A DNA stretch of 52,056 nucleotides from Prevotella sp. (GTDB lineage Bacteria > Bacteroidota > Bacteroidia > Bacteroidales > Bacteroidaceae): contig JAFYDA010000035.1 of NCBI GenBank assembly GCA_017545045.1, positions 1 to 52,056 of the forward strand, read 5' to 3'. Below, piece by piece: positions 1 through 52,056 of the stretch (positions are counted from its first letter, which is position 1; each line of letters begins with the position of its first letter). The notes under the pieces were generated by a model. The model searched no databases. It worked only from the letters and a program-made list of their open reading frames with translations, and had not been told where the DNA came from. The position numbers and the translations under genes are program-made.

Positions 1-156
1 CCCGCAGGTGTTGAGATGGTAATGCCTGGTGATAACGTTGAGATCACTGTTGAGTTGATCTACGCTGTTGCTCTGAATAAGGGTCTGCGTTTCGCTATCC
101 GCGAAGGTGGTCGCACCGTCGGTTCTGGCCAGATTACTGAAGTGTTCGAGGATTAA
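1..156 (+). CDS. tuf: Elongation factor Tu, C-terminal end (partial)
   Basis: The window opens inside this gene; 51 residues and a TAA stop are visible. The fragment carries the end of EF-Tu domain 3: the [13 protein letters not shown] strand pair and the [19 protein letters not shown] motif, which is nearly invariant in bacterial EF-Tu. EF-Tu delivers aminoacyl-tRNA to the ribosome as a GTP complex in the cytoplasm. The GTPase domain lies outside the window. The usual order tuf, tRNA-Trp, secE, nusG, rplK follows, which supports the call. The Bacteroidota version ends, as here, in a short acidic tail (VFED). Confidence 0.97.
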
Positions 157-202
157 TCGTTCAGTAGGTTGCTGTGCCACAGCAACACACTCAACAATAA
201 AA

Positions 203-230
203 AAAGCCCCCGTTTTCGGGCGGGGGCTTT
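203..230 (+). terminator. Intrinsic terminator after tuf
   Basis: A perfect 9-bp stem (AAAGCCCCC at 203-211, GGGGGCTTT at 222-230) with a 10-base loop lies 46 bases after the tuf stop. It ends in a short T run. It sits directly before the tRNA, so it probably separates tuf transcription from the tRNA-Trp/secE/nusG unit, or partly attenuates it. Confidence 0.8.
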
Positions 231-233
231 CAT

Positions 234-306
234 ACGGGAATAGCTCAGTTGGTAGAGCATCGGTCTCCAAAACCGAGGGTCGTGGGTTCGAGTCCTCCTT
301 CCCGTG
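234..306 (+). tRNA. trnW: tRNA-Trp (anticodon CCA)
   Basis: A full cloverleaf can be drawn by eye. The acceptor stem ACGGGAA (234-240) pairs perfectly with TTCCCGT (299-305), with G306 as discriminator. The D arm contains AGCTCAGTTGGTAGAGC. The anticodon stem TCGGT/ACCGA encloses loop CTCCAAA, giving anticodon CCA for tryptophan. The T arm contains GGGTTCGAGTCC. No CCA is encoded at the 3' end. The tRNA lies just upstream of secE, an arrangement common in bacteria. Confidence 0.97.
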
Positions 307-329
307 CAAGAAGAAAGAAAAAAGATAAA

Positions 330-527
330 ATGTTGAAGAAGTTTATTAATTATTGTAAGGCTTGTTATGACGAGCTTGCACATAAGACAACATGGCCAAC
401 GCGCTCTGAGCTAACTCACAGCGCCGTTGTTGTCTTGTCAGCATCCTTGGTGATTGCTGTAGTTGTCTGGCTCATGGACACAGTGTTCAAATTTGCAATG
501 ACAGGTGTTTATTCACTTGGAATGTAA
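330..527 (+). CDS. secE: Preprotein translocase subunit SecE
   Basis: A 65-residue single-span inner-membrane protein, the essential clamp around SecY in the Sec translocon. Residues 1-33 are the amphipathic cytoplasmic helix with the SecE signature (ELAHKTTWPTRSEL). Residues 35-58 form one transmembrane helix (VVVLSASLVIAVVVWLMDTVF). The length matches the short single-helix SecE of most bacteria. The ATG at 330 is chosen because an upstream in-frame ATG at 249 falls inside the tRNA. nusG follows after 24 bases, the near-universal secE-nusG pair. Confidence 0.95.
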   Translation: MLKKFINYCKACYDELAHKTTWPTRSELTHSAVVVLSASLVIAVVVWLMDTVFKFAMTGVYSLGM

Positions 528-551
528 ATCTGAAATAAGGTAAGAAGAGAG

Positions 552-1097
552 ATGGCTGAAACAGGAATGAAGTGGTACGTGTTGCGTGCCGTTAGCGGAA
601 AAGAAGCAAAGGTCAAGGAGTATCTCGAAGCTTTGATGAAGCATGACAAGGTTCTTCAGGACAATGTCGGTCAGATTATGTTGCCGACAGAAAAATATGC
701 TCAGCTTCGCAATGGCAAGCGTGTGGTTAAGGAGAAGCTCTTCTTGCCTGGCTATGTGTTAGTTGAGGCTAACCTACAGGGAGAAGTGGCTCATACTTTG
801 CGCTTCACGCCGAATGTCCTTGGCTTCTTAGGAGGAATGGACAAACCATCGCCTGTCCGCCAAGCCGACATTAACCGTATTCTTGGCACTGCGGAGGAGA
901 CTGCCATCCGAACGGAGGAGATTAGTATACCTTTTGATGTGGACGAATCCGTAAAAGTAACAGACGGCCCGTTCAGCGGTTTCAGTGGTGTTATTGAGGA
1001 GGTCAACCTCGAAAAACACAAACTAAAGGTAAATGTAAAGATATTCGGAAGAAAGACTCCATTAGAACTCTCATTTAATCAAGTTGAAAAAGAATAA
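552..1097 (+). CDS. nusG: Transcription termination/antitermination factor NusG
   Basis: 181 residues. The N-terminal NGN domain (about 1-115) starts with the characteristic KWYVLRAVSGKEAKVKEYLE and contains LFLPGYVLVEANL. The C-terminal KOW domain (about 125-178) contains VKVTDGPFSGFSGVIEEVN. NusG binds the RNA polymerase clamp, suppresses pausing and links polymerase to Rho or ribosomal protein S10. It is adjacent to genes for its partner polymerase subunits. Length and domain order are standard; nothing unusual was seen. Confidence 0.97.
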   Translation: MAETGMKWYVLRAVSGKEAKVKEYLEALMKHDKVLQDNVGQIMLPTEKYAQLRNGKRVVKEKLFLPGYVLVEANLQGEVAHTLRFTPNVLGFLGGMDKPSPVRQADINRILGTAEETAIRTEEISIPFDVDESVKVTDGPFSGFSGVIEEVNLEKHKLKVNVKIFGRKTPLELSFNQVEKE

Positions 1098-1136
1098 GGC
1101 GTAATTTGTTACGGTACGCCCCATTCTCTATATACG

Positions 1137-1162
1137 GTCTGGGAGGCTTCCACTCTCGTGAC
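1137..1162 (+). promoter_or_regulatory. Putative L1-binding leader hairpin of rplKA
   Basis: The nusG-rplK gap contains an imperfect hairpin. GTC (1137-1139) pairs with GAC (1160-1162), and GGGAG (1141-1145) pairs with CTCTC (1153-1157) with one G-U pair. Between them is an asymmetric internal loop (T on one side, GT on the other). In many bacteria L1 represses rplKA by binding an mRNA element that copies its 23S rRNA site: two short helices split by an asymmetric loop, with GGAGGCU-like sequence. Shape and position fit that model. The assignment is inference. Confidence 0.45.
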
Positions 1163-1195
1163 TTATATATAAACAATTAATATTAAAGAACAGAA

Positions 1196-1636
1196 ATGGC
1201 TAAAGAAGTTGCTGGATTAATCAAATTACAGATTAAAGGTGGCGCTGCGAATCCCTCACCCCCCGTTGGCCCTGCACTGGGTTCAAAGGGTATTAACATT
1301 ATGGGATTCTGCAAGGAGTTCAACGCCAGAACCCAGGATAAGGCAGGCAAGATTCTTCCTGTTGTTATCACCTACTATGCGGACAAGTCATTCAGTTTCG
1401 TTATCAAGACTCCTCCTGCAGCTGTCCAACTGCTGGAAGCTGCCAAGGTCAAGGGAGGCTCTTCTGAGCCTAACCGTAAAAAGGTTGCCTCTGTGACTTG
1501 GGATCAGGTACGCGCTATCGCCGAAGACAAGATGGCTGACCTGAACTGCTTTACCGTAGAGTCTGCCATGAAACTGATTGCCGGTACAGCTCGTAGCATG
1601 GGTATCACTGTAAAAGGGGAGTTCCCTGGTAAATAA
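1196..1636 (+). CDS. rplK: Large subunit ribosomal protein L11
   Basis: 146 residues, near the usual ~141. The N-terminal domain carries [26 protein letters not shown], the proline-rich hinge that meets GTPase factors at the stalk base. The C-terminal rRNA-binding domain (about 75-146) contains [21 protein letters not shown] and the GTARSMGI signature. L11 binds the 23S GTPase centre and is the site of thiostrepton action in sensitive species. It is first in the rplK-rplA pair (21-base gap), probably under L1 feedback through the leader hairpin. Confidence 0.97.
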
Positions 1637-1657
1637 TAAATAACTTCAATTAGGAAA

Positions 1658-2350
1658 ATGAGTAAACTGACAAAAAATCAAAAGTTGGTAGCTGATAAGG
1701 TTGAAGCAGGGAAAGCCTACACATTGAAAGAAGCCGCAGCGCTGGTGAAAGAAATCACCACTACAAAGTTTGAGGCTTCGGTGGATATCGATGTGCGCTT
1801 GGGCGTTGATCCACGTAAGGCCAACCAAATGGTTCGTGGCGTTGTGTCGCTGCCGAACGGAACTGGTAAGGTAACGCGTGTCCTCGCTCTCTGTACACCC
1901 GATCAGGAAGCAGCTGCCAAGGAGGCAGGTGCCGACTATGTAGGTCTTGACGAATATATCGACAAGATCAAGCAGGGTTGGACTGACGTTGATGTTATCA
2001 TCACAATGCCATCCTGCATGGGTAAGTTAGGACCTCTCGGTCGTATTCTCGGTCCTCGTGGCCTGATGCCGAACCCGAAGAGTGGTACCGTGACTATGGA
2101 CGTTGCTAAGGCAGTAAAGGAAGTTAAGCAGGGTAAGATAGACTTCAAGGTTGACAAAGCCGGTATCGTGCACACATCAATCGGTAAGATTACTTTCACC
2201 GCTGATCAGATTTTCGAAAATGCAAAAGAGTTCATCTCAACCATTATCAAACTGAAGCCTGCTGCTGCCAAGGGTACATACATGAAGAGTATTTTCCTCT
2301 CAAGCACTATGAGTAAGGGTATCAAGGTAGATCCTAAATCAGTTGAATAA
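1658..2350 (+). CDS. rplA: Large subunit ribosomal protein L1
   Basis: 230 residues, standard length. It forms the mobile L1 stalk that moves deacylated tRNA out of the E site, and in many bacteria it also represses its own operon. Diagnostic stretches include [17 protein letters not shown] near residue 45 and the L1 signature [20 protein letters not shown] around 122-141. The [20 protein letters not shown] end matches the family. rplJ starts 20 bases downstream. Confidence 0.97.
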
Positions 2351-2370
2351 CTCGTTAAAAGATTAGACAA

Positions 2371-2886
2371 ATGAAAAAGGAAGTAAAAGATACTATTATC
2401 GTAGAACTTGGCGAACAGTTAAAGAACTATCCACATTTCTATCTGGTAGACCTTACCGGACTGAATGCTGAGAAGACCTCTGACCTGCGTCGCAAGTGCT
2501 TCAAGAGCGAGATTAAATTGCTGATGGTGAAGAATACACTTCTTCACAAAGCATTTGAGGCATCTGAGATTGATTTCTCTCCACTGTATGACTGCCTGAA
2601 AGGTAACACTGCAATCATGTTCACTCAGACGGCAAACGTTCCCGCTAAGCTAATCAAGGAGTACAAGAAAGAAGGCATTCCTGCACTAAAGGGTGCATAC
2701 GCCGAAGAAAGTTTCTTCGTAGGAGCCGACAAACTTGACGAACTGGTTGCTATCAAGAGTAAGAACGAGCTGATTGCCGATGTTGTGGCTCTGTTGCAGT
2801 CACCCATCAAGAATATCGTCTCTGGTTTGAATGCTGGAGGAAAGATTCATGGTCTGCTTGACGCTATCGCTGAGCGTAATAAATAA
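2371..2886 (+). CDS. rplJ: Large subunit ribosomal protein L10
   Basis: 171 residues, typical for L10, the stalk base that carries L7/L12 dimers. The N-terminal domain holds [20 protein letters not shown] and the [20 protein letters not shown] motif that binds 23S rRNA. The C-terminal helix (about 135-165) is the L12 dimer-binding segment. The gap from rplA is only 20 bases, so there is no room for the long L10 leader that regulates rplJL in E. coli and Bacillus; control here is probably through the rplKA leader or the rpoB attenuator. rplL follows after 50 AT-rich bases. Confidence 0.96.
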
Positions 2887-2936
2887 GCGAAATTATTTCA
2901 TTATTAACATTAAAAACAATTAAAATTTTAAATAAA

Positions 2937-3317
2937 ATGGCAGATATTAAAGCTATTGCAGAAGAGTTGGTAAACCTTACTGTGAAAGAAGTTAACGAGT
3001 TGGCAACCATCCTGAAGGATGAGTATGGAATTGAGCCCGCTGCTGCAGCTGTTGCTGTTGCTGCTGGTCCTGCTGCTGGCGGTGAGGCCGCTGCTGCTGA
3101 GGAAAAGACTTCATTCGACGTTGTTCTGAAGTCAGCTGGCGCTGCTAAGTTGCAGGTTGTGAAGGCTGTGAAAGAAGCTTGCGGTCTGGGCCTGAAGGAA
3201 GCCAAAGACCTGGTAGACGGAGCTCCTGCAACCGTAAAGGAAGGCTTGTCTAAGGAAGAGGCTGAGAATCTGAAGAAGACCATTGAGGCCGCTGGTGCCG
3301 AGGTTGAGCTGAAATAA
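2937..3317 (+). CDS. rplL: Large subunit ribosomal protein L7/L12
   Basis: 126 residues. The N-terminal dimerisation region (1-33, [22 protein letters not shown]) is followed by an Ala/Gly-rich hinge (about 36-57). The globular C-terminal domain (about 58-126) contains [21 protein letters not shown] and the [15 protein letters not shown] motif that contacts elongation factors. It is present in several copies per ribosome on L10. The rpoB attenuator hairpin begins 23 bases after its stop. Confidence 0.97.
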
Positions 3318-3340
3318 TCAGTCATATTTCAATATCATTT

Positions 3341-3379
3341 GGTTAGGGACTTCCCAGTCGGTGGTCCCTAACCTTTTCT
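3341..3379 (+). terminator. Hairpin with T-rich tail between rplL and rpoB (attenuator)
   Basis: GGTTAGGGAC (3341-3350) pairs perfectly with GTCCCTAACC (3364-3373): a 10-bp stem with a 13-base loop, followed by TTTTCTT. This is a complete intrinsic terminator by form. rpoB and rpoC have no obvious strong promoter of their own here, so partial read-through is expected. A second small hairpin (TCCGG 3388-3392, CCGGA 3398-3402) lies just downstream. Confidence 0.8.
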
Positions 3380-3440
3380 TGTCTTTCTCCGGAAAAACCG
3401 GATGCCGGAATTACCGGATTATACAAACAACATTATATTT

Positions 3441-6400
3441 ATGGCACCAAAAGTAATAGATAACAGAGTTAACTTTGGCAGCGTCAAGAATCCATTGCCA
3501 TTCCCAGATTTTCTTGACGTGCAATTAAAGTCTTTCCAAGACTTCCTGCAGTTGGACACTCCGCCTGAGGAACGCAAGAACGACGGTCTGTATAAGGTGT
3601 TTGCAGAAAACTTCCCTATCACCGATACACGTAATAATTTCGTCCTTGAGTTCCTGGATTACTATATTGATCCACCACGTTATACCATCGACGAATGCTT
3701 AGAGCGTGGTCTGACCTATAGTGTACCCTTGAAGGCTAAGCTGAAACTGTATTGCACTGATCCTGATCATGAAGATTTCGGCACGGTGATTCAAGACGTG
3801 TTTCTGGGTCCCATTCCCTACATGACCTCAAATGGTACTTTTGTTATCAATGGTGCTGAGCGTGTTGTCGTATCACAGTTGCATCGTTCGCCAGGTGTCT
3901 TTTTTGGCCAGAACGTACATGCAAATGGTACATTACTGTATTCTGCCCGCATCATCCCATTCAAAGGTTCATGGATAGAATTCGCTACAGACATTAACAA
4001 CGTAATGTATGCCTACATCGACCGTAAGAAGAAACTACCCGTAACAACATTGCTGCGCGCCATTGGTTTTGAGGCCGATAAGGATATTCTTCAGATTTTT
4101 GACCTTGCAGAGGAAGTTAAGGTCAATAAGAAGGCGCTCAAGGCTGTCGTAGGATGTAAACTCGCCGCCCGTGTACTGAAAAGCTGGAACGAAGACTTCG
4201 TTGATGAGGATACGGGTGAAGTCGTTTCTATTGAGCGAAATGAGGTTATCATGGAGCGTGAGACAGAAATTACCGAGGAGAATCTGATGGATATTCTTGA
4301 GAGTGGTGCCCAAACCATCCTTGTTCACAAAGATGAGCAGGCTGCACAGGATTTCAGTATCATCTTCAACACACTTGCCAAAGACCCGTCGAACTCAGAA
4401 AAGGAGGCTGTTCTCTATATCTATCGCCAGTTACGCAATGCAGACCCTGCCGATGATGCCTCAGCCCGTGAGGTTATTCAAAACCTATTTTTCTCCGACA
4501 AACGATATGACCTGGGGGATGTTGGACGTTACCGTATCAATAAGAAGTTAGGTCTGGATACTGATATGGACGTCCGCGTACTTACCAAGGAAGATATTAT
4601 TGAAATTATCAAATATCTCATTCAACTCATCAATTCAAAAGCTGCCGTCGATGACATCGACCACCTGTCGAACCGACGCGTACGTACCGTGGGTGAGCAA
4701 CTGTCTAATCAGTTCTCAATTGGTTTGGCACGTATGAGCCGTACCATCCGCGAGCGTATGAATGTCCGTGACAACGAGGTATTCACGCCTACCGACCTAA
4801 TTAACGCCAAGACCATTTCGAGCGTCATTAACTCGTTCTTCGGAACGAACCCGCTGTCACAGTTCATGGACCAGACAAACCCACTGGCCGAGGTGACACA
4901 CAAACGTCGTCTATCAGCATTAGGCCCAGGCGGTCTGTCACGTGAGCGCGCTGGCTTCGAGGTTCGTGACGTACACTATACACACTACGGACGTCTCTGC
5001 CCGATTGAGAGCCCTGAAGGTCCTAACATCGGTCTAATCTCGTCACTCTGTGTCTATGCGAAAATCAACGAACTTGGTTTTATCCAGACACCTTACCGTA
5101 AGGTAGAAAACGGCGTTGCAAACCTTGACAATAATGATATTGTGTACCTGACTGCCGAAGAAGAATCTGAACACATCATCGGTCAAGGCAACGCCCCGTT
5201 GAACGATGACGGTACTTTCATCCGCGAAGTGGTCAAATGTCGGCAGGATGCCGATTTCCCCGTTGTTCCACCAACAGATGTCGATTTGATGGACGTATCG
5301 CCTCAACAGATCGCATCTATTGCAGCATCGCTGATTCCATTCCTCGAGCATGATGACGCCCACCGTGCACTGATGGGATCAAACATGATGCGCCAGGCCG
5401 TACCTCTACTTCATAACGAAGCTCCCATTGTGGGAACCGGTATTGAAAAACAGGTGTGTGAAGATTCCCGTACGATGGTGACAGCTGAAGGCGATGGTGT
5501 CGTGGAATATGTTGATGCTACAACGATCCGCATTCTCTATGACCGCACAGAGGATGAGGAATTCGTTAGTTTTGAGCCAGCCCTGAAAGAATATCGCATC
5601 TCTAAGTTCCGCCGCACAAACCAAAACATGACCATCGACCTTCGCCCTATCTGCGATAAAGGACAGCGTGTGAAGAAGGGTGACATACTGACAGAAGGCT
5701 ATGCTACAGAGAACGGAGAGTTAGCTTTGGGTCGTAACTTACTCGTAGCCTACATGCCTTGGAAAGGCTATAACTATGAGGATGCCATTGTATTGAACGA
5801 ACGTGTGGTTCGTGATGATATTCTGACTTCCGTTCACGTTGATGAATATTCTCTTGATGTCCGTGAGACAAAACGTGGTGTGGAGGAGTTCACAGCAGAT
5901 ATTCCAAACGTATCAGAAGAAGCAACTAAGGATCTCGACGAAAATGGTGTTATTCGTGTTGGTGCCCGCGTCGAGCCTGGCGACATTCTTATCGGTAAGA
6001 TTTCACCAAAGGGTGAAAGCGATCCTTCACCTGAAGAGAAACTGCTTCGTGCTATTTTTGGTGACAAGGCCGGCGATGTGAAGGATTCTTCACTTAAAGC
6101 CAATCCATCACTGACAGGTGTCATTATTGACAAAAAACTGTTTGCCAGAGCTATTAAAACCCGTCAGACAAAACTTCAAGACAAGAAACTTCTTGAGAAG
6201 ATTGATGAGGAGTACGAGGCAAAAGTTGACGATCTGAAGGACATCCTTATAGACAAGTTGCTTACCCTAACAAAGGGTAAGACTTCTATGGGAGTCAAAG
6301 ATTATACAGGTGCAGAGATTATCACTAAGGGTAGCCGTTTTACCGCCACCAGTCTAAGAAATCTGGAATATGGTGACATTCAGATTAGTAATTGGACAGC

Positions 6401-7253
6401 CGATGAACATAAGAATGAGTTGATTGCCCAGTTGATTATCAACTTCATGAAGAAATACAAGCTACTCGATGCTGAGATGAAACGCAAAAAGTTCGCCATC
6501 ACCATTGGTGACGAGCTGCCATCAGGCATCCTGCAGATGGCCAAAGTCTATGTTGCAAAGAAACGTAAGATTGGTGTGGGTGACAAACTCGCCGGACGTC
6601 ACGGTAACAAAGGTATCGTGTCGAAAGTAGTTCGTCAAGAGGATATGCCATTCCTCGAGGATGGTCGGCCCGTTGACCTCGTTCTGAACCCACTTGGTGT
6701 GCCTTCACGCATGAACCTCGGCCAAATCTTTGAGGCTATCCTCGGTGCTGCCGGCAAACGTCTTGGCGTGAAGTTCGCAACACCTATCTTTGATGGAGCC
6801 AAGCTCGACGACCTTGCAGAATGGACTGACAAGGCAGGTCTGCCACGTCTATGCTCTACTCATCTGTATGACGGTGAGACTGGTGAAATGTTCGACCAGC
6901 CTGCCACGGTTGGTATCACCTACTTCCTCAAACTCGGACACATGGTTGAAGACAAAATGCATGCCCGTTCTATCGGTCCGTACTCTCTCATCACTCAGCA
7001 GCCGCTCGGCGGTAAAGCCCAGTTCGGTGGTCAGCGTTTTGGTGAGATGGAAGTATGGGCACTGGAGGCCTTTGGTGCTAGCCATGTGCTTCAAGAGATT
7101 CTTACAGTCAAGTCTGATGATACCGTAGGCCGTGCCAAAGCCTATGAAGCCATTGTCAAGGGTGAGCCCATGCCTACGCCTGGTATCCCCGAATCGCTCA
7201 ATGTGCTGCTGCACGAGCTACGCGGCTTAGGTTTAAGCATCACGATGGACTAA
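3441..7253 (+). CDS. rpoB: DNA-directed RNA polymerase subunit beta
   Basis: 1270 residues from the ATG at 3441; an in-frame ATG at 3402 would overlap the small leader hairpin, and Bacteroidota homologues begin close to VNxRVNFxSxKNP, so 3441 is preferred. The protein forms the catalytic pincer of RNA polymerase with RpoC. The rifampicin-binding region is near residues 466-500: [13 protein letters not shown] and SALGPGG all have the sensitive-type residues. Other landmarks are [15 protein letters not shown], the ATP-contacting [16 protein letters not shown] and the C-terminal [10 protein letters not shown]. Family insertions are of Bacteroidota type. It follows rplL through an attenuator and is separated from rpoC by 45 bases containing a tandem repeat. 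Confidence 0.98.
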
Positions 7254-7255
7254 AT

Positions 7256-7293
7256 GAGTTAAGAATTAAGAGTTAAGAATTAAGAGTTAAGAA
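7256..7293 (+). repeat. 14-bp tandem repeat between rpoB and rpoC
   Basis: The unit GAGTTAAGAATTAA occurs at 7256-7269 and 7270-7283, with a third partial copy (10 bases) at 7284-7293. It fills almost the whole rpoB-rpoC spacer and ends 5 bases before the rpoC start codon. There are no alternative start codons inside it. It may act as an unstructured A/T-rich ribosome landing zone, or may be a replication-slippage product. Confidence 0.85.
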
Positions 7294-7298
7294 AGATT

Positions 7299-10200
7299 AT
7301 GGCTTTCAAAAAAGATACAAAGACAAAGAGTAATTTTACTAAGATTACCATTGGACTTGCTTCACCAGAAGATATACTCGAGAGCAGCTTCGGAGAGGTG
7401 ACCAAACCCGAGACCATCAACTACCGTACCTATAAGCCTGAGCGCGACGGTCTGTTTTGTGAGCGAATCTTCGGTCCCACAAAAGACTATGAATGTGCCT
7501 GTGGCAAGTATAAGCGCATCCGCTATAAAGGGATTGTCTGCGATCGCTGTGGTGTTGAGGTGACAGAAAAGAAGGTACGCCGTGAACGAGCCGGACACAT
7601 TGAATTGGTGGTGCCTGTAGCACATATCTGGTATTTCCGTTCACTGCCCAATAAGATTGGATATCTGCTTGGCTTGCCCACTAAAAAACTCGATGCAGTC
7701 ATCTACTATGAGCGCTATATCGTAATCCAGCCAGGTGCTATGGCCGGCAAGAAAGACGGTGAAGGAAACGATGCATTAGGCTCCAATGTCTACGACCTGC
7801 TTTCAGAAGAGGAATATAATGAGATTGTGGACAATCAGATAGCTCAGAACAACGATTACTTAGATGACAACGACCCCAATAAATTCATTGCCAAGATGGG
7901 GGCCGAGGCAATTTATGAGCTATTGACCAAACTTGATCTCGACTCTCTGAGTTACGAACTGCGCGACCGCGCCAGCACTGATTCATCAGTTCAACGTAAA
8001 AACGAGGCCCTAAAGCGCCTTCAGGTTGTAGAATCTTTCCGCCAAAGCGTGGAGAAGGGCATCAACCGCCCCGAATGGATGATTATGAAAATCATACCTG
8101 TGACGCCGCCCGAACTACGTCCGCTTGTACCATTGGATGGAGGCCGTTTCGCCACATCCGACCTCAACGACCTCTATCGTCGAGTGATTATTCGTAACAA
8201 CCGCCTGAAGCGTTTGATGGAGATTCACGCTCCTGAAGTCATTCTGCGTAATGAAAAGCGTATGTTGCAGGAAGCCGTTGACTCCTTGTTCGACAATTCA
8301 CGCAAGTCTTCTGCCGTAAAGAGCGACTCTAACCGTCCACTAAAGTCTCTCAGCGACTCGCTGAAGGGTAAACAGGGCCGTTTTCGTCAGAACCTGCTCG
8401 GTAAGCGTGTTGACTACTCTGCCCGCTCGGTTATCGTTGTTGGTCCTGAATTGAAGATGGGTGAATGCGGTCTACCTAAGTTGATGGCCGCAGAGCTCTA
8501 TAAGCCATTTATCATCCGCAAACTCATTGAGCGCGGCATCGTGAAAACCGTGAAGTCGGCAAAGAAGATTGTCGACCGTCGTGAGCCCGTTATCTGGGAT
8601 ATTCTTGAGAATGTGATGAAGGGACATCCCGTACTGCTGAACCGCGCACCAACCCTGCACCGTTTAGGTATTCAGGCCTTCCAGCCTAAATTGATTGAGG
8701 GTAAAGCTATTCAGCTCCACCCACTGGCTTGTACGGCTTTTAACGCAGACTTCGATGGTGACCAGATGGCAGTTCATCTTCCCTTGTCAAACGAGGCTAT
8801 TTTGGAAGCTCAATTACTCATGCTTCAGAGCCATAACATTTTGAATCCTGCCAACGGTGCTCCTATCACCGTTCCTTCTCAGGATATGGTGCTCGGTCTG
8901 TACTATATCTCTAAGATTCGTCCAGGTGCAAAAGGCGAGGGTCTGTCGTTCTACGGTCCTGAAGAGGCTATCATTGCCCATAACGAAGGTAAGTGCGACT
9001 TGCATGCTCAAGTGAAAGTAGTTGTCGATGACCGTGACGAGAACGGCAACAAGTTCCGCCACACAGTTGAAACGTCTGTGGGTCGCGTTATTGTGAATGG
9101 TATTATCCCAGAGCAGGTAGGCTATGTCAACAAAGTTATCTCCAAAAAGTCGTTGCGTGACATTATTGCTGACGTCATCAAGAACGTAGGCTTTGCCGAG
9201 GCCTGTGAGTTCCTTGACGGTATCAAGAATTTGGGTTATCGCATGGCTTACGAAGCTGGTCTGTCATTCAATCTCGATGACATCATCATCCCGAAGGAAA
9301 AAGTCGAACTCATTGCTAAGGGAAATGAGGAGGTAAAGCAGATTACCGACAACTATAACATGGGCTTCATCACCGACAATGAGCGTTATAATCAGGTCAT
9401 CGATACTTGGACACACGTCAACAACGACATCGGCAACATCTTGCTAAAGCAGATGACCGAGGCAGACCAAGGCTTCAACGCCGTATTCATGATGCTCGAC
9501 TCCGGTGCCCGTGGTAGTAAGGACCAAATTAAGCAACTTTCAGGTATTCGCGGTCTGATGGCCAAGCCTCAGAAAGCCGGTGCTGAAGGACATCAGATTA
9601 TTGAGAACCCGATTCTGTCGAACTTCAAGGAGGGTATGTCCGTACTGGAGTATTTCATCTCTACCCACGGTGCCCGTAAAGGTCTAGCCGACACTGCCAT
9701 GAAAACGGCCGATGCTGGATACCTGACTCGTCGTCTTGTTGATGTCAGCCATGACGTGATTATCAACGAGGAGGACTGCGGTACGCTTCGCGGACTTGTC
9801 TGTACAGCCCTTAAAAATGGCGATGAAGTCATCTCTAGTCTGTCCGAACGTATTCTAGGACGCGTTTCCGTTCATGACATTCTCAATCCTAAAACAGGCG
9901 ATGTTATAGTTGAGGCAGGTGAAGAGATTACCGAAGCTATTGCCGAAACTATTGAGAAAGCAGAAATTGAAAGTGTAGAAATCCGTTCTGTACTCACCTG
10001 TGAGTCTAAGAAGGGTGTCTGCATGAAGTGTTATGGCCGCAACCTTGCCACGCGTCGCATGGTACAGAGAGGAGAAGCCGTAGGTGTGATAGCCGCACAG
10101 GCTATCGGTGAACCAGGCACACAGCTGACTCTCCGTACTTTCCACGCTGGTGGTGTGGCTGCTAATGCTGCTGCCAATGCTAACATTGTGGCTAAATATG

Positions 10201-11633
10201 AATCCGCCAAGATTGAAATGGAGGAAGTACGCACCGTTCCATTCGATGAGGACGGCCGCGATTGCGAGATGGTAGTTAGCCGTCTTGGAGAAATGCGCTT
10301 TGTGGATCCTCATACCAATATTGTTCTTTCATCGGTAAACATTCCTTATGGTTCATCACTCTATCATAAGAATGGCGACGTGGTCAAGAAAGGCGAGAAG
10401 ATTGCCCAGTGGGATCCGTTCAATGCTGTTATCGTAACAGAGTTTTCAGGTACATTGAAATTCAACGATGTCATTGAGGGTGTCACCTTCCGTGCCGAGA
10501 CCGACGAAACTACTGGTCTGACAGAAAAGATTGTCACTGAGTCAAAAGACAAGACAAAAGTACCAACCTGTGATATCATTGGAGCTGATGGTGAGAAAAT
10601 CGGTACCTACAACTTCCCTGTAGGTGGCCACGTCGTTGTCGAGGACGGTCAGACCGTTAAGACTGGTGAGACTCTCGTCAAGATTCCTCGTGCAGCCGCT
10701 AAAGGTGGTGATATTACCGCTGGTCTGCCGCGTGTCACCGAGCTATTCGAGGCTCGTAATCCATCGAACCCCGCTGTTGTCAGCGAAATCGACGGTGAGG
10801 TTACAATGGGTAAGGTGAAGCGTGGCAATCGTGAGATTATCGTCACATCGAAGACAGGAGAACAACGCAAGTACCTCGTATCTCTTTCAAAGCAAATTCT
10901 TGTGCAGGAGCACGATGCCGTGCGTGCTGGCACCCCACTTTCCGACGGTGCCATCACCCCGAGCGACATCCTTGCCATCAAAGGTCCAACCGCCGTTCAG
11001 GAGTACATCGTCAATGAAGTACAGGATGTGTACCGCCTGCAGGGTATCAAGATTAATGACAAGCATTTCGAGATTATCGTGCGCCAGATGATGCGCAAAG
11101 TACAAATTAACGATCCAGGCGACACTTCTTTCCTCGAACAGGAAGTAGTCGACAAACTCGATTTTGCAGAGGAGAACGACCGCATCTGGGGCAAGAAGGT
11201 GGTGACCGATGCTGGTGCTTCTGAGAACATGAAGCCAGGACAGATTGTCACCGCCCGTCGTCTGCGCGATGAGAACTCCATGCTGAAACGTCGTGACTTG
11301 AAGCTTGTACAGGTGCGTGATGCCGTTCCTGCTACGTCTACGCAAATTCTGCAGGGTATCACCCGTGCAGCATTGCAGACCAAGTCATTCATGTCAGCCG
11401 CCTCATTCCAGGAAACCACCAAGGTACTCAACGAGGCCGCCATTCGTGGCAAGGTTGACAACCTGGAAGGCATGAAGGAGAACGTTATCTGCGGCCACCT
11501 TATTCCTGCAGGTACTGGACTACGCGAATTCGAGAAGATCATTGTTGGATCTAAGGAAGAATACGATCGTATGCAGGCCAACCGTAAGAATGTACTCGAC
11601 TTTGCCGAGGAAGTGGTGCTTGACGAGAACTAA
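7299..11633 (+). CDS. rpoC: DNA-directed RNA polymerase subunit beta'
   Basis: 1444 residues, normal for the phylum. It holds the active-site Mg: [12 protein letters not shown], with Asp484, Asp486 and Asp488. The N-terminal zinc site is [19 protein letters not shown] (about residues 66-88) and the second is [13 protein letters not shown] near 907. The bridge helix and trigger loop region ([19 protein letters not shown], later [13 protein letters not shown]) are intact. The C-terminal omega-contacting region is present. It is cotranscribed with rpoB; metF begins 20 bases downstream on the same strand without a visible terminator. Confidence 0.98.
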
Positions 11634-11653
11634 GCTCACTAGTTGTTGATTTT

Positions 11654-12610
11654 ATGAGCGTCACCAAAATCATCAGTGAACATACCCGTGGGAGGCAGTA
11701 TTCGTTTGAGATACTGCCTCCACTCAAAGGTACGGGCACAGAGAAGCTCTTCGCTGACATTGACAAGCTGGCAGCTTTCAATCCAGCCTTTATTAACATC
11801 ACAACGCACCATACAGAATACGTCTACCGCGAATTGCCAAACGGACAATACGAGCGGTTTCGCGTGCGTCGTCGCCCGGGCACCATTGCTATAGCAGCAG
11901 CTATCCAGCAGCGTTACCATATTCCCGTACAACCGCATATTATCTGTAGCGGTGCTACCGTTGAGGATATTGAGTACGAGCTGCTTGACCTCCAGTTCCT
12001 TGGCATCCATGATCTGCTTCTGCTCCGTGGTGACAAGGTCAAAGAAGATACCCATTTTACCCCCACACCGGGCGGACACGCCCATACCACAGACCTCATC
12101 CGACAGGTACAACGTTTCAATCAGGGATTCTTTGCCGATGGCACCCCCATCAAGCATCCTGGCCATCCATTTGAATTCGGCGTAGCCTGCTATCCCGAGA
12201 AGCATGAGGAGGCTCCCAATATGGAAATGGACCTGCAATACCTAAAGCAAAAGCAAGATTTGGGTGCACAATATGCAGTTACACAATTGTTCTTCGACAA
12301 TCAGAAATACTTCGATTTTGTCAGTCGCGCCCGCAAGGTTGGCATCACCATTCCCATTATTCCTGGTATCAAGCCCATGTCAAAACTATCTCAACTGACT
12401 ATCGTTCCAAAAACGTTCCACTGTGACATTCCAGAGCCACTTGCCCATGAAATTGTCAATTGCCATACTGACGAGGACGCCCGTCAGTTGGGGATAGAAT
12501 GGACTACGGAACAATGTCGCGACCTTTATGCGCATGGTATTAACGACATCCATTTCTACACGGTCTCAGCTGTAGACTCCGTGGTAGAAATAACACGACG
12601 CCTACTATGA
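11654..12610 (+). CDS. metF: 5,10-methylenetetrahydrofolate reductase
   Basis: 318 residues, an FAD-dependent TIM-barrel enzyme that reduces 5,10-methylene-THF to 5-methyl-THF for methionine synthesis. Family motifs are YSFEILPPLKG at the N-terminus (with the catalytic Glu), FINITTHHTEY, PHIICSG, DLLLLRGD and FGVACYPEKHEEAPN. VTQLFFDN and PIIPGIKPMSK near 205-245 complete the folate pocket. It lies 20 bases after rpoC and its stop overlaps the holB start by 4 bases, suggesting translational coupling. Confidence 0.95.
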   Translation: MSVTKIISEHTRGRQYSFEILPPLKGTGTEKLFADIDKLAAFNPAFINITTHHTEYVYRELPNGQYERFRVRRRPGTIAIAAAIQQRYHIPVQPHIICSGATVEDIEYELLDLQFLGIHDLLLLRGDKVKEDTHFTPTPGGHAHTTDLIRQVQRFNQGFFADGTPIKHPGHPFEFGVACYPEKHEEAPNMEMDLQYLKQKQDLGAQYAVTQLFFDNQKYFDFVSRARKVGITIPIIPGIKPMSKLSQLTIVPKTFHCDIPEPLAHEIVNCHTDEDARQLGIEWTTEQCRDLYAHGINDIHFYTVSAVDSVVEITRRLL

Positions 12611-13707
12611 CATTCCACAATGTGATTGGGCAGGAAGAGATACGTGACCGCCTGCTGCAAATGACGAGTGAAGGCCGTTTGCCTCATGCTGTCATGCTTT
12701 GCGGGCCTCAGGGTGTCGGAAAGAAAGCACTTGCTATTGCGTTTGCCTCTCATCTGTTAGGTGATAATAATGCGATGGTTAAACGGTTGGAGCATCCCGA
12801 CCTACATTTCACATACCCAACCATCAAACTACCTTCAATGGGCAGCGACCATAAGCCCATAAGCGATGATTTCGCTCATGAATGGCACGAATTGCTGACA
12901 GGTACCGGCCCCTACTTTACAATGGATGAATGGATGACGGCCATGGGCGGAGAGAACCAGCAAGCCATCATCACTGCTGGCGAAAGCGATGCGCTCGTTC
13001 ATAAACTCAGTCTCAAATCCAGTCAAGGAGGATACAAAGTGAGCATCATCTGGCTTCCTGAACGCATGAACATCGAGTGTGCCAACAAACTGCTTAAGCT
13101 CATAGAGGAGCCACCTTCACAAACTGTCTTCATCATGGTCTGTGAAGAACCCGACAAATTGCTGGATACCATCCGTAGCCGCGTACAACGCATCGATGTC
13201 AAGAAAATTCCCGCCAATGTCATCTGTCAAGCACTCGTTGATCACCGTGGCATCAGCGAAGAGGCTGCCCACCGTATTAGCCGTTTGGCCAATGGCTCAT
13301 GGCTAAAAGCACTCGAAGAACTTCAAGTGGACACGGAAAACAGACTGTTCCTAGATCTCTACATCTCACTCATGAGGCTGGCATATCAGCGCAAAATCCG
13401 TGATCTTCGCAAATGGAGCGACACCATGGCCAGTTTCGGTCGAGAGAAACAAAAGCGCTTCCTGCAATACTTCCTCCGCATGACACGCGAATGTTTCATG
13501 TACAATTTCCAACAACCCGAAATCGTCTATATGACTGAACAGGAAGAAAATTTCGCCCGCAATTTTGCCCGTTTTGTAAGCGAAGCTAACATTCTATCCC
13601 TTTACGACCTAGCCAACCGCGCTATCCGCGACATCGGTCAGAACGCCAACTCAAAAATCGTATTCTTTGACTTCACTCTCCAAACTATTATATTATTATT
13701 AAACTAA
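12607..13707 (+). CDS. holB: DNA polymerase III delta' subunit (clamp-loader ATPase-like)
   Basis: 366 residues. The N-terminal AAA+ domain starts with FHNVIGQEEIRDRLLQM and a P-loop region GPQGVGKKALA (about 33-43). Compared with DnaX it lacks the full zinc-binding cysteine set, as is usual in delta'. LLKLIEEPPSQTVFIMV and IRSRVQRIDV are clamp-loader sensor motifs (about 160-198). The C-terminal half is a helical collar domain. The protein works in the clamp loader that places the sliding clamp on DNA. The ATG at 12607 overlaps the metF stop (ATGA). No terminator is visible before the GH43 gene 23 bases later. Confidence 0.88.
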   Translation: MTFHNVIGQEEIRDRLLQMTSEGRLPHAVMLCGPQGVGKKALAIAFASHLLGDNNAMVKRLEHPDLHFTYPTIKLPSMGSDHKPISDDFAHEWHELLTGTGPYFTMDEWMTAMGGENQQAIITAGESDALVHKLSLKSSQGGYKVSIIWLPERMNIECANKLLKLIEEPPSQTVFIMVCEEPDKLLDTIRSRVQRIDVKKIPANVICQALVDHRGISEEAAHRISRLANGSWLKALEELQVDTENRLFLDLYISLMRLAYQRKIRDLRKWSDTMASFGREKQKRFLQYFLRMTRECFMYNFQQPEIVYMTEQEENFARNFARFVSEANILSLYDLANRAIRDIGQNANSKIVFFDFTLQTIILLLN

Positions 13708-13730
13708 TATCACTTCGATAAGTTCATACT

Positions 13731-14762
13731 ATGAAAAGAGGTATCAAAACCATACTCTGGAGTTGTATTGTCTTGATGGCTGCAACCATGACCGAAGCCC
13801 AGCCAAACCGTGGACCACGCCATCGTCGTATGGCCTTTGCGACAGACACCGTGATGGCACACGACCCAGTTATGGCATTTGAGAACAATACCTACTATCT
13901 GCTTTCTACAGGCATGGGTATACAATGGGCCACTTCAAAAGACCGCAAGACATGGGTAATGCAGTCCACGCCTTTTATAGAGGACATACCGCAGTGGACG
14001 CAGGATTCAGTGCCTGGCTTCCGTAACCATGTGTGGGCTCCAGACATCATCCGCTGGCACAATCGTTGGTGGTTGGCTTATTCATGCTCTACATTTGGAA
14101 AGAACACGTCAGCCATTGGTCTGATGTCAGCACAAAGTATTGGGGGAATGTGGAAAGACGAAGGGTGTATCGTAGCCTCCAAGGAAAACAGAGACAATTG
14201 GAACGCTATCGACCCTTGCTTTGTGATAGACGACGACGGCCAGCCTTGGCTAACCTGGGGCTCGTTCTGGGACGGCATCCAACTGGCACGGCTCGACACA
14301 ACGATGCATCTTGCCTCGAAGCCCTTTACCATTGCAAGACGTCACAAACCAGGCAATCAGAATGCAGCCGAGAATCCCACATCGAAATTTGCTGGACGCA
14401 ATGCCATTGAGGCACCGTTTATATTGAAACACGACGGCTACTACTATCTTTTTGTCTCATGGGACTACTGCTGTCGAGGAGCAAAGAGCAACTATCGCAT
14501 AGCCGTAGGACGTAGCAAGCATATAGAGGGACCTTACCTCGACCGTGAAGGTCACGACATGAGAGACGGTGGCGGCACATTGTTCTTAGAAGGCGACAAA
14601 TCGGAGTATGAAGCAGCAGGTCACTGCGCTGCCTACGATATGAATGGTGAATCCATCTTCATCTGTCATGGTTACTCTGTCCATCTTAACGGGACTGCAC
14701 TCCTGATTCAGAAGTCCATCAAATGGACGGAGGACAAATGGCCTTCTTTGTCACAATTCTAA
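13731..14762 (+). CDS. Secreted GH43 arabinan endo-1,5-alpha-L-arabinosidase
   Basis: 343 residues. A Sec signal peptide spans about 1-23 (ILWSCIVLMAATMTEAQ). The rest is one five-bladed GH43 propeller. The three catalytic acids are in place: Asp45 (VMAHDPVMAF), Asp161 (WNAIDPCFVIDDDG) and Glu227 (NAIEAPFI). The motifs HVWAPDI, PWLTWGSFWDGI and YYYLFVSWDYCC are those of endo-arabinanases in this family. The substrate is probably the alpha-1,5-arabinan side chains of pectin, cut in the periplasm or at the surface. No lipobox and no C-terminal T9SS sorting domain are seen. It is followed after 17 bases by the T9SS plug gene, which is unlikely to be a functional partner. Confidence 0.9.
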   Translation: MKRGIKTILWSCIVLMAATMTEAQPNRGPRHRRMAFATDTVMAHDPVMAFENNTYYLLSTGMGIQWATSKDRKTWVMQSTPFIEDIPQWTQDSVPGFRNHVWAPDIIRWHNRWWLAYSCSTFGKNTSAIGLMSAQSIGGMWKDEGCIVASKENRDNWNAIDPCFVIDDDGQPWLTWGSFWDGIQLARLDTTMHLASKPFTIARRHKPGNQNAAENPTSKFAGRNAIEAPFILKHDGYYYLFVSWDYCCRGAKSNYRIAVGRSKHIEGPYLDREGHDMRDGGGTLFLEGDKSEYEAAGHCAAYDMNGESIFICHGYSVHLNGTALLIQKSIKWTEDKWPSLSQF

Positions 14763-14779
14763 ACAAAGGAATCTTGAAG

Positions 14780-16018
14780 ATGGCAATACGCTCACTGACT
14801 ATATTCTTTCTGCTTTTGATGTCGCACATAACGGCAGCTCGTAGCACTGTGTACAGCCCAAAAGTGAAAACGCTCCAAATGGTTGTCAACCAGGACTGGC
14901 TGTCACCACCTGTCATGAGAATAGGCAGCGACGACATACTGAACATAGGCTTCGACGAGTTGTCACACAACTATCACCGCTACATTTATTGGATAGAACG
15001 ATGCGAGGCTGACTGGGCACCATCAGAGGGATTGTTTGAAAGCGACTGGCTACATGGCTTCAACAATAATCCTATTGAAGATTACGAGAACTCGCTGAAC
15101 ACCACCGTGTCCTACACTCACTATCGGCTCCAGATTCCCAACGACCGCTGCCATATCAAGATGAGCGGCAACTACCGATTGCACGTCAGCGACGAGGAGA
15201 ACGATGGCGAGGAGGTGCTCTGTGCTGAATTCTACGTGGTAGAGCCGCGCTTGAACGTGGGACTCAGTGCAACTACCAATACAGACATCGACTTCAACTC
15301 TTCGCACCAACAGGTGTCAATGACGGTGAACTACGATGCCACAATGAACATCACCAATGAAAGCGAACAGATATGGACGGTCGTCATGCAGAATGGTCGT
15401 GAGGACAATTGCAAGATAAACCCACGTCCCGACTATATTCAGCGCAATAAACTACAATGGGTACACTGTCGCGACCTCATCTTCGATGCTGGCAATGAAT
15501 ACCACAAATTTGAGGTGCTCGACGTGAGCCATCCCACAATGGGTATCGACCGCATGTCGTGGGACGGGAACTACTATCAGGCCTACCCCTTTGCAGACAC
15601 GCCTCGGCCTAACTACCTATACGACGAGGATGCTAATGGTTTCTTCTACATTCGCAACAGCGACAACATTGAAAACGACCGCACTAGCGACTATGTTTAC
15701 GTAAATTACCAAATGGGACCTGTTCACCATTATGCTGAGGATATTATCATCGATGGAGTATGGACTACCGAGCATCCCCAAAACTACGTAATGAGCTACG
15801 ACGAAGAGACGCACTGCTATCGGGCCAGCATTCTGCAGAAACAAGGATACTACTCCTATCAATACTTGATACGCGACAGCGACGGACGCACACATGTCCT
15901 GCCCGAGGAAGGATCATTCTTCGAAACGGAAAACAAGTATCAGGCATTTGTCTACTATAAAGGAGTCACCGAACGGACATGGAGGCTGGTTGGCTACCGG
16001 CAGATTGTCCTAAAATAG
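14780..16018 (+). CDS. Type IX secretion system plug protein (DUF5103)
   Basis: 412 residues from the ATG at 14780, which gives a clean signal peptide (MAIRSLTIFFLLLMSHITAA); an in-frame ATG at 14723 would lie inside the GH43 gene. The N-terminal domain (about 28-135) includes YSPKVKTLQMVVNQDW, ILNIGFDELSHNYHRYIYWIERCEADW and NPIEDYENSLNTTVSYTHY, which are the hallmark of the family once called DUF5103. In Flavobacterium the Plug protein seals the periplasmic side of the giant SprA channel of T9SS. The C-terminal half (about 310-410) resembles a second beta-rich domain. Its last 53 bases overlap the convergent regulator gene. Confidence 0.85.
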   Translation: MAIRSLTIFFLLLMSHITAARSTVYSPKVKTLQMVVNQDWLSPPVMRIGSDDILNIGFDELSHNYHRYIYWIERCEADWAPSEGLFESDWLHGFNNNPIEDYENSLNTTVSYTHYRLQIPNDRCHIKMSGNYRLHVSDEENDGEEVLCAEFYVVEPRLNVGLSATTNTDIDFNSSHQQVSMTVNYDATMNITNESEQIWTVVMQNGREDNCKINPRPDYIQRNKLQWVHCRDLIFDAGNEYHKFEVLDVSHPTMGIDRMSWDGNYYQAYPFADTPRPNYLYDEDANGFFYIRNSDNIENDRTSDYVYVNYQMGPVHHYAEDIIIDGVWTTEHPQNYVMSYDEETHCYRASILQKQGYYSYQYLIRDSDGRTHVLPEEGSFFETENKYQAFVYYKGVTERTWRLVGYRQIVLK

Positions 16019-18476
16019 TATGCGTCATCTTTTTACGATATTCTGATGGCGTCATCTTGAACTTATGATAGAATTTCGCCATCATGTAGTTTGGCGAAAC
16101 AAAGTTCGTCTTCTTTGCAATCTGCTCTATGGAGAGTTCGGTAGTTACAAGCAGTTCAGCAACGTTGTCCAAGCGCATAGTCCGAACCAACACACGCGGA
16201 CTCTTGTGGAGATTTTGTGACATCAGCTCATACAGATCCAGGACCTCCATATTTGTGGCTTTTGAAAGCAAATGCATCGTCAGTCGCTTGGTGTCACGCT
16301 CATGTACATAGGGAATTATCTTCAACATCGCCTCTACGAATTCATTGGTCAATTCTCTTTGCGGCTCATTGTCTGTTCCATAAATCTCATCTTGTGTGGG
16401 AGACAGCAGCTCTGAATTATAACCGTCACAACGCTCCACGAATACACTGATACGGCGTATCACGTCACCCTCCTCATTACTACGTCTGATACGCATCCGG
16501 GTGTTTCGGTTGTACACCACAAAGTTCACTACTGCTAAAGCCAGCACGACAAGTCCTAAGAACACAAGAATGAACGTGGCACGCCACCATGGCTGGTTCA
16601 CATTAACCACCCATACTAACGGAGTTCCTTCATACGTTCCCGGCACCACTGACGACTGAAGTTCTATATGGTAAGAACCTGGCTTCAAAGCGAGTAACGG
16701 AAGATGCAGCAAGCCACGACGGTCGACAAGACCAGTTCCGCTGAAGTACGAATACTCTGTCCACTCATTACTAATCTCCTTGATACGAGCTCTATAATAG
16801 GTTTGCAACGGCCGCGCATAATTCAGTGCCGAGAAGGTCAAGGACACTGAGTTCTGGTCGTAGTTGAGGTTGATTTCTTTCGTCCGCGTAATAGCCTTTT
16901 CCAGTATGACCTCACCATTTACCTTCGTCCCTACCGTCACATTAATACCATTCACCAAAAGACTCGTCAACTTTGGATACATCTTGTACGGTTTTTGGTC
17001 AAAAAGATGTACAAAGTCCTGTGGATTAAATTTTACGACATGGTCAATGGCCTGCATCACAATTGTCCCACCCTGCAACTTCATCGCTTTTCCATTGACA
17101 AACGTCTCGTTAGGCACATTGTCATTGTCGCTAAAACTGAACACTTGCTTCACCTTATCGTCCACAATACGCAAACAAGTGATTCCGTAGCTAGTGCTCA
17201 CCCATATATTATGCATGTCGTCCTCTATCACAGCATGTATGACACCATTGAGCAACCCATTCTTTCGCGAATAGACAACAGGTTCAGCCTGAGGAGAGGT
17301 GTACAGAAACAGACCATTCGGAGTACCTACCCACATCCAGTTCCTACTGTCTGTCAGCATCGCATTAGCCTTTTTTCCTCTGAATTCTGTAATGCCTTTC
17401 AGGCCGTCCATCATTGCGCCATATTTCAGAGCGTCATCTTCATCCCAGGAAAACGATTGAAACGGCGCATGCAACGGAGGACCGTAGAGAACACCGCGCT
17501 GTTCTGTGCCAAGCCACATGCCGCCTTGCAGGTCAAACTCCACAGCATTAATGTCCGTCTCCAGGCGATGACCGTTTATCAATGTCAGCGTCTTGTGGTG
17601 AGTAATGATTCCAGTCTCAAACTCATAGGTAAAATATCCCCACTCAGACGCTATATAAAGTTTCTTATCATGGACGACCATATTGTTCAGGTGATAGTCA
17701 GAACGCATGACCTCAGACCATTGTCGGCTATCCATATTATAATACAGAAGAATAGCACCTTTTTCACCATTGCGTATGACGTAGAGACCATGGTCATGTA
17801 TCAGCTGCACACCACTGCGATTGTATATCTTTGCATCATAATCATCATAAGCTCGTCGCTGATAAAGCCTCTTACCTGTCTTGAGATTATAGCAGAGCAT
17901 CAGACCGTCTTCATAGAACAACAGCAGATACTTCTTGTCATAGACCTCCACATCCTGAAGATTCAAATCCGCCTTCAAAGGAATACGGTAATCGTATTTA
18001 TTACAGAAAAGAGAATGGTTAATACACAGCCACACATCACCGTCAATATCAACAAACATGTCGTCAACCCTCTTGCCATCTGAGCCATACGTCTGAAAGA
18101 TACTGTCTACATTAACATAGAAGCGTTCTGTATACAAATTGACACACATCACCCCATGGCTGCTCTTAAGCCACAAATGGTGATTATTGTCGTAATACAA
18201 ATGGTAATGTCCCTGATAATCCACCAACTCATACTTTGATCCCTGATCATTACTAATGTTAGTGAAGCGTGCACCGTCATAGAAGTTGATATCGCCTATG
18301 GTCGATATGGTCATACGTCCTGAGTATGTGCATTTGACAGTCTGAGCCGAATTGTCCGCTATCCCATCCGATGCCGTTATCGTACGGAACACACGATCTC
18401 CGTCAATGGCAGCCGTCAGGCGGATACACACTGTCAAAAGCAGAGATATAAGCTTCAGTCTATCAGTTGATGTCAT
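15966..18476 (-). CDS. Transmembrane AraC-type regulator with periplasmic propeller sensor
   Basis: 836 residues. A signal peptide or N-terminal anchor spans about 1-23. A long beta-propeller sensor (about 25-510) contains repeats such as NHHLWLKSSHGVMCV, GGMWLGTEQRGVLYG, NWMWVGTPNGLFLY and NIWVSTSYGITCL. A Y_Y_Y-type domain (about 550-640; LNYDQNSVSLTFSALNYARP) is followed by one transmembrane helix (about 652-675). The cytoplasmic part ends in an AraC-type double HTH (SIEQIAKKTNFVSPNYMMAKFYHKF). This is the layout of Bacteroides hybrid two-component sensors with the kinase and receiver removed: only about 60 residues lie between helix and HTH. It is probably a one-component signal-to-DNA regulator for a glycan locus; target unknown. 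Confidence 0.85.
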   Translation of the reverse strand: MTSTDRLKLISLLLTVCIRLTAAIDGDRVFRTITASDGIADNSAQTVKCTYSGRMTISTIGDINFYDGARFTNISNDQGSKYELVDYQGHYHLYYDNNHHLWLKSSHGVMCVNLYTERFYVNVDSIFQTYGSDGKRVDDMFVDIDGDVWLCINHSLFCNKYDYRIPLKADLNLQDVEVYDKKYLLLFYEDGLMLCYNLKTGKRLYQRRAYDDYDAKIYNRSGVQLIHDHGLYVIRNGEKGAILLYYNMDSRQWSEVMRSDYHLNNMVVHDKKLYIASEWGYFTYEFETGIITHHKTLTLINGHRLETDINAVEFDLQGGMWLGTEQRGVLYGPPLHAPFQSFSWDEDDALKYGAMMDGLKGITEFRGKKANAMLTDSRNWMWVGTPNGLFLYTSPQAEPVVYSRKNGLLNGVIHAVIEDDMHNIWVSTSYGITCLRIVDDKVKQVFSFSDNDNVPNETFVNGKAMKLQGGTIVMQAIDHVVKFNPQDFVHLFDQKPYKMYPKLTSLLVNGINVTVGTKVNGEVILEKAITRTKEINLNYDQNSVSLTFSALNYARPLQTYYRARIKEISNEWTEYSYFSGTGLVDRRGLLHLPLLALKPGSYHIELQSSVVPGTYEGTPLVWVVNVNQPWWRATFILVFLGLVVLALAVVNFVVYNRNTRMRIRRSNEEGDVIRRISVFVERCDGYNSELLSPTQDEIYGTDNEPQRELTNEFVEAMLKIIPYVHERDTKRLTMHLLSKATNMEVLDLYELMSQNLHKSPRVLVRTMRLDNVAELLVTTELSIEQIAKKTNFVSPNYMMAKFYHKFKMTPSEYRKKMTHTILGQSAGSQPASMSVR

Positions 18477-18495
18477 ATATATCTATATATGGCTA

Positions 18496-18527
18496 CAAAG
18501 ATACGGAAAAAGAATTATTCTTCCAAA
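18496..18527 (-). promoter_or_regulatory. Bacteroidota-type promoter of the propeller/AraC regulator
   Basis: On the minus strand TATCTTTG (18503 to 18496) matches the -7 consensus TAnnTTTG. TTTG (18527 to 18524) is the -33 element, with a 20-base spacer. The -7 box lies about 19 bases before the ATG at 18476. Confidence 0.7.
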
Positions 18528-18557
18528 TTTTTATACTAAAAAATGGATGCATGGAGC

Positions 18558-19478
18558 TCAGTAAGCTTCACGGTATTTGCTTTCATCTTTATCATCGAGC
18601 ATCGAAAGGTAGGATTGGTAACGGCTCTGAGCTATGTAGTGTTCCTCCACTGCCTTCAGCACGGCACAGCCAGGCTCATGCGTATGGGTGCAGTCGGAGA
18701 AGCGACACTGCTTAGACATCTCAAAAATTTCCTTGAAATAGCTTGTCAATTCTTCACGTTCCATATCAAACGTGCCGAAGCCCTTGATGCCTGGTGTGTC
18801 AATGAGGTATCCACTTTGTCCAATAGGAATCATCTCACTAAACGTAGTCGTATGCATGCCCGTATTGTGTGCATCGCTAATCTCGGCAGTGCGAAGGTTA
18901 GCACCTGGCACGAGACGGTTGATAAGCGTCGATTTCCCTACCCCGCTGTTACCGCTGAGCAAAGTAATCTTGCCGTTGAGCATGGGACGCAGTTCTTCCA
19001 CGCCGTTGCCCGTTGCTGCCGACACTTGTCGGCACTCATAACCCACCGTCTCATAGAGTTGCACCATCATCTGCTGGTAGCGGTGTTCATCCTCACCAAG
19101 CATGTCAGTCTTGTTGAATATAAGAATTACGGGAATGCGGTAAGCCTCAGCAGAAGCCAGAAAGCGGTCGACAAATGTAGTGGAGGTCTGCGGACTGCTG
19201 ACGGTGACAACGAGCAATGCCTGATCAACGTTGGCCGCCAGGATATGGCTCTGTTTCGAGAGATTAATACTTTTACGGATAATGTAGTTGCGACGATTCT
19301 CGATATCAGTAATCCACATCCCTTCATTAACCGTAACGCGGTCACCAACAGCCACAGGATTTGTGCTTCGTATGCCCTTCAGACGGAAGTTTCCCTTGAC
19401 CTTACAATCAATCAGCTGGCCATCGTCCGTTCGGACGGTGTACCAGCTGCCTGTATTCTTGATAACGAGACCCTTCAC
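18558..19478 (-). CDS. rsgA: Ribosome small subunit-dependent GTPase RsgA
   Basis: 306 residues. A circularly permuted GTPase that checks late 30S maturation. The N-terminal OB fold (about 1-70) is followed by G4 NKTD (122-125), then the P-loop GNSGVGKST (176-184) and G3 DTPG (227-230): the permuted order is diagnostic. The C-terminal zinc knuckle uses Cys258, Cys263, a nearby His and Cys271 ([14 protein letters not shown]). The start is GTG, directly after the frr TAA stop, so the two genes are probably coupled translationally. Confidence 0.95.
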
Positions 19479-20039
19479 TTACACTGTCATGATTTCTTTA
19501 TTCTTGGCCTCAATGAGTTCGTCAAGCTTCTTGATATACTTGTCGTGAATTTTCTGAAGCTCCAGTTCGGCGTCCTTCTCATTATCCTCACTGAGCCCGT
19601 CCTTGATGGCTTTCTTCAGTTTGTCCTTGATGTCAGAGCGCACATTACGCACTTCCACCTTGGCTTTCTCTGCTATCTTGTTGCACTGCTTCACCAAGTC
19701 GCGACGACGTTCCTCTGTGGGCTGCGGAATACCAAGACGGATGATTTCACCATTGTTTTCTGGAGTGATGCCCACATCAGAGTTCATAATAGCCTTCTCA
19801 ATATCCTTGATTTGCTTGCGGTCCCAAGGTTTGATGGCGATGGTGCGGGCATCGGGAGTCGAGATGTTTGCCACTTGGTTCAGAGGGACTTTACTTCCGT
19901 AGGATTCCACTCTGATACCATCGAGAATGGCCACATTGGCACGGCCGGCACGAATGCGGTTCAGCTCGTCTTCAAGGAACATCGCAGCCATTTCCATTCT
20001 CTCTTCACTCTTTTTCAAAGTTTCTTTTACGTCTATCAT
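19479..20039 (-). CDS. frr: Ribosome recycling factor
   Basis: 186 residues, the standard length. With EF-G it splits post-termination ribosomes. The protein is a three-helix bundle plus a small beta domain. Motifs seen are FLEDELNRIRAGRANVAILDGI, NISTPDARTIAIKPWDR and RLGIPQPTEERRRDLVKQCNKIAEKAKV. It is first in the frr-rsgA pair. A possible -7 box TAATTTTG lies on the minus strand at 20075-20068, with only a weak -33 element upstream. Confidence 0.97.
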   Translation of the reverse strand: MIDVKETLKKSEERMEMAAMFLEDELNRIRAGRANVAILDGIRVESYGSKVPLNQVANISTPDARTIAIKPWDRKQIKDIEKAIMNSDVGITPENNGEIIRLGIPQPTEERRRDLVKQCNKIAEKAKVEVRNVRSDIKDKLKKAIKDGLSEDNEKDAELELQKIHDKYIKKLDELIEAKNKEIMTV

Positions 20040-20126
20040 AATTATACGAATAATGTTTTTCTGCTTACAAAATTAGTGCTTTTCTTTCAAACGCGCAAGC
20101 GTTTTTACATTTTTTTTCAACTTTAT

Positions 20127-20157
20127 TTTGCCATTCAAATGTATTTATGTATCTTTG
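20127..20157 (+). promoter_or_regulatory. Bacteroidota-type promoter of the tandem kinase operon
   Basis: TTTG (20127-20130), a 19-base spacer and TATCTTTG (20150-20157) match the -33/-7 consensus well. The first ATG (20175) is 17 bases downstream. The promoter lies in an A/T-rich 135-base gap shared with divergent frr. It probably serves the whole 20175-26671 unit because the internal gaps are 38 and 6 bases. Confidence 0.75.
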
Positions 20158-20174
20158 TACGCAGAAAAGAAGGC

Positions 20175-22967
20175 ATGAACCTCATGATCAGATATTTTAA
20201 CAAACTGTTTTTGACTGTAGCGCTATCATTCATGTGGATGTCAGTCTTCGCAGTGCGCGATAGCATCAGTCACTCCTATACAGAGGAGCAGCCTCTGGTC
20301 TATGAAGATGCATGGGACTTGTGGCCCTACTCGTTCCTAAACGACACAGGCGATCCTATGGGCTACAACATCGACCTTCTGAAACTCATCTTCAAGGAAC
20401 TGGACATCCCCTACATCATCAAGCTGAAGCCCACTCAAGACGCCCTGAACGACCTGAAGTCCGGACGCGCCGACCTGATGTGCGGTATGGATGCACACTT
20501 CCATAATGAGTATGCACAATACGGCAAGAGTGTCATTCAAGTATTCACTCACAGCGTTGTACACCGAAAAGACGAGCCGCTACTCGTTAAGACCTTCAAC
20601 GATTTGGCTTCACAATCGGTTATTGTCCACGACGGCAGTTTTAGCCATCACATCATGATACAAAAGGGATGGGGCAAAAATGCCATCCCCTACAACGACA
20701 TGCAGGAGGCCGTCCAATTTGTCCATAACAAGAAAGGGTATCACATTGTTTGGAACACGCTATCGTTGAAATGGCTTCTTCACAAATTCAAATACGACGA
20801 CCTTGAGATGACTCCTGTCAACGTCCCGCATGGCGAGTATAAGTTCATGTCAAATGATTCCCGCCTGTTAGAGCAGATTGACAGCGTCTTCACTTATTTG
20901 AATTCCACTGGCCGCCTACAGCCCATCCAGAACAAGTGGTTCTATCCTGAGCGCAAAGACACGGGCATTCCCTCATGGGTGTGGTATGTTGTCGCTGCGC
21001 TGTTTTTAGTCATCGTCACCTTTATCATCTACTATATTTCCTTTAGTCTGTATGAACGGAGAATGACAAAAAGCGTAAAACGCTCCAACAACCGTCTGTT
21101 ACTCATTCTCAATACAAGCAAGGTGCACATCTGGCTGTTCGATATTGCCAAGCGGACCATTACCAGCATTGACCTCGAAGGCAAGCAGACGAGCAACCAA
21201 CTGTCACCATATTTCCTTCAATACTACATGGTTCCTGAAGACTATGAGCGGCTCTGTAGCGTGCTCGATGAGATAGCTACAGAGAAAATTGAGCACAAGA
21301 CGCTCGAAGTCCACGTCACAAGGGGAAAATCGAAAGATCTGTTCATCTTCTCCCTCGATCTCTCAGTGATGAAGCGCAACAGGAGCGGACATCCCACCGT
21401 CATCATTGGAGCCACCACTAACGTCACTGAGGAACGGTTGCGCCAACAGCGTGAGAAGGACACCATGCTTCGCTACAAACACATTTTCAACTCGGCCATG
21501 GTCGACACCGTTTCTTACGATGAGCACGGCTTCATTGACGACATGAACGAGAAGTCTCTCAAGGCCATGCCTGGTAACATCCAGCATGTCATCGATTCAC
21601 ATATTTCTGTTCAGGATGTATTAGGGACTCCAGAATTGTCTCTTAACGATATGGACTACACCTACCTGACACAGATATACAAGTCGCCAGACGATCCGCG
21701 TCCTCTCAACCAGTTCTTAAAGCGCGATGAACTTTACTATGAGTTACAGATGGTGCCCGTACGCGATGACGACGGCAACCTGTTGGGCATCTACGGGACA
21801 GGACGCGATGTCACAGAGATAGCCAAGACCTATTCACGCCTACAGAAGAATATTGCACAGTTACAGGAGGCAACGGACGAAATGCAGGACTACATGCGCA
21901 ACATCGACTACGTGATGCAGAACGGTGGCATACGCATTGTCAATTATTCTCCCGACACACACACATTGCTTATCTTCAGCGAGATTGAGCACGTCCAACA
22001 CCAGCTGACACAAACCCGTCTGCTGTCACTCGTTGCTGATGAATCGGAGAAGACCGCCCAGCGTATTCTGAACAACATGGACAACCTCACTCAGCAGCCC
22101 GTCAAGGCGGCAATCAAATCCTCCGTGCGCATGAAAGGAGGCAAGCAGCTCTGCCTGTATTTCTCGTTCATACCGGTTTTCGATGCCGACGGACAAATCA
22201 CACATTACTTTGGCATGTGCCGTGACATCAGCGACATCAAAGCCACTGAGGAGCAGCTGGCGCATGAGACGGCGAAAGCACAAGAGGTGGAGACGGTGAA
22301 AAACGCCTTCCTACGCAACATGAGCTACGAAATCAGAACGCCGCTCACCTCTGTGGTAGGTTTTGCCGAACTCTTCGAGATGGACCATAGTGCTGAGGAC
22401 GAGAAATTCTTCATTGAGGAAATCAAGAACAACTCGCGTGGTCTGCTCAACCTGGTCAACAACATTCTGTTCCTCTCGCGTCTCGATGCCGACATGATAG
22501 AATTCAAGACAGCACCTGTCGACTTTGCAGCATTCTTCGATGGACGCTGTCAGGCCGTATGGATACACCACCGACAGCCAGGTGTCAACTACATCGTCAA
22601 CACGCCCTACGACCGCCTTATCCTCGACATCGACATCAATAACTTAGGACTCGTTATCGACCATGTCGTGACCAATGCTGCACAGCATACCACATCGGGC
22701 TCTGTTTGTGCAAGTTTCGACTATAACGGCGAAGACCTCACGATGACCATCCAGGATACGGGATGCGGCATTCCTGATGACAAGATTGATAAAATCTTTG
22801 AGCGCTTCGTTACCACCGACAGCAGCAGCAACGGACTTGGCCTGGCTATCAGTAAGGAGGTCGTCAAGCTGATGGGCGGCAGAATACGCCTTAAATCCGA
22901 ACTTGGCAAGGGCACTATCGTCTGGATTATCATTCCATGCACATGCAGGGAGATGGTGAGGAAATAA
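20175..22967 (+). CDS. Sensor kinase with SBP-like sensor and His-to-Tyr substitution
   Basis: 930 residues (ATG at 20184 is also possible). A signal peptide (about 1-27) precedes a periplasmic SBP_bac_3-like domain (about 35-262; QPLVYEDAWDLWPYSF, GYNIDLLKLIF, LKSGRADLMCGM). One transmembrane helix spans about 268-290. PAS-like domains follow (about 300-660), then a coiled linker and the HisKA region. There the usual NMSHEIRTPL reads NMSYEIRTPL: codon TAC at 22326-22328 gives Tyr718 in place of the phospho-accepting His. The HATPase domain keeps its boxes (DTGCGIP, FERF, GLGLAI). ATP binding may remain, but autophosphorylation on His cannot occur; it is probably a pseudokinase partner of the next gene. 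The coding sequence starts well after frr; a much longer open frame antisense to rsgA/frr was disregarded. Confidence 0.88.
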   Translation: MNLMIRYFNKLFLTVALSFMWMSVFAVRDSISHSYTEEQPLVYEDAWDLWPYSFLNDTGDPMGYNIDLLKLIFKELDIPYIIKLKPTQDALNDLKSGRADLMCGMDAHFHNEYAQYGKSVIQVFTHSVVHRKDEPLLVKTFNDLASQSVIVHDGSFSHHIMIQKGWGKNAIPYNDMQEAVQFVHNKKGYHIVWNTLSLKWLLHKFKYDDLEMTPVNVPHGEYKFMSNDSRLLEQIDSVFTYLNSTGRLQPIQNKWFYPERKDTGIPSWVWYVVAALFLVIVTFIIYYISFSLYERRMTKSVKRSNNRLLLILNTSKVHIWLFDIAKRTITSIDLEGKQTSNQLSPYFLQYYMVPEDYERLCSVLDEIATEKIEHKTLEVHVTRGKSKDLFIFSLDLSVMKRNRSGHPTVIIGATTNVTEERLRQQREKDTMLRYKHIFNSAMVDTVSYDEHGFIDDMNEKSLKAMPGNIQHVIDSHISVQDVLGTPELSLNDMDYTYLTQIYKSPDDPRPLNQFLKRDELYYELQMVPVRDDDGNLLGIYGTGRDVTEIAKTYSRLQKNIAQLQEATDEMQDYMRNIDYVMQNGGIRIVNYSPDTHTLLIFSEIEHVQHQLTQTRLLSLVADESEKTAQRILNNMDNLTQQPVKAAIKSSVRMKGGKQLCLYFSFIPVFDADGQITHYFGMCRDISDIKATEEQLAHETAKAQEVETVKNAFLRNMSYEIRTPLTSVVGFAELFEMDHSAEDEKFFIEEIKNNSRGLLNLVNNILFLSRLDADMIEFKTAPVDFAAFFDGRCQAVWIHHRQPGVNYIVNTPYDRLILDIDINNLGLVIDHVVTNAAQHTTSGSVCASFDYNGEDLTMTIQDTGCGIPDDKIDKIFERFVTTDSSSNGLGLAISKEVVKLMGGRIRLKSELGKGTIVWIIIPCTCREMVRK

Positions 22968-23005
22968 AGCATGTTGAAGAAGAATATAAATAGAAGCTAC
23001 GCACC

Positions 23006-25786
23006 ATGATACAATATATGTTTCGAAACGGGAAAAGGTATATGACCCTGCTCTTTTACCTTTTTACCTTTTTACCACTCCTGCATTCTGCCAATAATTT
23101 CGGCTATACGAAAGAGCGCCCGTTGGTTATCGTCTGCGACTGGGATTTTCGCCCTTTCGAGTTCATCAACGTTGAGGGACAACCCGCTGGGTATAATATT
23201 GAAATACTTGACCTCATTCTTGACCAGCTCGACATTCCACACAAGTTCGTCATGCAGGAATGGCATGTAGCTACCAATATGTTCAAGAACCATGAGGCCG
23301 ACCTTATTCATGCCCTGTATTTCTTCTTTAAGGACGACCCCTACGTATCTACCCATAAATACATCAACTATTACAACCTGAAAGTGGCACGCCGTGCCGA
23401 CACGGCTCCCTTGAACCGGCTCAGCAACCTTCTGCCAACCGACACACTACTTATCAAGGAGGACGACTATGCCGCCATGACCCTCAACGCCATGAAGCCT
23501 CTGACGTTTGCAACGCAGATCCATTCACCGAAGGACGGTCTGACAGGCATCAGACAAGGCAAGTACAAATACTACATCTGGGGAGAGATTCCCCTCAGCT
23601 ATAAAATTCAGGAACTCAGACTCGACAGCATTGCTCTTGACAAAATTGACATCCCTGCGGGCGAACTGCGCATCATTGGCTACAACAAAGACCTGATTGA
23701 CATCATTGATGACCAGTACACCCGACTGGAACAGGCTGGCGATCTACAACAGATTTACGACCACTGGTTCCATCCAGAACGTGAGCACGACAACACATCA
23801 CCCGTGGTGCTGTTCATCCTCGCTGGACTTTTCATTGGAGCTATTATCACATTTCTGTCCATACGGCTTATCAGACGGAGGGTAGCCATGGCCATCAGGC
23901 AGAGTTCTGACCTGGGACGAATGATGGACCAAGTGCTCAACATGGGCGACTACTCCGTTGTGGAATGGGACATCCAGAGCAACAAGTTCCATAATAAATA
24001 TGGCGACATGCTTCCCAACAGCGATATGAAGCCCGAGGACTTCTTGAAGCACATGCCGCCGGAGGAGTCGAAACAGCTTTATACCCTCAACACCCAGCTG
24101 ATTACAGGCATGATCAGCTACTTCGACATGAGCTTCAGTTTCAACCATGGTTCGGTGGAATCCCCCCAATGGCATCATTACTACTGCAACGCCATCATTG
24201 AGAAAGAAAACGACAAGCCGCTCTACGTTGTTTACACGATAAAAGACATCACCGAAGAATTGGACGAAGACCGCCGCATCAAGACCACAGCCAGCAAATA
24301 CAAGAAGATGTTCGACACCAATCTGATTGCCATGTCTTTCTACGATGCCGACGGCAACCAGATTGACCTCAATCAGAAGATGCGCGATCTTTGCCAGATG
24401 GACGGCGAGAACGAACACTACTACATAGACAGTTCACTTTTCAGCATCCCCGCTCTCAAAGGTATCTATCTGCCTGGCTCTCGCGAAGAGTTTCACACCT
24501 GCCAGCATTTGAAGGAGCCACAGCTTGGACTCAACAAATACACCGAGCTGCGTATTAATCCCATCTTCAACGACGATGGCGAAATAGTCTACTACATTGT
24601 CACCAGCCGCGACGTCACCGCTGAGCGCAACATGTATCTGAAACAGCGAGAACACGACCGACAGCTCCATGCAACCAACAAGGACATTAAACGCTACGAG
24701 CAGCAACTCAGCTACTTGTTGGAGGAGAGCAAGATGTATATTTGGAACTACATGTTGTCGGATAATGTCGTCTACATGACACGTTCCCCCGGACGCACTG
24801 AATTCAGTGAATCCTTTGATGAATACCTTCAGTCCGTCAAAGCCGATGCCCGTCAGAAGGCAAGAGAACAAATACAGAGCGCCATGCAACAGGGCCAGCC
24901 CTACAACGTCATCCTGCCTTTCGACCGGACGCCACTTGACGACCAACCCACATGGTACTCTATCATCGGCATCCCTATACTCAACAAGGACGGACAACTC
25001 ACAGAATACTTCGGACTTGCACGCAACATCACCGACCTCATGCAAGCACAGGAACAGTTGCGCATTGAGACGGCACGCGCCGAAGACTCCGGACGCCTCA
25101 AGGCAGCTTTCCTTGCCAACATGACGCACGAGATACGCACTCCTCTCAATGCCATCGTGGGATTCTCCGACCTTTTGCCCATGATAGAAGACAGCAACGA
25201 CAAGAAAGAGTTCATGCGCATTATCCGCAACAACTGCGACATGCTCCTAAGGCTTATCAACGATATTCTCGAAGCATCCGACATCGGTTCACGACCGATG
25301 ACCATCGAGCCTTCAGACGTTGATTTCGCCCAAGCTTTCGATGACATCTGCCAGACACTTGAGCAACGTGTAAAAGAGCCAGGCGTACGCTTCATCAAGG
25401 AAAATCCATACGCCACTTTCCATACGCGCCTTGACAAAGGACGCATGCAGCAGGTGATTACCAACTTTGTCACCAATGCCGTCAAGTACACCCACCAAGG
25501 CCATATCCGCGTGGGCTACAAGGCAGAAAGTCGAGGAGAGAGAGAGGGACTCTATATCTACTGCGAGGATACAGGTGCCGGCATTCCCAAAGAGAAGCAA
25601 GCCTCCGTCTTTGAGCGCTTCGTCAAACTCAACGAGTATGTGCAGGGAACGGGCCTCGGTCTAAGCATCTGCAAGTCCATTGCCGACCGCTGCAATGGAG
25701 TCATCGGCGTTGACAGCGAAGGCGAAGGCCACGGCTCCACCTTCTGGATATGGATTCCCTGCCCCGTCCCGACTCAAAATCCATAA
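23006..25786 (+). CDS. Sensor histidine kinase with SBP-like sensor domain
   Basis: 926 residues; starts at 23018 or 23042 are also possible and all leave a signal peptide (LLFYLFTFLPLLHSA). The SBP_bac_3-like domain (about 35-260; ERPLVIVCDWDFRPFEF, GYNIEILDLIL, DHWFHPERE) is clearly paralogous to the preceding gene. A transmembrane helix spans about 266-288, followed by PAS-like segments (about 310-660). The HisKA motif is intact: FLANMTHEIRTPLNAIVGF with His708 (codon 25127-25129). The HATPase boxes NFVTNAVKYT, DTGAGIP, FERF and GTGLGLSI are all present. There is no receiver domain at the C-terminus. It follows the Tyr-substituted kinase by 38 bases and precedes an AraC gene by 6, so the three form one operon. 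The ligand is unknown; the fold suggests a small solute such as an amino acid. Confidence 0.9.
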   Translation: MIQYMFRNGKRYMTLLFYLFTFLPLLHSANNFGYTKERPLVIVCDWDFRPFEFINVEGQPAGYNIEILDLILDQLDIPHKFVMQEWHVATNMFKNHEADLIHALYFFFKDDPYVSTHKYINYYNLKVARRADTAPLNRLSNLLPTDTLLIKEDDYAAMTLNAMKPLTFATQIHSPKDGLTGIRQGKYKYYIWGEIPLSYKIQELRLDSIALDKIDIPAGELRIIGYNKDLIDIIDDQYTRLEQAGDLQQIYDHWFHPEREHDNTSPVVLFILAGLFIGAIITFLSIRLIRRRVAMAIRQSSDLGRMMDQVLNMGDYSVVEWDIQSNKFHNKYGDMLPNSDMKPEDFLKHMPPEESKQLYTLNTQLITGMISYFDMSFSFNHGSVESPQWHHYYCNAIIEKENDKPLYVVYTIKDITEELDEDRRIKTTASKYKKMFDTNLIAMSFYDADGNQIDLNQKMRDLCQMDGENEHYYIDSSLFSIPALKGIYLPGSREEFHTCQHLKEPQLGLNKYTELRINPIFNDDGEIVYYIVTSRDVTAERNMYLKQREHDRQLHATNKDIKRYEQQLSYLLEESKMYIWNYMLSDNVVYMTRSPGRTEFSESFDEYLQSVKADARQKAREQIQSAMQQGQPYNVILPFDRTPLDDQPTWYSIIGIPILNKDGQLTEYFGLARNITDLMQAQEQLRIETARAEDSGRLKAAFLANMTHEIRTPLNAIVGFSDLLPMIEDSNDKKEFMRIIRNNCDMLLRLINDILEASDIGSRPMTIEPSDVDFAQAFDDICQTLEQRVKEPGVRFIKENPYATFHTRLDKGRMQQVITNFVTNAVKYTHQGHIRVGYKAESRGEREGLYIYCEDTGAGIPKEKQASVFERFVKLNEYVQGTGLGLSICKSIADRCNGVIGVDSEGEGHGSTFWIWIPCPVPTQNP

Positions 25787-25792
25787 CGCACG

Positions 25793-26671
25793 ATGGCCAC
25801 ACAAACCAGCAAATATCTGCTCGCCAATGAGCGCGATGCGCTCTGGGGCCTCACCGTCAGCACGGTGGGCTACGAGGAGATTGCTCCTGGCGATGCTTAT
25901 CCCACCCGCGGCCATGCCGACGGCTACTATTTCGACCTCCACCGTGGACGCGAGCTCAACGAGTATCAGCTACTCTACTTGACAGAAGGCAGTGGAACGT
26001 TCCATAGTGCAACCGTCAAGGAAGCCAAGCTGACAGAAGGCGACCTCTTTCTGCTTTTTCCTGGCGAATGGCACTCTTATCATCCCGACCCCAAGACGGG
26101 ATGGAAGAGCTACTGGATAGGATTCAAGGGACGAAACATGGACGACAGGGTACGTTCCGGATTCCTGAGTCCCGTCAAGCCCATCTACCATGTTGGCTTC
26201 AGTGATGAAATCGTCCACCTGTATAAGGAAGCCTACGACTCCGCCGTCATTGAGGCCGCTTATTCCCAACAGCTCATGGCCGGTATTGTCAACCATCTGA
26301 TAGGCATGATGTACTCGCTGGAACGCAATATCCAGCTGAGCCACAACCAGTCGCATGTCGATATGATCAGCAGGGCACGCCTCCGCATCCGTGAAGCCCT
26401 GGAGAGTGACCTCACGATTCAGCAGGTAGCAGAGGAGATGGGCGTCAGCTACTCCAACTTCCGCAAGTTGTTCAAGGAATACACCGGACTATCACCCGCT
26501 ACCTACCAGCAGGATCTGCGACTGCAGCGAGCCAAGGAATTGCTGTCGACCACGGACTTGAGCATCAAGGAAATAGCCTACAAGCTGAACTTCGAGTCGC
26601 CAGACTATTTCTCTGCCAAGTTCAAGGCAAAGACGGGACGTCGTCCCAGTGAACTGCGTCCCGCAAAATAA
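25793..26671 (+). CDS. AraC-family regulator with cupin sensor domain
   Basis: 292 residues. The N-terminal half is an AraC-type cupin (about 15-140): ELNEYQLLYLTEGSGTFHSA, LTEGDLFLLFPGEWHSYHPD and GWKSYWIGFKG. The C-terminal AraC double HTH (about 200-290) contains LTIQQVAEEMGVSYSNFRKLFKEYTG and LSIKEIAYKLNFESPDYFSAKFKAKTG. Such proteins usually bind a sugar in the cupin and activate catabolic genes. No receiver domain is present, so it is not an orthodox partner of the two upstream kinases despite the 6-base gap. It ends 4 bases before the convergent dehydratase gene. Confidence 0.9.
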   Translation: MATQTSKYLLANERDALWGLTVSTVGYEEIAPGDAYPTRGHADGYYFDLHRGRELNEYQLLYLTEGSGTFHSATVKEAKLTEGDLFLLFPGEWHSYHPDPKTGWKSYWIGFKGRNMDDRVRSGFLSPVKPIYHVGFSDEIVHLYKEAYDSAVIEAAYSQQLMAGIVNHLIGMMYSLERNIQLSHNQSHVDMISRARLRIREALESDLTIQQVAEEMGVSYSNFRKLFKEYTGLSPATYQQDLRLQRAKELLSTTDLSIKEIAYKLNFESPDYFSAKFKAKTGRRPSELRPAK

Positions 26672-26675
26672 CTGT

Positions 26676-28646
26676 TCAAGATTCAGCAACGTCTAATTGC
26701 TCATAAATAGAGTTCTTCGACTTGTACTCAGGCACGATATCCTTCATCTTCTTGACGGTCTTCATGTCATCATATTGCTTGGATATCTCTACCAGGTCAT
26801 CAATGTCGCTGCAGACCTTTTCGTAGTCGTACTTACGCACCTCGGCAATACGGATTTTCTCGTGGAACGTCGGTTTGGTGCCTTCCAGCTCGTTGAGCAC
26901 CTCTTCGTACAACTTCTCACCAGGTCTGAGCCCCGTAAACTTTATCTCAACGTGCTTGGCACCCGAGAGACTAATCATTCGCTTGGCCAGGTCCACAATC
27001 TTCACGGGTTTACCCATGTCGAAGACGAATATCTCACCGCCGTTTCCTTTCGTGCCGGCCTCCAGCACCAGTTTGCAGGCTTCGGGAATGAGCATGAAGA
27101 AACGTACAATCCGTTCGTCGGTCACTGTCACAGGTCCACCGTTCTTGATTTGCTCCCTGAACAGGGGAATGACAGACCCGTTAGAGCCTAACACGTTGCC
27201 GAAGCGAGTGGTGACAAACTGAGTAGCAGGTGCCTTGCCGCTTTCTGTCGTAATAGATTTGAGCGTGCCATCCTTTATCGCCTGATCAAGGCTCTGCACA
27301 TAAATCTCACAGATGCGCTTCGAGCAGCCCATCACATTGGTCGGGTTGACCGCTTTGTCGGTCGATACCATCACGAACTTCTTCACGCCGTACTTGACAC
27401 TCAGGTCAGCAATCACCTTCGTACCATATATATTATTCTGCACAGCCTCCGAAGGGTTGTCCTCCATCATTGGCACATGCTTATAGGCAGCGGCGTGGAA
27501 CACGTAGTCGGGCTTGAAATCGCGGAAGATTACCTCCATCCTGTCAGTTCGGCAGATGCTGGTGACAATGGTCTCGGCGGAAATGTCCTTGAACTCGTTT
27601 TCCATCATCAGACGGATGTCATGCTCAGGTGTCTCCGCCTGGTCTATCAGCATCATGGCCGCAGGTCTGAATAGAGCCACCTGGCGCACCATCTCCGAAC
27701 CTATAGAACCAGCAGAGCCGGTGATGAGCACCCGTTTTCCTGACAACAAGTCGCCCACCGACTTCAGGTCGACGTGGATTTCCTGTCGCGGCAACAGTTC
27801 TTCAACCGTCACCTCTCTCATCTGCATGTTCGAGAAGTCTACATCTGGCAAGTCACTATTAGGATCCATCTCCTGAGCACCTTGGGCCATGAGAATCTTG
27901 GCGCCTGTACTGAGGATCTGATCCTGTATTTTCTCGTTGTTGCGGAATTCACGGACTCTGTAAGGCGACACGAGCACTGCGCCAATATCGTATTTATGGA
28001 TGACGGCCGCGATGTCGTCATCCACGGACCATACTCTCTCGCCCAGAATTTCCTGATAACCCGTTATCTTGTAGTGCGAAATGAAACCTTTCACCACATA
28101 CTTTCGCGGACGCTGGTTCTTGATGCTCTTCGCCAGGCCTACCCCACCCCTCATGGCACCGTAAATCAGGACACGGACAGCCGATTTACTGGAGAAGGCC
28201 ACGTCGTAGAGCGTCTTGACAAAGATTCGCAATGCCCACATCAAGAGCGTATTCAGAAGGAAAATCAGCAGAATCTGGTAAGTGGTGAAATGTACGAAAT
28301 GGTGTGCCGGCAGCTTATCCATGCCGAACTGTGCCAGCAGCACCAGCGCCAGACTGAGCGCATTACCATACACGATACGCATCAGGTCGACAAAGCCTGA
28401 ATAGCGCATAAAGCCAGAATAGGTGTGGAAAATTCGGAATCCAGGTATGCTCAGCAGGATGAAACACAACATCGTGCTAAGCAGTTGCAACATATTCTGC
28501 AACAGCACGTCACCATAGTTGAAGGCACCATAGACCAGTATACCACTGAAACCAATGATAAGGCAGTCTATCAGGATAATACTCCAGTACGGCAATGAAT
28601 TTTTGGAGAAATACCAGTTGAGTAATTTATCAATTACTGTTTTCAT
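26676..28646 (-). CDS. Membrane nucleotide-sugar 4,6-dehydratase (WbpM/PglF/CapD class)
   Basis: 656 residues, the long form. Four transmembrane helices occupy about 20-142. A CoA-binding-like Rossmann region spans about 155-260. The catalytic SDR domain begins near 303 with KRVLITGSAGSIGSEMVRQ (GxxGxxG at 310-316), followed by YKHVPMMEDNP and the STDKAVNPTNVMGCSKR active-site segment, where Met replaces the usual SDR Tyr, as in this subfamily. These enzymes convert UDP-GlcNAc to the 4-keto-6-deoxy sugar for capsule, O-antigen or protein glycans. It follows nhaD by 37 bases on the minus strand and is probably cotranscribed. Confidence 0.92.
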   Translation of the reverse strand: MKTVIDKLLNWYFSKNSLPYWSIILIDCLIIGFSGILVYGAFNYGDVLLQNMLQLLSTMLCFILLSIPGFRIFHTYSGFMRYSGFVDLMRIVYGNALSLALVLLAQFGMDKLPAHHFVHFTTYQILLIFLLNTLLMWALRIFVKTLYDVAFSSKSAVRVLIYGAMRGGVGLAKSIKNQRPRKYVVKGFISHYKITGYQEILGERVWSVDDDIAAVIHKYDIGAVLVSPYRVREFRNNEKIQDQILSTGAKILMAQGAQEMDPNSDLPDVDFSNMQMREVTVEELLPRQEIHVDLKSVGDLLSGKRVLITGSAGSIGSEMVRQVALFRPAAMMLIDQAETPEHDIRLMMENEFKDISAETIVTSICRTDRMEVIFRDFKPDYVFHAAAYKHVPMMEDNPSEAVQNNIYGTKVIADLSVKYGVKKFVMVSTDKAVNPTNVMGCSKRICEIYVQSLDQAIKDGTLKSITTESGKAPATQFVTTRFGNVLGSNGSVIPLFREQIKNGGPVTVTDERIVRFFMLIPEACKLVLEAGTKGNGGEIFVFDMGKPVKIVDLAKRMISLSGAKHVEIKFTGLRPGEKLYEEVLNELEGTKPTFHEKIRIAEVRKYDYEKVCSDIDDLVEISKQYDDMKTVKKMKDIVPEYKSKNSIYEQLDVAES

Positions 28647-28683
28647 GTACTCAATTTCTTGGTTGTAGTGAAGTTAATGCGCC

Positions 28684-30015
28684 TCAGAACAGCAGCGAAC
28701 GTAACAGCCAGTAGACGAGGATGCCTGCCAGATAGCCAACAAAGGCAATCCACGTAATTTTCTTCATATACCACCCGAAGGTGATTTTCTCAAGGCCCAT
28801 GACCACCACACCGGCAGCCGAGCCGATAATCAGCATGGAACCACCCACGCCGGCACAATAGGCCAGCAACTGCCAGAAGATGCCGTCTACAGCCATCGGT
28901 CCGGCTTCTGCGACAGGATACATTCCCATACAGCCAGCCACCAGAGGCACATTGTCGACAATCGATGACAGCACACCGATGATGCCGCTGATGACATAGT
29001 AGTTACCCGAGAAAGCTTCGTTCAGTCCCTCACCCAATGCGGTGAGCACACCTATCTCCTGCAGCACAGCCACAGCCATCAGGATGCCCAGGAAGAACAT
29101 AATGGTCGACAGGTCGATTTTCGACAACAGGTCACTGACGCGCTTGGCCATAGTGTCGTCTTCCGAAGTATTGTAATGGAATATCTCCGTCACCGTCCAC
29201 AGAAGGCCGAGTACCAGGAGAATGCCCATGAACGGGGGCAGGTGGGTTATCGTCTTGAAAACGGGCACAAAGCACAGACCGCCCACGCCAAGCCAGAAGA
29301 TGGTGTTGCGCTGGCCTTTGGTAAACTGGCTCACGTCCGCCTTCGGCAGGTTCTGGTTCTTGTCGAACTTCCCTATCAGCGAATATTGCAGGATGAAGGC
29401 AGGAACAAGCATTGAGACGAGCGACGGAAGGAAGATTTCTGTCAGCACGCCCTGTGTGGTGATGACGCCCTTGATCCACAGCATGATGGTAGTGACATCG
29501 CCTATGGGCGAGAACGCACCGCCGCTGTTGGCCGAAATGACCACTAATGCGGCGTAGATAAGACGGTCTCCACGCGACTGCACCAGCTTGCGCAACACCA
29601 TGATCATCACGATGGACGTCGTCAGGTTGTCGAGAATGGCCGAGAGGAAGAACGTCATGAAGGCCACACGCCACATGAGTTTGCGCTTGGAGCGGGTCTT
29701 CATCGTATCACGCACGAAATTGAAGCCTCCATTGGAGTCAACTATTTCTACAATGGTCATGGCGCCCATCAGGAAGAACAACGTGCCTGCCGCATCTCCC
29801 AAATGATGTTCTATGACTTCCAGAACATGATGAGTAACGCTACCGTCCCCTACTGCAGGGTAGTAAAAGCCGGGATCCAACATAAGCAGCGTCCAGCACC
29901 CCACACACATCAACAGGGCAATAGCCGCCTTATTGATTTTTGTTACACTCTCCAAGGCTATGCATAGATAACCCACACAAAAAACGATAACTATCAGGAC
30001 AGTCAATGTAGCCAT
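28684..30015 (-). CDS. nhaD: Na+/H+ antiporter, NhaD family
   Basis: 443 residues with about 11-13 transmembrane helices. Family landmarks are FLMGAMTIVEIVDSNGGFNFV, FFLSAILDNLTTSIVMIMVLRKL, SANSGGAFSPIGDVTTIMLW and SSIVDNVPLVAGCMGMYP, which are the paired DN(L/V)(T/P) half-site motifs of the ArsB/NhaD superfamily. It exports sodium in exchange for protons across the inner membrane. It is first in a two-gene unit with the nucleotide-sugar dehydratase. A -7 box lies 26 bases upstream. Confidence 0.92.
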   Translation of the reverse strand: MATLTVLIVIVFCVGYLCIALESVTKINKAAIALLMCVGCWTLLMLDPGFYYPAVGDGSVTHHVLEVIEHHLGDAAGTLFFLMGAMTIVEIVDSNGGFNFVRDTMKTRSKRKLMWRVAFMTFFLSAILDNLTTSIVMIMVLRKLVQSRGDRLIYAALVVISANSGGAFSPIGDVTTIMLWIKGVITTQGVLTEIFLPSLVSMLVPAFILQYSLIGKFDKNQNLPKADVSQFTKGQRNTIFWLGVGGLCFVPVFKTITHLPPFMGILLVLGLLWTVTEIFHYNTSEDDTMAKRVSDLLSKIDLSTIMFFLGILMAVAVLQEIGVLTALGEGLNEAFSGNYYVISGIIGVLSSIVDNVPLVAGCMGMYPVAEAGPMAVDGIFWQLLAYCAGVGGSMLIIGSAAGVVVMGLEKITFGWYMKKITWIAFVGYLAGILVYWLLRSLLF

Positions 30016-30040
30016 TTCCTTTTATTGTGCTATTTGGCTG

Positions 30041-30048
30041 CAAAGGTA
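30041..30048 (-). promoter_or_regulatory. -7 box of the nhaD promoter
   Basis: TACCTTTG on the minus strand (30048 to 30041) matches TAnnTTTG and lies about 25 bases before the nhaD ATG. No good TTTG -33 box is seen at the proper distance, so this is a partial promoter call. Confidence 0.5.
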
Positions 30049-30146
30049 ATACTTTATTTTTCAATTATCACATTTTTTTCCATTTTTTTTGTTTTATGGC
30101 TCAAATTGCAGGGTGATTTCGCGTAAAAAGCCAAGGAACTGTCAGA

Positions 30147-30266
30147 AAATCTCATTTCGACACCGCCCAGCAGGTCATCGAGACCCTAAAGGCCGAAGTC
30201 GAGAAGCACCGCGACGGTGCTGAACCCAACGACGATCTCACCATGATGTGCCTGCGGGTAAGTTAA
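30147..30266 (+). pseudogene. Remnant of a SpoIIE-type serine phosphatase C-terminus
   Basis: In frame from about 30147 to the TAA at 30264-30266, the translation contains HFDTAQQVIETLKAEVEKH and EPNDDLTMMCLRV. This matches the end of PP2C/SpoIIE phosphatases of Bacteroidota, where (P/S)NDDLTM(M/L)CLR forms the last metal-binding motif and strand. Nothing upstream in any frame continues the phosphatase, and no start codon is suitable. It is read as a decayed or truncated gene tail. The rest of the 30016-30311 gap contains only the nhaD promoter and A/T-rich sequence. Confidence 0.6.
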
Positions 30267-30311
30267 TTCTTAGAAACCATAACGAAAACGAAAAAAGAAA
30301 ACATAAGAACA

Positions 30312-30809
30312 ATGGAACGATTTACTATCACACGCACAGAAACCGCGACGGCAGAGACCGTCAAATATCGCACTGTCAGTCTGACGGCATTGGCAGGCAA
30401 GCACTTTACCGAGGCGACGGGCACGCTGGAGTTTGCCGCAGACGAAGCATCGAAGACGGTGACCGTCACTGAGACGGCCGTCGGCGACATCGAAGCGCTA
30501 TACCGCTACCAGACCGGCACCAGTCGCAAGTACCGCTTCGAGGTGCTCGACAATACGGGTGCCAGCCAGTTGGCCTATAGAGAACGATCCATTGAGTACG
30601 GCAGCGGTTATCAGATTGTATTGGAGAACCTATTCAAGAACGTGTCACTCACCGCTTTCACAGATGCTGTGACCGTTGATAACGTCGGCTACGGCACCTC
30701 TCCTAACACCTACCATAGTATCAACATCGCCAACTATTTCGCTGCCACCGCCCCGCGATGGACGCAAACTGGAGAAGCAGCCCACGAAGCCTGGTCTATA
30801 TATATATAA
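30312..30809 (+). CDS. Hypothetical protein, probable truncated surface protein (Calx-beta-like start)
   Basis: 165 residues with no signal peptide. The first half (MERFTITRTETATAETVKYRTVSLTALAG...HFTEATGTLEF...ASKTVTVTE) resembles a Calx-beta-type strand pattern: a TVxYRTVxLTAxAGxHFT core followed by LxFxxxExxKTVTVTE. I recall such modules at the start of much larger Prevotella proteins, but cannot verify this here. The frame ends right after a (TA)n run (30796-30808). Changing the run length brings other stops within a few codons, so the run alone does not hide a long continuation. Best read as the N-terminal stump of a larger gene, or as a small orphan protein. Confidence 0.5.
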   Translation: MERFTITRTETATAETVKYRTVSLTALAGKHFTEATGTLEFAADEASKTVTVTETAVGDIEALYRYQTGTSRKYRFEVLDNTGASQLAYRERSIEYGSGYQIVLENLFKNVSLTAFTDAVTVDNVGYGTSPNTYHSINIANYFAATAPRWTQTGEAAHEAWSIYI

Positions 30810-30847
30810 AGGTAAAAAAGTAGTGATTAAGTAAAAAAAGTAGAATT

Positions 30848-31018
30848 ATGAAAAAGAATTATAGGAAGCCTCAGGTAAAGGTAGTGAGAGTGAAGATGAA
30901 TTGCCATCTTTTGGTAAATAGTGTTACTGGTCTTTCCAACTCCGTAGGTCTCGAGTACGGTGGTGGTGGCAGTGGTTCTGCCCGCAGCCGCGACTACGAT
31001 GATTGGGAGGACGAATAG
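30848..31018 (+). CDS. Short peptide (56 aa) with basic N-terminus, Gly-rich core and acidic Trp tail
   Basis: ATG at 30848, TAG at 31016-31018. The N-terminus is basic (MKKNYRKPQVKVVRVKMNCH), followed by LLVNSVTGLSNSV, a GGGGSGSA core and an acidic, aromatic end (RDYDDWEDE). No signal peptide is seen. Small proteins starting MKKxYxxPxxxVV with LL, a Gly/Ser-rich centre and a D/E/W end are, from memory, frequent and uncharacterised in Prevotella. It lies 38 bases after the truncated surface-protein fragment and just before the 21-base repeats. The composition would suit a precursor peptide, but no maturation or export gene is near. Function unknown. Confidence 0.6.
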   Translation: MKKNYRKPQVKVVRVKMNCHLLVNSVTGLSNSVGLEYGGGGSGSARSRDYDDWEDE

Positions 31019-31030
31019 TATAAATTTACA

Positions 31031-31115
31031 GGGAGCCTCCCTGTGATTCTGCGGAGGCTCCCTGTGATTCTGCGGAGGCTCCCCAGAAATCTGCGGAGGC
31101 TCCCTGTGAAAACCT
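31031..31115. repeat. Four 21-bp tandem repeats, first unit with inverted core
   Basis: Units start at about 31032, 31053, 31074 and 31095. The typical unit is GGAGGCTCC followed by CTGTGATTCTGC. The first unit reads GGAGCCTCC, so GGGAGCCTCC (31031-31040) is the exact reverse complement of GGAGGCTCCC (31053-31062). This gives a 10-bp hairpin with a 12-base loop just after the short peptide gene. The array may serve as its terminator, although no T tract follows the first hairpin. Confidence 0.85.
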
Positions 31116-31177
31116 CCTTTTTCTGCTTGGCGCAGATCGGACTAACCAAACATCAAACCGATTTTTTATTGAAAAGC

Positions 31178-31209
31178 CTTGCTGTTCCAAGGTATTTTGT
31201 CTACCTTTG
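31178..31209 (+). promoter_or_regulatory. Promoter of the DUF3078 gene
   Basis: TACCTTTG (31202-31209) matches the -7 consensus. CTTG (31178-31181) is a one-mismatch -33 box at a 20-base spacer. The -7 box ends only 9 bases before the ATG at 31219, so the transcript should have a very short leader. Confidence 0.6.
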
Positions 31210-31218
31210 CAGCAGAAT

Positions 31219-32427
31219 ATGAGAAAACTGATATTGTCAACCGCAGCACTACTGGCACTCAGTGCCAGCGCTGCACAGCCCAATGACTCAGTGAACGGAC
31301 GCCTCTACAGGCTGTTTGCCCCGCTGACGTTCTATCATCAGGTGTCGGGCAACATGCTCGCACTCGACAGTGACAACAACGAAGTGGACGATGCCGTTGA
31401 CCAGGCGTTGATGAACGTCTACCTGAACCGTCCCGACTTGGTGACAGCTACCGAGACCCAGCTGGATGAGTCGGGCACGCTGCGCGAGGACATCGACCAG
31501 CCGATAGCCCAGAAGGTGGAACTGGTGGAGTATGTGGCTCCCCAGCCTGAAGACCCCGTGGTGACGCCCACGGACGTGGAGGTGACAAAGCCCAAGTTCT
31601 GGACACTGAAAGGCGACGGGTACCTGCAGTTCATGCAGAACTACGTCAGCGACAACTGGTACAAGGGTGGCGAGAGCAACTATTCAGCACTGGGCAGCCT
31701 GACCTTTGAGGCCAACTACGACAACAAGGGGAAGTGGAAGTGGGACAACAAGCTGGAAGCCAAGCTGGGCTTCCTGACGTCGCGCTCGGACTCGCTGCAT
31801 AAGTTCAAGTCGAACGAAGACCTGCTGCGTCTGACTTCGAAGGTAGGCCTGCAGGCCACCAAGCGGTGGTACTACACGCTGCAGGTACTGGCCTGGACGC
31901 AGTTCGCACGCGGTCTGAAATCTAACGACCATCGCACTTACTCCGACTTCTTCTCACCCTTCAACCTGAACCTTGGTCTTGGTATGGACTACAAGGTAGA
32001 GACGTTCAACAAGAAACTGACGGGAACGGTCAACCTGTCGCCCATCGCCCTGAACTACCGCTATGTGGACCGCACCTGGTTCCCCAATCAGAATTCCACG
32101 GAGCCTACGGACTACAGCTGGTTTCCCTCGCGCCACGGCATTGATGACGGTGACCACCACAAGCTGGACCCCGGTTCGCAGGTGACGGCCGACCTCACGT
32201 GGAAACTGACTGAGACGGTGACGTGGAAGAGCCGTTTCTGGAGCTTCACTTCCTACAAGCGTGCAGAGATAGAGTGGGAAAACACCTTCCAGCTGAAAGT
32301 GTCGAAATATATCTCGGCCAACATTTTCCTCTACCCGCGTTTCGACGACGGCAACAACCGCGACGACGAACTTGGCTACTGGCAGTTCAAGGAGTACACC
32401 TCCGTCGGACTGTCGTACACGTTCTAA
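31219..32427 (+). CDS. Outer-membrane beta-barrel protein, DUF3078 family
   Basis: 402 residues from the ATG at 31219, which gives a clean signal peptide (MRKLILSTAALLALSASAAQ); an ATG at 31207 falls inside the -7 box. The C-terminal two thirds have the DUF3078 pattern: KPKFWTLKGDGYLQFMQNYVSDNWYKGGESNYS (about 130-160), then alternating aromatic beta strands to a terminal Phe (SVGLSYTF), as in outer-membrane barrels. The acidic linker (about 60-125) is rich in Asp, Glu and Pro. Function unknown; probably a porin-like or assembly-related envelope protein. Its stop overlaps the convergent thrC stop by 4 bases. Confidence 0.8.
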   Translation: MRKLILSTAALLALSASAAQPNDSVNGRLYRLFAPLTFYHQVSGNMLALDSDNNEVDDAVDQALMNVYLNRPDLVTATETQLDESGTLREDIDQPIAQKVELVEYVAPQPEDPVVTPTDVEVTKPKFWTLKGDGYLQFMQNYVSDNWYKGGESNYSALGSLTFEANYDNKGKWKWDNKLEAKLGFLTSRSDSLHKFKSNEDLLRLTSKVGLQATKRWYYTLQVLAWTQFARGLKSNDHRTYSDFFSPFNLNLGLGMDYKVETFNKKLTGTVNLSPIALNYRYVDRTWFPNQNSTEPTDYSWFPSRHGIDDGDHHKLDPGSQVTADLTWKLTETVTWKSRFWSFTSYKRAEIEWENTFQLKVSKYISANIFLYPRFDDGNNRDDELGYWQFKEYTSVGLSYTF

Positions 32428-33755
32428 CGCTCCATCAGGTAAGCCTTGAAGTCGTCGAACGACTTCGACAGGGGCACGCTCTGCTTCTTTCCCTTCATGA
32501 AGGCCGCTAAGCGGTCGGGGATGGCTACGTCGATACCTAAGATTTCGTCGACTTTCTCCTTGAACTTGGCAGGATGGGCCGTCTCGCAGAAGACACCCAC
32601 TTCGCCAGGCTTCAGCTGGTCGGCCAGTGCCTGATAGCCGCAGGCACCGTGGGGGTCGAGAATGTAACCCGTCTCCTTGTAGCACTGGCGCATGGTCTCG
32701 CGTATCTGGTCGTCGGTGTAGGTGGCACCGCTGATGAGCTGTGTGATGCGCTCATGAGTGGCGGCAGGCGACAGTTCTCCGTTGCGGCTGTAGAGATTGA
32801 TGATGCGGGCGAAGTTGGAGGGATCGCCCACGTCCATGGCATTGGCCAGTGTCTGTACCGACGGCTTGGGTTCGTAGCTACCCGTCTGCAGGTATTTGTA
32901 GACGATGTCGTTGGCGTTGTTGGCGGCAATGAACCGTTTGACGGGCAATCCCATCTCGTGGCCGAAGAGTGCGGCGCAGATGTTGCCGAAGTTGCCGCTG
33001 GGCACGCACATGACGACGTCGGCCTGTGTGCCAAGGGTGGCCTTCAGACGGGCGTATGCATTGAAATAGTAGAACGCCTGGGGCAGGAAGCGGGCCACAT
33101 TGATGGAATTGGCCGAAGTGAGCTTCATGTGCCTGTTCAGCTCCTCATCCATGAATGCCGACTTTACCAGCCGCTGGCAGTCGTCGAAGACGCCGTCGAC
33201 CTCGATGGCCGTGATGTTGCGTCCCAGCGTTGTGAACTGGCACTCCTGAATGGGTGACACCTTGCCCTTGGGATAGAGCACGTAGACATGGATGCCGTCG
33301 ACGCCGAGGAATCCGTTGGCAACGGCAGAGCCTGTATCGCCACTGGTGGCCACGAGGACGTTGACCTGCTGGTGGCCGCCGCCGCGACGGATGAAATACT
33401 GCAGGAGACGGGCCATGAACCTTGCGCCGACATCCTTGAAGGCCAATGTGGGGCCATGGAAGAGTTCGAGTGCATAGATGCCGTCCTTGACCTTGACGAC
33501 GGGGCAGTCGAACTGCAGCGTGTCGTAAACCAAGTCCTGAAGGGCGTCGAGATCGATGTCCTCGCCAAAGAAGGCGCTGGCCACGTTGTAGGCGATGTCC
33601 TGAAACGACATGCCCTGAATGTCGTTGAAGAAGGCTTTAGACAGCGCGTTGATACGTTCGGGCATGTAGAGCCCGCGGTCTTCTGCCAGTCCCTTGACCA
33701 CTGCTTTCTGCAGGTCGGCGACGGGTGCCTTGCCGTTTGTGCTGTAATAATTCAT
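32424..33755 (-). CDS. thrC: Threonine synthase
   Basis: 443 residues from the ATG at 33755; an upstream in-frame ATG at 33923 lies within ansA. A PLP enzyme that turns O-phosphohomoserine into threonine. The Schiff-base lysine is Lys107 in FHGPTLAFKDVGARF. ATSGDTGSAVANGF and the phosphate-binding VPSGNFGN are present. The N-terminal NYYSTNGK and KAVVKGLAEDRGLYMPERI are typical. It lies last in a four-gene minus-strand run after ansA (37-base gap); ansA yields aspartate, the threonine pathway precursor, which may be coincidental. Confidence 0.95.
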   Translation of the reverse strand: MNYYSTNGKAPVADLQKAVVKGLAEDRGLYMPERINALSKAFFNDIQGMSFQDIAYNVASAFFGEDIDLDALQDLVYDTLQFDCPVVKVKDGIYALELFHGPTLAFKDVGARFMARLLQYFIRRGGGHQQVNVLVATSGDTGSAVANGFLGVDGIHVYVLYPKGKVSPIQECQFTTLGRNITAIEVDGVFDDCQRLVKSAFMDEELNRHMKLTSANSINVARFLPQAFYYFNAYARLKATLGTQADVVMCVPSGNFGNICAALFGHEMGLPVKRFIAANNANDIVYKYLQTGSYEPKPSVQTLANAMDVGDPSNFARIINLYSRNGELSPAATHERITQLISGATYTDDQIRETMRQCYKETGYILDPHGACGYQALADQLKPGEVGVFCETAHPAKFKEKVDEILGIDVAIPDRLAAFMKGKKQSVPLSKSFDDFKAYLMER

Positions 33756-33792
33756 AAGTTGTTCGGTATTGTTTTGTTTCTTGTTATGTCGG

Positions 33793-34821
33793 TTAAAATG
33801 TGATTTCGCCGCGGATGCTCTGTCCCATGTATCGGCAAATCTCGTCAGGATCGTCAAAGTGGCTTTGCAGGAACATGAGCTTGGTGACGGCCGCCTCCAC
33901 CGTGGAGTCGTGGCCACTGACAACGCCCGCCTCCTGCAGGTGGTAGCCGCAGCCGTAGCGTCCCATCTCCACCTGCCCCTGCATGCACTGGCTGATGTTG
34001 ACGATGACCTTTCCGTTGCGCGTACCTTCTTTCAATGCATTCAGCAGCCAGGGGCTCTGCGGCGCATTACCGCTGCCGAAGGTGCGCATGACGATGGCTT
34101 TCAGGTTGGGGGTATGAATGATGTGGCGTATCAGGTCTTCACGGATGCCCGGGAACAACGAGAAGATAATGACGTTGTTGTCGAGCCGGAAGTGGGGCTT
34201 CAAAGGTTGGTTCATGTCGGGTGCCAGCATGCGCTCACGGTGGTAGGCAATGTTGACGCCCGCCTCGGCCAGATGCGGATAGTTGAACGACTCAAAGGCG
34301 TTGAACTCGTCGGCACTCTGCTTGGTGGTGCGGTTGCCGCGCAGCAGGCGGCTGTTGAAGTAGATGCCCACCTCGGGGACCATAGCGTGGCCCTCGGCAT
34401 CCTTTGCCGCTGCCATCTCTATCGACGTAATCAGGTTCTCCTTGCCGTCGGTGCGCAACTGGCCTATGGGAAGCTGGCTACCGGTGAAGATGACGGGCTT
34501 CGTCAGGTTCTCCAGCATGTAGCTCAATGCCGACGCCGTGTAGGCCATCGTGTCGGTGCCGTGAAGCACCACGAAGCCGTCGTATTGGTCGTAGCGGTCG
34601 GCAATGCAATGGCTCAGATCCGTCCACCGTGCCGGCGACATGTCGCTGGAGTCGATGGGCGGCTGGAACTGGTAAGTGTCAATCAGCGTGTCGAACTGCT
34701 CGAGCTCCGGCACTTTCAACAGAAGGTGCTCGAAGTCGAAGGGCTCCAGCGCGCCCGTTGTCGGGTTGCGGTTCATCCCGATGGTGCCGCCGGTGTATAT
34801 CAGTAGGACTCTGCTCTGCAT
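33793..34821 (-). CDS. ansA: Type I L-asparaginase
   Basis: 342 residues, cytoplasmic (no signal peptide). The N-terminal active-site loop LLIYTGGTIGM holds the nucleophile Thr13. The second catalytic motif is HGTDTMAYTASALS, with GSQLPIGQLRTDG next to it. The C-terminal domain (about 210-340) includes MRTFGSGNAP. It hydrolyses asparagine to aspartate and ammonia. It starts one base after the stop of the peptidase gene and precedes thrC. Confidence 0.94.
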   Translation of the reverse strand: MQSRVLLIYTGGTIGMNRNPTTGALEPFDFEHLLLKVPELEQFDTLIDTYQFQPPIDSSDMSPARWTDLSHCIADRYDQYDGFVVLHGTDTMAYTASALSYMLENLTKPVIFTGSQLPIGQLRTDGKENLITSIEMAAAKDAEGHAMVPEVGIYFNSRLLRGNRTTKQSADEFNAFESFNYPHLAEAGVNIAYHRERMLAPDMNQPLKPHFRLDNNVIIFSLFPGIREDLIRHIIHTPNLKAIVMRTFGSGNAPQSPWLLNALKEGTRNGKVIVNISQCMQGQVEMGRYGCGYHLQEAGVVSGHDSTVEAAVTKLMFLQSHFDDPDEICRYMGQSIRGEITF

Positions 34822-34822
34822 G

Positions 34823-36973
34823 TCATTTCAGATAGTCTTCGAAGTAGCGGGTAATGCGCTCATGCAAGTGGACACTGGCGTGGCCGCGCATGTTGTGCTC
34901 CTCGCCGGGGTAGGCGAAGAAATCGGGCTGCGTACCGGCCTTGACGCAGGCGTCGAGGAACGAGAGGCAGTGCTGGGGAACGACGGTGTTGTCGTTGTAG
35001 CCCGTGATAATCTGCAGACGACCCTTCAGGTTCCCGGCCTGCTTGAGGAGGCTGCACTTCTCGTAGCCCTCGGGATTCGACTGCGGCGTACCCATGTAGC
35101 GCTCGCCGTACATCACCTCGTACCACTGCCAGTCGATGACAGGACCACCGGCCACGCCGACCTTGAACACGTCGGGATAGTTGGTCATCAGCGAGATGGT
35201 CATGAAGCCGCCATAGCTCCAGCCGTGGACGCCAAGACGGTCGGCATCGACGTAGGACAGACTCTTGAGATACTTCACGCCCTCCATCTGGTCCTTCATC
35301 TCTATCTGTCCAAGCTGATGGAAAGTGGCCTGCTCGAAGTCGCGGCCACGGTTCTCAGAGCCACGGTTGTCGAGAATGAAGACGATGTAGCCTTTCAGCG
35401 CCATGTAGGTCTCCCACGAACGGCTGGACCAGTGCCACGAGGCCTCGACGTTGTGGGCGTGGGGGCCGCCGTAGACATAGACCACGGTGGGATATTTCTT
35501 TGTGGGGTCGAAGTCGTAGGGCTTCACCATGCGCCAGTAGAGGTCGGTCACGCCGTCGGCTGCCTTGATGCTGCCGCACTCGAAGAGGGGCTGCCGGTAG
35601 TCGGCCCAGGGGTCTTCGGCCTCCAAGAGGTTGGTGTGGCGTGGTGTCTTTTTGGTGATGTCCACGACGTCGATGACACGCGGCCTGGTCGGTGTAGAGA
35701 ATCGGTCGACAAGGAAGTTACCCGACGGTGAGAGCTCGCCACGGTGTACACCGTCGACGCTCTCGAGTGCGGCGATCTTTCCGTCAGCCACACTGACACT
35801 ATAGAGACGGCGGTGAAGGGGGTGCTCCTTGTTGGCGGCGAAGACGATGCTCTTCTGCTGCTTGTTGAAGCCCAGCACGTCGAGCACTACCCAGGGGCCA
35901 CTCGTCAGCTGCTTGATGCACTCGCCCTTGATGCTATATAAATAAAGGTGGTTATAGCCGTCTTTCTGGCTCTGGAGGATGAAGAGGTTGTTGTCCCACG
36001 GCAGGAACTGTATGGGGTGCAGCGGTTCAACGTACTTCGGGCTGGTCTCACGGCACAGCTGGTAGCTGAATTGGCCTGTCGCGGCGTCGTAGCACTTCAG
36101 GCGGCAGTCGTTCTGGGCGCGGTTCAGCTCGAACATGAAGATGTATTTCGAATCAGGACTCCATGCAATGTTGGTGAAGTAACGGTCTGTCGGATCGCCA
36201 GCCTGCAGGTAAACAGTTTTCCGGGTCTTCAAGTCGTAGACACCGACGGTCACCTTGTGGCTGGTCATGCCGGCCATAGGATATTTGTCGGGCTCGTAAG
36301 TAGCGGCACGGGGGAAAATATCCACCTGCGGATAGTCTGTGACCATCGACTGGTCCATACGGTAGAAAGCGAGGCGCTGGCCGTCGGGACTCCAGAAGGT
36401 GCCTTTCCCAATGCCCCACTCATTGCGGTGGACGCTCTGTCCGTAGACGATTTCGCGGCTACCGTCAGTCGACAGCTGGTGCTTCTTTCCTTCGCCATCA
36501 ACAATGAACAACTGATGATCCTCAACGTAGGCCGTAGCGCGAGAGACGCTATTCCAGTCGTTAGCCGTCTGTCCCGACAGGCTGTCCTCCCAGACCACCT
36601 CTTTAGCCTTGAAGTCGACCAGGATAAAGGCCTTTCGGTTGCCCACAGCCACGAGGGGTTTGTCAGGATAGGGGAAGGTGGCGTTCGACAGGTGACGGAC
36701 GTAGCGTACTGAGTCATCACTGTCGGCCCATTTGTTGATGTCGTCAAGCGTGAAGAGCAGTTTCTTCTTGCCCGTCCTGGCATCAATGGTGTAACACTCC
36801 TCCACGTCGGTCTGTATGAGCTGGTCGCCCCACCACGTGAGCCACATGTTCTTAGGCTGCATGTTGGCGAAATTGTTGCCGCCGAAGTTCAGGTCTTCCA
36901 AGGTAAAGAACTTGTCCTGTGCCGTCATATTCAGAGCTATTGCTAAGAACAGAAAGAGATACTTAATCTTCAT
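34823..36973 (-). CDS. Secreted S9 peptidase, dipeptidyl-peptidase IV type
   Basis: 716 residues from the ATG at 36973, which gives a signal peptide (MKIKYLFLFLAIALNMTAQ). The N-terminal DPP-IV propeller spans about 30-460 and carries NIAWSPDSKYIFMFELNR and SPSGNFLVDRFSTP. The C-terminal alpha/beta hydrolase holds the triad Ser586 (GWSYGG), Asp661 (YNDNTVVP) and His693 (EEHNM). It removes N-terminal dipeptides, often X-Pro, in the periplasm. The start overlaps the end of the methyltransferase gene by 11 bases; ansA follows directly. Compared with the second S9 enzyme at 44143 it has the more classical DPP-IV layout. Confidence 0.92.
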   Translation of the reverse strand: MKIKYLFLFLAIALNMTAQDKFFTLEDLNFGGNNFANMQPKNMWLTWWGDQLIQTDVEECYTIDARTGKKKLLFTLDDINKWADSDDSVRYVRHLSNATFPYPDKPLVAVGNRKAFILVDFKAKEVVWEDSLSGQTANDWNSVSRATAYVEDHQLFIVDGEGKKHQLSTDGSREIVYGQSVHRNEWGIGKGTFWSPDGQRLAFYRMDQSMVTDYPQVDIFPRAATYEPDKYPMAGMTSHKVTVGVYDLKTRKTVYLQAGDPTDRYFTNIAWSPDSKYIFMFELNRAQNDCRLKCYDAATGQFSYQLCRETSPKYVEPLHPIQFLPWDNNLFILQSQKDGYNHLYLYSIKGECIKQLTSGPWVVLDVLGFNKQQKSIVFAANKEHPLHRRLYSVSVADGKIAALESVDGVHRGELSPSGNFLVDRFSTPTRPRVIDVVDITKKTPRHTNLLEAEDPWADYRQPLFECGSIKAADGVTDLYWRMVKPYDFDPTKKYPTVVYVYGGPHAHNVEASWHWSSRSWETYMALKGYIVFILDNRGSENRGRDFEQATFHQLGQIEMKDQMEGVKYLKSLSYVDADRLGVHGWSYGGFMTISLMTNYPDVFKVGVAGGPVIDWQWYEVMYGERYMGTPQSNPEGYEKCSLLKQAGNLKGRLQIITGYNDNTVVPQHCLSFLDACVKAGTQPDFFAYPGEEHNMRGHASVHLHERITRYFEDYLK

Positions 36974-38630
36974 CGTTGCTTTCAAATCGGTTTTGTTTCT
37001 TGCCAAAATCACGCTTGCCACCTCGCTCGAAACGGTTCTTGCCTTTCATGTCTCTTTTCATGCCTTTGGATTTTCCAAAATCCCGGAACTCTCTGGAATC
37101 CCTGAATTTTCTGGGGTCTTTGGAGCCTCTGAACTCCTTAGAATCTCTGGAGTCCCTGAACTCCTTAGAATTCCTGGAGCCCCTGAACTCCCTGGAATCT
37201 CTGGAGTCTCTAAACTCCCTGGAGTCCCTGAACTCCCTGGAATCTCTGGAATCTCTAAACTCCCTGGAGTCCCTGGAGTCTCTGAAACTTCTGGAGCTTT
37301 TAGAAAGGCGGGGCGAAGTGGCCTCAATCTTGTCGTGGTGATGGAAAGTGAACGAGCGGATGTCAGCACCCTCGTTCTGTTCCTGCTCCTCAAGGCGCTG
37401 CTTAAACTCGCGGTTTTTCTTGAAACGGTGTTTCTCTGCCATCTGGCGCCGTTCCTCCTCGCTCTTTACATCGCCGCCTTCAGAGCGGAACTCCTTCATC
37501 TTGCCGTCGAACATCTGGTATCTGCGGAATTCGCACTCCAAAGAGCCATTATAAAGGGGAATCTTGATGCTGGGTTTCAAGCCAATCTGTTCGAAACACT
37601 CCTCGCGGTAACTGAGCACCCATGCATCGTTGCCCGTGAACTCGTGCTTCAGCCGTTCACCAATCATCCTGTAAGTTCCCAGCAAGTCGGGTGTGGAAAT
37701 GCGTTCGCCGTAAGGCGGATTGGTCACTATGATGCTTTTCTCCTTGGGCTGCGTAAAGTCCTTGAAGTCCTGCTGTTCTATGGTGATGCAGTTTGACAGG
37801 CCGGCAGCCTTGACGTTACGGCGTGCCGTGTTGACGGCTTTCATGTCAATGTCGTAGCCGTAGATGTGGTGCTTGAACTCCCGTTCCCGTGAGTCATCAT
37901 TATAGATACGATCGAAGAGGTCGGCATCGAAATCGGCCCATTTCTCAAAAGCGTATTCCTTGCGGAACAGTCCGGGTGCCATGTTCTGGGCAATCAGGGC
38001 GGCCTCGATCAGCAAGGTGCCCGATCCGCACATGGGGTCTATGAAGTCGGTCTCGCCGTGCCATCCTGTCATCATAATCATGCCGGCGGCAAGCACTTCG
38101 TTCAAGGGAGCCTCGCCTGACTCCTGACGATAACCACGGCGGTGCAGCGACTCGCCGCTGGAGTCTAACGAAAGGGTACACCGGTCTTCTGCCACATGAA
38201 TATTCAACCGAAGGTCGGGGCTGGTAACAGAGATGTTGGGACGCTTGCCTGTCGTCTCGCGGAATTGGTCGACGATAGCGTCCTTCACTTTGTAAGATAC
38301 AAATTTGGAATGCCGGAATTCATCAGAAAACACGACGGAATCGACGGCGAATGTCTTCTCATTGTCCAAATATTCCGTCCAATCCATCTTTCTGATGGCT
38401 TCATAGACATCATCAGCACTTTGGGCCTTGAAATGGCATATCGGCTTCAGAATTTTAATAGCTGTGTGAAGTTGTAGATTTGCGCGGTACAACATCTCCT
38501 TGTCACCGGTGAACGACACCATGCGTCGTCCAATCTGTACGTCGTTAGCCCCCAACTGGGTTAACTCTTTCGCCAATATAGGTTCTAATCCCATGAAAGT
38601 CTTGGCGATAATCTCAAATGTCTGTTCCAT
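36963..38630 (-). CDS. THUMP-domain 23S rRNA methyltransferase (RlmL N-terminal type) with R/D/S tail
   Basis: 555 residues from the ATG at 38630. The THUMP domain (about 45-155) follows MEQTFEIIAKTFMGLEPIL. The methyltransferase core contains FIDPMCGSGTLLIEAALIA (AdoMet-binding motif) and IIVTNPPYGERI (NPPY catalytic motif). These enzymes make N2-methylguanosine in 23S rRNA. Residues from about 370 are a charged helix, and 447-517 form a low-complexity tail with eight FR(D/G)S units, ending in a Lys/Arg-rich stretch. The tail is not part of the enzyme fold and probably binds RNA. The gene starts a four-gene unit with the peptidase, ansA and thrC. Confidence 0.9.
   Translation of the reverse strand: MEQTFEIIAKTFMGLEPILAKELTQLGANDVQIGRRMVSFTGDKEMLYRANLQLHTAIKILKPICHFKAQSADDVYEAIRKMDWTEYLDNEKTFAVDSVVFSDEFRHSKFVSYKVKDAIVDQFRETTGKRPNISVTSPDLRLNIHVAEDRCTLSLDSSGESLHRRGYRQESGEAPLNEVLAAGMIMMTGWHGETDFIDPMCGSGTLLIEAALIAQNMAPGLFRKEYAFEKWADFDADLFDRIYNDDSREREFKHHIYGYDIDMKAVNTARRNVKAAGLSNCITIEQQDFKDFTQPKEKSIIVTNPPYGERISTPDLLGTYRMIGERLKHEFTGNDAWVLSYREECFEQIGLKPSIKIPLYNGSLECEFRRYQMFDGKMKEFRSEGGDVKSEEERRQMAEKHRFKKNREFKQRLEEQEQNEGADIRSFTFHHHDKIEATSPRLSKSSRSFRDSRDSREFRDSRDSREFRDSREFRDSRDSREFRGSRNSKEFRDSRDSKEFRGSKDPRKFRDSREFRDFGKSKGMKRDMKGKNRFERGGKRDFGKKQNRFESNDED
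37080..37292 (-). repeat. In-frame repeat array coding the R/D/S tail
   Basis: The DNA is a degenerate array of 9- and 15-base units around the codons for RDSREF and RDSRDSREF. On the plus strand it appears as many copies of CTGAACTCC, CTGGAATCT and CTGGAGTCC. All units keep the reading frame. Copy number is likely to vary among strains by slippage. Confidence 0.8.
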
Positions 38631-38685
38631 TAAATATAAAGCGTGGTTCTGTTCTAAAAAGTAGGCCTCACCCACTTTCCGGCGG

Positions 38686-38716
38686 CAAAGTTACGAAAAA
38701 ACGAGGGAAATGCAAA
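38686..38716 (-). promoter_or_regulatory. Promoter of the methyltransferase-peptidase-ansA-thrC unit
   Basis: On the minus strand TAACTTTG (38693 to 38686) is a perfect -7 box and TTTG (38716 to 38713) the -33 box, with a 19-base spacer. The leader to the ATG at 38630 would be about 50 bases. It is divergent from the kinase promoter in the same 149-base gap. Confidence 0.7.
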
Positions 38717-38766
38717 AGGAAAACTAAATAATTCCCAAAATAATTTCCAAATTCAAAATAATTGTG

Positions 38767-38774
38767 TAATTTTG
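38767..38774 (+). promoter_or_regulatory. -7 box directly before the orphan kinase start
   Basis: TAATTTTG (38767-38774) matches TAnnTTTG and ends 5 bases before the ATG at 38780. No convincing TTTG -33 box is present. If used, it implies a leaderless mRNA or use of the downstream in-frame ATG at 38828. Confidence 0.5.
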
Positions 38775-38779
38775 CGCTG

Positions 38780-40024
38780 ATGTTAGAGTTGTTGTTAGTC
38801 ACTCAGAAAGATTCTGGGATTACGCAAATGCTGATATGGGTGGTGGGAGCCATACTCTTGCTACTTTTGACATTGTTGCTGTTCTGGCAGCGCAAGCAAG
38901 GACGGGAACTGGTGTCGGAGCTTGAACAACTTGACAAGGTGAAAAAGCACAACATCGAGTTTGAATTTGTGCTGAAAGCCATGAAGCTGTCCACGTGGTA
39001 TATTGATGCGGAAGCACGTACACTAACGTTCAACAATGACTTTCGTGACCGTACAGACTCCTATGTTCCCGAGCCAGAGACACCGCTGGAAGAAATCTTC
39101 AAGAAGGTGGCATCAAGAGACAGGGAACGTTTTGCCAAGGCTGTGGAGGATTTGTGCAGCGGCCGTATAGAATATCTTCACGAAATATTCCAGGTGAAGT
39201 CGCCTCACACAAAAAAGAACTATTGGTCGGAAACATACGCTACGGTGGCGGCCCGCAATACAGAAGGCTTGCCAAAATCCATCGTCGGAACATCGACACG
39301 GGTTGACGAGCGAAAAGCCATGGAAGTGGCATTGGTGGAAGCACGTAACAAAGCTGAGGAGAGCGACCGTCTGAAGTCGGCTTTCATTGCTAACATGAGC
39401 CATGAGATACGTACGCCGCTGAATGCCATCATAGGCTTTACCTGTGTGCTTCCTGACGTGCAGTCAGATGAAGAGCGTAAGGGGCTGATTGATTTGATAC
39501 AGGAGAACAACCAGAAGTTGCTGCAGATTATCGATGACGTGATGAACATCTCGAAAATTGAATCAGGAAAAGAGAAGCTGGTGATGTCTACTTTCGAACT
39601 GAACGATGTCCTGCGGAATGTCGTGGATACTTATATGCCGCAGGTAAAGGGAGGTGTGAACATTTCTACAATGTTCGCCCAAGGCATGCTGAATGTCACC
39701 ACCGACCTGGGTCGCTTGATGGAAATCCTGAACCATCTGATGTCGAATGCCGTAAAGTTTACCTCTGAAGGGAATATTATCCTGGGATATGATGCGCCCG
39801 CTGACAAACGGATTCGTATCTGGGTGCGGGATACGGGCAAGGGAATTGGGCCGGAGCATCTGGAACGTGTGTTCGAACGTTTCTTCAAGGTTGATGAATA
39901 TATACCGGGAGCGGGACTTGGACTGAGTATCTGCCGAACAATGGCCTACAGCATGGGAGGTGACGTCGGCGTGGAGTCAAAACTTGGTGAAGGGTCTAAG
40001 TTCTGGCTGGAAATACCCGTGTAG
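38780..40024 (+). CDS. Orphan sensor histidine kinase
   Basis: 414 residues (ATG at 38828 is an alternative). One transmembrane helix (about 17-36; MLIWVVGAILLLLLTLLLFW) leaves almost no periplasmic domain. A PAS-like domain occupies about 58-175 (AMKLSTWYIDAEARTLTFNNDF). HisKA is intact: FIANMSHEIRTPLNAIIGF with His208. The HATPase boxes NHLMSNAVKFT, DTGKGIG, FERFF and GAGLGLSI are all present. There is no receiver domain and no response regulator nearby. It lies 18 bases before the Wzi-like gene and probably heads that envelope operon. Confidence 0.92.
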   Translation: MLELLLVTQKDSGITQMLIWVVGAILLLLLTLLLFWQRKQGRELVSELEQLDKVKKHNIEFEFVLKAMKLSTWYIDAEARTLTFNNDFRDRTDSYVPEPETPLEEIFKKVASRDRERFAKAVEDLCSGRIEYLHEIFQVKSPHTKKNYWSETYATVAARNTEGLPKSIVGTSTRVDERKAMEVALVEARNKAEESDRLKSAFIANMSHEIRTPLNAIIGFTCVLPDVQSDEERKGLIDLIQENNQKLLQIIDDVMNISKIESGKEKLVMSTFELNDVLRNVVDTYMPQVKGGVNISTMFAQGMLNVTTDLGRLMEILNHLMSNAVKFTSEGNIILGYDAPADKRIRIWVRDTGKGIGPEHLERVFERFFKVDEYIPGAGLGLSICRTMAYSMGGDVGVESKLGEGSKFWLEIPV

Positions 40025-40042
40025 TGAAAATAAACGAAAGAC

Positions 40043-41560
40043 ATGCCGATGAAGAGATTGATAAAACAACTCGGAATCTTCTCCGCCTGTGTTCTGCTGC
40101 CAGCTTCCGTTGCAGCGCAGGACACACTGCCAACTCGCATTTCATACACACTGTCAGCCGAGGCCGCCGTAGGTACAGGTGACTTTACGGCATATCAACT
40201 GGTGACCAACCGTCACCATGTCCTGTCTGTACGCCCCAATACAGCCTATATGCGCGGTGCCGTCAACATAGCGCATACGCTGGCGGCGAATACCGTGCTG
40301 TCGGGATGCATCGATGCCATCGCCTCTGTACATGCTGACCATTCGACTTATCTGCAACAGTGCTATGCCAACTTGTCGTACAAGTCGCTGTTCCTTGAAG
40401 TAGGAGCTCGTGAAGAGCAACCTGTGCTGCGCGACGACCTGTTGTCGAGTGGAGCATTTGCGAAGGGAACGAACGCCAAGCCAGTGCCGCAGGTTCATAT
40501 TGGCACCAATGGTTTTGTGGATGTTCCGTTTACACGGGGCTGGCTTCAGGCCAACTTCGACGGCGGCTATGGCAAGGCTTTGGACGGCGACTATCGTGAG
40601 CGTGCCTTCTATCGGGGGGAAGATGTCAACTACTCGTATGCTACAGGCATTTGGTACCATCAGAAGCATCTTTACTTCCGCACCAACCCCACAAAGAAAT
40701 TCTTTGTGACGGCGGGCATAGATCACGTGGTTCAGTTTGCCGGTACCAAGCACGATTACGCCATAAAGGACGCTCCTACGACCATCGAGAAGTCCCTCAA
40801 TTTCAAAACATTTTATAATGTCATCCTTCCTGTCGGTGACAAAAACTACTTCGAACATCAAGCAAACGAAGACTGGGTCTATGGCAACCATCTTGGCACG
40901 ATGACCGTCCAAATCGGTTGGAACATTGACAGGCATCATCTGCTACAGGCTTATGTTGACGATCCGTTTGAAGACGGGTCGGGCATGCGCAAGGGAAACG
41001 GATGGGACGGTCTGTGGGGCCTGCAATATGACAACAAGAAGCCAGGGAAACAGATTGTCAGGCGAGCCGTTGCCGAGTTTCTACAGACCACGAATCAATC
41101 AGGGCCACTCCATTGGGACGGCGGCGACTATCCCGAGCCTGTAAGAAGTCAGATCACAGACAAAGTCGTTGGAAATGACAGTTACTACAGTCACACCTTT
41201 TACGGTAGCTATGCTCATTATGGAATGACCTTCGGTAACGCACTCCTCACCTCTCCCATCTACAATACCGATGGTTTTAATGATTTTAAGGACACACGCG
41301 TCAAGGCTTGGCATTTGGGACTCTGCGGTGAGATAACAGACCGTTTGTCTTACCTTGTCAAAGGATCGTATCGTGAGGGCTGGGGAACGTATAAAGTACC
41401 ACTATCAACAAAACATCACTCTTTCGATGCCGTCTTCAAAGGAATATACAATGCAGGCCCTTGGCAGTTCGGTGCTGCCTATGCTTTTGACAAAGGGAAC
41501 ATCTATGGCGACTGCTCCTCGTTGAACATCAATATAGCTTATCATGGTAAAATACTTTAG
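40043..41560 (+). CDS. Outer-membrane barrel, capsule assembly Wzi family
   Basis: 505 residues (ATG at 40049 also possible). The signal peptide is about 1-25 (LGIFSACVLLPASVAAQ). The body alternates beta strands with turns throughout. Wzi-family features are RGAVNIAHTLAAN, WLQANFDGGYGKALDGDYRERAFYRGEDVNY, GLWGLQYDN and the late AVAEFLQTTNQSGPLHWDG stretch. Wzi proteins anchor capsule or other surface polysaccharide at the outer membrane. It overlaps the lipoprotein start by 17 bases. Confidence 0.75.
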   Translation: MPMKRLIKQLGIFSACVLLPASVAAQDTLPTRISYTLSAEAAVGTGDFTAYQLVTNRHHVLSVRPNTAYMRGAVNIAHTLAANTVLSGCIDAIASVHADHSTYLQQCYANLSYKSLFLEVGAREEQPVLRDDLLSSGAFAKGTNAKPVPQVHIGTNGFVDVPFTRGWLQANFDGGYGKALDGDYRERAFYRGEDVNYSYATGIWYHQKHLYFRTNPTKKFFVTAGIDHVVQFAGTKHDYAIKDAPTTIEKSLNFKTFYNVILPVGDKNYFEHQANEDWVYGNHLGTMTVQIGWNIDRHHLLQAYVDDPFEDGSGMRKGNGWDGLWGLQYDNKKPGKQIVRRAVAEFLQTTNQSGPLHWDGGDYPEPVRSQITDKVVGNDSYYSHTFYGSYAHYGMTFGNALLTSPIYNTDGFNDFKDTRVKAWHLGLCGEITDRLSYLVKGSYREGWGTYKVPLSTKHHSFDAVFKGIYNAGPWQFGAAYAFDKGNIYGDCSSLNINIAYHGKIL

Positions 41561-41921
41561 AATACTGCTCTTTCTCGCTATCGTATGTCTCTCAGCATGT
41601 CAGGAGGGAGGAGAAGCCGGCAAGCTGCTGGGACAATGGCGCCTGGAGGATTCAGACGACAAATACGTGAGTTTCTCCGGTTCTGTCTCATTGTTCCGGC
41701 TTACGGGCAAGGCAGAAATTTATGGGAACTTCAAGCATGTCGGCGACAGTCTCTTCGTACAGTGCTTCTCTATCGAAGGATATAGAAATGACACCGTCAT
41801 TGTGGAAGACATGTTCGGTTTCAAGCCATTCAACGACATACGGGTAAAAATAGAAACGCTCGATCATGAGACACTGGTTCTCAGTAAGGACAATAAGTTC
41901 TGGACTTTCGACAAGTATTGA
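41544..41921 (+). CDS. Small lipoprotein, lipocalin-like fold likely
   Basis: 125 residues. The signal sequence ends in the lipobox LSAC, with Cys19 as the lipidated residue and Gln next, favouring outer-membrane sorting. The mature part (GKLLGQWRLED..., then short beta strands to LSKDNKFWTFDKY) has the GxW start and the strand pattern of small lipocalin-like lipoproteins of this phylum. Function unknown. The start overlaps the Wzi-like gene by 17 bases, and the next gene may overlap its 3' end by 56, so the three are likely coupled. Confidence 0.75.
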   Translation: MVKYFRILLFLAIVCLSACQEGGEAGKLLGQWRLEDSDDKYVSFSGSVSLFRLTGKAEIYGNFKHVGDSLFVQCFSIEGYRNDTVIVEDMFGFKPFNDIRVKIETLDHETLVLSKDNKFWTFDKY

Positions 41922-44109
41922 CATACTCCTGCTACACCTTATGATGCTGTGCACGCCCGTCTGTGCGCAGCAAAATCCCGATGCCACGGAACTCATGAGC
42001 AAGGTGATAGCATCCAGAACGTACAATGACCTGGCGTCCCACGATTTCTGTCAATACGACAAATATGCGAAGCTAACGCTTTCGATTAACGACATCACCC
42101 CACAGATGTTCGAGCTGCCACAGTACAGCAATCAGTCCTGGCTCATCAATCAAGTGGAAGTATGTCCTTATAATAGTAAGCTCATACTGCCCGTCTCTGT
42201 CGAAGAGACCGCATCCCAAAGATTCTACAGGAAATCGCCCCACGATGAGAATACCGTCATCCGCGGCATCAACACTGCAAGCATCAATGACGTGGTGCAG
42301 AAGGACGAGACGCTCAACGCCGTGATGAAGGACGTTTTTACCGACATCAACCTCTACGACGACCAGATACGGCTGCTGCGCCATGCCTTCACATCGCCCA
42401 TCGGCAAGGATGCTCTTGCTTTCTACCGCTTCCATATTGTCGACACCGCCTACGTCGACCTCGACAAATGCTACCATCTGACGTTTTTCCCATACAACCA
42501 GCATGACTTTGGCTTCCGCGGCGATCTCTATATTTTGGCAGATTCGTCATGGCAGGTGCGGCGTTGTGAGATGACCGTTCCGCGGCAGAGTGCCGTCAAT
42601 TTCGTGAACGACCTACAGCTGACTCAGGAATACTCCCAACTGCCAGACAGTTCGTGGGTGCTGACGGTTGACGATATGTTCGCCGAACTGCAGAAGGCTC
42701 CTTCCCTACCTTCATTTGCCGTGGTTCGTACTACCCGCTACAACAACTACTCATTTGACGAACTGCCCCGCCGTCTTTTTAAAGGCAAGCAGACAGAAGT
42801 AACAGACCCTTCAGCCCTGATGCGCAGCGACAACTTCTGGTCACAGCACCGTCAGGTTCAGCTGACGAGTGCCGAGCGTTTCATCAACGCCTTTGCCAGC
42901 AGACTGCAGAAAGGCAATCATTTCAACGCTGGCATGTTCGTGGTGCAGGCATTCGTAGACAATTACGTGGAGACAGGTACGAAGCGTCATCCCAGCAAAG
43001 TAGACATCGGCCCCGTCAACACCCTGTTCACCGCCAACTACATTGACGGTTTCCGTACGCGACTCTCTGCACGGACAACAGCCAACCTCGACCCCAACCT
43101 CTTCCTGAGCGGCTATGTGGCTCGTGGCTGGAAATCGCGGAACAACTATTATAAGGGAGAGATTACGTGGTCGTTCAACAAGAAGGACTACCTGCCACGT
43201 GAGTATCCGCGACGCACGCTCATTTTCCATTCTACCTACGATGTGATGGCGCCTACGGACAGGTTTCTCGACACAGACAAGGACAACGTCTTTGCCGCCA
43301 TGAAGTGGACGTCCGTTGAGCGGATGATGTTCTACAACCGCCAGCAGCTGAGCTTTGAGTATGAAACGCTGTGGGGGCTGAAGAGTACACTCCGCGCCAA
43401 GACCGAACGCGACACGCCTGCCGGTGACATTGACTTCCTGCCCTTCCGCAGCACTGAACTGTATGGCGAACTGCGCTTCTCGCCTGGCGAAGGTTACATG
43501 AACACCAAGCAACGCCGCCTGCCCGTCAATCTCAACGCTCCCGTGTTTACCCTCGGTCACACCATCGGCTTCAAAGGACTTCTGGGCAGCGACTACCGTT
43601 TCCACATGACCGAGGCCAGCATCTACAAGCGTTTCCCTCTCAACAGCTGGGGAAAGATGGACTGTCGGCTGAAGGGTGCGGTGCAATGGAGCGAAGTGCC
43701 CTACATGCTGCTTGTCATGCCAGAGGCTAATCTCAGCTATATCATGTCGGAAAACACCTTCGAACTGGTCAACGACATGGAGTTCCTGAGCGACCGCTAC
43801 GCATCGGCCATCGTCAACTGGGACCTCAACGGCAAGCTGTTCAACTGTCTTCCCCTCATCCGCAGTCTTAAGTGGCGTGAGTGGATAGCCGTCCGCTGCA
43901 TGTGGGGCTCCCTGTCTGAGAAGAATTCACGGCATCTTCCGTCCAACACTTTCTCCCTTCGGTCATCCACACCGTACTGGGAACTCAGTCTTGGCATCCA
44001 CAATATCTTCAAGCTGTTTCATGTAGAGTACGTCCGCCGCCTGAACTACCTTGATTTGCCTACGGCCCACAAGCATGGCGTCCGTCTGATGCTGCACATG
44101 AAGTTCTGA
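41866..44109 (+). CDS. Outer-membrane protein of the DUF5686 family
   Basis: 747 residues from the ATG at 41866, which provides a long signal peptide ending TPVCAQQ; the next ATG at 41941 would cut the hydrophobic core short. Recognisable DUF5686 features are LMSKVIASRTYNDLASHDFCQYDKYAKL, the DKCYHLTFFPYNQHDFGFRGDLYI strand pair, and the C-terminal barrel (about 370-747) ending in HGVRLMLHMKF. Many relatives have an N-terminal carboxypeptidase-regulatory domain; it is missing here, so the protein is shorter than usual. Function unknown; it shares the operon with the Wzi-like barrel. Confidence 0.75.
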   Translation: MRHWFSVRTISSGLSTSIDILLLHLMMLCTPVCAQQNPDATELMSKVIASRTYNDLASHDFCQYDKYAKLTLSINDITPQMFELPQYSNQSWLINQVEVCPYNSKLILPVSVEETASQRFYRKSPHDENTVIRGINTASINDVVQKDETLNAVMKDVFTDINLYDDQIRLLRHAFTSPIGKDALAFYRFHIVDTAYVDLDKCYHLTFFPYNQHDFGFRGDLYILADSSWQVRRCEMTVPRQSAVNFVNDLQLTQEYSQLPDSSWVLTVDDMFAELQKAPSLPSFAVVRTTRYNNYSFDELPRRLFKGKQTEVTDPSALMRSDNFWSQHRQVQLTSAERFINAFASRLQKGNHFNAGMFVVQAFVDNYVETGTKRHPSKVDIGPVNTLFTANYIDGFRTRLSARTTANLDPNLFLSGYVARGWKSRNNYYKGEITWSFNKKDYLPREYPRRTLIFHSTYDVMAPTDRFLDTDKDNVFAAMKWTSVERMMFYNRQQLSFEYETLWGLKSTLRAKTERDTPAGDIDFLPFRSTELYGELRFSPGEGYMNTKQRRLPVNLNAPVFTLGHTIGFKGLLGSDYRFHMTEASIYKRFPLNSWGKMDCRLKGAVQWSEVPYMLLVMPEANLSYIMSENTFELVNDMEFLSDRYASAIVNWDLNGKLFNCLPLIRSLKWREWIAVRCMWGSLSEKNSRHLPSNTFSLRSSTPYWELSLGIHNIFKLFHVEYVRRLNYLDLPTAHKHGVRLMLHMKF

Positions 44110-44142
44110 CACCGCCGCTGTCGGGCGATGCCAGTCTCACTC

Positions 44143-46614
44143 TTACAGATTCTTTTTTGGATAGAGGGCGTCCCACCACGTAGGATCGTTCTTCAGCCAT
44201 TTCTGGAACCAGGCCATCTGCGTGTCCATCCACTTCAGCCGCTTGCTGTAGTCGAGGATGTGGTGATTCTCCCCCTCCACTTCGACCAGTGCGACCTCGC
44301 GTCCCAGGAGTTTCAGGGCCGTGAACATCTCCAGGCTCTCAATGAGTGGCACGTTGGTATCGGCATTGCCGTGCAGCAGCAGCAGCGGCGTGTGTACCTT
44401 GTCGGCACGGAACAGCGGCGACTGGTCGACGTACAACTGTCGGTGCGACCACGGGTAGCTGTTGGCCATCGACACCTCGCTGTAGTTGTAGCCCCAGTAT
44501 CCCTCACCCCAGTAGCTGGTGTGATTGGCAATACCGGCATGCGAGACGGCAGCGGCAAAGATGTCGGTGACGGTCTGCAGGTACATGGTCATGAATCCAC
44601 CATAGCTGGCTCCCATACATCCTATCTTCGTGGCATCAATGAAGGCGTGCTCGGCACAGATGCGGCGTGTTCCTTCAATAATATCGCCGGCCGGAGTACC
44701 GCCGGGCACAGTGCCATCGGCCGCAGGGGCACCGCCGGCCGTGTTGACGTGGCGCGAAGCCCATTCCTGCCCGAATCCTGTAGCTCCGCTGGGCTGTAGG
44801 ATATAGGCCACATAGCCCAACGATGTCCAGTACTGTGCAGGATAGCGCGATTCAAAATAGCGCGACACAGGCGAGCATCCGCCATAATAGTAGACAATCA
44901 TCGGATATTTCTTCGCAGCGTCGAAATCCTTTGGCAGGTACAGCCGTCCGTAGACGGTGTCTCCGTGGCTGTTGGTGAAGTTCCAGTCTTCACACGTGCC
45001 CACTTCGGCATCGCCGAGTGCCGTCTTGCCGTCGAAGAGGGTCATGCTTTTCCTTTTCCCCTTCTCGCTCTTGACGACGTAGGCCGATGCGGGTTCCATC
45101 GTCTTTTCCGATACGTATGCCATCACGAGGGCGTGGGCGGCCATGTCAAAGCGCTGCACATTGTCGCCGTCGACAGCCATCATGACAGTTTTTCCCGTCT
45201 TGGGATTAAGCGTGAACATGTGTACGTAGTCACGGTCTTCAGCCGTGAAGTAAATCTGATGATCAACCTTCGACCATGTGGCGCTGTTCACCGAGGGATC
45301 GAAGTCGCGGGTCAGCGGCGTCACCTTGCGGGTGGCGATGTCGTAAAGGAACAGTTCATTCTCCGTCATGCTCGGTGTCTTGTCGGCAGGCAGCTGACAG
45401 CCTATGCGGTCGAAGGCCTCGGGCGTTCCGGTGAACAGGATTTGCTGTCCGTCGGGCGACAGCTCAGCGCCGCCAAGGAATCCGACGCCCTGCAACAGAG
45501 TGTCCACCTTCAGCGTCTTGACATCCATGATGTAGAAGTCGGCCACCTCCGTCGGCCGCTTCGCCAAGCGCGAATACGACTGCCCGATGAGCAGTTTGCT
45601 GCCGTCGTCGCTGATGTCGGCCAGATACTGGCCTTTGGGTCCGAAAGTCAGCCGTTGGCTGACGCCTGTGGCCACGTCGAAGCGCTCCAGATAAGTCCGC
45701 GAGCGCCAGCCGGGCTGACGGTCGTCCATCTCTGTCACTTCGAAGACGTCGCGGTCTTCTTTCGGTCCTTCCTCACGGACGGTCACAATGAGGAAGTCTT
45801 CTGTGGGACTGACGGTGTAGCTGCCGTCATGCAGTCCGGCCGCCCAGCGCGTACGTACGCCCGTCAGCGGGTCTACCTTATATAATATGCGCTGTCCCTG
45901 CTCACGTTCCTCTTCTATCCATGCCACCGTGCGCGGCATCCATGTGGCGCTCTTCTGCGGGCGAGCCACCACACGTCCGTTCCTGACGTCGCACAGCTCA
46001 TAGTCCCACCGGCTGTTGCCGCCGCGCTCGGTCGTCTGATAGCCGACCAGCGCGTAGGCCCCGTCAGACGACAGCGACACACGTCGTACCCTACGGCCGT
46101 CGAGCAGGTCATGCGCCATGTAGGGATGTTGCTTGTCCGTCGTCGTCACCACCGGCAACTGCGTGTCAAACGTCACGCGGATGCTGTCGGTATCCTTCGG
46201 TTCTGCCAGAAAGCGCAGGGCGAAGGTGTGGTGTTCAGGTGCCAGCTTCAGGTCTCCGCCGGCTTCCGTTCCGTCGATGAACAGCTGATAGTTCTTCGGT
46301 CCTGTGACCGTTATCTTTCCCTTCACGTACTCGGTATTGTTAACGTAGAATGTCAGTACGCCCACCGATTTGGTGTCGGCAAGCGAAGGCAGCACCTGAC
46401 CCGTGAACTTGCCTGTGGCATCGGCCTGTATAGACAGGTTGTTGAGCAGCGACTTCGCTTCAAACTTCTTTCCCTGCACGTCAACAGTGTCAGCGGCAAA
46501 GGGAGCGGCCACGGCAAACGGTCCCGTCAGGTTGTATTCGCTCACCGTGGTCTTCACCTGTGCCGAGGCGCCGAGGGCTGCCGTCAGCAGCAGCAAAATG
46601 GACTTCTTTTTCAT
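44143..46614 (-). CDS. Secreted S9 prolyl-oligopeptidase-like peptidase
   Basis: 823 residues with a signal peptide (about 1-18). A family-specific N-terminal region (about 20-160) precedes a propeller (about 165-560) containing SLSSDGAYALVGYQTTERGG and LADISDDGSKLLIGQS. The hydrolase domain has Ser670 (GASYGGFMT), Asp752 (GNADTNVP) and a His at 784/785 (ENHHI). A Gly/Ala/Pro-rich insert at about 627-642 (GGAPAADGTVPGGTPA) interrupts the hydrolase domain. It is the last gene of the minus-strand unit with rhaA, GH115 and rhaB; the gap to rhaA is 2 bases. A metabolic link to rhamnose is not obvious. Confidence 0.9.
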   Translation of the reverse strand: MKKKSILLLLTAALGASAQVKTTVSEYNLTGPFAVAAPFAADTVDVQGKKFEAKSLLNNLSIQADATGKFTGQVLPSLADTKSVGVLTFYVNNTEYVKGKITVTGPKNYQLFIDGTEAGGDLKLAPEHHTFALRFLAEPKDTDSIRVTFDTQLPVVTTTDKQHPYMAHDLLDGRRVRRVSLSSDGAYALVGYQTTERGGNSRWDYELCDVRNGRVVARPQKSATWMPRTVAWIEEEREQGQRILYKVDPLTGVRTRWAAGLHDGSYTVSPTEDFLIVTVREEGPKEDRDVFEVTEMDDRQPGWRSRTYLERFDVATGVSQRLTFGPKGQYLADISDDGSKLLIGQSYSRLAKRPTEVADFYIMDVKTLKVDTLLQGVGFLGGAELSPDGQQILFTGTPEAFDRIGCQLPADKTPSMTENELFLYDIATRKVTPLTRDFDPSVNSATWSKVDHQIYFTAEDRDYVHMFTLNPKTGKTVMMAVDGDNVQRFDMAAHALVMAYVSEKTMEPASAYVVKSEKGKRKSMTLFDGKTALGDAEVGTCEDWNFTNSHGDTVYGRLYLPKDFDAAKKYPMIVYYYGGCSPVSRYFESRYPAQYWTSLGYVAYILQPSGATGFGQEWASRHVNTAGGAPAADGTVPGGTPAGDIIEGTRRICAEHAFIDATKIGCMGASYGGFMTMYLQTVTDIFAAAVSHAGIANHTSYWGEGYWGYNYSEVSMANSYPWSHRQLYVDQSPLFRADKVHTPLLLLHGNADTNVPLIESLEMFTALKLLGREVALVEVEGENHHILDYSKRLKWMDTQMAWFQKWLKNDPTWWDALYPKKNL

Positions 46615-46616
46615 TA

Positions 46617-47867
46617 TCAGCGCTTTGAGGTCACGTCCTTTTCATACTTCTGGATGCAGGCGATGAATTCCTCGCCCACGGGCACGTTGTTCTTCAGGTT
46701 GAAGTAGTCGTAGACGGCACCGAAGGGCATCGACTTGGCTTCCTCCATCAGGGCGAGGCGCTCGAAGAACTGGCCGTTGTCCTCGTATTCGCGCAGCTTC
46801 TGCTTCGGCTCGAGCAGGGCCTGGAGGATGCACTTCTGCGTGGCGCGGCTGCCGACGATGTAGGCACCGATGCGGTTGATGCTGGCGTCAAAATAGTCAA
46901 GGCCGACGTGGGCGCGGTCCAATGCGTCGCTGCGCACCAGCTCCTTAAAGAGGTCGAGCGTCTGGTCGTTCATGATGGTCACGTGGTCGGAGTCCCAGCG
47001 CACGGGGCGGCTGACGTGGAGCATCAGCTCGGGCACGTACATCAGCAGGGTCGAGACGAAGTCGCTGACGTTCTCCGTTGGCTCGTAGTGGCCGGTGTCG
47101 AGGGTGTAGATGCACTTGCGGGTGGCGCAGTAGGCGGTGTAGAAGTCGTGGCTGCCCACGGTGTAGCTCTCAAGACCGATGCCGAAGAGCTTGGCCTCGA
47201 AGCAGTTCTTCACCCAGTCGAGCTTCTCCTCCATGATCTCGTCGAGCGAGGCGGCAAGAATCTCGCGGTACTTCTTGCGCTGCACGGGGATGTCCTTCAT
47301 GCCGTCGTGCACCCAGATGTTCATGATGCAGGGGTCGTTCTGGGCCTTACCCATGGCGTCGGCAATCTTGCGGCAGCGCTTGGTGTGCTCAATCCAGAAG
47401 TCGCGGATGCCCTTGTCGGGGTTCGAGAGTGAGAGGTCGCCGCTCTTCGGGTGGGAGAACGAGGTGCTGTTGAAGTCGAGCTTCATGTTGTTCTCCTTGG
47501 CCCAGTCAATCCAGCTCTGGAAATGCTCCACGCTGCACTGGTCGCGGTCGACGAACTTGCCGCCGAAGTCGCCATATATCTCATGGAGGTTCAGGCGGTG
47601 GTTGCCGCCGAGGAGGGTCTTCACGAACTCAATGTCCTGGCGTACCTCGTCGATGGTGCGGGCGCGGCCGGGATAGTTGCCGGTGGTCTGGATGCCGCCG
47701 GAGAGGGCCTCGTTGCGCTCGAAGCCGACCACGTCGTCGGTCTGCCAGCAGTGCAGGGAGAGCTGCTGACGCTGGAGCTGGTCAAGTACTGCGTCGGTGT
47801 CGACGCCAATGGCTGCGTAGCGCTCTTTCGCCACGGCATAAGCCTGTTCAATCAGATTTGCTTTCAT
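46617..47867 (-). CDS. rhaA: L-rhamnose isomerase
   Basis: 416 residues, the normal length. The enzyme interconverts L-rhamnose and L-rhamnulose using two metal ions in a TIM barrel. Family-specific stretches are QQLSLHCWQTDDVVGFE, NLHEIYGDFGGKFVDRD, LDFNSTSFSHPKSGDLSLS, MNIWVHDGMKDIPVQR and LHVSRPVRWDSDHV. It lies in one unit with rhaB; the rhaB-GH115-rhaA order is unusual. No rhamnulose-1-phosphate aldolase or transporter gene is in the window. Confidence 0.95.
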   Translation of the reverse strand: MKANLIEQAYAVAKERYAAIGVDTDAVLDQLQRQQLSLHCWQTDDVVGFERNEALSGGIQTTGNYPGRARTIDEVRQDIEFVKTLLGGNHRLNLHEIYGDFGGKFVDRDQCSVEHFQSWIDWAKENNMKLDFNSTSFSHPKSGDLSLSNPDKGIRDFWIEHTKRCRKIADAMGKAQNDPCIMNIWVHDGMKDIPVQRKKYREILAASLDEIMEEKLDWVKNCFEAKLFGIGLESYTVGSHDFYTAYCATRKCIYTLDTGHYEPTENVSDFVSTLLMYVPELMLHVSRPVRWDSDHVTIMNDQTLDLFKELVRSDALDRAHVGLDYFDASINRIGAYIVGSRATQKCILQALLEPKQKLREYEDNGQFFERLALMEEAKSMPFGAVYDYFNLKNNVPVGEEFIACIQKYEKDVTSKR

Positions 47868-47906
47868 CGTTGAAATGTAATGGTTTGTAAAGTTGTAAAT
47901 AGTATA

Positions 47907-50288
47907 TTATGTTCCTTTGCTAACGGGAATGGCGTAGAACGCTCGGTCGGGACAGAAGTCAATCATCCATTGGTCGGCGATGATGTGGTCGTCGAGGGCC
48001 TGGATGTGGAGCTTGTGCGGGCCTTTGCTCAGGCGGACGGGGGTCTTTGTCAGTGCCTGCCCGCGCAGCACGCTCTGCTTCCACTGCTCCGAGCGATAGG
48101 GCGTCTTCAGCGAGATGACGACAGGCTCCTGGTTGTCGACCGTCACCTGGTAGCGCAAGTCGCCTCGGTCGCCGGGCTGCGTGGGAATCATCGCCGTGTA
48201 GAGCTGGGCTTCACCATCCTGGGGACTGTCGAACTCATACGTCAGCGTGACACCCCTTGGCAGGGCGACGGCATTCATCGAGTGGCCGAGCATCGGGATG
48301 ATGGTTGGCTGGTCGTTTGGGGGATTGGCCGTTTGGCCGTTTGGGTGAGAAAGAGAATAGTCGCAGGCATTGCGGGCAATGAGACGCCCGACGGAGGGGT
48401 GCTGCGGAAACTGGGTGCGCACCTTGCCAAAGACGGGCAGGTCGCGGGGGGCGGCTGACATCAGGCCCTGCCACTTGCCGTCGTTCATTGTGTTGTAGTG
48501 CTCCGTCAGCTGCTGTATTTCCTCGTAGGCACGAAGGCTTTCCGTTTCGTAGGAGAGCATCTTGCGCGTCATGGCGGCTGCGGCATGTACGGGATAGAGC
48601 ACATGGGCGAAGTAGGCATCCTGCCGGCCGTCCATCACCAGGGGGCGCCAGGTGTCGACGGTGGCCTCTATGCGGGCAAAGGCTTCCATGCGCCGGTAGC
48701 CCTCGATCAGCGTGAACTGGGTGCTGCCGGGTACGGACTTGCCGCCGGGATAGCGTTTCTTGTCAAGCTCCACCTGCGTCCAGCCCATGAACTCAGGCTT
48801 GCGGATGGCGTTAAGCCGATACAGTTCGCGCATAGCCGGAGCTATTGCCTTACCCACCAAGCCCCCAAACTGTGTGCAGAGCCACTGTTCCAAGTACAAG
48901 TCGAGTGTCGAAGGAGTTACCCCGTCGATATTCCACGCCATGTCCAAGAACAGCTCCAGCTGGTAGGCTGCCACCTTCGGGTCGTGGACATTGGCAATCC
49001 ACAGCCGGCGGCAGTTGTGGTCGTAGGCCGTGCGCATCTCCTCGTAGATGAGGCCTGGCTGCGTGGTGGAGAGCCAGAGGTAGTCGTGCGGGCGGCCCCA
49101 GTAGCTCAGGTGATAGTACACGCCTCCGCCGCCTTTCCGCTTCTGTTGCTCGGCGTCGGGCAGACGTGTCAGGTAGCCGTAGTTGTCGTCGCACCACATC
49201 AGCGTCACGTCGTCGGGCACGCGCAGGCCGCTCTCCATGATTTCCAGCACCTCCTTGTAGGGGATGAAGACCTGCGGCACCTGCTCCAAGCCTGTGGATT
49301 GGTGGTTTGAACCTGTCTTGCGGAGCTTGGAAAGATAGTGCTTTTTTATCAGCTCCCGCTGGTCGTCAATGACCTGCTGCAGGGCGCTGAGCTTCTCCTC
49401 GGGGCCAGATACTCCCTCCATCGAACCGTCGTGGATGCCGCGCATGCCCAGCGTGAACATTGCCCGCTGATCGTCGACCGTTGGCCGCTGCCCGCTGGAA
49501 ACCACTTCCTTCAGGCGCTCCACCCAGTAGTTCTGCACCTGCTCGCGGTTGGTGATGTAGTTATAGGGGCCGCGTTGCTCAGCGTCCCATTCGGCCACGT
49601 TGTTGCGCAGCAGCGGCTCACAGTGGCTGGTGCCGATGACGATGCCGAAGGAGTCGGCCATCTCCTTGTTGCCGGCGACGGTGAAGAACGCTGGCGTGCC
49701 GGGGTGCATGGCTGGCCAGAGCGTGTTGGCACGCAGCCGCAGCATCAGCTGAAACAGCCGTTTGTATGTCTGCGGCCCCATGTTGTCCTTCGACCAGGGA
49801 CGCAGGCTCCAGTCCTCGTCGTTGATGAAGATGCCGCGATACTCCACGCTTGGCGTATGCTCCAGGCGAAACGTGTCGGGCAGCGACAGGGGCAGAAAAC
49901 GGCTATGCGGACGCACGTCGCCCCACCACACCCACGGCGACACGCCTGCCATGCGGCTCAGCTCCAGAATGCCATAGGCGGTGCCACGGGCGTTGTGGCC
50001 TTCCACCACCACCTGGCCGTCCTGCACGCGGATGCAGAAGCCGTCGTCGGCGCCCCTTCCCTGCACGATGCGGATGGGAGCATGCTTGTCGCTGACAGCT
50101 TGATGGGTGGTCACCAGCTCCATGTCCTCAACGAACATCTGCAGGGCCTGCTCCACCACCGGCGACACCTTGCCCTGCACCTGATAGGTCACAGGGCTCT
50201 TGCCGTCGTACCACACCACGTCGGCAGCCGCCACGACTGTCGTGCCGAGTGCAAGGATTGTCAGGAAGATTCGGTAGATATGTTTCAC
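47907..50288 (-). CDS. Secreted GH115 alpha-glucuronidase
   Basis: 793 residues with a signal peptide (about 1-22, ending VVAAAD). Typical GH115 segments are PSVEYRGIFINDEDWSLRPW, LRANTLWPAMHPGTPAFF, TLGMRGIHDGSM, VTLMWCDDNYGYLTRLP, VYYHLSYWGRPHDYLWL and ELFLDMAWNIDG. The enzyme removes terminal (4-O-methyl-)glucuronic acid from xylan or arabinogalactan. The start codon is GTG (50288 to 50286), sharing its G with the rhaB stop TAG: a one-base overlap. A C-terminal beta-sandwich domain (about 640-793) completes the family architecture. Confidence 0.9.
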   Translation of the reverse strand: MKHIYRIFLTILALGTTVVAAADVVWYDGKSPVTYQVQGKVSPVVEQALQMFVEDMELVTTHQAVSDKHAPIRIVQGRGADDGFCIRVQDGQVVVEGHNARGTAYGILELSRMAGVSPWVWWGDVRPHSRFLPLSLPDTFRLEHTPSVEYRGIFINDEDWSLRPWSKDNMGPQTYKRLFQLMLRLRANTLWPAMHPGTPAFFTVAGNKEMADSFGIVIGTSHCEPLLRNNVAEWDAEQRGPYNYITNREQVQNYWVERLKEVVSSGQRPTVDDQRAMFTLGMRGIHDGSMEGVSGPEEKLSALQQVIDDQRELIKKHYLSKLRKTGSNHQSTGLEQVPQVFIPYKEVLEIMESGLRVPDDVTLMWCDDNYGYLTRLPDAEQQKRKGGGGVYYHLSYWGRPHDYLWLSTTQPGLIYEEMRTAYDHNCRRLWIANVHDPKVAAYQLELFLDMAWNIDGVTPSTLDLYLEQWLCTQFGGLVGKAIAPAMRELYRLNAIRKPEFMGWTQVELDKKRYPGGKSVPGSTQFTLIEGYRRMEAFARIEATVDTWRPLVMDGRQDAYFAHVLYPVHAAAAMTRKMLSYETESLRAYEEIQQLTEHYNTMNDGKWQGLMSAAPRDLPVFGKVRTQFPQHPSVGRLIARNACDYSLSHPNGQTANPPNDQPTIIPMLGHSMNAVALPRGVTLTYEFDSPQDGEAQLYTAMIPTQPGDRGDLRYQVTVDNQEPVVISLKTPYRSEQWKQSVLRGQALTKTPVRLSKGPHKLHIQALDDHIIADQWMIDFCPDRAFYAIPVSKGT

Positions 50289-51772
50289 TACTTCTTGCTA
50301 ACGATATTCAGGTATTTGGTGTATGCCTCATCCCAGAGTGCTTTCTCCTGCGGCTCGTACTTCACCATCTCCGTGGAGTTGGCAATGATGGCGCGCATCT
50401 GCCAGATGTCGTTCACCAGCCTTGCGGCCTTGGCCTGCAGCATGATGTTGCCGATGGCGGTGCACTCCTGCGGGCCGGCCAGGACGGTGGCACCGGTGGA
50501 GCTGGCGGTGAACTGGTTGAGGTATTTGTTCAGCGAGCCGCCGCCGATGATGTGCAGGGTGTCCAGCTTGAAGGGTGCAAACTCCTGCAGCCAGGAGAAC
50601 ACCTGCCGGTAGCGCAGGGCCAGCGAGTCGAAGATGCAGCGGCAGATTTCGGCTGGCGTCTCGGGAACGGGCTGGTTGGTGTCGCGGCAGTATTTCTGTA
50701 TGGCACCAATCATGCTGGCCGGGGCGGCGAAGGCCTGGTCGTCGGGGTTGATGAGCGAGCGGAACGGTTCCACCTGCATGGCCGAGCCTTGCAATTCCGG
50801 GTGCGACAGCTTGCGCACCTCCTCGGGCCACTCCAGCCGGCAGCGCTCGTAAAGCCACATGCCGCAGATGTTTTTCAGGAAGCGGGTGGTGCCCTCGATG
50901 CCGCCCTCGTTGGTGAAGTTGCGCTCGTAGGAGAGCTCGCTGATGATGGCGTCCTTCGTCTCGATGCCCATGAGGCTCCACGTGCCGCTCGAGAGGTAGG
51001 CGAAATGCTCGTCCTTGGCGGGCACGGCGGCCACAGCGCTGCCCGTGTCGTGGCCGGCGACGGCGATGACGGGCACAGGGCCGAGGCCGGTCAGCCGCTG
51101 CACCTCGTCGGTGAGCATGCCGACCACCGTTCCCGGCTGCACCATGCGGCCGAACTTCGAGCGCGACAGGCCCAGCGAGGCCAGCAGGCGCTCGTCGAGC
51201 AGCTTGGTGCGCGGGTCGAGCAGCTGCGACGTCGAGGCGATGGTATATTCACACACCTCGTTGCCGGTGAGCATCCAGCTCAGGGCATCGGGCACGAAGA
51301 GAATCTTCGCAGCGTTGCGGAAGGCTGAGTTCTGCTCGCGCTTCATGGCATAGAGCTGGAAGATGCTGTTGAAGTTCATGAACTGGATGCCGGTGACGTC
51401 GTAGACCTCACGGCGGGAAACGACGTGCTGCAGATAGTCGTCCATGGCGTCGAAGGTGACGGGGTCGCGATAGGCGCGGGGATTGCGCAGGATGGCGCCG
51501 TCGTCGCCGATGAGGACGAAGTCCACGCCCCAGGTGTCGATGCCTATCGAAGTAATCTCCAAGCCGCGCTTGGCCACCTCTTTCAGGCCTCGGAGAATCT
51601 CGAAGTACAGGGCGTGGATGTCCCAGTAGTAGTGGCCGCCCTGCTCTATCAGGTTATTGGGGAAGCGGGTCACCTCCTCCAGCGCAAGTTTTCCATCGGC
51701 AATGTTGCCCACAATAGTCCGTCCGCTGGTAGCGCCCAGGTCGACGGCAAAGAAATACGCTTTATGGTCCAT
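50288..51772 (-). CDS. rhaB: Rhamnulokinase
   Basis: 494 residues from the ATG at 51772; an in-frame ATG at 51802 overlaps the -7 box. An FGGY-type kinase that phosphorylates L-rhamnulose. The N-terminal phosphate loop is VDLGATSGRTIVGNI. Substrate and ATP residues lie in IGIDTWGVDFVLIGDDG, VAGHDTGSAVAAVPA and the C-terminal LHIIGGGSLNKYLNQFTA. It is first of the rhaB-GH115-rhaA-S9 unit and immediately follows the only promoter seen. Confidence 0.94.
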   Translation of the reverse strand: MDHKAYFFAVDLGATSGRTIVGNIADGKLALEEVTRFPNNLIEQGGHYYWDIHALYFEILRGLKEVAKRGLEITSIGIDTWGVDFVLIGDDGAILRNPRAYRDPVTFDAMDDYLQHVVSRREVYDVTGIQFMNFNSIFQLYAMKREQNSAFRNAAKILFVPDALSWMLTGNEVCEYTIASTSQLLDPRTKLLDERLLASLGLSRSKFGRMVQPGTVVGMLTDEVQRLTGLGPVPVIAVAGHDTGSAVAAVPAKDEHFAYLSSGTWSLMGIETKDAIISELSYERNFTNEGGIEGTTRFLKNICGMWLYERCRLEWPEEVRKLSHPELQGSAMQVEPFRSLINPDDQAFAAPASMIGAIQKYCRDTNQPVPETPAEICRCIFDSLALRYRQVFSWLQEFAPFKLDTLHIIGGGSLNKYLNQFTASSTGATVLAGPQECTAIGNIMLQAKAARLVNDIWQMRAIIANSTEMVKYEPQEKALWDEAYTKYLNIVSKK

Positions 51773-51801
51773 AAAAAAAACAGTTTTAAGTTTTATGTGC
51801 A

Positions 51802-51809
51802 CAAAGGTA
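51802..51809 (-). promoter_or_regulatory. -7 box of the rhaB operon promoter
   Basis: TACCTTTG on the minus strand (51809 to 51802) lies 29 bases before the rhaB ATG. The expected -33 position (about 51829-51833) does not hold TTTG, which would fit an activator-dependent promoter. No activator gene is in the window. Confidence 0.55.
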
Positions 51810-51881
51810 GCAAGAAATAGCCGTCGGCGACATCATATTTTGATTTTCTCACTTGTTTTTTTGATTTACGTTCCATCGGTC

Positions 51882-51920
51882 AAATAATCCACGAAACATT
51901 TTGCGTTTCGGGGATTATTT
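51882..51920. terminator. Long hairpin between rhaB and the right-edge gene
   Basis: AAATAATCC-A-CGAAA (51882-51896) pairs with TTTCG-G-GGATTATTT (51906-51920): 14 base pairs, one A-G mismatch, 9-base loop. It lies 23 bases beyond the stop of the partial minus-strand gene on its downstream side, so it probably ends that transcript. The rest of the 51773-51943 gap holds the rhaB promoter and A/T-rich sequence. Confidence 0.7.
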
Positions 51921-51943
51921 CCTGACTTCGTCGATGCGTCACC

Positions 51944-52056
51944 CTAATCACCTTTTGTGGTATCCATTTCGAACAATTGCTTGATGGCTTTCTGCTCTTC
52001 CGTGAGAAACAGCGTTCGCTTTGACACCCCATGCACTCCATCTGTCCTGACATCGA
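51944..52056 (-). CDS. C-terminal end of an unidentified protein (partial)
   Basis: The minus strand has an open frame of 36 residues running off the right edge and ending at TAG (51946 to 51944). The tail SKRTLFLTEEQKAIKQLFEM reads as a helical, charged end; the other two frames are stopped or less protein-like. Its stop is followed by the strong hairpin at 51882-51920, as expected for a real gene end. The product cannot be named from this fragment. Confidence 0.45.
   Translation of the reverse strand, partial: DVRTDGVHGVSKRTLFLTEEQKAIKQLFEMDTTKGD

Follow-up and report, generated by a model that had tools for sequence, protein, structure and literature searches.

A sensor kinase with tyrosine at the phospho-accepting site, encoded beside an intact sister kinase in Prevotella: a putative pseudokinase partner

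What role is left to a sensor histidine kinase whose phospho-accepting histidine has been replaced, when the rest of the protein is complete? The question is raised by a gene in a Prevotella sp. contig (GenBank assembly GCA_017545045.1, JAFYDA010000035.1), all 52,056 nucleotides of which make up the window analyzed here. The genome is a draft of 2.36 Mb that is 59% complete.

The substituted site and the neighboring genes

The gene, here called HK1, is an open frame of 930 amino acids on the forward strand (20175–22967). Its codon TAC at 22326–22328 encodes Tyr718 within FLRNMSYEIRTPL, at the position where HisKA kinases carry the phospho-accepting histidine, and in this respect the original prediction was borne out by the sequence. 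Pfam models placed an SBP_bac_3 sensor at residues 49–256 (20319–20942; 1.1e-13), presumably periplasmic, a PAS domain at residues 587–687 (21933–22235; PAS_9, 4.2e-11), a HisKA (DHp) domain at residues 709–772 (22299–22490) and a HATPase_c domain at residues 820–921 (22632–22937; 4.3e-25). Both kinase domains scored above the curated Pfam cut-offs (HisKA, PF00512, 53.9 versus 26.9 bits; HATPase_c, PF02518, 88.7 versus 26.4 bits). The DHp helices retain the E-x-x-T motif, and Pfam detected neither a receiver nor an Hpt domain in HK1 or in its neighbor HK2.

The prediction had also stated that all ATP-binding boxes were kept, which proved correct only in part. Intact are the G1 (DTGCGIP, 22755–22775), F (FERF) and G2 (GLGLAI, 22833–22850) boxes, together with the catalytic Asn834 of the N box (22662–22691). 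The N box itself is altered, reading HVVTNAAQHT in HK1 versus NFVTNAVKYT in HK2: when aligned with clade B, the group of HK2 described below, its first Asn has become His830 and its Lys has become Gln837. The N-box Asn and Lys were both present in all 147 clade-B rows of the N-box alignment.

An AlphaFold2 model of HK1 (mean pLDDT 82.1, pTM 0.34) was confident in the sensor and mostly confident in the kinase core. Its fold matches included YycG with ADP (TMt 0.86) and DivL (4q20_B; TMt 0.82, 30% identity), and the sensor matched 3h7m, a solved solute-binding-type kinase sensor, both in sequence (E 7.9e-12) and in fold (TMt 0.85). Because the phospho-accepting histidine is replaced by tyrosine, HK1 should be unable to autophosphorylate at position 718 and, given the missing histidine, presumably lacks autokinase activity. 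HK1 is a pseudo-histidine kinase in that it has the kinase fold, is kept in evolution and lacks the catalytic residue.

The second kinase gene, HK2, starts 38 bases after the HK1 stop codon on the same strand (23006–25786). It has the same domain architecture, is canonical, and carries its phospho-accepting His708 (25127–25129) in ANMTHEIRTPL. Six bases beyond HK2 lies a forward-strand gene for an AraC-type regulator with an AraC_binding domain (25793–26671). The genes for ribosome recycling factor and RsgA are found 5′ of the pair, and a CitMHS-family transporter gene lies 3′ of it (Pfam); homologues of these three genes were found at 62, 56 and 37, respectively, of the 79 loci L039–L117. A response regulator adjoining the pair was rejected: a receiver model run against 100 loci, including the whole window, gave eight matches, all at loci with a PhoB homologue beside PhoR (both are named in L156), and none beside HK1 or HK2. 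Short receiver proteins are encoded in two closed genomes.

The AraC-type gene probably corresponds to Bacteroides thetaiotaomicron RhaR, which passages in PMC3878776 and PMC3870299 describe as a regulator of the AraC type. Homologues of the gene occurred in 28 of 99 other loci, and some of them lie at rhamnose genes: in L156 the homologue is followed by genes for rhamnulokinase, L-rhamnose isomerase and RhaT, and the one in L143 precedes a gene homologous to rhamnulokinase. Four regions were taken from genomes outside the genus, and in two of them a homologue (39 and 46% identical) neighbors rhaB, rhaA and rhaT; these two regions contained no HK1 or HK2 match. The window itself holds a RhaA gene (46617–47867, reverse strand) and another (50288–51802, reverse strand) that shares 66% identity with the L156 rhamnulokinase. 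The same genome contains a second kinase pair (contig C94), whose HK1-like member has histidine at the site; no rhamnose gene was matched within the surrounding 19 kb. A tie between the kinase pair and rhamnose is a lead only.

Relatives of HK1 and variation at the site

We collected relatives on the basis of their similarity to HK1 (80 of 158 matches, the best ones, at 79 loci, then 30 further loci and a few more) and added 20 regions from 19 genomes that were hand-picked for divergence, so that the composition of the clades is not that of a random sample. The kinase cores numbered 304 distinct sequences at first and more after the divergent regions were included. Identical domain sequences were merged, and domains that fell short of 75% (later 70%) of the model length of 235 positions, such as the core of the HK1-like gene in L115, were excluded from the counts.

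Within the genus, 94 of 200 genomes contained an HK1 match with an E value of 1e-30 or lower, a count that mixes both kinase types. At the class level, 4 of 295 genomes matched at 1e-40, and full-length matches were confined to two members of the genus, G642 and the window genome. When 296 genomes of the phylum were scanned for the exact pattern, the tyrosine-bearing box turned up in the window genome and, apart from that, in a single kinase outside the clade of HK1. The HK1-type family was found in this analysis only within the genus. The records of the relatives are named Prevotella, Xylanibacter, Prevotellaceae or Bacteroidales, with one "uncultured bacterium", and many are ruminant metagenome assemblies.

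FastTree trees, built without the column of the site, separated a clade A containing HK1 from a clade B containing HK2. In a quick IQ-TREE run on 120 representatives, A was again one clade (SH-aLRT 99), and B was not recovered as one clade. Among the 176 rows of clade A, 175 were readable at the site (one gene of the window genome being counted twice, as L003 and L131), and these carried Tyr in 133, His in 28, Phe in 11, Glu in 2 and Asn in 1; the histidine was absent from 147 of 175. All 169 members of clade B carried it. Histidine in combination with N-box Asn, N-box Lys or Arg, G1 and G2 was found in 0 of 175 clade-A members versus 169 of 169 in clade B. For comparison, HisKA domains without histidine account for 722 of 76,471 (0.9%) in an excerpt of PMC12632262. 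In two closed genomes of the genus, the histidine was present in 58 of 60 HisKA matches (8 of the 60 read by eye), and the two exceptions were one clade-A gene (Phe) and one unrelated protein (Lys).

On the smaller tree, parsimony reconstructed Tyr for the ancestor of clade A and 13 changes, including six from Tyr to His; Phe had several origins. On the larger tree the ancestor was Tyr or Phe, and we counted 19 amino-acid changes versus 43 third-base changes at the site codon, from which it appears that a ring-bearing residue has been kept there. The original prediction had named histidine-bearing orthologues as evidence against it. Such members do occur, among them 20 of the 111 of HK1's own subtype and two loci (L043 and L049) approximately 72% identical to HK1, but they are nested within the clade and none has a full N box with G1 and G2. 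Because they are nested, they look like returns and not like the rule. Eighteen histidine-bearing rows (with the L003/L131 gene counted twice) also have N-box Asn, G1 and G2, the Lys position being Gln in 15 and His in 3. Gln at this position occurs in NtrB-type kinases, and some histidine-bearing clade-A members may be active kinases, to judge from their motifs.

Clade A can be divided by N-terminal length, counted from the first ATG and cut at 590 residues, into a long subtype, to which HK1 belongs, and a short one; Pfam was applied to the SBP_bac_3 domain as such in the window and L057 only. Residues of the ATP site were counted in 111 long and 62 short members, with the duplicated gene of the window genome and two further, undetermined rows excluded. 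Among the long members, 97 had N-box Asn, 106 the first G1 Gly, 94 the last G2 Gly and 77 a Gln in place of the Lys; among the short ones, 8 had N-box Asn and 3 the last G2 Gly. The E-x-x-T motif was retained in most members of both subtypes (E in 107 and T in 106 of 111 long; E in 60 and T in 52 of 61 readable short), the exceptions including nine short members with Val for Thr and two long members with Gln for Thr and Ser for Glu. The most basal group of clade A (L143 with Tyr, L144 and L156 with Phe) has a canonical N box and G2. Because these basal members lack the histidine and keep a canonical N box and G2, the histidine was probably lost first, with the ATP site following in some lineages.

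Gene pairs, fusions and selection

Gene order was scored in 99 loci (L039–L117 and L137–L156, with L001–L038 excluded). The kinases were ordered A-B-A-B in 60 loci and A-B in 29, and the other ten were cut forms or had one extra gene. A B gene directly followed the A gene in 158 of 164 cases; in the other six, A was the last kinase, less than 2.3 kb from the end of the locus. The check proposed with the original prediction, whether tyrosine is conserved where the downstream kinase is present, gave a positive outcome. The 158 A-to-B junctions comprised 24 ATGA overlaps, 120 in which an in-frame ATG lies no more than 30 nt from the stop codon and 14 with neither. B lacked a preceding A in four cases: in L042, L061 and L097 it was the first kinase of the locus, and L115 does contain an A frame, but one with a core too short to pass the length cut. 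In loci with two A genes, histidine was found at both sites in 0 of 66 (one first site being unreadable), an absence to which we give no weight because a rough hand estimate gave approximately one expected.

The two members of a pair also agreed in N-terminal length class. We scored 92 long/long, 61 short/short and 3 mixed pairs, with 2 cut, so that 153 of 156 scorable pairs matched; the three mixed pairs may be start-codon artifacts. In-frame fusions without a stop codon were found at five of 68 close B-to-A junctions. In these, the B ATP domain leads straight or via a short linker into the signal region of A, and the fusion links two successive pairs (first B to second A), not the two members of a single pair. 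The five may represent approximately three events, as judged by eye, three of the five being alike. An AlphaFold2 model of a fragment of one natural B-A fusion (mean pLDDT 76.7, pTM 0.39) showed a single chain with both kinase cores complete.

Median dN/dS was 0.143 for clade A (range 0.041–0.505) and 0.179 for clade B (0.057–0.490), from 71 sequence pairs each that are not independent of one another. Clade A is under purifying selection, like B. Relaxed decay was rejected by these values together with the counts of codon changes. The claim of the original prediction that HK1 is not a case of ordinary decay was upheld by the complete open frame, the purifying selection and the lineage-wide clade.

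HK1 as a putative regulatory partner, and known systems

We propose, at a probability of roughly two in three, that HK1 is a sensor pseudokinase and a regulatory partner of HK2, acting through a mixed complex. HK1 is read as a partner-acting protein because it is kept across many relatives beside an intact sister kinase; as originally predicted, it may sense a ligand and modulate a partner. The two proteins would be made together and would form a mixed complex, probably a DHp–DHp heterodimer or a higher assembly of two (or four) kinases, in which the signal sensed by HK1 would shift HK2 between kinase and non-kinase states. HK1 would then serve as a second sensory input to HK2 or as a brake on it. 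The E-x-x-T motif, kept despite the loss of the histidine, may let HK1 drain phosphate from a shared response regulator, and a phosphatase contribution by HK1 is possible. A shared pathway of any kind, and not just a complex, is compatible with the gene adjacency and dN/dS. At somewhat less than even odds, we suggest a wider picture, in which rumen Prevotella would use two- or four-subunit receptor kinases built of heterodimers of histidine-less and intact members, duplicated as A-B-A-B and sometimes fused, with a stable division of labor and a stepwise loss from the histidine to the N-box Lys to the whole ATP site. If this were true, one half would sense and gate while the other half did the chemistry.

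HK1 might instead be a kinase-minus, phosphatase-plus homodimer that dephosphorylates the response regulator of HK2 without touching HK2. This alternative would explain why E-x-x-T is retained in most A members despite the loss of the histidine, which is stated in an excerpt of PMC12632262 to be non-essential for HisKA phosphatase activity. It also has a parallel in RetS, whose catalytic core, with a degenerate ATP domain, speeds the dephosphorylation of GacS-P and requires HExxT for such activity, according to part of PMC5992135. However, E-I-R-T-P is also a structural signature of HisKA, and the motif is broken in the members with Val or Gln for Thr noted above. Because the pair L152/L153 has lost E-x-x-T as well, a phosphatase role cannot cover the whole of clade A. 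DivL, the precedent for tyrosine, is without phosphatase activity in the account consulted (PMC4211667), and the excerpt of PMC12632262 argues against such activity as a role common to pseudo-histidine kinases. The matching lengths within pairs and the B-to-A fusions suggest more than a shared regulator, and we regard the phosphatase homodimer as unlikely.

It is considerably less probable that HK1 is the kinase half of a heterodimer, its ATP domain phosphorylating His708 of HK2 in trans, with HK2 as the acceptor half. The mostly confident model of the HK1 ATP domain and the residues kept in most long members would suit such a division, but all 169 B kinases own a complete set of ATP-site residues, HK1 has lost its N-box Lys, and the short subfamily, in which so few members retain N-box Asn or the last G2 Gly, excludes it as a role shared by clade A as a whole. 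Phosphorylation of Tyr718 itself, which would make HK1 a tyrosine-phosphorylated signaling kinase, is very improbable: tyrosine is indeed the commonest residue at the site, but Phe, which arose several times and is found in two of the three most basal members, and the Glu and Asn members led us to reject phosphotyrosine as a general role of the clade. We give hardly any weight to a recent mutation, a sequencing error or the decay of one gene. His and Tyr codons are one transition apart and the window genome is an incomplete draft, but tyrosine is found in most relatives, in open frames with low dN/dS; a sequencing error or strain mutation was rejected, since orthologues share the tyrosine.

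Pseudo-histidine kinases are a known kind of protein; what is new here is the tandem arrangement, together with its duplication into arrays and the graded loss of residues. Reports on bacterial two-component pseudokinases were still few in 2014, according to a passage in PMC5361649, and our search of open-licence PubMed Central papers found no report of such kinase pairs in Bacteroidota. The family is large and natural, with a built-in partner, a graded loss of catalytic residues and Tyr, Phe, His, Glu or Asn at the decisive site. Such natural variants make the role of a kinase after loss of its phospho-acceptor comparable and testable, and the A/B pairs offer a model for obligate kinase–kinase complexes. 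DivL of Caulobacter crescentus (Tyr550) is, to our knowledge, the main known case with tyrosine at the phospho-accepting site. Like HK1 it has a complete HisKA and HATPase_c fold, and it controls another kinase, CckA, which is the role proposed for HK1, whose putative partner is suggested by gene order. Unlike DivL, HK1 has a solute-binding-type sensor, its gene lies directly before that of its presumed partner, and it belongs to the Prevotella group. In sequence and fold, HK1 resembles DivL no more than it does ordinary kinases, several of which score higher, the structures of HK853 and YycG scoring as well or better. In the portion of PMC4211667 drawn on here, DivL binds a phosphorylated regulator and steers its partner kinase, with no kinase or phosphatase activity itself; changing its tyrosine to histidine did not restore activity alone, but the phosphorylated regulator then stimulated it.

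RetS of Pseudomonas aeruginosa likewise cannot autophosphorylate and regulates a partner, GacS, as proposed for HK1. Part of PMC5992135 describes it as inhibiting that partner, taking its phosphate and acting as a phosphatase. RetS has a degenerate ATP domain with E-x-x-T retained, as do most of the short A subfamily, but it keeps its histidine and has receiver domains, whereas HK1 has neither and keeps its G boxes. An SBP_bac_3-type sensor combined with PAS and HisKA is common to HK1 and the BvgS/EvgS-type kinases. The latter have periplasmic solute-binding sensors and carry receiver and Hpt domains in the same protein, whereas these domains are absent here and there are two separate tandem kinases, one of them histidine-less. 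Hsing and Silhavy reportedly studied substitutions of H243 in EnvZ. Plant subfamily II ethylene receptors are histidine-less kinases that act in mixed complexes with histidine-bearing sisters; they have another sensor domain and are not known to be related to HK1 beyond the kinase core. By analogy, HK1 would control a partner as DivL or RetS does, but as a separate case.

Replacements of the phospho-accepting histidine

Outside clade A (the HK1-type kinases, which mostly lack the phospho-accepting His), the hybrid kinase at L127:1114-2607 (+) was assigned HisKA, HATPase_c and receiver domains by Pfam. Its box reads NMSYEIRTPL, as in HK1, its N box carries Asn and Lys, and its host belongs to the same class but another family; this Tyr is an independent His-to-Tyr change. 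Lys occupies the site (NINKEIRKP) in L250 (G642:C1:3134362-3134565, in a closed genome), which is one of two HisKA matches within a single 1398-aa frame.

Glu was found at this position in two clade-A members related to each other, L114:11492-14350 (box NMMEEIRNPL) and L155 (kinase core, 11523-12209), where it could possibly act as a permanent mimic of the phosphorylated state.

Kinase fusions and short receivers

In five natural fusions, an intact kinase runs in frame into a pseudokinase of clade A without an intervening stop codon (L042:4105-8679, L084:3961-8697, L088:3991-8760, L097:2-4135 and L098:3973-8769).

Both closed genomes also encode short proteins of the receiver type, in reading frames 124-142 aa long (G642, 2149805-2150125 and 613910-614245; G117, 1294777-1295112 and 2971808-2972134); these proteins are candidates for the response regulator missing beside pairs of the HK1/HK2 type.

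Other signalling and rhamnose genes

In the window, Pfam identified a further HisKA/HATPase_c kinase (414 aa, 38780-40021, +), which retains His in its box and has no receiver, and an 836-aa protein (15966-18476, −) combining two-component-regulator propeller repeats with an AraC-type HTH. Neither a kinase nor a receiver domain was detected by Pfam in the latter, which looks like a hybrid sensor-regulator with its phosphorelay stripped away.

Directly 3' of HK2, the intact partner kinase, lies a RhaR-like AraC regulator gene (25793-26671, +), and genes for L-rhamnose isomerase (46617-47867, −) and a rhamnulokinase-like protein (50288-51802, −) follow 20-25 kb downstream. At the related locus L156, kinases, AraC regulator and rhamnose genes form one contiguous block.
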